From Nymphaea colorata (taxonomy: Eukaryota; Streptophyta; Magnoliopsida; Nymphaeales; Nymphaeaceae), in assembly GCF_008831285.2 (NCBI RefSeq), contig NC_045138.2, positions 10,242,571 through 10,306,570 on the forward strand: a stretch of DNA of 64,000 bases, in the 5' to 3' direction. How positions within the stretch are numbered: position 1 is the stretch's first letter; each line of letters opens with the position of its first letter. The position numbers were made by a program, and so were the translations under genes. Positions 1-64,000 of the stretch are shown piece by piece. Below the pieces are notes generated by a model. It searched no databases and was not told the origin of the DNA. It saw only the letters and a list, made by a program, of their open reading frames with translations.

Positions 1-291
1 GGGAGTTTGGTCAGTACAAAAATTGGCTGCCGCAGCGCCACGGCCCACAGGCCACAGCTGAGTAGCAGCGGTGTCCTGCCATCAGCCGTAGACTTCAGTT
101 TCAGTTTTCTCCTTTTGGCCTCAGGGGCAGCGAGAGGAGGATCCTTTTCTGCCTTCCCTCCATTTTCTCAGGCCTCGGCATTCTCCCTCTTATGTTACAC
201 ACGTGACATGCCTCCCTGTCTTTCCCGAGTTCCCACCACCACCATCACCTTCGTACTCCGGAGTATTGGACAGTGCCACCCGTCATAGTGG

Positions 292-321
<30 letters not shown>
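1..321 (+). promoter_or_regulatory. 5' flank and probable 5' UTR of the small membrane-protein gene
   Basis: This stretch precedes the first in-frame ATG of the gene at 322. It is pyrimidine-rich and ends in a (GA)n microsatellite (about 297-321) that abuts the start codon. GA/CT tracts in 5' leaders are frequent in plants. No convincing TATA box was picked out, and the transcription start cannot be placed from sequence alone. Confidence 0.35.
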
Positions 322-322
<1 letters not shown>

Positions 323-502
323 TGGGGAGCAGTTGGAAGAGGAATGTCGGGAGCGTGCGCTCTTTCATCAGCAATTCCATGGGGGGATTGAAAGGGAGCA
401 GCAATCTCGCTTCCTGGGCCGTTGCCTTCACGCTTGCCTACTATCTCTGGGTGAAGCCAGAAAGGGATCTCAAGAAAGAGCAAGAGGTACCACAAAAACT
501 AA

Positions 503-541
<39 letters not shown>

Positions 542-619
542 TTTTTCGTTAAATCGCAGGCTCGTGCTGCCGCTGCACGTGCCGCTGCTTTCGATTCTTC
601 TCCGTCTGTAGAGAAGTGA
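322..619 (+). CDS. Small single-pass membrane protein, two exons, 74 aa
   Basis: Exon 1 is 322-486 (55 codons) and exon 2 is 560-619 (19 codons plus TGA). The 73-bp intron has GT-AG ends, lies in phase 0, and its (CT)n tract (about 505-538) serves as the polypyrimidine stretch. The N-terminus is basic and Ser/Gly-rich (SVRSFISNSMGGLKG), followed by one membrane segment at residues 29-43 (LASWAVAFTLAYYLW), then VKPERDLKKEQE and an Ala/Arg-rich tail ending in SPSVEK. The pattern NLASW-AxTLAYYLWVKP-DL-REQE belongs to a short plant-conserved family; from memory, such a protein is listed among plant-specific mitochondrial complex I subunits, but I cannot verify that, so no function is assigned. 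The start is the first ATG after the GA tract, and the reading frame is intact across the splice. Confidence 0.7.
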
Positions 620-1138
620 AACCCTGAATTGGATCTCTAGGTAATCTTTTTCAGCATAGTTTTTTTTTTTGTTCTTTTTCTTGGTTACACGATTTCTCTT
701 CTATGGAATTCGGACCCCCTTTTGCTTTGTTTTGCGTATTCTTGGTTGGGCAAGAATTAAGAAAAGGAATAGCCTACGGGAACGGGAATTAGGCAGGGAA
801 TCCGCAGGATTAGTTTATTTGCTACATGGAAATGAAATTCTTGTTTATAGTGGCCCGATGGATATGTCTGTACGTGTCTTGCGAATCTTCATATTTGATT
901 TCTTTTATATGCACTCAAGATCATCTCCTCCATTTATTTTCTTTCATTCTTCTCATTTTTGTCTCTTTTTTGCCCCACGTTTTTAGTTCAATGAAGTTCA
1001 GGGTTGACAGCTGTTTATTTTATTTGAAAGGGGAAAAAGAGAATGAAGGAGACAGTAGACGGGAGAAATCATTAAGGGTTAATCTGATGTAATTTGGAAC
1101 AAATAAAGCCCATTCATTGCAATTGCCAATTTGCATAT
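620..1138 (+). other. Probable 3' UTR and flank of the small gene
   Basis: No coding pattern is visible after the TGA at 617-619. An AATAAA at 1102-1107 could be its polyadenylation signal, implying a 3' UTR of about 480 bp. A CTAG|GTAATC-like junction near 640 could be a 3' UTR intron donor, but this is speculative. Confidence 0.3.
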
Positions 1139-1471
1139 CATTGTCACAAAAAATGCGTACGGGTATTATATGGCGAACAATTTCTTGGGTATAATACGGC
1201 AAAGTTGTATATCTCGGAAATAAAACGGAAAAATCTCGGCAAATTTTTAAAAATTTAAAACATTTAATAAATCTTGAAAATTATAAAAAATAAAAAAATC
1301 ATAAAGAATACGAAATAACGTGAAAAACACGTATAATATGCGTTTTTTTCACATTTTTTTATTTTTTGATGTTTTTTTTAAATACACATTTTTTTAATGT
1401 TTTATATGGCTGATTGTGTTTTGGCGTATTATACACGTTTTCTTCCAATAGGACGTGTTTCTGTGACAATG
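1139..1471. mobile_element. AT-rich TIR element (MITE-like)
   Basis: The ends are 10-bp inverted repeats (CATTGTCACA at 1139-1148 and its complement at 1462-1471). The inner flanks are also roughly inverted around the motif GTATTATA. The interior is very AT-rich and has no ORF. I could not find a clear target duplication, so the superfamily is open. A related motif (GGGTATAATACGG) recurs near 12270. Confidence 0.5.
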
Positions 1472-1554
1472 GTACTGTTAAGACATTAAAAAGATCTACT
1501 AGAGAGAAGATAAATGCAATTCGAACAGATTATATTGCCTAAATCCAGAAACAT

Positions 1555-2440
1555 GAGGTTAATACAACTTTAATGGAAGGTGATCCGGTCAACTTCTAGC
1601 AAGCAATACAAAGTTGCAACTCTCATAAGTGGATATATCCTATGAATGATGAGACAAAACCCATGAAAGGTCATAACATGTGGGATATTGTCATATTATT
1701 GGAAGGTGTGAAACCAATTGGTTGCACATGAATATTTAAGACCAAACATGATTCACAAGGTAAATTTAAAAGACATAAAATATGTCTTGTAGTAAAGTGC
1801 TCTACTAAGAAGAAAGTCATGGATTATATATAGGCTTTTCCAGTCGATTTCATCAAATGACTTTCAAGATGATTGTGGCATTGATTGCTGATTTTGATTG
1901 AAGCTATAGAATCATGTAAAGACAACATTTCTTAATGGTGAGAATGATGAGATGGTACAATAGGAAAACTTTGTTTTAGGAAATGTAGTGGAAATGATTT
2001 GCAAACTAAAAATATTTATCTATAGTTTAAAGCAAGTTTCACACCAAAAGTGTTATAAGTTTTATTAAGTTGTAATATCGTTTGGTTTTGAGAGCAAGGT
2101 GGTGATGGATGCTTCTAACATAAGTTGTGTGAGGTTAAATATTTGTATATCTTATTGCTTCTTAGTTTTATATGTTGGTGACAATGACATATCACTTTCC
2201 AGTAGTCATATAAACTTCTTTCATGAAACAAAAAAAAACTTCTTGTTATAAAATTTGAGATGAATGATCTTGGTGATGCCTCTTTTGTATTGTTGATTCA
2301 GATATACTAAGATTGTTGTTTGATCAAATTAACATCAGAAGAATCCAAAATGACACATACATCTTTTTTAATATATTAAGTGTGATCATTTTTCATATGA
2401 CCCTCAACTTTATAGAAGAAGCAACCTGATTTATAGTCTT
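1555..2440 (+). pseudogene. Decayed Ty1/copia reverse transcriptase remnant
   Basis: Conceptual translation with many stops and frameshifts follows the copia RT order: a DPVNFxQAI / KWI lead-in, a GCxWIFKTKHDSQGK block, RHK-LV, then QxENFVLGN, CKLKKSIYxLKQ and a degraded LYVxD-like segment near 2170. No LTRs were found around it, so it is an orphan fragment. It differs from the copia remnants in the rest of the window and is among the oldest pieces. Confidence 0.65.
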
Positions 2441-3040
2441 TAGGCTTATTCTATTCATTAATTGATGAGGAATTGACTGCAGTTTCCTTGGCGTATTTTC
2501 TTGGGCTTTCAATTACTAGCTAAGTAAGTTTCTTCAGCCCTATCTTGCTTCAACCTTTTCCTTCTCTTGTGCATAATGAGAATAAGCCTATTAAGAGTCC
2601 ATTTCCCCATTTGGCAGCTGCAACTGCCAAAATTATATACATGAACAAGTTCTTAGAAAATTTTAATTTTAGTGCCCTTAGTTCTCAAACAAGCTGCAAC
2701 ATTTTCATAATGTGCTCCATTATGTTCCTCTTTCATTTATACTTTAGTTTTCCCTGAAAAATGCTTTTCCAACTTTTTCATTTTTAGTGAAATGTTTTTC
2801 AATCTCTTTGTGAAACGTTTTGGCACCTATGTCACATGGGTGCTCTTAAATGGCTTTCGCACCCATGTTGGCACAGGCGCTCCAACATAGCACAACTAGG
2901 GCAATCAGTTGAATCATGCTAGAACTGACCATTTTAAATGTGCATCTAACTAAACTAGTGTTAATATAAAATTTTATATGTAAATATAGACAAATAGCCG
3001 AACAGTTAAATAACTAAATGATATCTATACACACACACAG
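2441..3040. other. Unassigned AT-rich spacer
   Basis: I see no gene, terminal repeat or RNA motif here. It separates the old copia remnant from the LARD-like element that starts at 3041. A short (AC)n tract lies at about 3030-3040. Confidence 0.3.
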
Positions 3041-3268
3041 TGTTAGTAACTGGATCTGGGATATGGATCGGGTCCCATTAGGCTGACCCAATAATGCTTA
3101 TAAGTAGGTCCAAGGGCATTAGAAAGGGGTTGCCGTGATTATTGTACTTCTTTTCCTTTGGGAGGAAGGAACCCTAATCGGCTATTAGGGTTGGCTGAGT
3201 GAGTTTTCTTATTAGGGTTTCTTGTAAGGGTTTCTTGTAAGGGTTCACCAAGTTAGTGGCGGCTAACA
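3041..3268 (+). repeat. 5' LTR of LARD-like element 1
   Basis: Begins TGTTAG and ends GGCTAACA. The 3' part contains AGGGTTTCTTGTAAGGG and matches the LTR end of the 52735 element closely. The probable TATA region is TGCTTATAAGTAGG. Confidence 0.75.
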
Positions 3269-5102
3269 ATTGGTATGAGATCCAATTTTTGAAGGGTCTC
3301 AAGTCGGCAGATTATGGCTGGTCGATTGGAACAGGTGGAGAGTACCTTCGCAAGGATCAATTGAATGTTGGACCACATGGACGAGAAGTTGCAGATGATA
3401 CTGCTAAGACAGTGGCAGATGAGGGTATTGCTTAAAGAAAGGCTTCATGGCATGAGCACTTGGGCGTCTCCTAAAGACGTCTTCACAACTTGGCAGCAAC
3501 AAGGCCAAGTGAAATACCAGGATGACAGCGCGGAGATGCGACCACCCTCATACCAACTAGGTGTATTCACTGCCATATGGTCAGGCCTCTTGCTGCCACC
3601 AACTACAATTCAGTTTATTTGCAAGAAAACATCTGTGTTCCAGGAGACTGTCAGAATCTCCAATGGTGGGGAGAACAGCTCCATTTCTGCCATTGAGCCG
3701 CTCTTGGTGTTGACCCACCTTGCAAAAGAAATTACAGTCAAGGGAGCGAGCAAGAGGAATATTGGGAATAGGAAGAATTTCAAGAAAGCCTTCCATAATG
3801 CCGCCTCTTAGGTGGGTGTTTCCGCCCTTCCATTGTTCTCCATGGCTATCAGAGCAATCGTCGGCAACATCAGCGACATTGGCGTGTTGATCACCCAAGG
3901 ACTATGCCATCTTCATATCAATAGCACCGGTGCTCAAGTCTTGTGAAGTTGCTGTAGGATCCTTGCAATAAGGAAAGAGGAGGAGGCACGTGTTGCAGCC
4001 AGGAAAACCCCTTGGCTACAGTCCAGGGACACCCTAAGGGTGTGGGTTTTGCAAAACACACAGTCATGGAGCGTCTGGCAGTAACTGAATGGAGCGATCA
4101 AAGAGATATGCAATGGGGAGAAACAAATGGCTCAAGTGGAAAGGCAGCTGGGCTAGCTGGCATGGAAGAAACCGACCTGTTTCAGTTTCAGGATTTCCTT
4201 AGTAATGATCTGAAAAATTAGACTGACATATTGTTGGGTTCTTGTAGCTTCTTTGTGTGCGAAGCAATACCAATTCCATAAGAAAATGAAAATTCGAAGC
4301 AGGTAGTTCTCAGCCTGTGAAGGATGAGATTAAACTGCTAGTAAATGCTGGGAAATATGACCTCAGGTGCGATTGGCTTGCTACCTCAAGGTGGGTGGAG
4401 AATCGGGAGTGGCTTGGTGTCATCGAATTGCAAGACTGGAGTACCTTTAAAGGGGCCAAGCTTTCCATCTATGACGATGCCTCTATTGTGGGGGTGTATA
4501 CTCTAGAAACTTGTGATCAGACCATTGAAATTTTGATGGCTGAGGTGTTAGATTTTACCATGTGGGATGAACGTGAAAGCAGCCCCTTTAGAGCCGCAAC
4601 ATTGATAATCAAAAGACCACTGCTGTTGGCCAGTAGATCTCCAATTTTCCTTGGGGATCTATATAAGTTTAGAGACCAATCTGGTGCAGGGTTGAGAGTA
4701 GTTCTCAGGCATTCGTTTGGCTTCAAGACAGGACCTGACTGTTCTACACAGCATTTTGAACATCAAACTGACTTAGCACTTAGCAGTGCACCTGCTAGGA
4801 GGACTTCAAGGTCAAGGAAACCATGTGTCATCAATTCTCAAGAGAGCACTGGGCCACAAATGTGCATTTAGGAGCCCACGACCATTATGCCAAGGGGAAA
4901 TTCTATGCAATGATCAGTGCAATATTCATACCTGGCGACTGGAAGGTTCCAGTTTGAAAGATCAGCTTGCAAAGCATTAGAGTGGCAGACACCTACTGCA
5001 AACTGGTTGTATCGGGAGAAGAAGACTCAACCCTTACTAAAGATACATGAGGAATTTTGACAATGCGGCACCTTGAGGAGTGTTTTCCAAAGGGAGGAGT
5101 AT

Positions 5103-5277
5103 TGTTAGTAACTGGATCTGGGGTATGGATCAGGTCCTATTAAGGCTGACCGAATAATGCTTATAAATAGGTCGAAGGGCATTAGAAAGGGGTTACAATG
5201 ATTATTGTGGTTCTCTTCCTTTGGGAGGAAGGAACCCTTATCGGGCATTAGGGTTGGGTGAGGAAGTTTCTTTGTTA
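5103..5277 (+). repeat. Truncated 3' LTR of LARD-like element 1
   Basis: Aligns with 3041-3215 with point differences and small indels, then breaks at TTTGTTA where a copia LTR starts. The missing terminal part was not found elsewhere in the window. Confidence 0.7.
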
Positions 5278-5475
5278 TGACTAGAGAGAGAGAAGCCAAA
5301 AAGATGTCATTTACGTAACCCTAATCTCAAAGATAAAGAGATTAGGGCTGGGATACAATAATTACTGAATCAGTCCAAGAAACATAAGAAAATATTTAAA
5401 TATTTAAAGACCTACTCTCCAACTTTCTAATATTGCAGAAACACTCTAATCAACTGTCTAGAGTATTTAACACTT
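5278..5475 (-). repeat. 3' LTR of the minus-strand copia
   Basis: 198 bp with TG...CA ends on the minus strand and adjacent PPT at 5476-5488. No second copy was found in the window, so its age cannot be estimated. Confidence 0.6.
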
Positions 5476-5514
5476 TCCCTCAAGCTGGTGCATAGATATC
5501 AATCATGCTCAACT

Positions 5515-6126
5515 CAGTGGCGGAGCTACGTGTGGGCTGGCGTGGGCCCCTGCCCACTCCAGCCCAATAAAGCTCAGTGTAAAAAATTTGCTTCACGCCA
5601 GTGTTGCGGCTGTTGCCCGCACCAGAATTGGATCGGGCCCCATAATGAACACCGATCCAGCTCCAGGCGAAACCTTTTCCCCGCCCAAAACCTAAAACTT
5701 CATGCTTCCCCGCCCAATGTTGCGCCCAAACATTCATCAAAAACTTTTCCCCGCCCGAAACTTAGAAGTTAATGTCTTCCTGCCCATTGTTGCACCCAAA
5801 CATTCACCAGAGAGGGGAAGGGGCAAACTGCGAAGCCGCAAGGCGCGCAGAGGGCAATCTGTGCATCTTGGCATGGCGCATTGCCCGTTGGGATTTCACA
5901 AGGTCAGTGTTTCTTTCTCTCTCTCTTTGACTCTACCCCCCTTTTCTTGTTTTGATTTTGCACTTTTGATGAGCTTGCATTTGATTTGGGGTTTTTTCAC
6001 ATTTGATATCACATCTGTGCGCCTTTCACTCGTGTTGTATTAGGTCATATAGGTTCTTTGCCCAATATGTGCGTCTTGGCATGGTGCTTTGCCCGTGGGA
6101 TTTCTTTCACAAAGTCAGTGTTTCTA

Positions 6127-6165
<39 letters not shown>

Positions 6166-6489
6166 ACACTCTCTCCGCCTCTCCCCCTTTTCTTGTTTTG
6201 ATTTTGGACTTTTGATGAGCGTGCATTTGATTTGGGGTTTTCACATTTGTGATTTATGCGTTCTAACTTCTAGTCAAGCAGCGAGCTATTTCTGAGGGTT
6301 TTTGTTAGATTTTGATGCTATTTCTAAAAAATTGGGCTTATTTTTAGTCGACTCCTTCTCAAAGTTGTTAATTACATGCTGAATCTAGTTGAATATTTGC
6401 TTTATTTATAAAATACCATATATTTTAAATTGAATTTTACATTCTATGTACTAGTGCCCCACAGCCAAAAGTTTCTGGCTCTGCCACTG
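5515..6489 (+). mobile_element. Non-autonomous hAT element, 975 bp, perfect 8-bp TSD
   Basis: The element begins CAGTGGCGGAGCTA and ends TGGCTCTGCCACTG, imperfect inverted repeats typical of plant hATs. It is flanked by GCTCAACT at 5507-5514 and again at 6490-6497, the 8-bp duplication expected for hAT. It interrupts the minus-strand copia just upstream of its 3' LTR. There is no transposase; the interior holds a GC-rich left part and two diverged copies of a 160-190 bp unit with CT microsatellites. Confidence 0.9.
5861..6260 (+). repeat. Internal tandem duplication of the hAT element
   Basis: Copy 1 (about 5861-6021) and copy 2 (about 6069-6260) share GTGCRTCTTGGCATGGYGC, GTCAGTGTTTCT, the CCCCTTTTCTTGTTTTGATT block and TGCATTTGATTTGGGG. 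Copy 2 is longer because its CT microsatellite (about 6128-6168) has expanded. Confidence 0.8.
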
Positions 6490-6497
6490 GCTCAACT

Positions 6498-9120
6498 TGT
6501 TACAATCTTTCAGGAAATTGCCTATGGAAAGAGCCTTGGTAAAAATATCAGCTGCCTATTCTTCTGAGAAGACATGAATAGTGTTAATAACTCCTTCTTG
6601 TACTAAATCTCGAATATAGTGGCAATCCACTTCAATGTGTTTCGTCCTCTCATGGAAGACAGGATTGTTTGCAATATAAGTTGCTGCCTTGTTGTCACAA
6701 ATTCACAATACATCTTCATTGGGAGATTCACCAAAACACTCAAATCTAGAAGCACTGATCTGACCCATGACATTTCAGCCGTAGTTTGAACTATAACCAT
6801 ATATTAGACTTAGCACTAGATCGAGCCACCACATTCTGCTTCTTGCTCCTCAAAGAAATAAAATTACCTCCCATAGAGACACAAAAACCTGTAGTTGACT
6901 TTCTGTCATCTACACTGCATAATCAGCATCACTATAAGCTTCTATGTGAACACCTTTTCCCTTTTTGAACCATAACCCCTTTCTCGGGACTTATTTCAAG
7001 TATCTTACTACCATTAGTGCAGCCTCCCACTGAACATTTCGGGGTTTTTCCATGAATTGACTTAGCTTATTTGTAGCAAAACTAATGTCAAGTCGAGTAA
7101 GAGTCAAATCTAAAAGTTTTCCTATCAGAGATTATAAGATCTAGAGTCAAACTACTATGATTCATCATCATGGATATGAACTCGAGGATTCATAGGAAGT
7201 GTGGCAAGTTTAGCTTCCAATTAACCTGTTTCTTGCAGAAGATCAAAAACATATTTTCTTTGAGACACTATAATCCCTTTACTGCTACGAGCCACCTCAA
7301 TACTAAGAAAATAACGGAGTTGACCAAGGTCCTTTTTGACAAAGTGCTTCTCTAGGAACTCCTTTGTCTGAGCTATTTCTTGATTATTTTTCCCAGTGAG
7401 TACAATATCATCAACATATACAATCAAAATCACGATATCAGATGTGCCTCGCTTAGTGAACAACGAATGATCAAGTTGGGATCTTCGAAATCTACACTTA
7501 GATACAACCTCAATTAGCTTATGGAACCATGCATAGTGACTCTGTTTCAATCCATAAATAGCCTCCTTTAGTTTGCATACTTTGGAACACTCCCTCTGTC
7601 GCTCAAAAGCAGGTGGTTGCTGTATAAAGACAGTTCCAGAGAGATCTCCATAGAGAAAGGCATTTTTCACGTCCAGCTGAAATAGAGGCCAATCTTGCTG
7701 GACGACAAGAGATATAATCAATCGAATAGTGTCCAACCGAGGCACGGGCAAAAAGGTCTCAAAGAAGTCAACCTTATGCATCTGTATATATCCTTCAGCG
7801 ACAAGACAGACTTTAAACCGTTCAATTGAACTATCAGAATGATAATTGATGGTGAACACCTATTTCGAGCCAACCACATCACAGTGCATCAGTGGATCCA
7901 CCAAGTCCCACGTCTCCCTAGAAATAAGAGCATCCATTTCCTCCGGCATGGCTTGCCTCCACCGTGAATCTAATAAGGCTTGGTGGCGAGAAGATGGGAT
8001 AACGTGACTAGACATAGCTCAATCAAAGTGCCCAAACTTGTAGTCAAATAGTCAGTTTAGGAGTTTTCGATCAAACTTGCAGCATGAGGGTGCAGGCGAC
8101 ATTTTGGAGTTGTCCATGTTTGCGTTTGGCAACACCATTTTATTCGGATGTGTGAGGATAAGTGTATTGTGGTCGAATTCTATGATTAGCATAAAATTAA
8201 AGCAGAACGAAAGAAGTGACTTCAAGAGCATTATCAATGCGAATACTTTTGACAATGGAACCAAACTGAGTTTTTATTTCCTTGACAAGTTTCTGAAGAA
8301 TACAAATACATTCAGATCTTTCCTCTGACAAAAATACCCAACTGACTCTAGTGAAATCATCAACCAAAACAAGATAATACCAAAAACACGATCGAAAGGA
8401 AACCCGATTAGGACCCTACACATCCACATGAAGAAGATCAAACGGACTTGACTAGATGGATTCTGACTCGAAGGAAAATTGTTCCTTGTATGCTTGCCTA
8501 ACTAGCACACATCACATAAGAAGGATTCTGATGCAGAAATATCTGGAAACATGCGACGATGTTTGGACACCGATGAATGACCCAGTCTGAGATGCCACTG
8601 GAAAGGAGAAGGCTTCGAAGGAAATGAAGATGCAGCAACATCGACTGGGTCAGACAGAAAATAGAGTCCCTCGTGTTCATGGCTGCCACCAATCATCTTC
8701 CCAGTTAGTAAGTCCTAAAAGAACATAAACTAGGATAAAAAATGACTCTACACTATAAATTACTAGCCAGTTGCTTAATAGATAACAAATTAACGAGGAA
8801 CCGGTGAGCATATAGCACATGTGTAATGGTGCCTAAGTGTGGGAGGTAAATATCACCATTGCCCAAAACAGGGGACAACTTGCCATCAGCTAGTCAGACA
8901 TGTTGTGGAGTAGAGAATCTGATGAAGGAAGAAAACATCTGTGGTTGATTGCAACAGTGCTTGGATGCTCTTGAATCTATCATCCACATCATACCTGGGT
9001 CATCAGTAGGGGCACCAACAGTGAAAGTTGAGTCTCCTACTAATGTGGTGGCATATGTAGAAGGTGGCATGTGTAGAAACAGATGTAGAGGCAAATCTTT
9101 GAGCAAGAACAAGATCATAT
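6498..9120 (-). pseudogene. Broken copia pol (protease to RNase H)
   Basis: The largest open piece is 7221-7859 (212 aa), an RT segment with [28 protein letters not shown] and a YVDD catalytic motif (VYVDDIVLTGK). A GAG-pre-integrase piece (HLRLGHSSVSKH) lies at about 8500-8696. A protease-like segment with WMIDSRASKHCC, where an active enzyme would have DSGA, lies near 8990. RNase H is decayed at 6500-7200. Stops and shifts separate these parts, so no functional polyprotein can be made. Confidence 0.8.
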
Positions 9121-9766
9121 CTATGTCACACGGACATGGCAAAATGGGCCACATACCGGCGTCGACACTCCGACACACGGATCCCGACACTTGGACACGG
9201 TAGGATACGTTTTGGATCGGGTTTGGGTCAGACCCGATCCGAACCACTTTCCTAACCCGACATTCTTTTTAAGTTTTAACCCTGGATTTCTTTTTACGCT
9301 TTCATGCTCGACCTTTACCCTCGAGTCCTCGACGACCTGTAACCGGCGACAGCAGAGTTTGGCAACGGCGACGGCGACGAGGTCTGGCGATCCACGGTGT
9401 CATCCTTTGGTGTCTGGCGGCAGCCGGCGACAGACAGGTAAGTTTTTTTTTTTCTTTTTGATATTAGAAGTTAGGGTTAGTTTTTTTTTTTTCTTTTTGA
9501 TATTAGAAGTTAGGGTTTCATGCTTCATTTGGGTTTTTTTTGCTTTGCATTTGCTGATTTGGGGATGTTTTCGTTTGTGATAAACAATGTTTTGTTTGAG
9601 ACTTTCTTTCTTATGACTTATGAGAATGTAAGAGTGAATTATTAGTTTAATGTTTTTCTTATTTTATTATCATTTTTATTTTTCTAAAATATAAAATTTG
9701 CTGTGTCCGGGTATCCTAAAATTTTGAAAATTGCCGTGTCTGCGTACCCGTACCCGTGTGACATAG
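9121..9766. mobile_element. TIR element with CTATGTCACACGG ends (hAT-like)
   Basis: The left end CTATGTCACACGG is mirrored by CCGTGTGACATAG at the right, and both ends carry further ACGGGTAC-type motifs. No clear target duplication is visible. The interior has a GC-rich part and a tandem duplication at 9441-9517. The ends resemble those of the 31809-32123 element, which has a near-perfect 8-bp duplication, so a hAT assignment is inferred by relation. It replaces the rest of the minus-strand copia. Confidence 0.6.
9441..9517 (+). repeat. 38/39-bp direct tandem repeat
   Basis: Two adjoining copies (9441-9478 and 9479-9517) of a unit with a poly-T run followed by TTGATATTAGAAGTTAGGG differ only by one T, so the duplication looks recent. 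Confidence 0.85.
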
Positions 9767-12250
9767 ATGCTCACAATTAATATACATGTACACATAAGAA
9801 AACATATGAATGAACTCAATCAATGGTTCAAGATACCTATACCATCCCTAATATTCTATCTTTAGTTTGATATATCACTTGCAAGTGGTATTCTTAGTTA
9901 GTAATGGGTAGTGATGATTAATTCCGTTAAAGAATGAGCTTTTCTTTGCATTGATTCATCATTCACATGGAAACCTTATAATTATTAGATAAATTTGTTG
10001 AAAGCTGTTTGTAGGACTGCATGTGTCTTTATTAGTTTGTGCAGTGCATGCTATCGTAGGTGCCTGCTCCCAGTTTGTTCTCTTCTTTCTTTTGTCACGA
10101 ATCAATGTGGTCGGCAAAAGTGCCAGATTGTGCAATCCCCCAATTCTCAAGGACTTCATGGGCTTTGTTGAAGGCATAACTTGTATCCATGCGCTTTATA
10201 TAAGCATGGAGTTCACTCCCAGCAATATAGCCATCCTTGCCCTCTCACGTAGAGCAATGGATCTGTAATTGTGATTAGGAAAGGTCAACATATTTGTCAC
10301 TTTTTAGGATATAAATAATTTCATTTTGTTTTTATGCCGGATATGAATTTTCAATTCTATGATGGACTGAATCCTAAAATTTACTATAAAGTATAAACAT
10401 ATGGTCGTGGTTCCTGTAGCTGTACGTAATTGTAATTGGTTTCTCTTCTTCGTCGTCATAAAGAAGTTGCATCTTTTGATGTAAAGTCTTTGGAATATGC
10501 TGTTCCAAGTCTTTAGAATGAATTTTCAGACATGCTTTCCCATGCAAATTATTTGTTTTTTGTCAATGTTCAGCAGGAACAGATTTGCATTGTTCAAAAG
10601 TTTCAAAACATGACAGGCTAAAGTTAACATTAATTTATTTTGCATGGCAGATTCCTGTTCTCAACATACTATAGAAAGAAGTAGCCATCATGCAGTGATG
10701 ATCATGTTCCCCTTGTAACATGGAACCTGAATTTGATAAAATAGATAATTTATTCTTGGAGACTTCATCAAATTATCTTATCTTCGAAAGCAATCCAATG
10801 CAATCTTGCAAATGATTTTATCAGGAGATTTGGTTTTCCTCGCACACTGTTGGTGACAAATAATGAAGATTCCTTTAAGTGGTGGACAACATATAAATTG
10901 GAAAATCTGATTTTGAATACTCTATCAAGGAGGTCCATATCCCAGCATCGGGGCCAAGTTTTTGTGAGAATCTGAGCTTGTTGAGAGCTCTTAATCATTG
11001 CATGCCTAAGTTTGTTACTGATGTTCATATCTTATATATGGCATAGCCTATTTTTTGTTGTTCTCTGTTGCAAGAGGTGATTGTGTTTGTTGAATATGGA
11101 AAAGCAACGATTGTCATAAAATTTTCGTCTACAAGGCAGTGATATTATGCAATTAGCATGTTTTGTGATTAGTACTTGATACTTATCATAATTAAACTAA
11201 TTTCATCCTTTTCCTCATGGCACTGATTAGGTGGCAAGTCTAGTTCATGATTTTGGTGTGTGTTGATATTATAATGGTCATTACAGGTTTTATTGTTGCT
11301 GAGCTAATGATTCTGCTCCTGTGCATGTAAAATGCCAAAAGTTTTGTAGTTTCTTTTTCAAAGTGTTCGCTGGGGGATTTACAAGCAAGCTTAATGTGTG
11401 TTGCTTGTAGAAAATAATGCAAGTTCTAGCTATCTGGCTGTTAAGTCCATCAGGAAAATGATATCTGTGGATAAATCTCTGCAGAGTATCGTGATCTTTA
11501 TGACAAAGATCTGCAGGTTATTTTGATCTTTTCAGAAAACATCAGTGTATTAAAGCTTATTCTGAGCTGGTACTGGTAGAATAAGCAAGCTTCCACGTAC
11601 ACTCACTCCTGTATTGTTTGTACATTAATCCGTGGGTTTTTTCTTCACAAATGCTGTTTACAAGTAAAAGAAGATGCTAACTTGGTAAGTGATCCATCAT
11701 CCAAGATGAAAGCTGTTCGGTTCATGATTCATGAAAATTGTGTTGCTTCATACTGTTAATTATAACGGTCAGTGCTTGTTCAATGTAGAAGCAGGCAATG
11801 TTTCCTCTAGAAATTCAGAAACCTAAAGCAGAATTTTGAAGCTGCTAGAACTGCCATTACTTTTAAAATATAGCATTTGAATATAAACATCGGTAGGAGA
11901 AGCTGATGAAGGAATCTGTTTTCCAGAAAACTTGTTATGCTTTTAGGCAAACAAGGGACCGCACTTTAAGGTGGGTGGTGATGCTTTTTCTACCTTTGTA
12001 TTGCACATGCAGCCTTGAGAAAACAGAAAATATGGAACAATAGTGTGTTCCGACAAACAAAGAAAAGTTCACCTCAAAGTGGATGTTCAAGTAAGGATAG
12101 TGGAAGTAATTGCAGCTGTCACATGAGCAGTCGTGAATTTTAACTGTTGTGAGGGTCACTCTGGCACAGGTCGGCGACCTCGGGACTAAGGACCATAGCT
12201 TTAACTGTTGTGAGGGTCACTCTGAAGCATAAGTTATCGTTTACCAATTT
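9767..12250. other. Unassigned region
   Basis: About 2.5 kb with only short reading frames (for example 10023-10268 plus and 10768-11028 minus) that I do not recognise. No LTR, TIR pair or splice-supported coding chain was found. It may be old decayed sequence or intergenic DNA. Confidence 0.3.
12139..12224 (+). repeat. Exact 25-bp direct repeat
   Basis: TTTAACTGTTGTGAGGGTCA plus CTCTG occurs at 12139-12163 and again at 12200-12224 with 36 bp between. Too long to be a normal target duplication; more likely a local duplication. Confidence 0.8.
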
Positions 12251-12545
12251 TAAATAGTGAGACTTTTTCGGGTATAATACGGTAAAATTGAAATTTTGAG
12301 AAAATTTTGGCATTAGAAAGATGAAAACATCGTACACAAATTGCAAAAGTAAAATGTAGAAATAAAAATGTGAAAAAATGGAAAATTTTGTATTTTTCCC
12401 ATTTATTGGCATTTTCTTTGGTTTCGATGTCTTATTCAAAAGAACAGTTTTTATTTTTCGGTTGACTTATTTTTTATATATAAGACGATCATTTTTCTGA
12501 AAAATACGTGACAAAAAGACGGGTTTTGAAAGTTCCTCGTTTTTG
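12251..12545. repeat. AT-rich segment related to the 1139-1471 element
   Basis: It contains GGGTATAATACGGTAAAATTG (compare GGGTATAATACGGCAAAGTTG near 1187) followed by a similarly AT-rich stretch, and ends near a GTGACAAAAAGACG motif. No clean inverted ends could be set, so it is probably a degraded relative. Confidence 0.4.
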
Positions 12546-13234
12546 AGATTTTCCTTTTTCTTCTTACCACTTGTGAGGGCTGGTTTAAGATGTACCTATT
12601 ACTGGGGCTCTGGTGTTTTTTCGTGTCGATTGGTTTTAAAAAAGCTCATTCCGGTAGAGCATTGGCCTGGCACCATCCAGACCACCACACTGTCAACGAA
12701 GATAAGTACGTTTGACCTCTGTTACCCCTCCCATTTGGCCTTCACTAATTAGATTTTAGTTGGTTGAAATGAGATCAACCTTTTTTTCTAGTTGTTTAAT
12801 AAAAAAATTTGGCCTCGTTAAACAACCAAAAAAGGGAGTTGACAGAAGCAGAAAATCATTTTTTGAACTGTAAAATGTAAATAAACGTAGTAAGAAAATA
12901 TTATTCAACAAGGGAATCTGTGGCTTTGATTGAATATTTGAATGATCCATGGATCCTTTATGTAACAGTGTAAGGGCCAAAGTGGATATACATGACAATT
13001 TAAACAAACAAATCAAGATTTATTTTCATGGAGCAACATGTTGCATATTCCTTCTTCACCATGTTAAACAACAAAAGCAAGGATTAATGGCAGATGAACT
13101 TTATTTTTGACAAAATTCATCGGTAAGGTTGATATCAGATTCCATAACATGAAAAATGAGCATTTTATTTTAAGGCTTATCAAGTTATGAGGTCCAACAT
13201 GAATTTCATACATGAAAAGTGCTCAGATTGAAGA
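12546..13234. other. Unassigned region before the LINE
   Basis: No recognisable protein. A tRNA-like D-arm sequence near 12640 is discussed among rejected items. The LINE similarity begins only at about 13235. Confidence 0.25.
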
Positions 13235-14617
13235 TTTTTGACCAAGTCTTTTGTGCAATAGCGTCTATAAGATAATCTCCAAACTTAAGATCAGGAGAAT
13301 GAGAGATATCTTAGGTAGGATTATTGATGCTAGTCAAGGAGCTTTTCTCCTTGGTAGGACTATCCATGATCAGTTTGTCTTAGCATAAGACATGGTTAAC
13401 TGGTTTAACCGGAATGAGAAGGAGGTGGCATGTCTCAAGCTTGACTTGTCTAAAGCCTACAAGATGACTCATGGTCAGTCCTCAAGAGTAGCTTGAGAGA
13501 CATGGGGTCCCATGACAGCTGGATTCAAAGGAGAATGGTTCGTATGCAGACTGCAGGCTTTTTTACAATGATATTAATGGTATGAAAAGTGACTTTTTTT
13601 TAGGCCAAAAGAGATAGTCAGGGTGATTCCTTGTCCCCTTACTTATTCCTAATTGTGATGTAATCCATTGCCTGGCGGTTCAAACGTTTGGTTAATAGTA
13701 GGGGTGAACAACGAGTCAAGCTACTCGAGCTCGACTCTTTAAAGCTCAGCTCGTGAATGAGTTCGAGCCGAGTCATTTGCTTAACGAGTCGAGCTTGAGT
13801 TCATGAGTTGACTCGTTCAAATAATCAAGTTGAGTTCGAGCTCAACACATAACTGCCGAGTCGAGCTCAAGCTTTAATCGAGTTTGTCAAGCGTTAATCA
13901 AATCGATATATTCAAACGAGTTTACGAGTTTATCGAAACTTAATCAAGTCAAGATCGAGCTCCACAAGTAACTGTTGAGTCGAGCTCCAGCTGCTTCTGT
14001 CGAGCTCCAGCTGCTTCTGTCGAGCTATTCTCAAGCTTGAGCCGAGTCAAGCTCAAGGTTTCATTAGTCGAGTCGAGTTTGAGCTGATTGACCTCGGGCT
14101 TAACTCAGCTTGTGTTCACCCCTAGTTCATAGTGAGCTATAGGAGTTCCTCACGGGTCCCATAAGAGCAATTTTAAGGGAATTCTTTTGATTACCGATAT
14201 GTTCTTATCTTTATTTGTGCCAAAAGTGGGTATATGTATAAGATTCAAAACTTCTTGGAGGAAGTGAAGATACCCTCGGACCTACTAATCAACAAAGATA
14301 AATCTGAATTGTTGGGTATTAACCTAACTAAAGGCAGGAGATGCTAGTTGGCAGCGTGTCTAGGATGGAGTATCAATAGTTTCCTAACAAGCTCTTTGGG
14401 TCATCCTCTAACCAATGGATGATTATCAGAAAACATGTGCAGCCCGTTGATAGAGTGTATGGAAAGGAAATTAGCTGGCTGGAAAGCGAACCTCCTCTCC
14501 TATGGATTGTTTAATCAAGTATAATCTTGCTTCTGGTAACTATATGAAAGCCTATAAGTTGCTCAAGTCTATTATCTCTAAAATGGAAAGACTTATGTGC
14601 AACTTCTTGTGAAATGG
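13235..14617 (+). pseudogene. LINE (L1-type) reverse transcriptase, 5' part
   Basis: The decayed frame reads LCNSVYKIISKL, then ASQGAFLLGRTIHDQFVLA and CLKLDLSKAY, the standard plant L1-type RT blocks, and further on DSLSPYLFLIVM and INKDKSELL. It has stops and shifts throughout. It is split by a hAT MITE at 13699-14124 and by the large copia at 14618; the protein similarity resumes without loss at 26475, so the two parts were one element. Confidence 0.8.
13699..14124 (+). mobile_element. hAT MITE with TAGGGGTGAAC ends
   Basis: 426 bp starting TAGGGGTGAAC and ending GTTCACCCCTA. The flanks GTTAATAG (13691-13698) and GTTCATAG (14125-14132) match 7 of 8, as expected for an aged hAT duplication. 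The interior is made of CGAGCTCGA-type palindromic words and has no ORF. Both termini match those of the hAT at 15091-20118. It interrupts the LINE RT. Confidence 0.85.
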
Positions 14618-15074
14618 TGTTGAATAGTGGCCACAAGCCCTATCCATATCTCTCGTAACTATGAAGGGGCCCACTCGCAATTACGAGATAATCTTTACAA
14701 AAGTTTTTCGAACTAAAGATCTTCTTTAAAACAAATTTTGGTTTTACACTATCAATTCCTGAAATATCTCACTGTCCCTAACCGCACGTTGGGAATACAA
14801 GAAAACCTATGATGCTGGTTATAAAAGCCCAACAATACTCTAAAATTAGGATAATCAAGATCTTACCCTTGATCGAGCCTCATAGAAGCAAACCTGGTTA
14901 TCACCCTACTTCTGTCTCAGTTTCTCTTCTTCTTTTTCCCATTTCAGCTGCAGCTGCTACCTATTGTTTTGGTGCTTCTACTACTTGTGCACTCATCATG
15001 GAGACTCTATTGGTGAACTTGGCGTGAAATGCATAATTGATGAAAGGCACCATTCCGCTGTACAAACTCCAACA
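14618..15074 (+). repeat. 5' LTR of the large copia
   Basis: 457 bp; aligns along its whole length with 26014-26469 with scattered substitutions and small indels, roughly 8-10% by eye. Contains a GGTTATAAAAGCCC promoter-like TATA region in both copies. Confidence 0.9.
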
Positions 15075-15240
15075 GTGGTATCAGATCCAAGGATACCACT
15101 CGAGCTACTCGAGCTCGACTCGTAAGTAAGTTCGAGCTGCATGATGTGTTGAATGAGTCGAGCTCGAGCTCACAAATTGACTCGTTCAACTAATCGAGTC
15201 GAGTTCACTCGACTGGAACCGTTACAGCTCGACTCGGCTC

Positions 15241-15864
15241 AAATGTGTAAATACCGGTTTTGAAAAACTGGTTTCCAAAAGCGTCTCAGTCAGAAACCCT
15301 CTTTTTAGTTTTAGGTTTTTGCTTTCCTTTTTGTTCTCTCTCTCTCTCCCGTCTCTCCTCGTCTCGAAACTTCTCCTTCTCTTTGTCTCTAGTTTTGAAA
15401 CTTTTTCCCCCATTGCAACCCTAACCTTAACTCGTAGATCTTCCGCCCGTGGGCCGCTTCAGCCTTCAAGGTCAGCCAGCAGCTCCGCTTCGGCCTTCTC
15501 CCTTCAGCTTTCAGCCCAAGGTTCCTACCTGTGCCTGCTGCAAAGGGGGCAAGTTTCCTTGATATTTCAGTCCTTTCTTTTTTTCCCGTGCTTTGTTGGA
15601 AGATAGGAGGTTGCCATCTTGTTAGATATTTCTTGCTCGCTTTTGTGTTTCTGTTTTTTATAGTATTCTGGTTTTCCCCTAGCAAATCATTGTGTATTGT
15701 TGGTACTCGGTACTTATGTTTGGTGATCCCTTTTTTGTATATTTTCTCATAGTAAGGATCCCCTCATTTTCCTGAAAAATGGAGAATGGTTCCGGCATGA
15801 AAATCCATGTTATCCCCAACTAAATAAACAAGAGATGCTCTCATTCCCACCTGTATACGTTTTA
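15241..15864 (+). other. Leader-like part of the hAT element
   Basis: CT-rich stretch (TCTCTCTCTC near 15336) followed by a GC-richer segment with a 95-aa open frame (15319-15606) of low-complexity Ser/Leu composition. It looks like the 5' UTR and first exon of a transposon gene, but no BED zinc finger was found. Confidence 0.3.
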
Positions 15865-16275
15865 TTACTTTGGGGCAAATACTGCCTGAGCTGACATGAT
15901 TATGCCCACAATAACTCCAAACAACCCAAGAGCACTACCAAAGATTTCAATCACCAATATCTTCACAAACAGTGATGAATTTTGAGCATCAGCCAGTGCA
16001 CAACTGCTGCCGATTATTCCCACACAGACCCTGTTGCAAAAGAAGTATTCAACTATCTGAGGTGCCTGAAGACCTAATGAATCTCTCGAGCAAGAAGAGA
16101 AATACATACCCACAAACCAAGTTGGCAAAACCAACAATGATGCCAGAAGCAAAGATGGCATATCCGACTCTGAGTGAATCAGGGGAATATATTTTTGATG
16201 GTGGGACGCTCTCTAGTTTTGTTCAGAGAATGTTTGCCACTATAACACCATAAATGGTGATAGCTTCACAAAAAA
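15865..16275 (-). pseudogene. Captured fragment of V-ATPase proteolipid subunit c''
   Basis: On the minus strand, an upstream exon (about 16275-16110) gives GVIVANIL, a stop, then [12 protein letters not shown] and [20 protein letters not shown] 79-bp intron (16109-16031, GTATGT...CAG) is followed by an exon (16030-15865) with [40 protein letters not shown], the end of the last membrane helix and a TAA. These are the final two transmembrane helices of the c''-type membrane ring subunit that moves protons in the vacuolar ATPase, including the conserved Glu in [10 protein letters not shown]. The N-terminal half is absent and a stop lies in the upstream exon. The retained intron means the fragment was taken up as genomic DNA, not as cDNA. 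Confidence 0.85.
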
Positions 16276-16395
16276 ATTACACTAAAAAAGATTATGACAA
16301 AACAAAGTCATATGTAAGAATTCATAGTTAATGAAATACGTGTCGTAAGTAACTTTAATGAGAAGGCACAAATGTTTGACACATTTTGCTAACAA

Positions 16396-18115
16396 AAAAA
16401 AAAAAAAGATTTTAAGTTTTAAATCCGGAAATACTTCAGATGTCACGAAGAAGCTTATGGAAATAGGTCCCAACATCGATGCTTAATCAATAAGAGAGAT
16501 AATTGTAAAATTAGTGGCAACCGGAGAACATCCTTTTTCTATAGTGGATAATTGTTGGTTTAGGTTCCTTCTTAGGCTTGGTTTTCCTAATTGGGTGCCA
16601 GTTTTAAGAATGACAGTTAGGAGAGATGTCATTAAATTATATGAGGATGAAAAGAAGAAATTGAAAAAAGTCTTGAAGGGTGTTGATAAGATTGCTTTGA
16701 CTACAGATACGTGGACATCAAACCAACAACTTGGATATATGGCATTAACAACACATTTCATTGATAAAGAGTGGAATATGCAACAATGTATCATCAACTT
16801 TACCGAAGTTGAGCCACCTCATACTGGGTTAGTTTTAGCAAATGTAATTGCTAAGCATCTTGCAGATTGAAAGATTAAAAAGAAAATAATATCTATTACA
16901 GTCGACCATACTTCAACAAATGATGTTCTTGTCAGAAAATTAAAAGAGAACATGGAAAAAAGCTGCATCAACTTGTATTATGGAGGTAAATTTTTTCATG
17001 TGGTGCACATATTTTGAATCTAATGGTACAAGATAGGTTGAGTGCCATGAAAGATGCAATAAAATATATCAAAGTTTCACCTTCAAGATTCCATGGTTTT
17101 GCTGTAGCTAGAGAGTTGAAAATTTCAACGACAAAGAAGTTAGTGTTAGATGTACCAACTCGATGGAATTCAACATATTTTATATTGGAAACAACTCTTG
17201 CATATAAAGATACTTTTGCAAGATACAACATGGAAGACCCAGACTTGATATGGTTGCTTGGACCTAAGGATTGGGAAAAAATAGTAGTGATATGTGATTT
17301 TCTTCAAGTTTTCTACTATGTCTCCACCTTATTTTTTGGGTCATCTTATGCAACAACAAACTTGTATTTTCTTGAAATTTGGAGAGTTCAAGAAATATTG
17401 CAGGAAAATGTTGAAAATAAAAGTGGATTTATGAAGGCAATGACAATGAAAATAAAGGAGAAATTTGATAAATATTAGAAATCCTGTAACTTGGTAATGA
17501 TTATTGCATCTATATTAGATCCACGCTTAAAACTCACATTATAAGAATTTGTTTTTTCAAAAATTTACCAGTCAAGATAAGAAAAGGAAGAACAAATGGA
17601 AACGACAAAACAATCTTTACAAGATATTCATGAAACTTACATCCAAAGAAATGAAGTGGATGCTAATATTTCTACCATATCAACTAATGTCTCCAGTATT
17701 CAAGGTCGAGAGAGTCGAGACACACCACGCGGTGGAAGAAAGCTATTTTTTAAGTTCTTAGGTAAAGTTGAGAATGTTGTTTTTCAGGTCACCAAATCCA
17801 AGATAGACACATATTTGGATGATGAATTGATTAAACATGATGATAATGGTGATGAAGATTCTTTCAATATTTTGCAATGGTGGAAAGATAAAGAATCCAA
17901 GTATCGAATCTTTTTACAAATGGCACATGATCTGTTGTCTATTCCAATATCTTCTGTTGCTTCAAAAAACTCTTTTAGTACATGAGGTTGAATTCTTAAT
18001 GATAGTCATAGTTCATTGATACCAAAAATAGTTGAAGCTTCGGTTTGTTTAGGTACTTGGGTAAAGAATGATCCAATGCATGAAGTATTAACAAAAGTAA
18101 GTATGTTTTGAAGAA
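16396..18115 (+). pseudogene. hAT transposase remnant
   Basis: Open pieces 16514-16870, 17014-17478 and 17596-17985 lie in order. They show TTDTWTSNQQLGYMALTTHF (catalytic-core start), FTEVEPPHTG, a TVDHTSTNDV block, VPTRWNSTYFIL, then a SILDPRLKL block and a C-terminal dimerisation block (WWKDKESKYRIFLQMAHDLL...IPISSVASKNSFST). This is the RICESLEEPER/Ac-type hAT order. The N-terminal BED finger is missing, where the V-ATPase fragment now lies, and in-frame stops (for example about 16867 and 17476) break it. It probably moved the element before decay. Confidence 0.85.
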
Positions 18116-19814
18116 ATTGTATTCATTAAATATTTTATGAATCATTTGTTAACTGACTATATATATTTCTTTTAGGATGAGGAATCAAGTGAATATGTAT
18201 CATTAGAATGATCCAAGTTGCCTCTTGGTAATGCTTGTTTTTTCTCGTTCTTTTGCTTTCTTCTTTTCTTGATCTAATGTGATTCTAGTGTCTGTTTGTG
18301 TTGCCTTTTGCAGGTTTTCTGCTTTGATGTCCAATGTTCATGAATCATGATTGTGTGAAGAGCTTCTATATAAAGTGAGTATGTGAATTCGAGATAGTGA
18401 TACAGTTTCTTAACTTTCCTTCACCTCTTAAAGAATGTTCTTGCTACACCTTTTGCTTCTTGGTGCCTTTTTTTTCATTATTTTCAGTGTTTATGACCAC
18501 TGTGCACTTAAAAAGTCATTTTTTAGATTTGACAATAATGTGACATAGTCCTTTTTCTATGTTATTCAGGAGCTTGCTGTTATTGTGGCTAGAGGAAGGA
18601 ATAGTTCATTTTCATGTTTTGGTTCCTTGAGAGGAGAGAGGGTTCTCAAAACATAGTTGTTGTTGCAATTTAATCATGTTAAGTTATTTATAAATGTCTG
18701 GATGACTTGTTCATGTTGATTATTGTGGCCAGAGGAAGGGATGGTTCATTTTCATGTTTTGCTTCATTTTTTTGCCTTTTCAATTGGGCATTAGAAAGAA
18801 AAGAAATAAGTAAGATCAATTGTTTGTACCTTTGTTCACATATTTTTACATATTTCTGAACAAGCTAATTATGTAGAAGTGCCATTCATTTGGAATGAAT
18901 TTGATAAAACTGCATAACCAAAGTCATATGTTGACAGCACTGTTAGCTTCATCAATTGTTTCTTGTCCATGGTAACAGGAATCTCTTCTTACAGTTACAA
19001 GTACTTGTCATTGATGCTGCTGCACCTTGTCCATGGTAATAAACGTTGATTCTAACAATTATTTATAATTTTAAGCAGAAAATTTAGATGTAAAATGATA
19101 AAAACGAGTATTCTAACATAACATTATTTATGGAGAGGTAGAACAGAGGAAATGCTTGTGATTTGCATTACACTTTGTTGGCATTTCTTGTTTTTTTATC
19201 AAATTTCATTGTTCAATTGGAGTTTGAAGGTGACGAAATATGTTCCTAAGGCAGCATAATGGTAGCATATCTTATTCATGACAGACGACGTTGATTCTGA
19301 TATGCTCTAGCACTTGAACACACTAATCAGGGAGTATATATTGATAATCATTGTGTCCTCTTGGTAGGATTGAGTTGAAAGAAAAGGACATTGAATTTGT
19401 TATCCTGATAGTCAATGATTCAGTCGGTCTAACTATTCTATGTTCATTCATTGAAGTACCAATTATTTCATTCTGAAAGTTTGCTTGGATATTTAGTTAA
19501 CAGTCTCAGTAATCCCTCAGGCAGCTATTTGTTTAGTCTTTGTCTAATAGTGATCAGACACTGCCGCCTGTTGGTTTGGTTTGGCACCATGGTGCGGACC
19601 TAAGATTGGATGTTGGCTTTGATAATTGTTAGAACTTGCAGCTCTGGCAAATGCACAACAACCAGGTTTGGGTTCTCAGAAATGTGAAACAAATCTGACC
19701 TTATGGGGAGATGAATTTTATAGTAGACATTGAAAACCCAAATTCTATTTATTCAAATTTGCAAAGAGTGAACTCCTCAAATACAACCTTTTTTTTTTCT
19801 CTCGCCTTGACAGA
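18116..19814. other. Non-coding 3' part of the hAT element
   Basis: AT-rich, no recognised coding sequence. Two related lines (TTGTGGCTAGAGGAAGGAAT near 18583 and TTGTGGCCAGAGGAAGGGAT near 18723, each followed by GGTTCATTTTCATG-like sequence) point to a local duplication. Confidence 0.35.
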
Positions 19815-19922
19815 TTCATAACGAGCCAATCGAGCCTTAATCGAGCTCGATTCGTAACGAGTTAATCGAGCCTTAATCGAGCTCGATTCGTAACAAGTTA
19901 ATCGAGCCTTAGTTGAGCTCGA
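19815..19922 (+). repeat. Three tandem 36-bp repeats in the hAT 3' terminus
   Basis: Units begin at 19815, 19851 and 19887 and read TTCGTAACGAGTTAATCGAG then CCTTAATCGAGCTCGA, with a few changes. Such subterminal arrays are usual transposase-binding regions of hATs; that role is inferred. Confidence 0.8.
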
Positions 19923-20118
19923 GCTCAACAGGTAAGGATGAGTATCAAACGAGTTTGTCGAGCTTAATCGAGTCGAGCTCGAGCTCAAGACGTAAATATC
20001 AAGTCGAGTTCGAGCTAGTGTAGTCGAGCTCGAGTTGAGTTGAGCTTGAGGTCTTATTTAGTCGAGCCGAGCTTGAGCTGACTGAACTCGGGCTCAACTC
20101 GGCTCGTGTTCACCCCTA

Positions 20119-21438
20119 GATATCAATATGGTTTGAAACAAGTAATTAAATTTCAGATGATGAAACTTACTAGCATGCTAGAATTATATAAATCTATACA
20201 TCAATAGAAAGCTATCGTGAATGCCTGAGCATGCTAGATGATATAACTTGCAGTATATTAGAAAATATTATATTCAAGTAGTTCTAGTTAAAATAGAGGA
20301 ACTCAGTGTTGAAAAGAGAACTTCTGCTCAAAATAATGCTATCTTTTTTTTTGTGGTCTACAAACATTAATAAACGATAAGAAGAAGGATACAATGAAGG
20401 GAAGCACACACAAAACAAAATTTAGATTAGATGTTCAACAAACCTGAGTGGTCACCGCTGTCTCTTTTTCGGCAACTGGTACGGAAGTTGTTGTTCCTCT
20501 TTCCGACAGACGTGCAGGTAGGTGACCAAACTCAAGTTTTGTCTCTCGAGAGAAGGGGATTTCAGCTCCTCTCAAGGGTTTCTGGTCTAAGGCATCGTAG
20601 ACCAGAAACCCTCCTCTCCCCAACAACAGTTGTGGCTTCCGGCATACCCGATATAGCCCTCTGTCACTACCCTTCAGATCTGGCCGCCCTCTATCATTGA
20701 TACGATGAAACAAAGCACCGACCAAAGTTCAACCGCTGCTCCCTCCGCCGCATTGCATCCAGGTCGATGACACTAGCCGGAAACAAAGTTACTGGCTCGC
20801 CGACCACAGCTCCTATTTCCTCCTTGCGACAACCCAAACTCCAACAGAGAGGGTTCCAGAGTTATTGTTGCTCCGTGCCAGAGTTATTGTTGCTCGTTGG
20901 CCCCAGTTCTGGCCATCTTCTTCTTAGCAACGAAGGTTCGAGAGAAGAGAGAAACAATGGACGAAGCCCTAGCATAGAGGTTTCATGAGAAGAGAGAGAA
21001 GATCGAACAAAAAAAATAAAGAAAAAACTCCAGTTGAACAAATTTATAGCCTTAAATTAAAAATAACAGTTTCAGTCAACCCCTTTCACAATTTTTTCAA
21101 AAACGTTGTCGCATTTAACAAAAATTAATGCCACAATGTTTTTGCTATTTTTTTCCAGAAAGAGGCTTAGTTAAATTTATTTAAAACAAAAATTTATTCA
21201 AAATTGCATGGAGATACCCTCAGAGTTGTTAAAATTATTAAAAAAGGGTCTCAAAAAATAAAGAAGGAAAATCTTGATATAAAATTTCAAATTGAGGTCT
21301 CCTTGCTGCTAAATGATATTTTAGGATATTGTAGAGTATTCCTGACTTGATATGAATTTTTTTTATGCTGCACATACTATAATGGTGGATTGATTTCTTC
21401 TTGTTACTCCTTGCCATTAAAAATTCAAAAACTTAAAA
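20119..21438 (+). other. Remaining leader of the large copia, with an unassigned GC-rich segment
   Basis: Between the hAT end and the copia gag start. A GC-richer segment (about 20430-21000) has only short open frames on both strands and a short duplication (CCAGAGTTATTGTTGCTC at about 20862 and 20880). It may be another insertion, but no ends were found. Confidence 0.35.
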
Positions 21439-22080
21439 ATGACTTCTAGAGTAGAAGCTTTAGAATTGGCCAAGACTGAAAAACTCAATGGGACCAACTT
21501 TCATATATCGAAATGAGGATTATGTGGACCTTGACACTTGAGAGGTTAATTCATGCCATTAACAAACCATTTCCGACCTTAGGAGACAAGTTCATAGATG
21601 AGGACAGGAAAACATATGATGCTTTTGAAACTGATGACTTGATTGCTAAAACCATTATGTTAGCATTCATGGAAGATGACCTCATCATGGTATTTGAGGA
21701 CTATCCAATAGCTAAGGAGATGTTTGATGCTATCTCCTCGAAGTATAATACCACTATTACAATGCATGCTCAGCTACTCCTAGAGCAGTATAATTCAAAC
21801 AAAATGAATGAGTCAGATAGAGTAGTTGATCATGTTAATAAGATGTTGGTCATGGCTAGAAACCTAGCTGTATTAGAAAATGTGATTTCAGATAACATGC
21901 AGATTTGTGCAATCCTAAATAGTCTAACCCCTTCTTGGGACATGGCTGTCACTGCCCTGAACCTTCAATTTGATACTTTGACTCTATAAAAGCTCCATAT
22001 TCAACTAGCTGTTCAAGAAGAACACCTGACTAAGAGAAAGAATGCAGAATTTATGACAGTCTAGGATAAACATGTTAGTA
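21439..22080 (+). pseudogene. Copia gag remnant
   Basis: The frame from ATG 21439 (MTSRVEALELAKTEKLNGTN) hits a stop, then continues in a shifted frame as the 158-aa piece 21513-21989. That piece holds the UBN2/gag core (AYDAFETDD-like block, MFDAISSKYN, HAQLLLEQYNSNKM, ILNSLTPSWDMAVTAL). Later frames to about 22330 are broken and show no clear CCHC knuckle. Confidence 0.75.
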
Positions 22081-22329
22081 GTCATGTGTTAGTAAGACAA
22101 ACAATTTAAAAAGAAAAATGATGGCAAGTTTAATGACAATTTTGCAGATTCTCAAAGACCTCAAGAAGCTATAGTGAAATGCTACATGTACAGGAAGTTC
22201 AACACATTAAGAAGAACTTCAAGACAAAGTTCCTGAACAAGAAGAACAATAATGGTCAGGACAATAACAATAGGAGGAAAGATCAAAGAGACTACAACAG
22301 AGAAGTCATATGTGTTGTGTCATAGTGTT

Positions 22330-25300
22330 TGTTCGTAAATAAAGAACTGACTGGTTGGTGGGTAGATTCATGGTTTACCCGCCACATAACTAAAACAAAG
22401 GAAGGTGTGGTTCGTATGGAACACCTGAGTTCAGAGTACAAAAGGTCTACATAGGAAATAATTCATATTGTGATGTCAGGAGAGTCGGGACATATCGACT
22501 CAATGTTGGGGGCACCAGTATCATTCTGAACGAGGCTTTGTATTTTCATTCTATGAGGAGGAACCTAGTGTATGTTCCATGCTCTGTCTGGGAAATGTTT
22601 TGAAGTTCGTTTTGTTTCAAGAAAAGTCACAATGGAAAAATATGACTGAACAATGTTTCAAGGAAAATATGTAAAAGAATATAACGTGTAAGCTTAATGA
22701 AATTAATAAAGTTTCAGGTTTTGCTTATACTGGTTGTGCATTGAATGTGAATGTGAACTAATGACATGAGATATTAAGCCATGTAAGTATTAACAAGACG
22801 AATACTTTAACACAACAAGGTATAATACTCGATATTAATATAAATGATTTTGCGAAATGCGAGTCATGTCCATATGAAAAGATGATAAAGAAACCCTTTT
22901 CCTCTGAAGTAATTCAAGCCATTTATTTGTTGGAGATCATCCATACAGATATTTGTAGAACTTTCAGAGTCCAAACACGTAGTGACATGTTATATTTCAT
23001 AACATTCATTGATGACTTCTCAAGATTTGGTTATCTTTACTTGATCAAACGTAAATTGAAGCCTTTGAGAAATTCGAAGAATACAAAAGTGAAGTCGAGA
23101 GACAACTTGGCAAATACATCAAGGTTGTAAGGTCTGATTGAGGTGATGAGTATACATCAAATGAATTCATCGAATACAGCAAATGTCTTGGAATTAATAG
23201 GCAAAAAATAATGTTTAAAACACCACAACAAAATGATGTAGCTGAGAGGTGCAATAAAACCCTCTTGAACATGCTAAGATCCATGTTAGCAGGTGCACAC
23301 TTGCCCCAAGTGTTCTGTGGTAAAGTTGTATTAATTGTAATACCCCAAAAATTTAGTTTCATATTGAAGATTGTGAGAGATCTTCAAGTGCTTATAAAGT
23401 GAGTTATTAAGTAGATGGTTGTCCTAGTTCCTAGCATTTTTGGAGTTAAAGCAGAAACTTCTAGGGGGTGGGTTTGGATCCACTGAACTAGGGGCTCGAG
23501 CCCAGGAGTGGGTTTGGTTGATACTTTAGTATCAAAGCAGGTTCAACACTCAGAACGCCGACGCGTGTGCCTTAAGGGGGGTGGATTGTAACACCCAAAA
23601 AATTTAATCTTGTATTTAAGATTGTGAGGGATTTTCAATGGCTTATAAAAATGGTTATTAAAATAGATGGTTGTCATGGTTTTTAGTGTTTTTGAGGTTG
23701 GAGCCGAAAATGCTAAGAGGTGGGTTGGGATCCACTGAACTAGGGGCTCGAGCCTAGAAGTAGGTCAGGTTGTTACATTAACAACTATGTCTACTATAAT
23801 ACAAAGCAGTTTCAACCACTCCTTATGAGAGATGGACTGGTGTGAAACCATATGTAAAATAACTCAGGAGATGAGGATCTATAGCCTCTGCCAAAGTCAT
23901 AGATCCAAAAATGGATAAACTAGATAATAGATTTGTAACATGTTTATTTATTAGATATCCAAAAGTATCCAAAGGCTACAAATTATATCATTTGACTATG
24001 AGACTTATCGAAAGTATAAATGTAGAGTTTCTAAAAGAATTCAATAATGATGACAATGATCCAGTGAAAGATCAAATTGTTCTACAGGATGGTCTGACTT
24101 ACTCAGGTGAACACTTTGGCAATAAACTGACTGAGGAACAGTATGACAATAAACCGACTAGAGAATAGTTTGGTAATGAACCAACTAATTATGATGTTTC
24201 ATTCTCTCAGACTTTGTGGGCCATAAAAGACGTAGAGCTCATCTTCTTATTTGAAAGAATATTACGTATATCTGACAAAGGAGCTATGTTATTTAATAGA
24301 TATTAATGAAATATTAGGCAATTTGACATATGATGAAGCAATAAATTTGCATGAATCATCAGATTGAGTAAATGCTATAGATGAGGAAATCAAATCCATA
24401 GAAAAGAATAAATATAAGAATTAGTAAATCCTCCTAAAGATAGAAAACCCATTGGGTATAAATGAGTGCTAAAGAAAAAGTATAAAGTTGATGGATCAAT
24501 CGAGAAATTTAAAGCAAGACTGATGGCGAAGGGTTTTTTCCAAAATAAAGGAATTGATTATTTGAAAACCCATTCACTAGTTGCAAAATTTATTCAATCT
24601 GAATCGTTTTGGCTATGGCAACATTCTATAAGTTGGATATATTCTAGATGGATGTAAAGATTGTCTTTTTAAATGGTGAGTTAAAAGAAATTATATATAT
24701 GACACAACTACCTAGATATGTAATCGAAGAGAATAAAGATAAAGTATACAAGAAAAAAATCCTTGCACAACTTGAAGCAGCCTCCCAAACAATTTTATTT
24801 TGCTTTTCACAAGGTAATCACTAAGCTTGGATATATAGCAAATCAGCCAGACTATTGTGTATATGTATGAAAAAATGAAAGTCTTTTTTGCATTATGTCA
24901 TTATATGTCGATGACATTTCATTGACTAAAAATGATATTCAAAACAAATACTTGGCTAAACAAAAACTTTGAAATGAAAGGTATGGGTGAAGCATCCTAT
25001 ATCATACGAATAAAGATCACTCGAGATATAAACTCGAGGATTCTGAGTTTGAGCCAAGAACGATACATTGATTATATCTTAAAAAACTTCTAAATGCAAG
25101 ATTGCAAACCTGATGAGACTTCCATAGTAAAAGGAGAAAATCTAAGCAGAAGCAATTATCCTAATAAAGAACAACAAAAACTAAATGTCACATATGCTCA
25201 GGTTGTTGGGAATTTAATGTATCTAATGCTATGCACAAAACTTGACATAAATTCTCCTATTGTTCTTGTAAGCCACGACCAAAGTAATCTTGGTTGGCCT

Positions 25301-25860
25301 CACCAGAAAACAGTAAAAAAGTTTTTCACTATATACAAAGAAACAAAAGACTTGAAATTTTCATACCAAACTAATGAATTAGCTTTAGTTGGCTATTCTG
25401 ATATAGATTTTGCATGTTGTAAAGACGATAGTAAGTCCACATCTAGATATGTGTTTTTCTTTGGAGGTGGAGTGATATCCTGGATTTGTTAAAAACAAGG
25501 ATGTGTTGCTCAACATACTCAAGAAGCAGAGTACATAGTCTGTAGTGTTGCAACTACCGTTACTGTCTAAATAAATTGGTTCTTGAAAGACTTGAAGTTA
25601 GATCTTGATCATGAACTAGTTCAACTATATTGTGATAATCAGCCAATGATATTTCTTATAAAAATGGAGCAGTTAGCTCAAAGAGTAAACATATAATGGT
25701 GAAATACCATTATGTTTATGAAATGATTGAGAAAAATGAAATCTCAGTTGATTGCATGTCTACCAATGATATGGTAGCTGACCCCTTAACTAAGGGAATT
25801 TCTGAAGCTCTGCTTACCAAGCATGTAGCACATACGGGACGAAAATATATTTGAAAGGTG
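22330..25860 (+). pseudogene. Copia pol remnant (protease, integrase, RT, RNase H)
   Basis: Pieces in order: a protease-like WWVDSWFTRH; integrase 22882-23130 (IHTDI, FITFIDDFSRFGYLYL) and 23211-23402 (FKTPQQNDVAERCNKTLLNM), interrupted by the TRIM at 23336-23777; integrase C-terminus at 23911-24168 (LFIRYPKVSKGYKLYH); RT from about 24360 ([22 protein letters not shown]-like) with a degraded YVDD near 24905; RNase H 25094-25860 (LVGYSDIDFACCKDDSKSTS). All parts have stops or shifts. Confidence 0.8.
23336..23777 (+). mobile_element. TRIM element, 442 bp
   Basis: Two direct repeats of 190 and 191 bp (23336-23525 and 23587-23777), beginning TGTAAYACCC and ending GGTTGTTACA or a variant, flank a 61-bp core. 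The core has a PBS-like TTAGTATCAAAGC just after the first repeat and a purine tract (AAGGGGGGTGGA) just before the second. Flanks TTAAT (23331-23335) and TTAAC (23778-23782) match 4 of 5. It carries no gene. It splits the copia integrase frame, so it inserted after that copia. Confidence 0.88.
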
Positions 25861-26013
25861 CGAAGGAAAGCCGTTCAAAGAAAAACATTGTTATAAACCT
25901 TGAACAAATTTAAGTTAAAATGGATAAACCAACTGTGAAAAATTATGTAGCTCAAATTAAAGGAAACCTACAATAGTGGAAGCAAATTGATGGTCTCATG
26001 ACCAAGTGGGAGA

Positions 26014-26469
26014 TGTTGAATAGTGGCATGAGTCCTATCCATATCTCTTCTAATTGCATGGGGGCCCGCTTGCAGTTACGAGATAATCTTTACAAAAGTT
26101 TTTCGAATTGAAGATCTTCTTTAAAACAAATTTTGGTTTTACCCTATCTATTCTTGAAATATCTCACTGGCCCTAACCATACAATGGGAATACGGGAAAA
26201 CCTAGGAGGCTGGTTATAAAAGCCCAACAATATTCTATAATTAGGTTAATCGAGAGATTACCCTTGGTCAAGCCTCATAGAAGCAAACCCGGTTATCACC
26301 TACTTCTGTCTCTATTTCTCTTCTTCTTTTTCCCTTTTAAGCTGCAGCTGCTACCTACTGTTTCGGTACTTCTACTGTTCATGTGCTCATTCTGAAGACT
26401 CCGTTGGTGAACTTTTTCATGAAACTCAGAACTGATCAAAGGCATCATTCTGCTGCACAAACTCCAACA
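26014..26469 (+). repeat. 3' LTR of the large copia
   Basis: 456 bp, TG...CA, followed by AATGG, the same five bases that precede the 5' LTR. See the element entry. Confidence 0.9.
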
Positions 26470-26474
26470 AATGG

Positions 26475-27226
26475 AAAAAGCAAGCAACACTTGATCACCA
26501 GGGTGCAATTGAGCAAACACCCAAGCGAAGGGGGTGTTGATGTGAGAAAGCTGAAAGATCGGAATCGGGTCTTGCTTATGAGTAGAACCTGCCACATGAT
26601 TATTGCCAATTCCAATACTTGGAAGTGGCTCCATAATAGATATCCAAGCAATGGTAAAGGTAGTGGTAGAGCCAGAAAAATTGATTGGAGGAGCACTTGT
26701 TTAAAAATACTCATATTTGGTGGGGCACTTGTATATATAAGGATAAATGTTTAAAGATGCCCATTTAAAAATGAAGAAATTTTCACCATGCATCTCCGCC
26801 ACTAGGTAAAGGACTTTGGTCAGTGGCAAGCAAATGGAAAGGCCCTTGTTGTTGGCATAGCATGGGGTGGGGGTGGTCTCTCATCAAAAGTGGAATCAAA
26901 TGGAAAATTGAAGGTGGTAAAATTGTGTGTTTTTGGACAAATAAGTGGCTGAGTGCCACTATGATTGAAAGCTTTAGAGATAAATCACAAAGAAGAGTGA
27001 GAATGGATCTCCAAATGAGCCTTAAAGATGCATGGAGCAGCGATTTGAGCAGCTTATATGAGATAGAGTAGGAAATGCAATTCCTGCAAGGATGGAACTT
27101 TACTGAGAAGGTAGATAGAATCATTTGGCCATGAAACAAATATGTTGATCTATAAGGGTGATTTATAAGGGGATGAGCTCCAATGGCCCAAGAGAGAACT
27201 GGCGCATGAATATTTGGACTCAAACT
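26475..27226 (+). pseudogene. LINE, 3' part (RT end and zf-RVT region)
   Basis: Continues the LINE cut at 14617: KSKQHLITRVQLSKHPSEGG, VDVRKLKDRNRVLLM and NTWKWLHNRY, then IKWKIEGGKIVCFWTNKWLS and a DRIIWP block typical of the zinc-finger-like domain after plant LINE RTs. It has several shifts and stops. Interrupted at 27227 by a Tourist-like MITE. Confidence 0.75.
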
Positions 27227-27229
27227 TTA

Positions 27230-27390
27230 GAGGTTGTTTGGGAACAATAATAGTGTTAATGTTCTAGGCATTTACCACAAAAAGTGGGACAGATTTATGA
27301 AATACTTTTTAAAGGGTCCAATGAATCTAACAAATTTTTGGATTAAATGCATGAAACAGCAACACAGTGTTATTGTTCTCAAACAGCCCC
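27230..27390. mobile_element. Tourist-like (PIF/Harbinger) MITE, 161 bp
   Basis: Ends GAGGTTGTTTGGGAACAATA and the complement of GGGGCTGTTTGAGAACAATA form a ~27-bp imperfect inverted repeat. TTA flanks it on both sides (27227-27229 and 27391-27393), the three-base target of this superfamily. No ORF. Confidence 0.85.
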
Positions 27391-27393
27391 TTA

Positions 27394-27732
27394 CGGGATC
27401 AATCTTGCTAGCAATTGTAGCTTGTCACCAGGCACTTTGGAAAGTCCAAAATCCCTTGGAGGGAAATTTGCATGGCATTCCAACAATGGCTTAATGGCTT
27501 GCGATGTGTTGGCATATATCCTTCCCAATTGTTATCTGAAAGCTATGGTAGGCAAGGAATTAAATCCTTCGAGGGGACTGGGCGCTGCATGCTATCTGTA
27601 ATATGTCCCAATTAGTTTGGCAATATACCAAGGAAGCTTTCAGAGACATCAACTAGAAAGAGAAGGAACGGACTATGGTTGAAATCTAGATGCAGGGAGG
27701 AGTGATCGCCGCAAGGAAGCCTAGACAACGCA
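27394..27732 (+). other. Unassigned, possibly LINE tail
   Basis: Could be the end of the LINE, but I recognise no motif. No poly-A tail is evident. Confidence 0.25.
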
Positions 27733-27740
27733 TGTAGGAC

Positions 27741-28035
27741 TAGACCTGGGCAACGGGCGGGGCCCGATCCGTTCCATTTATAATTAAAAAAATAAATTTT
27801 TAATTTTTTAAAAATTTAATAATATGTATTTTATTAGTAAAAATATATTTTATATTACTAAAAATTTATTTTATAATTAAAAAATATTTTTTATTACCAA
27901 AGGGGCTGGGCCGGGTCGAGCCGCGTGCCGGGACCCGAGCTATCGGGCCGAGCCCAGGCCAGGTTTCGGGCCCAACGGGCCGACCCGGGCCTGGTTTTAC
28001 CTGGCCGAGCGGGCGCGGCCCGTTGCTCAGGTCTA
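27741..28035. mobile_element. hAT MITE, 295 bp, perfect 8-bp TSD
   Basis: Begins TAGACCTGGGCAACGGGC and ends GCCCGTTGCTCAGGTCTA, an 18-bp inverted repeat with one mismatch. Flanked by TGTAGGAC at 27733-27740 and 28036-28043. Extremely GC-rich arms (GGGCCGGGTCGAG-type words) surround an AT-only centre (about 27782-27898). No ORF. Confidence 0.95.
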
Positions 28036-28043
28036 TGTAGGAC

Positions 28044-29235
28044 GTGCTCTACATCCTATCTCATAGAAACGATAAGAAGTGATAGGTGAGTGGTCTACTA
28101 TTTCTGTAGGAAGGCAATTAGTAGAACAAATGGCGTAGAGAGGTCAGTGGTGCCATGACTTGGTGGAATTTTCCTCGTTGCAGTGTAAATATGTTTTTTT
28201 TTTCCTATTCTTTCTTTCTCCATCTTCATCCATTTTTTTTTTCCTTTCCCACCATCCAAACATGCTGTTAAGCTTAGACACGGGGGCATGGCAACTTACC
28301 ACCACATCGCCACCATTAGCCTTCCCCAAGCTCGCTTTCAGGACAATCCCTCCTCACTACCTACTCGCACCAAAAATAACAACCTTCCCTAACATTATGA
28401 ACCTGGGATTGACCTTACTCGTCCACAACCTACCAAGTTCCTGAAACACATACGAGTATTCCATACTTTGGCTGAACATCCATCAAATCAAGCAATGGCT
28501 GCCCATCTGAAAGAAGCCGCCATTCTTTCATACTCTCTTTCAGCACGATGATTTAAGCCTACTATCGATCTCCTGAACCTTCAAAGGAGGCAACACCGAC
28601 CAATGTCCTTCAGATTCTTGAGAAAGAATCCTTGCCCACTACCTACTGCCGCCTAATCGACCATCTTCCAAGCATGCACCTACTGTTCCCCCACACGAAT
28701 CATTCCCGTGCGAGGAACAGCTCCGATCGCCGGAAAGTTCGCCTGAAATCACACTCCATACGCTCAACCCCTAGGAGAGAAGAAAACCCCCCGGTCGGAC
28801 CTCCAACCAACCCTTCGACTCTGGGCTTTCTCGTACTAATCGTACTAATGAATTATATTCCCACCATTTTGCACAATTTCTTTGAGACACAAGTTTACGT
28901 CGTCTACCCTTACTTGATATGGTTTTATAAACGTAACTCCTTTTTTTTATGAAAATTGCAAAAGGTGGACTCTCTTTTGAACTTACAATAAAAAACAGAA
29001 GTCTAAAAGGGATTTTTTTTTTCATTTTTAGTTTGCTTCATTCATAATCAAATGGGAAAATCTTTTCCAAATGAAAAGTTGTCATGCAAGAAAATCTTCT
29101 CATATGAATTAAAAAGAAAATGCAAAATTTTCTTGCAATCAATGGCTAGGGCTTATAAGCATATCAATTTATTGATGCCACAAAGCGGCGGAGGCAAAGA
29201 AGTGACTGTCTCCAGCCAAACACCCAGTATGGAAC
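28044..29235. other. Unassigned region
   Basis: About 1.2 kb with short open frames (for example 28632-28952 plus, 28771-29025 minus) and no recognised domain. It has the look of coding-derived but decayed sequence, perhaps an old element on the minus strand. Confidence 0.25.
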
Positions 29236-29593
29236 TAGGGATATCAACAAAACTAATTTGGATTCGATTGCACTGTTTCAATAAAATTGAATATAAAAAT
29301 TTCAATGCGAAGTTAAGAAATCATATTTGGATTTAGAAAAGGACACCTTAAGATATAGATTTCAATAAATATGCGGTCATGTTCATATTCGTTTTAATTT
29401 TTAAATAAATATCTAATATTCATCCATCTTTAAGTTGGTTCTTCAATTCAACTTCGGTTTAAGAGTCAGACTTGCTTTCGGTTGTGAATCTAAAAATTAG
29501 ATCCAGATTATAAATTCGGACTCAAATTCAGCTATAGTGTGAACTTTTCTTCATCATATTGCAATCCAAATTCAAATATGTGGACATCCCGTA
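29236..29593. mobile_element. Probable hAT MITE with TAGGGATATCAACA-type ends
   Basis: The left end TAGGGATATCAACA is roughly mirrored at the right by TGTGGACATCCCG, and the interior has GAATTCGGAT-like words seen in this MITE type. No target duplication could be confirmed. Confidence 0.45.
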
Positions 29594-30919
29594 AAAAGGA
29601 TATTATAGATGATACATCCTACTCGAATCGGATGACGGATCGGTTGCTAGAGCAAGAAAAATTGCTTGGAAGTTGAAACTCAAAAATCAGAAGCGCTGCA
29701 TTGAATTTGTGCAAAATATGATGCACTTCTCGCAATTTTTGTAGAATTTCCACGGCTCGCCAAAGGTTTCAGTTCTCACCGGTGAACACCTTCTTCCGGC
29801 GATACTAGAAAACGCAGCAGGCCGTGTTTCGGCGAGCGACTAGGTACCCGGCCCCCTCTCTCGTTCTGGTTGCACCGGCGGACAACCCCTTCTGGTTTTA
29901 GGGGTGACCGGCCGGCAACTGTTGCTAAACTCAGACACGCGCGCGCGCATACACATACGCACATACTTGTTGGCTGCCGTAGGCACTAGGGAATGCTTCT
30001 TCTTGAACTTTATTGTCATGGACACCCAGCGTTAACCATTGTCTATGTTCTTCATCTTTCATACTTATAGTTGTGTTTTCTAATGTTTATCTTGTCAGTA
30101 ATTGCATACCAGACGTTTGATATAATATTCAAGAGAAATATGTGAAAAAGAAAAACACGTCTTGATTTCCTGTATCCTCAACTTCATCCTTCGAATGAAA
30201 AGCCTTTGCTGCTTTCAGATTACTGTCTCATTTGGCTATTATCTGATTGAATTATTCTCTAGTCTGTTGTTTGATTCAGTGTAGTGCTTACGACAAATAA
30301 GGTTTTTGTTGTGCCTTGAGTATTACGAGTTATAAAACCAAGCTCTCACGGAACTAGTTTGGAAATCACTGGTTTTAAGTTTTAACCTGTCATCCAATCA
30401 CTACCTAAGAAGTTAAAACCAAGTGTTGAAAATCTAGGTTTTCAGGATCTGTCGTCCAGAGAGTGAATGAGTCGTATAATTAATCTTCCTTGACTTTTGT
30501 TTGTCCTTTATCAAATTTTATTTAATTTGAATATCTCAATATCATTGGATGGTTAATTAACCATCAGTTTCTGTGTACTGATGATTGAAAAACAACTAAC
30601 TACTTTCCCAGCTGACGTGCTAAGCTGGATTTACGTTTATGAAGGCCCTTTCTTTATGCAAGCGTTAAGCCTTAACTGAAAAGTATTAAAATGGGTTATT
30701 CTTCTGAGGAAAATTGCAAATTAGATTTTTACCTCAGATAACAAAACTCAGATAGCTAGGTAGCTGCAAGCTAACTACTGTCACTCAAAAAACGAGATCA
30801 GGTATTTGTAGTCTCTCAACAAAGCAGGCGCCAAACTAGGTTTTCCGAAAATCTATGTGTTGTCAGCATATGTGGTGGAACACATACATGGAAGCCTGAT
30901 TCAAGTAAGATTCTGCAGG
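29594..30919 (+). promoter_or_regulatory. Upstream region and probable 5' UTR of RH1
   Basis: About 1.3 kb without a recognised gene. A CG-richer part (29760-29960) with an alternating (CG)n/(AC)n stretch near 29935 could hold the promoter or a 5' UTR exon. The frame of RH1 exon 1 is also open upstream to an ATG at 30857, which gives an alternative start; 30920 fits the family length better. Confidence 0.35.
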
Positions 30920-31059
30920 ATGGTTAAGAAGGGAGTTGAAGTGTTTGAGGAGTCAATGGGACAGAATAAAAGTGAACCATTTCTGCCATGGATGAGGAAT
31001 CCAGTGGATGTTGATTCTTATGAAGAATGCACTCTCGAAGTTGTTCCTTACTTAGATCC

Positions 31060-31062
<3 letters not shown>
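30920..31062 (+). CDS. RH1: RH1 exon 1
   Basis: Encodes the start through [12 protein letters not shown]...VPYLDP and two bases of the next Arg codon. PWMRxPVDV and the LDPR end are typical of the RH1 N-terminus. The donor is AG|GTCTCT, merging at once into a (CT)n microsatellite. Confidence 0.85.
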
Positions 31063-31102
<40 letters not shown>

Positions 31103-34100
31103 TGTGTGCTTACACTTTGGATTTGTTTTCTTTACTTTGAATATTTCATTTTTTTTTCTTTGCAACAACACTATGTATTGTGGTGGTATTCTCAAGAGCC
31201 ACGAAAGAGAAAGCATAAATGATGACTGGTCACAACCTTTTGATGTATTGGAAGAATGAGTCATTTTTTAGGAAAATGTTCACACACCTCTAACTGTTTC
31301 ACAGAAAAAGCATACCTGTGTTATTGATATTGTAAAAAACATGCCTGTCCTTTTTTAGTCGTTAATTAAATGGTCCAGAATTGAGTGGAACATTTACCAA
31401 TTACCTCTAAGAAAGATCTAAATAAACATGCAATATTTTGAATAAATTTTCAGAAACATTTAAGTTTTGAAAGCATTCCCAAAAATACATGTAAGCTTTG
31501 GCATAATTGGGAACTGCACTTACCTTCCTACCATTGTTGAAAAGTTGAGGCGTGGAGCTCCTTGCTTTAGATATAGTGGGAAAAATACCTTTCTAATTTG
31601 GAGAAAGTTAAAAATACATTATTGGCATTGTAGTTTATATGATTGATAAAAATTAATGAAATAAGAGAAACTTGTCTTTAGCTAATGATGGATTCAGATG
31701 GTTTGACTCTAGTATAGATAACTTCTCATTTATAGCCACGATAATCCATTTCTGACCTTGCTTCTGATGTCTGTAGCAATTACAGAACCACACAGTCTAT
31801 GTCCTAAGCTAAGTCACATGGGTACAGGTGATTTGCCCGCATACCCATGTCGGTACACGGGTATGGCGACATTGGTACATGGTAATGGTTGTATCTCAAA
31901 ACAATTGTATTTTCAAACATTTTTTTATTTTGATTTTTCTTTTTTATTTTTATTTGTTATCCACCAAGATTCTATATTTTCTTCTCATTTTTCTTTGATT
32001 TTGAAAATTTTGTAGATTATATATATATATATATATATTGACATATACACTTCGCCGTACCCCCATACGCAAATTTTCTAAAGTCACCATACCCGTATGT
32101 GTATCCGTACCCATGTGTCTTAGGCCCTAAGTTGATGAACACCATGTCAAATTGATGAGTTCATTTTTCATTGTCATTGTATAAAATTAGCTGTGTTGGC
32201 AAAACCAGAAACATAAGCGGCTCCAAGAAGAGGAGTTATGAGGCTGAGGTATGGGGTTGGCAGTTATTTCCTTTGTAGGTGAAGGGGAGAGTCCAAAAAA
32301 TATTTGTAGGTGTGGCCAGTTATATATAGGATAACAAGCACATAAAAACACATGAAGCTCCCTTATTCTAAATACTTTCTTAGAACTTGCAGCCTTGCTG
32401 TTTTTTTGAAAATTTCAGGGGGCAGGCATATGTTGTGAAAATTTTAGAAGGAGACAGGTCTTCTTTCAAGATTTTATGCACGATTTCTTTTTTGAAGTTC
32501 TGGGAGTGGCCATCACCTTGTGTAGGATGATCTTAGACTTTCTGCTTCATATGTGCATCGTCAATAGTTCTCAAGCATGTGATGAAACAAGAAGACTTAT
32601 TGGTTGGTATGTGTTTTTATGAAACCTGCATGTCATTTAGTGGATATAGTTTTCGCTTGTAGATTATGGCTGACATGATTACTAAAGTAGGGGATAGGAT
32701 TGTCAAGATGCTCTTTACTCAAATACTGAGAAGAAACTGTCTGTAGCAGCTTCTCATGGAAGTAATGGTTTAGTGTGTCCACAGGATTGACCAATTGATT
32801 GGCATTATTTGGAAGTTAGTAATGGTTGTCAGGGTCTCTCATGATTAACTACAAATAATCTAACAAAGTTCAAGGCTGCGGTGAAGTTGGTCTAGATTAC
32901 TCTACAAAATTGAGTTTTGCTTCCCTCACATATGGATCAGAGTACTGATTCCACAATTCTATGTTTTCTTGCTTCTGCTTCTTGGGTTGGTACCTTTGAG
33001 CTGGAGTTGGTGGAATTATTAAAATGTACTAGTTCCTTTGAAGGTTTGGAGTCTGTGCTTATGTGCTGGCAACCTGGCGTCAAATTAATTTATTGATATA
33101 ACCACCTAATCCAAGTTCATGTAGTCTTTCTCCAACAAAGTATGTGGTTGTTACTGTTGTTAATATATGCTTAACTTTGTTTTAAGGCTCTTGAAAATTA
33201 GGCTTATGTCGCATCATCAGCAAAGGTCATGATAGAAAGCATTTCAAATAATATAACACCATATAATCAATTTAATGATGTTCCTCCAGATTTGTCTGGT
33301 CCATGTTTAGTTAGGTGGAACTTAGCCAATATGAACATGTGACTAGTAGATTTTAATGTCAATTTAGGTAACATGTTGGGTGGCATAAAATATGCTAGAG
33401 GTAGCTAAAATGGTACATGCATACTTTCACCACCTTGATGGTGGTGTTGCCTTCTAGTATTGAGGTGGAAAGGTGGGCTTCTGATACGGGCCAGGACCGT
33501 CCTACCAGCTTCTTTGCTAGCCATATCATTTTGTCGGAGACCTGCCAGGTTAATTTAGCATGCAAGCCAAGCTGTTTTATCACTTTCGGGGTTTTTTTTT
33601 TTGTTAAATGTATGAATGCGTTTGCCAAGGCTGGAACTACATAATGGCACATAATTATCTAGGACGTGAAACATGCATAGAACCTCATATGTCACTCCCA
33701 TACATGTCAATGTAGAACAGAAAATTGATGTAGAGATGGTGTTGGAATGCTACCAAGGCATATATTTATATCTCTATGGCAACATAACCAAAATCTAATT
33801 GCAAAACCCTGTTGATTCGCGTCATGATTCCTTTGTCTGTTAAGGGTGCCTTTGATTTCATCATCTGCTGAAAGTGGTTGGAAGCTTGCTTGTTTGGTTT
33901 CAATTATGTTAACCGTTTTCCATAAATAGGAATATGTATCTCACATTGTGTATTTGCTTAGGTTGGTGGAGGCTTTACAAAAAAAGGGAATCAATTCACT
34001 CTTTCCAATTCAAGTGGCAGTCTGGCAAGAGACAATTGGACCAGGTGGCTGGGAACGTGACTTATGCATAAACTCACCGACAGGAAGTGGCAAGACGTTG

Positions 34101-37100
34101 GCTTATGCTTTACCAATTGTCCAAATGCTCTCTACTCGTAAATTGAAACACTTGCGGGCTTTAGTTGTGCTGCCTACTCGTGATCTTGCACTGCAGGTTA
34201 GGTTTTGTGTATATATCTCCACAATATGTAAAAGCCTTTTCTCAGACAATTATGTGTGTTGAGAGAAATATTGTGTGGATGTGTTTATTTCCCCTTTTTG
34301 GGAACAATAAAAGGATAGGCTTTTGTTTAGGTTGCAAATGCAGTTGTTTTATGGGAATGGCTAGAACATCAGTGTGTCTTTTGTATTTACAACAATTTTG
34401 CTCGCGTCAAGTGCTTTTCCTTTCATGTGATTTTTTTTTTTTATTGACATATTGTCCAACAACAAAGTTCATCACATTTGGAGACACAACTGTTTTTTGT
34501 GAAGGGAGGAAATAGAAGAAGAGTGAGAAAGAAGAAGAAAATGAGAGCAGGAAGAATGACAAGAAGAAGGTGGCGGAAAGTAGAAAAGAAAAAGCATGAG
34601 ACAGAGAAAGTGATACACCCACCTGTCATGAAATTAGAAAAGGAGGGAGGTTGCACCCGCACCTGCACCATGTTGTGTTCGTTTGGGTGCATTTGTTGTA
34701 ATTTCTAAACTATAAAAGTGGTAGACGAATTCATATCTAACTTTTTGAGGAAGATTGTTAACTATATTTATTTGGTTCTGGTTATTATCTTCTGCCCTGG
34801 TTTATAACCCTTCTGTTGTAGAATTGCAACCAAATATAGGATGAGAGTTTATATCCACCTGACTGGGTGTGTCAACAGTTTTGGGTTGGGCCTATAGTTA
34901 CTATCACTGTGCTGTTTAGCTCCCAGACTTGAAGTTCTACGCATATGGAGCTTACTTCTTTATGGAGGCACCTTGTAGATCTTAAGTGTATAAGTGGGAT
35001 AAGAAGCTACAAAGTGGAGATCCACTAAACTGGAGATTGGGCTAAGTTTTGGTTGAGTCGTTATATCTGCTCCCTTAGTTGTTAAGGCATGGACTAGTCC
35101 AAGCCTAGGCGTGAGTCCACACCCGTCGCCTAATTCCATCACTTAGGCGACAGGTGTTAGACTGGTGCCTAGGTGCGCCTAGGCTGGACTAGGCGCTAGC
35201 ACACCTAGTCCATGGGAAGGTGAAAAGTCACCTTCCCTTCAAATTAAGTTCTGTAATTTTATTATACAGTGTTATACTGTACGTACTTGTATTATGTGCA
35301 GTTATATTATATAATTTCTGTTATTTAAGTACAGTTTGCTGTACGTTGATTACATATTCTATATCAACTCATCTAGTGGAAGTTCCAGCCATATATTAAG
35401 TACGTATTCTATAAAACCATGAATTTCTGTATATATCTTATCTGCTCTAAAACATATTTGTGTGGAACCTATGCCAGCCTTCTTACCCATGTTAAAACCT
35501 AGGTTATGGTAAAAAGACCACCAGTTTCTCTAGTTTAGTGCATGTCTAGTAATCAGAGAAATACGTGCAGACCTCACTTTAGCATAGTCTGATGTTAGAG
35601 CTGCAAAGAAACAATATCAACCATGTAGATGGTAGTCCACACATGAAGCATAAAACGTTTCCTAAATTACTATGTTGTGAAAATCCTCTTTGATGCATTT
35701 ACTTATCAATTCATGTTCATCAAATATTCGGCACACGAGTAACAAAGTAGAAGTTTGTTAAATATTGGTAAATTTCTTCATCTTCATTTACATACTAAAT
35801 GCAGTTCTTGGTTATGGCAATGAATTCTAGATGGACTTGATTACAAAAGAGCTCTCAAAGAACTGAAATGTTAGCAACAGAGTAAAAGTCTGCTAGATAT
35901 TGGATTCTTTTTTAGGCCAGGCGCGCGTTGGCTGGTGCCTAGATGCCTTGACAACTAAGTCTGCTCCTTGGAAACTTCCTTTTGTGGTTATAGTGTATGA
36001 GTGGGATTAGGCAATGCAGGCCTGGGTGGTGCTTGTCCCTCTTCGTGCTATATGTGTATTTATGCATGTGATATAGTTGATACTTGATGCAAACAATGCC
36101 TCCCTATCCTTGCATTTAAGTTTTTGATTAGTAATAACACGCTTGGAGGCAGTGACATAAGGCACCATGGTGATATTTAGAAATTGTTATATTACAAAGA
36201 ATTAATGTCCAGTGATGTTCTTCCATTAGCTCCCCATTGATATATTTGACCATTGGAGGCCGAAATATTTTAGTGAAGATTGAAGGGCAGCCAAGATAAT
36301 CGGATTGTTAGATTTAAGGTCGTCTGTGCATAATTTGTTGGTGAGTAGATGAAAAACTATATAAAGAAAGCTGCAGGAATACTCAATCTTAAAAATACAA
36401 CAAAGTGTAGGGTGAGGCTGTAATTTGTTTTTGTTTTTTCATAGCATATAACTAAGGCATGATTCAGTTGCTAAGGCATCCTAGGAAAGGATGTTACCAT
36501 TGATTGTATCATGCACTGACTCATTCTTGAAAACACCAGTAATATCCCTAGCGGAGATTGGAGAACAGCCAAAACTATCATAGTGTTAAATTTAAGGCAA
36601 TCTGTGCATAATTTTTTTATGAGAAGATGAGAAACATATGAAAAAGATGCACCCTGGCTCATGTTTGCAAGTACACATCCAATGTACAGTGAGGTTGTAT
36701 TTTTTGTTTTTTGTTTTTTATAGCTTGTTGACTCGGGTGTGGTTCAGTTGGTGATGCTTTCTATAGAAAAGGTAGTTACATTTTTTTTTCATGCATTTTC
36801 TCTTTCTACAAGGCCAACATCAAACACAATCTGCTTATCTGTTCTCATGAAGAAAATTAGGATATTTTGGTATTGACTTCTTTGAATTTTGATATATGAA
36901 ACTCAAAATAATGTTAAGTGAACAGGTTGAACCTGTAGGTTAGGGATTGATTTTCTCTGACTGTTTTATGATCACTGTCCTCCTCTTGCCTATCCTCATC
37001 TTTGGATGTTTTGTATCTGTCCCTTGATGCAGGTCTCGGATGTGTTCTCTGCTATTGCACCTGCAGTTGGGCTACAAGTAGGCATTGCTGTTGGGCAGTC

Positions 37101-40100
37101 TTCAATGGCTGAAGAGGTTTCATCTCTGGTACAGAAGCCCAAGTTCTCTATGGAATTCTCTTGTGATCCACCAGATCTCTGCTCATCACTAACAAGTTCT
37201 GTAGACATACTTGTAGCCACACCAGGGCGATTGATGGACCATATAAAGACCACCAAAAGTTTTACACTAGAGCATCTTTGCTATCTAGTAAGTTATTAAG
37301 ACCGTGCAATCTATTGACTGTCCTAATTGCAAATGATCCTACTATATTGTCCAATTGAAATGTCTGTGACTCTGTTCTCCTTGTCGCTACAGAAGATATT
37401 GGAGTTCTATCTTCTTCCAACATTTGTTTTAATAGAACAATATTACTTTTCGCATTCTCATCTAAAGTTCATATGCTCTACATTTCTAAATTTCTTAGTG
37501 CATGCATTTTCCAAAGACAATATTCGACATATGACATATCGATGCTCATAGGTCATTGATGAAACTGATAGATTGCTGAGGGATGCATATCAATCTTGGT
37601 TACCTACTGTTCTTCAGCTCACTCAAATGAATGAACAACAAATGCTCAGATATGAAGGGTCACCAACTTTTGGGCCATTGAGAACCTTGAGAAGATTGTA
37701 TGCACCAGCCTTATTTCCTTGTCTTATTTTTTCTCTACCGAACCACACATACTCATATAGTTCATTGCAGGGGCCCTGGGAGAGGGTTGTGGAATAAAAG
37801 ATATCCAAGAGTCATGAAGGTAACCCTTTCTGCTACATTGACACGAGATCCTAGCAAGCTTTCTCAACTTAATCTATATCATCCTTTATTCTTGACAACT
37901 GGTGCATCTGGAACACGGTATCAACTCCCTAACCAGCTAGAATCTTACAAACTGGTAAAGTGCTAATCTAATTCTGTTTTAATGATGTCATTTTCTTGAG
38001 TTTGCTTCATCATATTTTTTTTCCCAAAGTTGATGCTTAACTGATTATAGAAGTATGATTAATTCTTTCATCTTTCTATGTTTATTATTTTAGATCTGTG
38101 ATTTGAAGATGAAGCCCCTTTATTTGTTTACGCTTCTTCAAAAATTAAGTGGAGAGAAGAGCATTATCTTTACATCATCTGTACGATCGACCCACAGACT
38201 TTGTACATTATTGAATTGCTTTGGTGAATTACCTTCTAAAATTAGTGAATATTCTAGTCTTCAGCATCAATCTGTGCGAAGGTACTGTATATAGACATTG
38301 AATTTAACATGAAAATATATACTTTATGTTCTACAACAAGATTAGTGACTTGCGGAGTGTTGATGCATGAATTCAATTTTCTGCAGCATGACACTTGATG
38401 CCTTTCGGGCAGGCGACATACAGGTCATTGTTGCTTCAGATGCCATGACTCGTGGTATGGATATTGAAGGGGTCTACAATGTCATTAATTATGACATGCC
38501 TCCATATATCAAGACATATGTTCATCGGGCTGGTCGCACTGCTCGTGCAGGTCGACCTGGGTGTTGCTTCACATTACTGAGGAAGGATGAGGTAGTGCCA
38601 TATTCTTCAAGGCTGGCATAATAATTTAATTAATTATCAATTTCATTGTTTCCTTTTCCTACTTATTACAATATTATATCAAGTGCATATCTGTAAGCAT
38701 TTATTTGGTAGGAATGAATTTTCTCAAAAAAGTTCTAGCCTCTTAACCAATCACCATAGATCTCTTTAAGTATTCTATAGGATATCAGTCATTATATGGA
38801 TGGTTTTGCTTACCATCAAATTTCAAAGAACTTGATGACTTGTTTATGCTTTCAGCTTTCAGGTCGCAGTGTCACACATATAGTTCAATTTACTAGGGTA
38901 ATAAATTCATAAGTTAACTATGTTCTTCATATCCATCATATGTATAAGATAGACTAGGATAATAAAAGGTAGTAAGTCAATTTATAGACTAGGAGAAAAG
39001 GTAGCATGTCAATTTATGCTTTATGAGCTAGGATGTTATTTTAAAACCTTATTTAATGATTACTTTGACATAATAAGTTCACAGCATTTTAGTTGTTTCA
39101 CTTTAAACTTCAAAGAAAGCAGCAATCAATTCCTGAAGGATATTCACATCCAGTAGTGTAGAGTATTTATGGCAACTTTGAGTGGATGTGGACCCTAACA
39201 GTACTTAATCTGTTGCTGCATTTGGTCCTCCTGCCATTTTCCCAGGCAGCATTTTCCCAAATTCAATCCTTGATATGGCATGATACGGATCATACACAGC
39301 TGAGCCTATGACCTAAGGTTTGGATCTGTGTCAATTCCTTCCCCCTTAACGCACACTTTGCTTTTGATATATGAGGGATTTTGTCAGTTTACATTATCTC
39401 ACTGTAACTTAACCTATGCTTTTGTATGTATATTGAGTCTGTCAAATGCACCCAAGCATCTCTCTTGGTTCTGAAACATCCTTTGGAGCTTTTAGAATTA
39501 TGTAATCTTACTTGTCAATTGTCATTTACCATTCATGAAAATTCACACATTAGAGATCATTTAGAGACTCACACAGTTACGTTTTAATTTGTAGAAGAGG
39601 TAAGAAAATGCAATGGAGATGGTGGATAGTGAATATGTAGTAGGCTGCTGGCATTAGAGGGAGAGAGAGAACTGTCTTTTGAGATCAGTGTACTTGTCTT
39701 CTGGTCATTCACAGGGATTCACAGGGATATGAAAAACTGAGGGTCCTCATTGTGCTTCAATTAATTTCTCAGATGTATTAGGGGCTGTTTATTGCTGTAG
39801 TCTTGCTGCAGTATCTGAGCAATCAAGTTCCTCTATTTGCTTAGGTTCAAATATATCATACTGATATAACTGCTAATTGATCTGATGTAAAGTATCATTG
39901 CTGGTCATTTCTTTATTCCCACCAGGAAAAAGGAAAAAGTAGAAGTAAAAGAAAAGAGAGAACAAAAGGAAGGGGACCTTTTTATCATTTAAAGTGGGAT
40001 TGCATCTAAGGTTGCCTTCCGAACTGACTTCTGGTTTTTGGTTGTCTCTTTTTTCAGTCATCTTCGTTGTGTCATTACCTACTTTTCAAGCATGGATTAT

Positions 40101-43100
40101 TCTCATTCTCAACTGGAGTTTTATCCAATTTATTGAGCCAACTTGTTTTTAAGACTCAACAACTTCTATTTCTGGGTCTGAAAAAGACAAATTGCTTTAT
40201 TCTTACAGAGCTGAGATCTCTCTAGACACCTGGATGAATCGCTTCCTTTTCCACTAGAATTTGTCACAAGGAAATCCAAGATGAAAAAGAGTTGCTTCTG
40301 CCCAATTTCTTGAAGTTCTAAGTTTGTCTTCTGGATGAAGCAAGATCCAAATTTAGTTGCCTGTATCACCTCTACTTTGTCTCATGAGGTACTAATGGCC
40401 ATATCAAATGATTGTTCAACGATAAACCAATGAAGCAAATTGGTTTATACCTATTCTCAGATATCAAAAGCAACAGTTTTATTTCTCAAACATGAGTTCC
40501 AGCTTCAAAAAGGGTTCTATGTCAGAGACGAAGTACTTAAATGAAGTGCATTACAGATCAATTAGCAGTTGTAGAGGCTGCAAAGTGTCAGATAAGGTTG
40601 AAGTGTAATAAAGATTAAGTGGATTGGGGCCTAAAAATCGTGTCTATACAACCTCTTTATATTTGTGCTCGTTTGCTGCCTTGGAAATTTTTGTCTGCAA
40701 AGGTCTCACAGTATGAGATGATGATGAAGAGGAAGACTGATGGTTCTGATGTATAGTCCAACAGGCATGGAGTTCTTACTAGGATGTCCAGAAATACGAG
40801 GGTGTGGTGATTTTTCCCTTTTCGAGGAAGATGCTGAGCTATAAGTGCATAACGAGGTCGAGAGCTATAGGCCACTCTTCGCTTGCCACTTTGAGTGCAA
40901 GAAATCCATATTTAAGAACTGTTCTTAGAAGGGAGAATCATCATCGAGTAGAAAAGAGCCAGAAGTGCCAGTGGCTAGCAGGGTGGGAAGAAGCTTCTCT
41001 TGACTGGAATATCATTGTCAAATGAAGACATTGAAGCATGTTTTTGACAAGGGCAGCTTACGATGAAGGTGCAAGTCTTATGCAGTTGAACAGTGAGCTT
41101 TGGCGTCCATTGCTAAGTGCAAAACTCCCTTTTAGCAATGCCAGTGGCTATTCATCTACTTGTGTTTAAAATTAATGCCTGTGTGCGACATTGCTGCCAG
41201 AGGTCAACAGGTTTGTGTTCCTTAAATAGACTGTTGACATATGTTGTATTTGGGTCACCTATCCGGGTTTGGATTTCGACCCGATCCAGTGTGTTACTGT
41301 TATGGGCCTACTTAACCTGTGTAAACCCTAATTTCAGTGTGAATGATATTCTAAGAGAGAGAGAGTCTGGTTGCTAGTGGGCACCTCCTCACCCGTGGTT
41401 TTTTCCCTCTTGTTGAGGGGTTTTCCACGTTACATTGTGTTCATTTCTTGTTTTTGACTATACATGGTATCAGAGCCGGCTGGTTCTGAAATTACTGTTC
41501 AGTTTAGACCGAAAATCCCTGGACAGTGTTTGGGTGAAGGATTCCCTGTTGCCTGCTTTCTGCCGCTGCCGTGAACTTCCGACTTCCCACTGCTCGCTCG
41601 AAGCCACCCTCGCCCGACCACTGCTCCCCACTGGCTTCCGGCTTCCCACTGCTCGCCGCCGTGGTCTTTTGGTGTCGTTGCCCTGAGTTCCGGGAAGGTC
41701 TGCCGACGGAGTCCACTGTTACGCGGATCGCCCAAGGGTCGCTGTTGGTTATGCGCTCCTTGTTCAACGGTTGAGTAGTCGCCATGGAGTTCTGGCGCCC
41801 TTATTCTGCTGCCTTCTGTCGTGTGTGGGGGCTATCGCTATGCTTCTACCGTCGCCAGTGCCAGCTGGTCGCCTCCCATCCGTCGTCGCCTGAGCTGTCT
41901 GTTTGCTGCCCCTGCTCAAGTGTGCACAACACCGACGCCTGAGCCTCGGCTACCGTCCCCCTGCTCTGCCGTGCTCCCTGCTCTCCTGTGCTCCCTGCTC
42001 CACCGTGCTCCCTGCTCAGTCTGTCGATTCTTTGGGGCGTCTACAACTGAGAATATTCCAGTTCACTACAATTCGCCTCACCAAGGAAAATTACCTTCAA
42101 TGGTCTGCAGCGATCACTATGGGGATTGCTGGACGGGGCCGAATTGCGTATGTTAACGGAAGGAAAGTTGAACCTGCTGAGACTAATGTTGCTTAGGACA
42201 CGTTGTTTCTTGAGGGCAACCAAGTTAAGACTTGAATTGTCAACTCTGTGTCCCCCGAGATTCAACCTCTTATTCTTTGCAAGAGGACTGCGAGGGATAT
42301 GTGGGTTATACTTGAGCAGATGTTTGGCCAAAAGAAGAAAGTTGTTCGGGTGTATCAGTTGATGAAGGATGTCTATTCTCTTTGGCAAGGTGAACACTCT
42401 GTAGCAGATTTCTATGCTGTCTTGAAATCTAAGTGGGAGGAACTTGACTACTACTCTGATGACACTTGAGATTGTCCTCAAGATCAAGTGCGTTATTTAG
42501 CCAAAGAATGGGAGAATAGGGGTATTCCTATTTTTAGCAGGGTTGAATGATGACTTTGAAGGTACAAGGAGTCAAATCCTTAATTCTGACAGACTACCTA
42601 GTGTTGAAGATGTTTACTCTCGTGTAGAGGCTGAAGAGCAACGCCGCCTTGTTATTACTAGAAAAAAGGGGGATCACATCTCGTATAATGAGAGGTCTGC
42701 CCTTGTTAGCCGTGGTCCTGTAGGAGCTGCCCGACCTCCTCGCAAGTTCACTCACTGCAATAAAATTAGTCATACAGTGGATTTTTGTTGGGACCTCCAT
42801 CCTAAAAAAAAGAATAGTCGAGGGAAACCTTCCAGTGGGAAGAAATCTACTTCTGATGCTACCAACTCTAGTGGAGGGACAACTTCTATCTCAGCTGAAC
42901 AGATTCGTGAGCTTTGTGCTTATCTAAGTCAGTTGGTCAGGCCGAAGTGTCAGATGATGTAAAGGTTAACCATGATTTGGCCATTTCTGGTGAAAAAGGT
43001 AATTCTTGTATGGAAGAATGGATTGTTGACAGTGGTGCCACCCATCACATGACTGGTAATCCTAAGTTTTTTCATGAGTATAAACTATCTTCCGATGGTT

Positions 43101-46100
43101 CCTTTACCTTTGTGGCAGGAAAAGCGAGTCTTTCTTTGTTAAACAAATTTTTAGTGCATGGTGCCTTACATGTTCCTCATCCTCCCTTGGATATGTTATC
43201 TGTGAGCAAGATTACTAAGGAGTTGAACTGTGAACTCATATTCTCTACAAATCGTTGTGTTTTGCAGTACTTGGTGACATGAAAGAGAATTGAGATTGGT
43301 TTGGTGTCTAAAGGCTTATATTGACTTCCCATCTGTGTGGCCAATGCTCTTATGACAACAATTAGCAGGACCGAGAAGAAGAAAGAAGATTGTCTTTAGT
43401 TTTTTTTGTATTGGCATGAACGCCTTGGACATCTCCCTTTTGGAGTTTTGAAAAAGTTATTTCCTGAGTTATGTTCTAGTTTGGACATATCTATGATATC
43501 TTGTGATGTATGTCAGTTTGCTAAACATGTTAGGGCTTCATACCTTGTTTCCAACAGTCGTGCTAATGAAGTTTTTTCCTTGATCCATTCTGATGTGTGG
43601 GGGCCTTCGGGAATTCATACCCGTTGTGGTTTTCAGTATTTTATAACATTTATAGATGATTACTCACGGACTACCTTTGTTTACCTCTTGAAAGATCGTA
43701 GTGAAGTGCCTCATGTCATAGAGACTTTCATTCTTCTTGTGGAGAACCAATATGGTGGTTCTGTTAAGACATTTCGGTCTGATAACACTCGTGAGTATGT
43801 GTGTCATGCTGTTGAGGATTTCTTTCGAAAAAGGGGGATTGTTCATGAGACATCTTGTAGTTATACAACTCAAAATGGGGTCGCTGAGAGGAAAAATTGT
43901 CAGTTGTTTAATGTCATCAAAGCCCTCTTGTTTCAAAGGAATCTTCCCAAACATTATTGGGGAGATACTGTTCTTACCAGCGCATGCCTAGTCGTGTGTT
44001 AAATGGGCGGACGACCCACTCTATGCTTCCAGGGAATCGTCAACCCCTTCACCTCCCCCCTCGTGTCTTTGGGTGTGTTTGCTTCATTCATGATCACAGC
44101 CTTAATGTTAAAAAACTTGATTCAAGGTCAATCAAGGGAATATTTGTTGGGTATCCTCCTACTCAAAAGGGGTATAAATGTCTTGATCCTACCACTGGTT
44201 GTGTTTACGTTATCAAGGATGTCACATTCTTGGAACACGTCTCTTATTTCAGTGAGAATCCTCTTCGAGGGGAGAAGTCTATGTCACGGGAAAAGTATTC
44301 TCCGAGTCAGGAAATTCAGTTTACTGATTTCTTGGAGTACAAGCAGGAAGAGAGTCCATCGGGTGTTGAGGTGCTTGAACATGAGAGAAATGAAGGATGT
44401 TCCACTGGGACGGAAGAAGAATGTAATCGCTTGTTTGGGCAGATGTACTCTAGGCAAAGAGTTCTACAGATAAGGTGACTGATGGTGAGAATTCTACTCC
44501 TAATCCCAATCCTACTTCTTCCCTGGATGACCTAAGTCGTGCTCAGAAGAAACCTGTTGAGGAAGACATTCAGACAGAAACTGAAAATGAGGAGCTTCAG
44601 ACAGAAACTGAAAATGAGGAGCTTCCCATTGCCCTGAGAAAGGGTGTTAGGTCCTATACCCAACACCCTATTGGTAACTTTGTGTCATATTCTAGACTGA
44701 GTACGAATTACAAATGTTTTGTATCATCTCTCTCTTTGGCTGTGATTCCCAGGACTGTTACAGAGGCTCAGAGTGATCCCAAGTGGATTCATGCTATGCA
44801 AGAAGGGATGGAAGCTTTGATCAGAAACCGAACATGGGAAGTGGTAGAGATCCCTGAAGCGGCTCATCTGGTTGGATCCAAGTGGTTCTACACCATTAAG
44901 TACAAACCAGATGGGAATGTTGAGAGGTACAAAGCTCGCCTGGTTGCTAAGGGGTTTAGTTAGAAATATGAGATTGATTACTTGGAGACATTTGCTCCTG
45001 TTGTGAAGATGAAGACTGTTAGAGTTATTGTTTCTCTAGCAGTGTTGAAGGAGTGGAAGATGTGCCAACTTGACGTTAAGAATGCTTTTCTCAATGGAGA
45101 TCTTGAAGAAGAAGTATATATGTGTATGCTCCCAGGATATGAGAAACCGGGAAAATGTTGTAAACTGAAGAATGCTTTGTATGGGCTCAAGTAGTCTCCT
45201 CGCTCATGGTTTGAACGTCTTAGACTTGTAATGAGACAACATGGCTACAATCAAGGAAACAAAGATCATACTCTCTTTGTAAAGAGCAAGGAAGGTAAGG
45301 TTACTCTCTTGTTAGTCTATGTTGATGATATGATTGTTACATGTGATGATGAAGATGAGATAACAAGATTAAAGGGTTTATTGGTTGCTGAATTGGTCTC
45401 AAGGATCTTGGCAAAAATTGCTAGATCAGGTACGACCCTTGTGCTAAATTAAAAGAAGCATACCCTGGATTTACTGAAGGAGATAGGAAAACTAGGTTGT
45501 AGACCGGCTTCTACTCCTCTGGATGCTGGACACAAACTTAGTATTAAGGATGAAGAACCTCTTTGTGAAGAAGCTAAGGGTAGGTATCAACGTCTGGTTG
45601 TAAGATTGATCTACCTCACTCTGACTAGACCTGATATCACATTTGCTGTAAATGTGATGAGTCAGTTCATGCACACACCTACAAGATACTCACTTGAAGG
45701 CTGTCGACAGAATCTTGTGTTACTTGAAGAGGAATCATGGCAAGGGGCTTCTATATGTGAAACAAAGGTCGATTGAGATTGAAGGGTATTCAGATGCAGA
45801 CTGAGCATGCTATGTTGATACTAGAAGATCTACTTCAGGGTACTACGTCTACTTGGGGGAAAAACTTGTTGTTTGGAGGAGCAAGAGACAAGATGTTTGT
45901 TCCCGCTCAAGTACAGAAGCTGAATATAGGGCTATTACTACTGGAGTGTCAGAATTACTGTGGCTGAAAGTATTACTGACTGATATTGGGATAGAGACGG
46001 AAGGACCTATGAAGATATACTGTGATAACAAATCCGCAATCAATCTGGCCAACAACCCTGTGTTACATGACCGAACAAAGCATGTCGACATTGACCATCA

Positions 46101-49100
46101 CTTCATCCGGGAGAGAATTGATGTCAGAGAGTTGATTGTACCATATATGAAATCCGAAGATGACTAAAGCCTTACCTGTGACTCAGGTTGAGAGAAATGT
46201 ATCCAAGTTGGGCATGTTTGATATGTATGTCTAACTTGAGGGGGAGTGTTGACATATGTTGTATTTGGGTCACCTATCCGGGTCTGGATCTAGACTCGAT
46301 CCAGTGTGTTACTGTTATGGGCCTACTTAACTTGTGTAAACCCTAATTTCGGTGTGCGAGAGAGAGAGTCTGGTTGCTAGTGGGCACCAGGCCTCCTCAC
46401 CCGTGTTTTTTTCCCTCTTGTTGAGGGGTTTTCCACATTACATTGTGTTCCTTTCTTGTTTTTTATTTTACATTGACAAATTTATAAACAAGGAAAAAAC
46501 AGATCATCTTCAGAAATAGGGAAGAACAAGATGCTTCTTCCATCATACGTAGCGTAGATATTCCTCCCACAAGACAACCATCCACAAGAGATAACCTGTT
46601 GAAAATGGGGTAGCCATGCATTCTTTCCTTGAAAATTCAATCATTTTTGCCTCAAATTAAAAATATAAGTGAACTTATAACCTTTTTTGCCAAGTTTCCA
46701 AGACAAACAAATGAACTGAGATTATAAATATGACTGTCAAATTGTAAGCAGTTCCAGCGAGATCATGAAATAAGAATGTTATAGGGTCTAATTGAGTGTA
46801 CTAAATTATACAAGCCAAATGGGAGCATTAAATTATACAAGGCTAGACTTGTAACAGAGGACTTAATGCAGGAGAATGTACATGATTATAATGAAAAATT
46901 TAATCCTGTTGTTAAGATGAGAACAATTTGGATTATACTCTTGCTAGCTGTTGATCACGGGTGGTTGTAGAGTTAGATGTAAAAACACGTTCTTACATGG
47001 TGACTTGAGGGAGGAGATATAAGTGAAACTACCCGCACGACATAGAGGAAACCCCAAAGCATATGTACGTAAGTTGAAGAGAGCTGTCTATAGTTCGAAG
47101 CAGATTTCTCAATCTTGGTTTTAAAGCTTTTCTTTAGAGATCCACAAATTGAAACATGACTTTATTGATTTGAACTGGATCATCCACTATTTATCTTTAA
47201 AGCTATGGACATGTGTCCACATTATTGTTGAATATGTAGATGACAGTTGAAGATGCAAAATGATGGATCTTGGTAGTTTACAATACTTTCCTAGGGTGGA
47301 GATGGATAAGAAAGATAGAGTTTGTCTTAACTCCACGAAAGTACACACTAGACATATTTATTAAGGCATAAATGAAAGTTTACAAACCATTGGCTAAACT
47401 TTGTGTAATCGATAAAAAACTTAACCCTCAAAATGGAGATCTTTTTTGACTCATTATCATGATCTGATCAGGTATGGTAGTTAGTGTAAGAATCTTCTCA
47501 AAATACCATGAGACCACGTCTCTCCGTCTGATAATAAGGGGGATGGAGAATAGAGAATAGAAGGGAAGCAATGAAGGAGAGAATGTCGTCGGCCAATGCA
47601 GCCGCACGATGCTTGATCTCTATATTAAAACATGACCTAATCAGGTTACAACAAAAGGAATAAAACATGAAGTAATTACAAGAGATACCACCGCCTAATA
47701 TGTTTAGGCGTGAAAAAAGAAAGAAAGTGGATCGGGTCTGAACAGACCCGATCCAATATACATACAGACTTAACAGCCCCCCTCAAGTTGTGCATGAGAT
47801 TTGATCATGCACAACTTGTTTTTCAAATCCCAAAAGTGCTGCCCTGTGAGTCCTTTGGTAAAAAGATCCGCTATCTGTTCACTGGTGGAGATATAAGTAG
47901 GCAAGATCTCGGCTTCTTCAACCTTCTGACGAATGAAGTGTTGATCAATCTCAATGTGTTTGGTACGATTATGCAAAACGGGGTTGTAGGCAATTTTGAT
48001 TGCGCTTTGATTGTCACATAGTAATGATGACTGAACAATCGGAAGATTGAGCTCGCCAAGCAAATGCCGTAACCATGACGCTTCAGCTGTCCCTGCAGCC
48101 ATTGCTCTATACTCTGCCTCAGTGCTAGATCGTGCAACTGCGTGCTGCTTTTTACTGCTCCAACAAATGAGATTAGAATCAAGAAAAAGACAAAAACCTG
48201 AAACGGAGCGTCGGTCATCGGGATCTCCTGCCCAGTCTGCATCAGTATAAGTATATATGCTATGTCCAAGAGAAACATTGGGGCACTTTGTATAGACCAG
48301 TCCATCCCCAAGAGTAGCTTTGAGATACCGTAAGATCCGCTTAGCGGCATCCATATGTCCTTCTATGGGTGCATGCATAAATTGAGAAATCTGATTTACA
48401 GCATATACTATGTCTGGGCGAGTAAAAGTGAGGTATTGTAACATACCAACAATGCTGCGATAGAAGGTAAGATTTGAATAGGCAGCGGTTCCATCAGAGG
48501 CAGCCAATTTAGTGTTCAGAACACTAGGAGTAGTTATGGGTTTGCAATTAATCATACCTGCCCTGTCTAAAATATCAAGGGTATACTTATGCTGGGTAAG
48601 AGTCAATCGATCATTCGTCCTGTCAAGTTCAACACCCAAGAAGTACCATAGTTCGCCGAGATCCTTCATCTTGAATTCTTGCTGCAACATACCCTTAACA
48701 TAAGATATATGTGAAGAAGAATTCCCAGTTATAACAATATCATCTACATATATAAGTAACCAAGTGGTAGCTTCTCCGGTATGATATATAAACAAGGAAT
48801 GATCGAGAGAGCTTCGTAGAAAACCAACTTGTTGTATATGATGAGAAAACCGATCGAACCATGATCTAGAAGCTTGCTTCAGCCCATATAAAGACTTGTG
48901 TAACTTACAAACCCACTTGTGAGGATCATGAGTAGTGTAGCCGGGAGGTTGCTCCATGTATACCTCTTCCTTAAGAATCCCATGAAGAAAAATATTTTTG
49001 ATGTCTAACTGGTAAAGAGACCATCCATATGAGACTGCAAGAGAAATAATCACACGTATTGTGCCCATCTTGATAACAGGACTGAATGTTTCATCATAAT

Positions 49101-52100
49101 CTTCCCCATAGTGCTGAGTGAAACCACGCGCCACAAGACGTGCTTTATGTCGAACAATGCTACCATCTGGCTTATACTTCAGTTTGTAAACCCATTTGGA
49201 GCCCACAACATTCTTATCATCTGGACGAGGGATAAGTCTGACACTCATGCAAGGCTTTCATTTCTTCATTCATAGCTTCAACCCAACATTTTTCCTTACT
49301 CGCATGTTGATAGGATTTAGGTTCCACCTTTTTGCTCACTTCTGTCATAAACAACTGAAAATCTAAAGAAAAGTTGTTATAACTCACCCATCGATCAATG
49401 AGATGTCGCACACGTTGTGATTGACGTGGGACTGCAGTAGGAGCTGATCGCCTAGAGTACACCAGCCCTAAGAACCGACTATGTATAGGTGGATCACTGT
49501 GAGAAGATGGGGGCATGTTGTCCAAGGCACTACTCACAAGTGTATCGGGCTCATTAACACCTTGCTCTTTATGCTCAGTCAAACGTTCTGTCCCTTGTTT
49601 TAAGATTTCAGCATGTAGCCAAGTGTCATAAACCTCATTTTTATCCTTGAGTGTCATACAAGTAGCCTTGTTCTTGTAACCTGCTTTCATAAAAAACAAC
49701 ATGCCGTGAAATATGAACACACCCAGTTTTAGGATTGTAGCATCTATAACCCTTGTAATTTTCTGCATACCCTATAAATCTGCACAAAATAGCACGATCT
49801 TGAAACTTGTTTCGTAGAGAAACATCAACATGCACATAGCAAACACATCCAAAAACACGCAATTCCTCATAGTGTGGCTGCTTTTGATGTAATAGAAAAT
49901 ATGGTGATTTTCCATCAAGCAAAGCTAATGGCAGTCGATTTATAACATGGACAGCCGTATGAAAAGCCTCGGTCCACAATGTCATGGGTAAGTCTGTGTC
50001 ATGCATCATGCTGAGGGCGCTTTCAACAATATGTCTATGTTTCCTTTCAACAATTCCGTTTTGCTGAGGAGTATGCGGGCATGAAATTTGTCTAGTGATC
50101 CCCTTATCTAGTAAGTACTCAGTAAATTCATTAGAAATAAATTCACCACCACCATCACATTGAAAATGCACAATATTACTGGAGTATTTATTCCGAACCA
50201 AGGCATGAAATTGAGTGAACAAGCGGAAAACTTCTGATTTGTGTTTCATGAAATGGATCCAAGTATATCGGGAATATGAATCAATAAAAATGACATAGTA
50301 TCTACTCCCAGAAGAAGAAGGAATTGGAGCAGGCCCCCAAACATCAGAATATATGGTGTCAAAAACCTTTGAAGCTCTTTTATTGATTAATTGAAAAGGA
50401 AGGGCATGGCTCTTACAGATATGACAACTTGAGCACATGCTGGACTCACTAACTGAACTTAAACTGGACTTATCTAAGAGTCCGTCTGCAACAAGACTTC
50501 GAACAAAAGACTGACTACAATGAGCTAACCGACCATGCCAAATGGATGGCTTATTATACTCTGCGACATTGACTTCACTATGACTAGGAAAACATGAATC
50601 TGAAGGGTGAGGTATTGACAGCTGTGGAGCTTCTTCAAGGACATACATATTTCCTTTGCGAGTGCCCTCAGCGAATGTCTTCTTGGTTCGAGCATCCTTG
50701 ACATAAACAGAAGATGGTGTGAATTCAACAGAGGAGTGAGTATCATCAATAAGTTTAGACACTGAGATGATACTTTTCTTGACATTTGGAACAACAAGGA
50801 CATTCTTTAACGGAATGGAAGAATAGCCCATAGATATTTGTGCATTTCCAATGTGCGATATTGTGTGATGGGAACCATCTCCTGTGACAACTGAGCCTTG
50901 ATCTAAATAGGGGAAAACACTAGAGAGATTACCTGTGTCACCAGTAACATGGGCTGCTGCTTCAGAGTCCACATACCACTCTCCTTGCTCGTTTTGTTTC
51001 AAGTGGAGCTTAGATAGGGTTGTCATGCGAAGTTGCTGCACGTCTGCTGAAACATTTGATGTCTGATTTGAGCCAGATGATGACGAAGCTGACCTTGCTG
51101 CTGCCCTGTTCTCACGCCTAACCTGATTATTTTTGTTCTGAGGGTTGTGCCAACATTCTGATTTTACATGCCCCCTTTTGTTGCAATAGAAACAAGTTGG
51201 AACCCTTCTAGATGTGGCAGAGGTAGTATTCATGCCTGATGGTGTTGGGAGAATCCCTTTTCCCATTCCTGCCTGAGAAGTCCAAGGACGAGTGCGATTC
51301 CCTTGCAGTGCATGTGTCATTGTGATCAGTACATTGTGGCTATTAGAAGGAATCAAATTCTGTCGCTGAACACGACTAGCTTCATGTTGAAAAAGCTTGG
51401 CCTTCAGATCTTCAAAAGATGGGAGAACAGGTAGGACTTCCAAGGCTGTGCAGAAAATATCAAATTCTGTTCCCAGTCCACTCAAGGCTTGTTGGACTTT
51501 GTCCTTGTCGCTGACAGGATGTCCAATTGCAGCAAGCTGATCGCTAACACTCTTGATTTCATTCAAGTATTCCAAAACTGTACGCGTCCCACGCTTGATG
51601 TCCTGAAATTGCCTTCTTAATTGTAGAAAAAGTGCTTCCGAGACTTGAGAATATGTTGTGGCAAGGGTAGACCACAACTCTAGGGCAGTTAAATCATCAT
51701 CAATACCTATCAATACCTCCTCTGACAAGGTAGAAGTGATATAAGCAACAAGGGACTGGTCGTGAGCCAGCCAAACTTCATATTCGGGATTGTTCTCAGT
51801 AAGAGTTTCATATTCAAAACTAATTTCACCTTTATCTCCCACGACTGTCTTCTTTACTTCACGGTCAATATACTTTGGAGGTGCTGGAGTAGTCCCATCG
51901 ATGTGCCCATACAGTCTATGACTTTTAATAAATGGGACAATTTGACGTTTCCAAGTCAAATAATTGCTATGGTTCAGTTTTTGAGAGATGAGTTGGGAGA
52001 GGAGACTGGAGGATAGAAGAGAAGGGGTCGGCTGATCCATGACTGATTAGAGAAGATTAGGGCAGGCGATTTGAAGTTTTGGGCAGAATTTAAAGGCAAC

Positions 52101-52637
52101 GACAGAAATTAGGGCAAATTGTCGCAACCGAAATTAGGGCAAATCGTGGGATTTAGGGCAGAAACAGAACTTAGGCAGAAATTAGGGCAAAACGTGGGAT
52201 TTAGGGCAGATTAGGGCAAATCGTGGGATTTAGGGCAGAAACAGAACTTAGGAATAATCACGGCAGAAATTAGGGCAGATTATATCAAACGGAAATCACT
52301 CACCGGAGGACGATCCTGGCTCTGATACCATGTAAGAATCTTCTTAAAATACCATGAGACCACGTCTCTCCGTCTGATAATAAGGGGGATGGAGAATAGA
52401 GAATAGAAGGGAAGCAATGAAGGAGAGAATGCCATCGGCCAATGCAGCCGCACGATGCTTGATCTCTATATTAAAACATGACCTAATCAGGTTACAACAA
52501 AAGGAATAAAACATGAAGTAATTACAAGAGATACCACCGCCTAATATGTTTAGGCGTGAAAAAAGAAAGAAAGTGGATCGGGTCTGAACAGACCCGATCC
52601 AATATACATACAGACTTAACAGTTAGTGGGTATGCAT

Positions 52638-52670
<33 letters not shown>

Positions 52671-55600
52671 CTAACTAAACATCATTTATTTTGTGAATTG
52701 GGTGTATCAACTGATGTATAAATCGTGGCCATGTGTTAGGGGCCGGGTCTTGAGTCGCGTGTCAGGCCCATTAGATTGACGGAACACGTATAAATAAGGG
52801 TTGGGCAGTTGTAATTAGGGTATTGTAGAAATTAGTGGGTGTTCCTTTGGGAGGAGAAACCATAATCTGGAGATTAGGGCTCAGTGTGCTTATGGAGTTT
52901 GAGGGTTTTCTCTTGTAAGGGCTCATCAAGCTTAGCGGTGGCTAACAATGGTATCAGAGCCAAAGAAAGGGGAGCGGATGACCTGGTGTGACACTTTGAC
53001 GGCCATAGACGTCCTCCAATGCGCAAAAGAATCGATGGAGGCATTGGACCAATATCTGCAGACGGTGGAGCGACATCGCTGGGAAAAGGACGGAAGAATT
53101 CCGGCTGTTCTCAGCGAGTAGCAATCCCTCACGGTGATGATGCGAGAGCTTCTACGACAAGGTAAGAACTCAAACTCACCGAGTCTAGAGAGGGCTGATA
53201 CAAAGAGCTATCAACTGGCGGGGGGATAGCATGGACCGCCTCCATTGGGAAGAGTAGAGAAAACGCTGTCCTCAATAGGCAAAGACGTTGGAAGATCGAC
53301 TGGTTGGGAGGCCGCGAAGATGCCAAACAACGTGAATAAGATGTGGGAGGCTATGATAGCAGAATACAGGCAGATGCGTCTAATGCTTGAAGAGCTTCTT
53401 GGTAAGAAACTGATCGAGGTCGCTCTGTCAAGAGAGGAAGTTCACGCACAAGCAACAATTGATTCAGAAAATTCAAATAGTGAACGAGAAGAAGAAGATG
53501 TTCAAGGCGATGGGTCAAAACCTGTGTTCGTGGGGGATGCTAGAAGACAACGTCATGCAGTTAGGGATGATGAAGACATTGCTTTCCCACTCCAAATCCT
53601 ACCACAGAGGATGATCGGTCATGTCGTCGAGCACCAAGGCAGAGACAACAAAGCTAAAGGAGCTCTTATAGTTGAATCAATGAGCCAACGAGAGGATGGC
53701 ATCACCCATAGGACTGCGCACTTCGAGTTTGGCACTGGGGGAAAGAAGTACGAAGAGAATGAGTTAGAAAGGGAGATGCCCTCGCATATTTCAGTTAGGC
53801 AGCAAGAGAAGCCCCCTTGGAATCAAGACGTGGCAGTAACAACAGAGGATATGGAAGGGTCGGCCATTGAGTTCGATGATCAGAAGGTGTCACCCCTGCT
53901 GAAGGAAGTACATGGACAGGACACAAATAAAGGCAACCACAATAAAACGGGAAAAGGCTACCTACCATTGCAGTCTGTGTATGGGAGAGATGCTTTGGGC
54001 GACTGTGGAATTTGGCCACTGATTAATATTCTGAGATTAGGTCTTCTGGGATGGAAGCTGGAGGAGCCAAAGACGGGTTCCATCGTGTGCAAGACCATTG
54101 ATGATGATGAAGGAGGTAGAAGTATCCTTTCAGTATGGAAGAGAACGACTCTAGAAATCGAAATGGAGGAAGCAGCCAGTGAGAAACGGGAAGAAGAGAC
54201 GAAGTTGACTGCAATTTGGACGTTGGGTGTTTGGCTTGCCGTAGAACTGGTAGGGTCGCTTGTCACTATGACTGCTCTAAAACCTGCCCTGGCCTCTTTA
54301 TCTAACTTCTTCCATAGTAAAGGTTATACGGTTGTCCTTGCCACGGCGTCCTTGAGGTACCTCGAAGGGAGATGGAAGCTATAGATGGCTCACTGAGGAG
54401 CAATCCAAGCCATTAAACTCATATTGGGACCATCGATGTTATCATTCTATCCAACACCGTATATGTTGGTCGAAGCTCCAGTTGGCACAGGGGAATTCTC
54501 GGCAGAAAGTGGTAATGATGAGCATTACCTCACCAGGTGGCTAGAGAAGTTCAGTGCTGCGGCAGGTAAGGACACTTGTCACAACCAATTGGTAAAAGTG
54601 GATGACTCGTGGGATATATGTTTTGTCCTATTTTGTCGATCCACATATGTAGCACTTCATGATTGTTACATGAAGGAAATAGCAAAAGGGAGGCCATTTT
54701 TTTTATCATAGATTTTGACGAGGTTAGGTGGACATTTCTTCAATCGCTAGAAGTTTCTACAACGAAGCTACCTGAGCACTTCAAGAAGGAAGAACTCATG
54801 CCCTTGCTTGATTTTCATGTGAAAAGGTTACTAGGTGCCAGATTAAAGGAGATGGAGCCTACTATTTGCTTGCAAACATCTAAGGAGGCAACTGCCTTGG
54901 AAGTTATAGGAATAATGAAGCAACGTGCAGGGAATTTTTTGTTTCAACTTTCACTTCTTACAACAGACAAGAAGTTGTATGACGGATGGAGAAATTCTTT
55001 GTGCTGACTACCACCACGTCGAGCTACTCCCAACAATATTGGAGGCCATTGAAGGGGTCACAAGGAGAAGGGATCTTTGGTCGCTTACACCAAGGCGGGG
55101 CAAGTTTAGCTACGGAAGTTCCAAGCCTCTAGTGGTCATTAATGACTTCAACTTGAAACTCAAGAAAAAAGAGGGGACATCCCAGGGCCACACAAAAGTT
55201 AGGAGAGAGGCCATAAGCCAAACAAAAGGGAGTTTGACGCAGACAGTGATTGCCTTTCATGCTCATACCTTGAGGGCAAGGTGTGCTTCAAAGAGGGGAG
55301 TATTGTTAGGGACCGGGTCCTGGGTCGTGGGTCAGGCCCATTAGACTGACCCAGGAACAAGTATAAATAAGGGTTGGGCAGCTGTAATTAGGTTATTGCA
55401 GAAATTAGTGGGTGTTCCTCTGGGAGGAGAAACCCTAATCTAGAGATTAGGGCTGAGTGGAGTTTGGGGGTTTTCTCTTGTAAGGGCTCATCAAGGTTAG
55501 CGGTGGCTAACACCATGACGTATTGATGTAGAAAAAAAAAAAAAAAAAAAGATATTTGAAAGGCACTATTGGACTCTTGTATAAAACCAGTTGGTTGGAT

Positions 55601-56979
55601 AAAGGCCCATATGCACATTTGACGGGATTTTCATGAAAGAAGGCTAGTCCCAGATGACAATGTCTTTATTGGAGCTGATTTAGTATCTTGGAGTAGCAGA
55701 CAATAAAAAATCATTGTTAGATCTAGCACTAAAACAAAATGAAGATGTTGACTACTACCAGCAGATGTCACATGGATCAGACATTTGTTGACTGAATTGA
55801 GTGAGTCTATTTGGAGATTTTTTTTTTTTCCATTTCATCCATCAACATGAAACAAAATATATTGAGATTGGTCAACATTTCATCAGTCAAAATTTGAAAA
55901 AAGATTGAATTTCTTCTTGCTGAAAATCAGGTAACTGGCTTTCACAAAAGACTTGATCAAATATTGGCTTTGTTTTTTGGCACAAGCCCATGCACAAGTC
56001 AAGGGAAGCGGTTGAGGCTTCTCAAAACTAAATCTGAATCCCTGAGACGTGCATTCTTTTGTCTGACGTATTTACCATTATCTTGTATATTATTGTATTT
56101 CTTCTTTATGTAGCATGGTATTGTTATTCTTTCAATGCACTGAAGCAACAGTACCCACACGTTGGGATTCGTGACGATTGTGTGCCTCCTTTGTCTTCTC
56201 TCTTGGTCATGGTGATTGATTCCAGTGGTATTTCTCAGGAATTGAACATCTGTGGTGTGATGGCTGTTTTTTTCTAAAGATATTATATTTTTTTCTTCAC
56301 ACGATATCTTGGCTGTTCTTCGTGACGGGAGAAAGCATACTAAAATTTTGTAAGATTTTCTGGGAATCTGCTAGTTAACAAGTAGGTAGTAGTATTCTAA
56401 TTATTGGTCGTGATCAGGGATAATAATTTTTGTGTTGTCTCAATCATAACATAATTTCATAGAAAAAGTGGAGTTATTTTTGTCATGAATATACCTTGAC
56501 GTTTATCTTGATGGATGGTAGTCATCTTGCCTTTTTTTCCTCAATAACATGAAAGTTTTGCGTGGCTATTTGCATGTTTTATTTTCTTTCGACTTGGTCG
56601 GTTAGAGTGTTAAGAACTACCGTGGTGTAATGTATTCTCCCCTTCTGACGGTCATCCTAATCCTATCACTGCACATGAACCATTTGTGTTCCTTCAGGTC
56701 AAACGCTTCAAGAAGATGTTACAAAAGGCTGGTATCAGTAAGTGTAGCGTATATCCACTTGCATCAGATTCGATTGAACGCCTTATGCCTGTTTATTCAT
56801 CTGGTACGCACATATTTTGGTCTTTCTTATTCTCTGAAGCCGACTTCTCGATCTCATTTCTATATTTCTATCTGCCAACAGCATTAGAAAAATTGAAAGA
56901 GTTAGCAGATTCAGAAGAAAACAAGCGAGCTTCATGGCGTCCAGCCAAAACCAGGGACACAGTCAAAGTGGGAAAGTAG
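30920..56979 (+). CDS. RH1: DEAD-box ATP-dependent RNA helicase 1 (nine exons, 519 aa)
   Basis: Exons: 30920-31062, 33962-34196, 37033-37287, 37552-37697, 37771-37954, 38094-38281, 38387-38591, 56698-56803 and 56882-56979 (TAG). All introns are GT-AG and the phases join to an open 520-codon frame. Motifs: Q-motif FPIQ; motif I SPTGSGKT (about 86-93); Ia PTRDLALQ; Ib TPGR; motif II DETD (214-217); III SAT (280-282); [31 protein letters not shown] (430-440). The Q-motif, [19 protein letters not shown] stretch, DETD box and C-terminus with [12 protein letters not shown] place it with plant RH1, related to yeast Dbp6/DDX51 proteins of ribosomal RNA processing; that role is by homology. It is probably nuclear or nucleolar. 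The length is close to the Arabidopsis protein as I recall it (about 520 aa). Intron 7 is 18,106 bp. No stop or shift was seen, so the gene looks functional. Confidence 0.92.
31064..31099 (+). repeat. (CT)n microsatellite at the RH1 intron 1 donor
   Basis: A run of CT repeats begins inside the 5' splice site itself (GTCTCTCT). Length change here could alter donor strength; that effect is inferred. Confidence 0.85.
31809..32123. mobile_element. hAT-like MITE in RH1 intron 1
   Basis: Begins CTAAGTCACATGGGTAC and ends GTACCCATGTGTCTTAG (inverted repeat with one mismatch). Flanks GTCCTAAG (31801-31808) and GCCCTAAG (32124-32131) match 7 of 8. Subterminal words such as ACCCATGTCGGTACACGGGT recur. 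A (TA)n run lies near 32017-32036. Confidence 0.85.
32124..33961 (+). other. Rest of RH1 intron 1
   Basis: No recognised element or gene. Short frames on both strands (for example 33395-33652) overlap and are not supported by motifs. Confidence 0.3.
33962..34196 (+). CDS. RH1: RH1 exon 2 (Q motif, motifs I and Ia)
   Basis: Completes the split Arg codon and encodes 78 residues: [20 protein letters not shown], the Walker A motif SPTGSGKT, and [11 protein letters not shown] binding depends on the Lys-Thr of GKT, which is present. Confidence 0.92.
35074..35959. mobile_element. Non-autonomous hAT element in RH1 intron 2, 886 bp
   Basis: Begins CTTAGTTGTTAAGGCA and ends TGCCTTGACAACTAAG, with TCTGCTCC on both sides (35066-35073 and 35960-35967), a perfect 8-bp duplication. 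Both ends carry GCCTAGGCG-type words (35102-35200 and about 35915-35945). No transposase; the interior is AT-rich. Confidence 0.93.
36276..36790 (+). repeat. Diverged tandem duplication in RH1 intron 2
   Basis: Segments at about 36276-36505 and 36550-36790 share GCAGCCAARA-TATC, TTTAAGG-(C/T)TGTGCATAATTT, GAGAAGATGA-type and GTGAGGTTGTA(AT)TTTGTTTTT blocks, offset by roughly 275-280 bp. The two copies are clearly diverged. Confidence 0.65.
37033..38591 (+). CDS. RH1: RH1 exons 3 to 7 (motifs Ib to VI)
   Basis: Exons 37033-37287, 37552-37697, 37771-37954, 38094-38281 and 38387-38591 with introns of 264, 73, 139 and 105 bp. They carry [60 protein letters not shown] and [11 protein letters not shown]. 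Motif II is DETD, which is normal for this subfamily and not a mutation. Confidence 0.92.
38592..41231 (+). other. 5' part of RH1 intron 7, unassigned
   Basis: About 2.6 kb before the first copia. AT-rich, with short frames only and no clear terminal repeats. It is probably original intron sequence. Confidence 0.4.
41232..41464 (+). repeat. 5' LTR of the 41-kb copia
   Basis: 233 bp; has GTGAATGATATTCTAAG before the GA tract, which the 3' copy lacks in part. Confidence 0.88.
42057..42961 (+). pseudogene. Copia gag remnant
   Basis: Frames give [67 protein letters not shown], then from 42543 [13 protein letters not shown] and a CCHC-like [19 protein letters not shown]. Two stops and a shift break it. 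Confidence 0.8.
42962..46167 (+). pseudogene. Copia pol remnant
   Basis: Protease [13 protein letters not shown] (catalytic DSGA intact) at about 43020; GAG-pre-integrase [16 protein letters not shown]; integrase with [30 protein letters not shown] (43406-44002); [22 protein letters not shown] (44475-44963), [12 protein letters not shown] (44982-45194) and VYVDDMIVT (45231-45452); RNase H end [10 protein letters not shown] (45853-46167). Stops at about 44963 and 45194 and a shift before the RNase H part disable it. Confidence 0.85.
46247..46472 (+). repeat. 3' LTR of the 41-kb copia
   Basis: 226 bp, preceded by the polypurine tract; see the element entry. Confidence 0.88.
46780..47484 (+). 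pseudogene. Decayed copia RT, first segment of a split element
   Basis: Broken frame [57 protein letters not shown] (degraded YVDD) and YHDLIRYGS. The frame leads directly to the insertion point of the young copia, and the sequence resumes at 52622. LTRs of this older element were not found. Confidence 0.75.
47485..47775 (-). repeat. 3' LTR of the young copia
   Basis: 291 bp; differs from the other LTR at one C/T near 47500 and at two adjacent-codon sites in the GTCGTCGG/GCCATCGG word. Confidence 0.95.
47770..52040 (-). pseudogene. Copia gag-pol of the young element, two frameshifts
   Basis: Start ATG is at 52040. Piece 1 (52040-49641, 799 aa): UBN2-type gag, CCHC knuckle [14 protein letters not shown] (about 283-296), protease site DSEA at about 358 in place of DSGA, GAG-pre-integrase WHGRLAH, integrase with [19 protein letters not shown] and [14 protein letters not shown]. 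Piece 2 (49768-49217) is the integrase tail in another frame. Piece 3 (49248-47770, 492 aa): [47 protein letters not shown] and RNase [20 protein letters not shown] ending [13 protein letters not shown] and a ty1 tail. The shifts and the protease change suggest it cannot move by itself. Confidence 0.92.
52122..52275 (-). repeat. Short-unit repeat array in the young copia leader
   Basis: Words GGGATTTAGGGCAGAAACAG and AAATTAGGGCAAATCGT alternate several times between the gag start and the PBS. It is an internal minisatellite of the 5' untranslated leader. Confidence 0.75.
52331..52621 (-). repeat. 5' LTR of the young copia
   Basis: 291 bp; followed by GTTAG, the duplicated target. Contains a palindromic GGATCGGGTCTGAACAGACC word near its upstream edge, also present in the other LTR. 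Confidence 0.95.
52622..52734 (+). pseudogene. Decayed copia, second segment
   Basis: Short continuation of the copia RT/RNase H linker between the two insertions, with a long poly-T run (about 52645-52669). It ends with CCATG at 52730-52734, the target duplicated by the next element. Confidence 0.6.
52735..52947 (+). repeat. 5' LTR of LARD-like element 2
   Basis: 213 bp; TATA-like GTATAAATAAGGG at about 52788-52800 and conserved CTTTGGGAGGAGAAACC block. Has GTGTGCTTAT not present in the 3' copy. Confidence 0.9.
53245..54384 (+). CDS. 379-aa unknown protein encoded by LARD-like element 2
   Basis: I do not recognise this protein. It starts at an ATG 296 bp after the PBS and is open for 1,140 bp. 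The N-terminal third is charged and helical-looking ([20 protein letters not shown], then an Asp/Glu-rich stretch with [12 protein letters not shown]), the middle is hydrophilic, and near the C-terminus there is one hydrophobic segment ([20 protein letters not shown]) followed by a short tail. No zinc knuckle or enzyme motif is visible. It is preceded by a broken short frame from ATG 52977 ([20 protein letters not shown]) that resembles coiled-coil starts of Ty3 gags. The role could be gag-like or none; an intact frame in an element with ~200-bp LTRs could also be chance. Confidence 0.4.
   Translation: MGRVEKTLSSIGKDVGRSTGWEAAKMPNNVNKMWEAMIAEYRQMRLMLEELLGKKLIEVALSREEVHAQATIDSENSNSEREEEDVQGDGSKPVFVGDARRQRHAVRDDEDIAFPLQILPQRMIGHVVEHQGRDNKAKGALIVESMSQREDGITHRTAHFEFGTGGKKYEENELEREMPSHISVRQQEKPPWNQDVAVTTEDMEGSAIEFDDQKVSPLLKEVHGQDTNKGNHNKTGKGYLPLQSVYGRDALGDCGIWPLINILRLGLLGWKLEEPKTGSIVCKTIDDDEGGRSILSVWKRTTLEIEMEEAASEKREEETKLTAIWTLGVWLAVELVGSLVTMTALKPALASLSNFFHSKGYTVVLATASLRYLEGRWKL
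54385..55303 (+). other. 3' internal part of LARD-like element 2
   Basis: Short frames 54424-54711, 54663-55007 and 54925-55344 overlap and continue the same coding-like composition, suggesting one longer ancestral frame with two or three breaks. No known domain. Confidence 0.35.
55304..55512 (+). repeat. 3' LTR of LARD-like element 2
   Basis: 209 bp, followed by CCATG. Differs from the 5' copy by a few percent, including ACCCAGGAAC in place of ACGGAACAC. Confidence 0.9.
55513..55930 (+). pseudogene. Decayed copia, third segment (RNase H)
   Basis: After the duplicated CCATG and a poly-A run, the frame gives [35 protein letters not shown] and [17 protein letters not shown], which are copia RNase H blocks. 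With 46780-47484 and 52622-52734 it makes one old copia split by two later insertions. Confidence 0.75.
55931..56697 (+). other. 3' end of RH1 intron 7, unassigned
   Basis: No recognised element. It ends in TGTGTTCCTTCAG, a good 3' splice site for exon 8. Confidence 0.4.
56698..56979 (+). CDS. RH1: RH1 exons 8 and 9 (C-terminus)
   Basis: Exon 8 (56698-56803) encodes [16 protein letters not shown] and a stretch to PVYSS; exon 9 (56882-56979) encodes [19 protein letters not shown] and a short basic tail to TAG. The frame fits exactly onto exon 7, 18 kb upstream (DE|VKRF). This join across the retroelement stack is the strongest evidence that the gene is one unit. Confidence 0.88.
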   Translation, partial: VKRFKKMLQKAGISKCSVYPLASDSIERLMPVYSSGTHIFWSFLFSEADFSISFLYFYLPTALEKLKELADSEENKRASWRPAKTRDTVKVGK

Positions 56980-58374
56980 CTGCCTACTTTCACTAGCTCG
57001 GCTTTCTCATCGTTTCAGTTTGAGCATCAACCCTGCCATTTCAGGATTGGAGAGAGGCGCTCCTATAAACAGGCTCACAGCAGAGATCAACGGGCACAGA
57101 AAGATCACGTTCTCTGTTCAATGCCCAATTAATATTTTATGCATTTTTAATTCAGTATAAGCTAATTCATGTCGTAATTTGGAAAGCTTCTGTATTCAAG
57201 TAACCTCCAGCCGTTCATATGTTGTTAACTTTTTTGTTTTTTCACATTTAGATGTAGTCTAAGTCCTGGTTACAGTTAGTGTATTGGTGATGATGCTATG
57301 TGGGTGTGGCGAAGGTAGGATGATGGAAAGAGAGAGAGAGAGAGAGAGTGAAAGTGCTGTGCACGATTGAAAGTCTTCCGAGAACAAATAAAACTAAACA
57401 TAGGAAAAAGTAAGAAAATAGATGATAAAGAATGTGGGGGACCCTGGTCGTCTGTGTATTTCTGCGCCATCTTCGAGTGATGGTGGGGCGGGTGGTTGGA
57501 ATGGGCGCTCTGATTGGGGGTTCGGTTCGGCGCCGTTGGAAAGCTCTTGTGGGGGGTGTAATCGTTTGGGAGTCCACTTTTCTGATTAGGACTCCACTTT
57601 TCTTATTTTTCTACTTCTAAGTTCAGACTCTTTAACAATTCTACAAGAAATGGGTTTCAAGGGTTATAGCTCTTCTGTTTTCTTAAGTTAAAAGGATCTC
57701 TTTATTGTTTTATTTAAAAGAAAGAACATTACTATAATTTCCAATCGGAAATTGAAGGGAGTTAGGCTGCGGACCTTTTTATTGCAAAAAAAAGAATAGA
57801 AAAAAAGAGTACAAGGATATCACTATCATTTCTGTTCTCATAACATGTAAGCAACTTCTATACAATTTTTTTTCTAAAGCAAAAGTCGACATTAACAGTT
57901 GGCGGTTATTAGTGCATCTGAGACGTATATGAAAAATATTAGAAACTTGTGTCGCATGCTCGAGATTATGTGGGAACTGATCCTCTACGCAAAAAAAAAT
58001 CGTCTTAACATAATAAGGCGCAGAACGGCGGGACACCTAAAGACGGGTCCCGCGCGAGAGTGGACACCGGCGGCCGCGCCTTCACGTGCGGCCCGCAAAT
58101 TCATTTATTATTGTTACTACTACTTTCTCGAGCGAGGTTTCGGCGCGGTGGGTCCCGCACGCGAACATGGCACGTTGTTGCGTCAAATCAAAAATAATGT
58201 CGATACTTTGAGAAACGACAACTTAAAAATTATTACATATATATTTCGGAAGGGAGCCTTGGCCCCCTCCAAATTCATGCACCAACTCTGCTTTTCTATC
58301 TTTCCAGATCCTGTTCTTTATACACATTTTAAGCTTGCACAAGCTGTGTTAGCAATAAAGGTTCACGGACAATT
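56980..58374 (+). other. RH1 3' UTR and unassigned flank
   Basis: The first few hundred bases are probably RH1 3' UTR; an AATAAA occurs at about 57386. A (GA)n run lies at 57331-57349. A GC-rich patch at 58020-58165 repeats GGGTCCCGC-type words, perhaps a transposon end. The 171-aa frame 57899-58414 has no recognised domain. Confidence 0.35.
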
Positions 58375-58546
58375 CAGTGGCGGAATAAGAATTTTTGGAT
58401 TGAAGAGTTTTTAAGTTTAAAATTTGAACTTTGAAGGACACTCGTGTATAAAAAGAAAAATGAAAATTATTGAAGTATCTATACGTACATAAAGTGAATT
58501 TGATGGAATTGTGCAGACAATTGCTCACGTCATAGCTCCGCCGCTA
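58375..58546. mobile_element. Small hAT-like element with CAGTGGCGGA end
   Basis: The left end CAGTGGCGGAATA and the right end ATAGCTCCGCCGCTA are imperfect inverted repeats; the right end resembles the left terminus of the hAT at 5515 (GCGGAGCTA). No target duplication is recognisable. About 170 bp, AT-rich interior, no ORF. Confidence 0.55.
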
Positions 58547-60386
58547 AAAAAAGTGCAGCATCAACTTAGTACCGTGCTGCATCCAATATAATTTAGAAGC
58601 GCAGTTGGCAATACTTTGTTTTTGTGCCAACAGCTCCATCAGCTATACTGACAACTATCTTTTTTGACAGATGAAACTATTAAGCAGTCAATTGATGCTG
58701 GGGAACTTGAAAAAGGCAATCGAATGGATTCCGTTTGACTGCAGATTGTTTTTTCATTTCTTGTTTTGAGAGTAAAGGATATGGGGGCTGTATGTAGCCA
58801 AAACAAGGGAGCCAAGTTGCATGCTTTTATTATTTCAAATGTATGCATGGTCAAGATAGTACAACAATTTTTCTTTCCAATAAAAAAAAAGGCAGAACTT
58901 TGGGTTTTGGTCAGAGAGAAACAACCCTTCGAGTGCGATATCTGGCAGCGCCATTGTTACCTATTGCATCGACGATAGCCTTTCAACGTAAAATTTCATG
59001 ATAAAGAAGACCCCAAAAAATTTTGCAAAAGGAAGTTCTACCAAGCAAAAATATAATCTAGCCCTTCTAAAAATTCGTGCCCTTCCAACCCTTTCCAAAC
59101 AAAAAAACTAAAAAAAATATAATTTGGCTCCTTTAAAAATTTTGAGAAATATTTTTAGCGAAGATTTTTTTTTTTTTTTTTTTGGATCTGCTGCTGCTCC
59201 AATGGCCAAGATACACCGGAGGCTGGTGTGATCCACACCAACCCATTAAAAGTTTCAGTTTACAAATTCAAAATTATATTGTGATGACTTAAAAATTAAG
59301 TTAGGTGCCCACACCAAAATTGGACTGACTGTTGGCTAGAGTGCTCGTCAACCAAAAAATCCTAGCTCTGCTCTATAATGCGTTTATGGGCCAAGCGGCC
59401 AGCAGAGAAAACAAGGGAACTGCTGAAGTTTTAAGTCGCAAAAGCACAGCCAAGTCCCACAGTCCTAGTGCGGTTTCAAAGAGAAACAGAGACCATGCCA
59501 GGGGCCCTTTCGGACCTTCTTCAACATGATGGCCTGAAAACTAACCAACTCCATAACAAAGTGGGTGAACCTCTTGTTGGCAGTTTCTTTATCAGTCATG
59601 CTTGGACGGCAATATATTCAATCTCCAAATGCAGAGAAGGTTCTCTTGAGGTTCCTTTAACAGCCCCGCTGGGAACTAGTCAAAATATGAGTGAGAACCA
59701 AGAAAAGTGGCATTGTGGTCACATGGCTCGAGTTGAACAATTTAGTGCCCTCCACCACCCTTCACGATGGGTTTTCATCACTAAAAAAAAAAAAAAAAAG
59801 AGGGGGAGAGAAAAAGGGAAAACGGTGGCTTCTGCATCGAAACAAATAATTAAGCATTGGTTTATGGTTTATGTATGGTACATTAGCTCAATTAACATTA
59901 ATTTTTTTGTTAGATATCAAGGCTCAAACTTCAGCACTTCACACAAGTGCTGTTAAAATCAAATAAAAAGGGGAATATAATTGATTAAATAAGGAAAATG
60001 ATGCAAAAAAGTGAATTGGTTCATGTCATCACACTAAGTCATCCTTTCTAATTTCTCAGAACATGCTAGTTATTATTTTGGTTGTTGTAAATTGCATGTC
60101 TCTGATTGGTTTAACTTTGTTATCATTATTTACCTAATATTCATATATAGGTTTTTGTACAAAGGCTCTGGACCTTTGATTTATGCGTTACTAAATATTT
60201 AACGCAAACGAGCAGCTTTGTCAATTGAGCGGCAATGATATAGCCACAAGGAAATGATTCTGATGGCATTTCATTCTACTTAGCAAAAGCTTCAAATGAC
60301 CTGATCTCCAACCATTTAGGACCTATAAATGAAGTTCAAAAGAATTGACAGTGATGCTTTGCTTGAAACCTGATTAACAACAAAAT
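58547..60386. other. Unassigned region
   Basis: No supported gene. Open frames 59332-59529 and 59468-59956 lie in coding-like sequence but match no family that I recognise. Poly-T and poly-A runs occur near 59167-59182 and 59783-59799. Confidence 0.3.
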
Positions 60387-60448
<62 letters not shown>

Positions 60449-60456
60449 ACACACAA
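60387..60456 (+). repeat. Compound (TG)n(AG)n(AC)n microsatellite
   Basis: Uninterrupted TG (60387-60410), AG (60411-60444) and AC (60445-60456) runs. Translations of it give only artefact frames. Confidence 0.95.
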
Positions 60457-61206
60457 ACACAAAAAGTTTCCCTGTGACAGGCAAACTGGCATGCTAAAAA
60501 TTGCAATTTGTGAAGCTTTTGGCATTCGATTACCTTTTGCGGTTATAGCATTTAGAATAAATAAAAATAGCGAGTACCAAGCTATTATTAACCAAATACT
60601 GGTTCTCGTTAACCCCACGACAAACTCAAGTATAAGATATTTAGCAGCTTCAAATCGTTCAATATATAACCCTATATGTGCCACACTCTTCCATTTGGAG
60701 AAATAGTTAGACTCCATGCCAAAGGTGCATAATCAAATTCTCTCTCTCTCTCGTTAAGTCATGGAAAATAGACACTTAGATAAGAAACAATCTCAACCCT
60801 TAATCTTTTCTAGCTTAGTAGTTGAGAAAAAACCCAAAGAAAAAAGTGAACATGATGATGAAAATGTCAATCACCATTTTTTCTTCATTTTTCTATAACC
60901 ATCGATGTGAAGAAATTGTTCCTTATACACACACACACACACACACATTCTTAGGTTAAAATTAATTGTTAGATTATTATTTTTGCAATCTAATTTTATG
61001 GATATGATCTTAAGAGTGGTTTGGTTGTCTGTTTCTACTTAAATGATTTTTTTTAATAAGAAAAAAATGAATGGCTCTTGTAAGATGAAAATTTTGACAG
61101 TAGAAAATCTAATGTTTTTCACAAAAATACTAAAATTGGAGTCTGATTTAAAACACTTTTTAACATAAATATATGAGGTCTGGTTTTATCCCTTATTGAA
61201 GTGGTT

Positions 61207-61293
<87 letters not shown>

Positions 61294-62098
61294 TTGGTAG
61301 GTACAAGACGTTCAGGTGCCGGATCTGTAAAGAATAATCATGGTCATTACTTTTTCTTGGATAAATAGTTAAGAAAATCAAGAAGAAAAAGTTGCTGTTA
61401 ATGTTAGATGACTAGAATATTTCTCCTTCACTTTGCATTGCTCATCTATCTTGTAAAATCCATAGCTAAAATGATTTCTTATGAGCCTATGTGCTCTCAA
61501 ACACAAACTATGAACAAAGCAAAATAACAAACATATTTTGGAAATAGATGAAAAAATGAAATTTTATTCTGTCTTGCTTATACTCCTGGTGCACTCAAGA
61601 GTAACTTTCGACTCCAAATAGAAAATCTTTAGAGCCTTTTTGGACAGCCTTGGCGAAGTGGCAAGATGAAATGAAAACAAAAAGGGGTTACGTACCTCTA
61701 ATATAGATGATTTTATGAATGTGTATCTTTCTTCATATGATCCTAAGGTTACCTTGGGTAAAGCTCCAAAATAATGAAGATATCATTCCAAGAGATATTT
61801 TCTTGCGAAGAGAGAACTGAAAAAAGAGAGATAAGGAAAACTATAGATTTTTAAATGACAAAGACTAGAGGTTCCCCAAGGGTTAGTTCATGTCTAAGAG
61901 AAGAGATTGTGGGGGTTTTTATAGAGAGTTTTGAAGCCAAAACTCAAAATTTGATTTTTTTTTTAATTGAACAACATTTTCATGCGAATTCCAAGTATTT
62001 TTTAATGATTTTTATTTTCTTTGTTAGATAGGTTTTGACTAAGTCTCATTGGCCATTAGCCATCCGAATGCCCCTTTGGGGTGTGGGCAGGGCTAATT
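60457..62098. other. Unassigned AT-rich region with microsatellites
   Basis: Contains (AC)n at 60926-60947 and (AT)n at 61209-61291. No gene or terminal repeat was recognised. Confidence 0.35.
61209..61291 (+). repeat. (AT)n microsatellite, about 41 units
   Basis: Perfect AT run of about 83 bp, likely variable between individuals. Confidence 0.95.
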
Positions 62099-62330
62099 AA
62101 GCCTGGGCACTAGGCTGGGCCGCCGCCGGGTACCCGGTACCCAGCCCGACTCGGGCCCGGGCCTTGAAAAAATGAATTTCGGGCCATTAATTACCGGGCT
62201 CGGCCCGGCCCGGTAGTTAACGGGTCGGGCTCGGGCCCGCCACTGTACTCGGCGGCGACCCGAGAGCCCGATACTATTATTTTTTTAAAAAAAATTAACT
62301 TATGAGTTATGACATTAACGTAGGGTTTCA
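62099..62330. mobile_element. GC-rich hAT-like terminus
   Basis: GCCTGGGCACTAGGCTGGGC followed by CCCGGTACCC and GGGCTCGGCCCGGCCCGG words, like the arms of the 27741 MITE, then an AT-only patch. No matching right end was found before 64000, so the element is truncated or extends beyond the window. Confidence 0.45.
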
Positions 62331-62430
62331 GACTTTCAGTTTTCACTCTCTCGATTCTTCCCTTCCCTATTTGGCTGTTCCTCGCCGCCGTCGAGACTCT
62401 TCAGTGAAGACTGCCTCCTCGTCGCCCAAC

Positions 62431-62576
62431 GGCTGCCTCCTCTGGTGACCGGTCCTCCCAGTCGCAGTCGCCGTCGCCATCGCCCATGGTCTGCCTCCTC
62501 CGGTGACCGGTCCTCCCAGTTGTCGTCGCCGTCACCCATCGGCTGCCTCCTTCGGAGTTCGGTCCTCCCAGTCGGC
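62431..62576 (+). repeat. Minisatellite of 52-57-bp units
   Basis: Units at 62431-62487, 62488-62539 and a partial at 62540-62576 share CTGCCTCC, GGTGACCGGTCCTCCCAGT and CGTCGCCGTC words. It lies downstream of the hAT-like terminus, perhaps in a transposon leader. Confidence 0.75.
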
Positions 62577-64000
62577 TGTCACAGTTTTGGGTGTGTTTCT
62601 CTTTTGTTATCTTTGGCTTTCCCCCATTGTGTTTCTCGTATTCATGGTTTTGTAATTGTATAGCATATTAATTAGGTAGCTGCTCAGCATCAAAAGAGGT
62701 GAGAATCTGCTGGAATCACGCTAGAACAGTCCCAATTAAGAGGAGAACACGAAGCTTTCAGGCCACTCGAGTTCGGATCGAAGTCCGCGTGATCCCGTCA
62801 GAAACCACATGTTTTGAGGTTCGTACTGGCTCTTCCTGTTCATGTTCACTTATCTCCATCTCCTCTTCGTTATCATCTCGGACAGAGACTGGGCGCCATT
62901 TGTTTCTTTTCTTTTGAGGTCATTCCATCAAATGGTATTTAGTATTCGTGAGAAACTTGTCTGCTCTGCTTGATAGTTTTGTCTTGTTTTGCATCTTAGT
63001 TCGGTTTAGTTTTGTCTTGTGTGTTTTTTCTCTTTGTCCGATGTTTAGTCTGGAGGTGTCCTTATACTGTGCCCATTACCTGTTTGGTAAGTTGTCTGAG
63101 AGAACTGGCTTTGCAGCTGTGGTCCTTTTCTCTTTGCAGCTGTGGTCCATTACCTGTTTTCTCATTTGTTTCTTTTCTTTGTAAATTCTATTACTGTGGT
63201 GGGAAAAAAATACGCCAATATCAAAACAAGATGCTATGCTACATCGAGCCTCGTCTACTAGTTTGGGATGAGCAGGAGGATTAATCCCCACTTGAGCAAG
63301 AGCTGAAATCTTGTCCCTCCCTCCCTTCCCTGGTTAGATCTCCACGTGCGGGGACCCACTCCCCTTGTCCATTAGTTAAATCAGCATTTTATTCTTAGGA
63401 ACATATCTCAAGCAGCCATTTGCAGTCAAGGGCTTACTATTCTTAGTATGTCCTTTCTATACCTGAATCCTGGAAAATTGGTTTTCAAAGACTTCATAAT
63501 TGTAATGTTCAACGCAAGTTTTGCAACTGAATTATTGACAAGGTAGAGTGCAAGGCTTTGCCCAGTGCAATGGAAGAAAAGAACGTAAGAAATAAAAGCA
63601 ATTTTATGCATTTATCTGACATTAGGAGAGCCTTTTATTTTTTTTTTTGAAGAAGAATACGAGTTCCCTTTATTTTGTTGTCAGCATACCATGATCACTG
63701 AAAGGGCCGTGACAGATGGGTGCTTCTTGTAGCTAGTTCAAGGTGAACAAAAGAGCAGGCAACTGACCTGATCTCACAATAGGCAATCAAACGAACGGTT
63801 GGACACTAGAACTGTTTCCACACGCCAAATATCTAAAATGTAACTGATGTAGATTAAATCCTGTAATGTTTTCCTTAGAATGGCCAGACTTTTTCTAGAT
63901 GATGCCACACGCAACTACTCTCTTTCACCGAATTGGCAAAGGTCTGTCTTTTTCTTGCTTCAAATTCCATATATTGGACAGAGCATGGCATGATAAATAA
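62577..64000. other. Unassigned right edge
   Basis: CT-rich sequence with short frames (for example 62948-63184) and no known domain. It may be the leader of the hAT-like element or intergenic DNA. Confidence 0.25.

Follow-up and report, generated by a model that had tools for sequence, protein, structure and literature searches.

A retroelement-filled intron of 18.1 kb in one of two copies of a DEAD-box helicase gene in Nymphaea colorata

In the Nymphaea colorata genome, a helicase gene with 1,560 bp of coding sequence includes a single intron of 18,106 bp that is largely made up of retroelements lying in both directions. Such an arrangement raises the question of how transcription could cross these elements without ending prematurely. 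The locus was analysed in a stretch of 64,000 nucleotides on contig C1 (the window, to which all coordinates without a contig name refer) and was compared with the rest of the genome, particularly with a second copy of the gene on contig C8.

Gene structure and the elements within intron 7

The nine-exon model proposed by the sequence-only reading was borne out: the exons sum to 1,560 bp (519 aa and a stop), all eight introns (8/8) have GT-AG ends, and exons 7 and 8 meet in phase 0 at DE/VKRF across intron 7. The coding exons of the C1 copy are intact, with stops, frameshifts and splice-site losses all absent. The features of the gene are as follows.

30920..31062, + strand, exon 1, start codon at 30920, 99.3% identity to the C8 exon
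33962..34196, + strand, exon 2, also in the C8 copy
37033..37287, + strand, exon 3, also in the C8 copy
37552..37697, + strand, exon 4, first residues VIDETD (motif II), also in the C8 copy
37771..37954, + strand, exon 5, SAT motif, also in the C8 copy
38094..38281, + strand, exon 6, also in the C8 copy
38387..38591, + strand, exon 7, in which the helicase core finishes, also in the C8 copy
38592..56697, + strand, intron 7, 18,106 bp against 4,954 bp in the C8 copy
56698..56803, + strand, exon 8, also in the C8 copy
56882..56979, + strand, exon 9 with the stop codon, also in the C8 copy

The model goes beyond chance, since the exon lengths, frames, splice dinucleotides and intron positions all recur in the C8 copy. 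The protein is a DEAD-box RNA helicase, containing both the DEAD (PF00270, E 2.2e-30) and Helicase_C (PF00271, E 4.8e-21) domains of Pfam, with DETD as motif II. Of its 188 PDB matches 60 were listed; the top ones, HAS1 and DBP10 among them, are generic DEAD-box helicases, and the name DDX51/Dbp6 is absent both from these 60 and from the 60 of 131 matches listed for the C-terminal part. The name RH1 comes from the sequence-only reading and is plausible. The Arabidopsis protein AtRH1 is likewise a DEAD-box helicase of about 520 aa; the protein described here, a putative orthologue, has the DEAD and Helicase_C domains. In PMC5809497, AtRH1 (AT4G15850) is listed as the DDX51/Dbp6 counterpart and as a single copy in Arabidopsis, in contrast to the two RH1 copies in this genome.

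Intron 7 indeed holds four retroelements, as had been proposed, namely elements A, B and C with paired LTRs and an old copia relic, and both directions are represented. The three LTR elements account for 13,157 of the 18,106 bp (73%) and are nested within the relic.

40152..40659, + strand, old copia relic, gag-like part, found by tblastn with the element B frame, also in C8
41232..46472, + strand, element A, Ty1-copia type, 5,241 bp, LTRs 41232-41464 and 46247-46472 (K2P 0.061)
46809..47437, + strand, old copia relic, reverse-transcriptase part, also in C8
47485..52621, - strand, element B, Ty1-copia type, 5,137 bp, young, exact target-site duplication (TSD) GTTAG
52734..55512, + strand, element C, short LTR element, 2,779 bp, exact TSD CCATG, LTR K2P 0.083
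55635..55902, + strand, old copia relic, RNase H-like part, also in C8

The assignment of A and B to copia is based on copia-type domains and two LTRs of the form TG..CA. Element A contains rve and RVT_2 by Pfam in broken frames, together with a gag-like frame that has no Pfam match; its TSD is imperfect (GAC/TTGAC, beside the empty C8 site), and an exact 5-bp one was not found. Element B encodes Retrotran_gag_2, rve and RVT_2, its 291-bp LTRs have 3 differences (K2P 0.010), and at least 40 genome matches to its LTR were found with 40 of 399 candidates scored. In element C no reverse transcriptase was detected and its 384-codon frame has no Pfam match, features consistent with a non-autonomous type.

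Other transposon-like sequence occurs elsewhere in the window. A direct-repeat pair (3041-3214 and 5103-5277, 87% identity), one copy of which is 74% related to the element C LTR, is probably a further member of the same short LTR family. Pfam recognised a hAT-like transposase fragment at 16990-17478 and a copia gag fragment at 21480-21989, while a frame at 7221-7859 on the - strand resembles copia reverse transcriptase by eye.

The C8 copy and the timing of the insertions

A search of the genome with the protein recovered all nine exons again on C8 (21538583 to ~21556598, + strand), with exon lengths equal to those of C1 and GT-AG introns. The C8 coding sequence is open over its 1,560 bp and differs from that of C1 at 44 nucleotides and 24 amino acids (dN 0.022, dS 0.053), dN/dS being about 0.41, a fairly relaxed value. 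The pair does not descend from the genome duplication of Nymphaea colorata, as its dS lies far below the Ks peak of about 0.9 given for that event in PMC7015852. The alignable block extends from 29982 to 59890 of the window, roughly 30 kb. Across 104 kb on C1 and 124.5 kb on C8, the sequence beyond this block shows no more than short scattered matches of 99-814 bp (e.g. an inverted one at 29227-30000 and a set of four within 9582-10885), which suggests that a longer segment may have been duplicated at first and then rearranged. A stretch of 2,609 bp from the left of intron 7 has a full-length DNA match only at C1 and C8; seven others are short, with 66-78% identity.

The sequence-only reading had allowed that a second intact RH1 elsewhere might account for all transcripts. 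Half of this proved right: such a gene exists, being open, full-length and devoid of the three insertions. Given this copy, the plant need not depend on crossing an 18-kb intron, although C8 has a copia-bearing insert of ~5 kb in its intron 3.

In C8, intron 7 is 4,954 bp long, with a donor (GTAGTG) and an acceptor (CCTTCAG) identical to those of C1. At the sites of A, B and C its sequence is an uninterrupted target with a single copy of the duplicated bases, and these sites (~2622, ~3658 and ~3749) all fall within the span of the relic. Parts of the relic follow one another there as in C1, at 1548-2202, 2907-3611 and 3851-4127 of the intron, while its integrase part was not detected in C8 intron 7. 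Being common to both copies, the relic is older than the duplication.

The C8 region carries peculiarities of its own. Its intron 3 measures 5,515 bp against 264 bp in C1 and contains an insert of ~5 kb (C8:21544807-21550321) with copia reverse-transcriptase similarity; the sole repeat detected near its ends is a direct one of 51 bp. On the - strand, C8:21577203-21579586 holds a third, incomplete piece of RH1; it comprises part of intron 2 and exon 3, with 96% identity over 220 bp of exon 3, and adjoins sequence resembling window 10077-10885.

With intron 3 excluded because of the C8 insert, seven introns differ between the copies at 563 of 10,652 sites (5.3%) and by 77 gap events. For intron 7, K2P between the copies is 0.054+/-0.003, to be compared with LTR values of 0.061+/-0.017 for A, 0.083+/-0.021 for C and 0.010+/-0.006 for B. 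The LTR divergence of element C exceeds that of the copies (0.083 against 0.054) by only ~1.3 standard errors and hence does not contradict the empty sites. Precise excision is not known for LTR elements; the empty sites in C8 hence date all three insertions to after the duplication. Most simply, intron 7 would have grown from ~5 kb to ~13 kb soon after the copies arose and reached 18.1 kb in recent times, although the time spent at ~13 kb is uncertain, the ages of A and C carrying wide errors. The middle stretch of the relic was also compared with the remainder of intron 7 for accelerated change, and the difference (6.4% against 4.9%, P 0.066) was not significant.

Coding constraint, transcript signals and competing readings

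The undamaged reading frames allow the fate of the copies since the duplication to be assessed. At the rate of the seven introns, 11.3 indels would be expected in the coding sequence between the copies, and none was seen (P 1.3e-5); for a single branch the expectation is 5.6 against zero (P 0.004). Since simple repeats inflate the intron rate (20 of the 77 gap events lie near them), the test was repeated without those 20, and the result is weaker but holds, with 8.4 indels expected (P 2.4e-4), or 4.2 on one branch (P 0.015). For frame-shifting gaps alone, the expectation is 6.4 (P 0.0016), or 3.2 on one branch (P 0.04), again against zero. Substitutions are likewise depleted, with 44 in the coding sequence where 82 would be expected (P 2.5e-6), and when the 44 were placed neutrally in 5,000 runs, 24 or fewer amino-acid changes arose in 1.6%. 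The indel and substitution tests thus say that the undamaged coding sequence reflects constraint more than luck. For exons 8 and 9 alone (204 bp), only 0.8 to 1.5 indels are expected, and their intactness is not significant by itself.

These tests pool both copies without an outgroup, and for C1 by itself the strictest count gives no more than P 0.04. They support constraint in the C1/C8 pair, and less firmly in C1 alone, over most of the time since duplication, which suggests that the C1 gene was functional with an intron 7 of ~13 kb. With an LTR K2P of 0.010, element B is too recent for them to test the 18-kb intron, as they are powerless for the time after its arrival.

The sequence-only reading had credited the elements with their own polyadenylation signals, which was not confirmed. 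On the sense strand of intron 7, AATAAA occurs 12 times against 8.6 +/- 3.1 in simulated sequence, so an excess of poly(A) hexamers was rejected, their density being near that of chance, and the LTRs of the sense elements A and C contain none. Plant poly(A) signals are degenerate, however, and the absence of AATAAA from these LTRs does not exclude poly(A) sites there. TATAAA is present in the LTRs of element C. A CpG footprint of methylation was not found, the observed/expected ratio being 0.49-0.57 in the elements, 0.39 in the exons and 0.31-0.32 in introns 1-2. Reading on from exon 7 yields the same short tail, VVPYSSRLA and a stop, after motif VI in both copies. A transcript ending in intron 7 would encode 461 aa, keeping the whole helicase core while losing the last 67 residues and gaining 9; even a failure to cross intron 7 might therefore be mild.

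The locus is probably best explained as a duplicated DEAD-box helicase gene in which the C1 intron 7 has been swollen by three LTR elements and from which full-length mRNA is most likely still made. The course began with a recent segmental duplication (~5% intron divergence), when intron 7 was ~5 kb long and contained the decayed copia relic. In C1, elements A and C landed in this relic at about the age of the duplication and B recently, and the growth to 18.1 kb left exons and splice sites untouched. Ordinary splicing would then remove the whole intron via the donor and acceptor common to both copies, most likely giving full-length mRNA, for which the coding constraint speaks indirectly. The insertions would be tolerated as intronic, expected to be silenced and, in their sense LTRs, without canonical AATAAA. 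The structure, the duplication, the empty sites, the order of events and the constraint since duplication are established, while expression of the C1 copy, silencing of its elements and read-through of the intron are inferred.

A less probable account, in our judgement unlikely but deserving serious weight, regards the C1 gene as a duplicate that has lately become redundant and is being lost, with C8 supplying RH1 and C1 transcripts mostly ending in intron 7 or absent. The open, full-length C8 gene without the three big insertions is consistent with this, as are the relaxed dN/dS of 0.41 and the youth of element B, after whose arrival coding damage would not yet appear. On the other hand, C1 shows no stop, frameshift or splice-site loss, whereas a branch free of constraint since the duplication should have gained 3.2 to 5.6 indels, depending on the count (zero seen, P 0.04 to 0.004), and C8 is not clean either, given the copia-bearing insert in its 5,515-bp intron 3. 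It is improbable that intron 7 acts as a regulatory switch, with both ends used and premature polyadenylation yielding a stable, core-only isoform of 461 aa beside the full protein. The identical VVPYSSRLA-stop tail in the two copies fits such a switch, as does the Arabidopsis precedent of isoforms regulated by intronic poly(A) sites of transposable elements (TEs; PMC10241880), but the shared tail may reflect only recent common descent, sense AATAAA is near chance, and the 461-aa transcript is purely predicted from sequence. Most improbable is an assembly artefact in which the elements or the C8 copy are products of scaffolding or a misplaced haplotype. The assembly does comprise 783 contigs, some small ones contaminant-like; nevertheless, there is no N in the 104 kb around C1 or the 124.5 kb around C8, the TSDs are exact for B and C and imperfect for A with matching empty C8 sites for all three, and similarity between the regions outside the ~30-kb block is confined to short scattered pieces.

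Long introns in this genome and in other plants

A length of 18 kb is rare among the introns of this genome, which may still include some of about 10 kb. None of 104 sampled introns exceeds 10 kb (upper 95% bound 2.8%), and only one exceeds 5 kb (6,921 bp). The sample consists of gaps between neighbouring exon matches at adjoining profile positions on C1-C14, with 43 from myosin, 28 from TCP1 and 33 from kinesin genes. The exon matches used were 76 of 85, 66 of 69 and 102 of 148, respectively, the rest lying on small contigs, bar one single-exon TCP1 gene; in the underlying searches, 65 of 89, 86 of 86 and 122 of 287 candidates were scored. A further 58 gaps (21+16+21) that span missing profile stretches, with more than one intron each, were set aside; the longest measure 6,943, 5,028 and 11,877 bp.

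Some of the small contigs are unusual in themselves. On C159 and C87, myosin, kinesin or helicase matches cross in-frame TAA/TAG, with similar signs on C300, C288, C464 and C711. Two myosin pieces on C159 contain 26 TAA/TAG and no TGA, while the matches on C87 include some TGA; the longest frames on C159 and C87 reach 436 and 271 codons under genetic code 6 but 94 and 90 when the standard code is applied. This suggests that small contigs of the assembly carry ciliate contamination.

Long introns rich in LTR elements are common in some angiosperms, including magnoliids, according to PMC8626473. In Chloranthus spicatus, the same source reports 876 of 2,184 high-confidence orthologues above 20 kb, with LTR elements apparently the main cause of long introns. 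The RH1 intron resembles these in content, but there the pattern is genome-wide, in contrast to none of 104 sampled introns above 10 kb here. In rice, 5,809 heterochromatic introns in 4,227 gene models (about 11%) are described, many of them transcribed (Espinas et al. 2020, PMC7145194). The C1 copy likewise has a long TE-carrying intron within an intact gene, as do the genes of that class; methylation and expression were measured in rice, while here the comparison is drawn from the DNA, and the rice set is enriched for introns close to the promoter, in contrast to the present one, the seventh of eight. A methylated intron of 27.2 kb is reported in a cacao IBM1 copy (PMC11265718).

Three papers (PMC10241880, PMC7145194 and PMC11265718) describe silenced intronic elements as passable by polymerase in Arabidopsis and rice. 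At some genes, transcripts are polyadenylated too early when H3K9 or DNA methylation, or IBM2/EDM2, is lost; in Arabidopsis, the majority of genes whose introns carry CHG methylation still produce full-length transcripts under reduced methylation (same sources). For IBM1, RPP7 and PPD7, the long mRNA requires read-through of intronic repeats, as it would here; there the dependence on IBM2/EDM2/AIPP1 has been shown by mutants (PMC11265718 and PMC10241880), whereas silencing and a role for these factors are putative for RH1. Should readthrough of the C1 intron need help, a known pathway of the IBM2/EDM2/AIPP1 type would be the likely provider. Fifteen BAH matches were found in the genome, eight of which, at eight places, were read over 7 kb each. 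At these 8 of 15 an RRM motif was not seen in the open frames with a rough pattern, and IBM2 (BAH with RRM) was hence not recognised there; the other seven lie at C1 4.25 Mb, C11 4.91 Mb and on C123.

The puzzle posed by the sequence-only reading, namely how premature ending of the transcript is avoided, is thus supported only in part. The exons are indeed intact despite the insertions, but the phenomenon is of a known kind, partly answered in print (PMC10241880, PMC7145194 and PMC11265718), and an open second RH1 without the insertions exists. RH1 intron 7 appears to be an ordinary intron, lately lengthened, of a duplicated gene, and not to represent a new mechanism.

A bolder view would treat the 5-kb and 18-kb forms of intron 7 as a natural experiment, the relic as a landing zone for LTR elements and the C1 intron as a switch between 519-aa and 461-aa isoforms; as a whole, this is a long shot. 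Taken alone, the locus adds a further example to the plant genes with TE-filled introns, and its value is that of a dated, paired test case. The 44 coding differences make C1 and C8 transcripts distinguishable, and precisely three insertions, each roughly dated, are missing from one of the copies. A comparison of splicing, 3' ends and methylation between the two copies would reveal the cost of 13 kb of intronic LTR elements.
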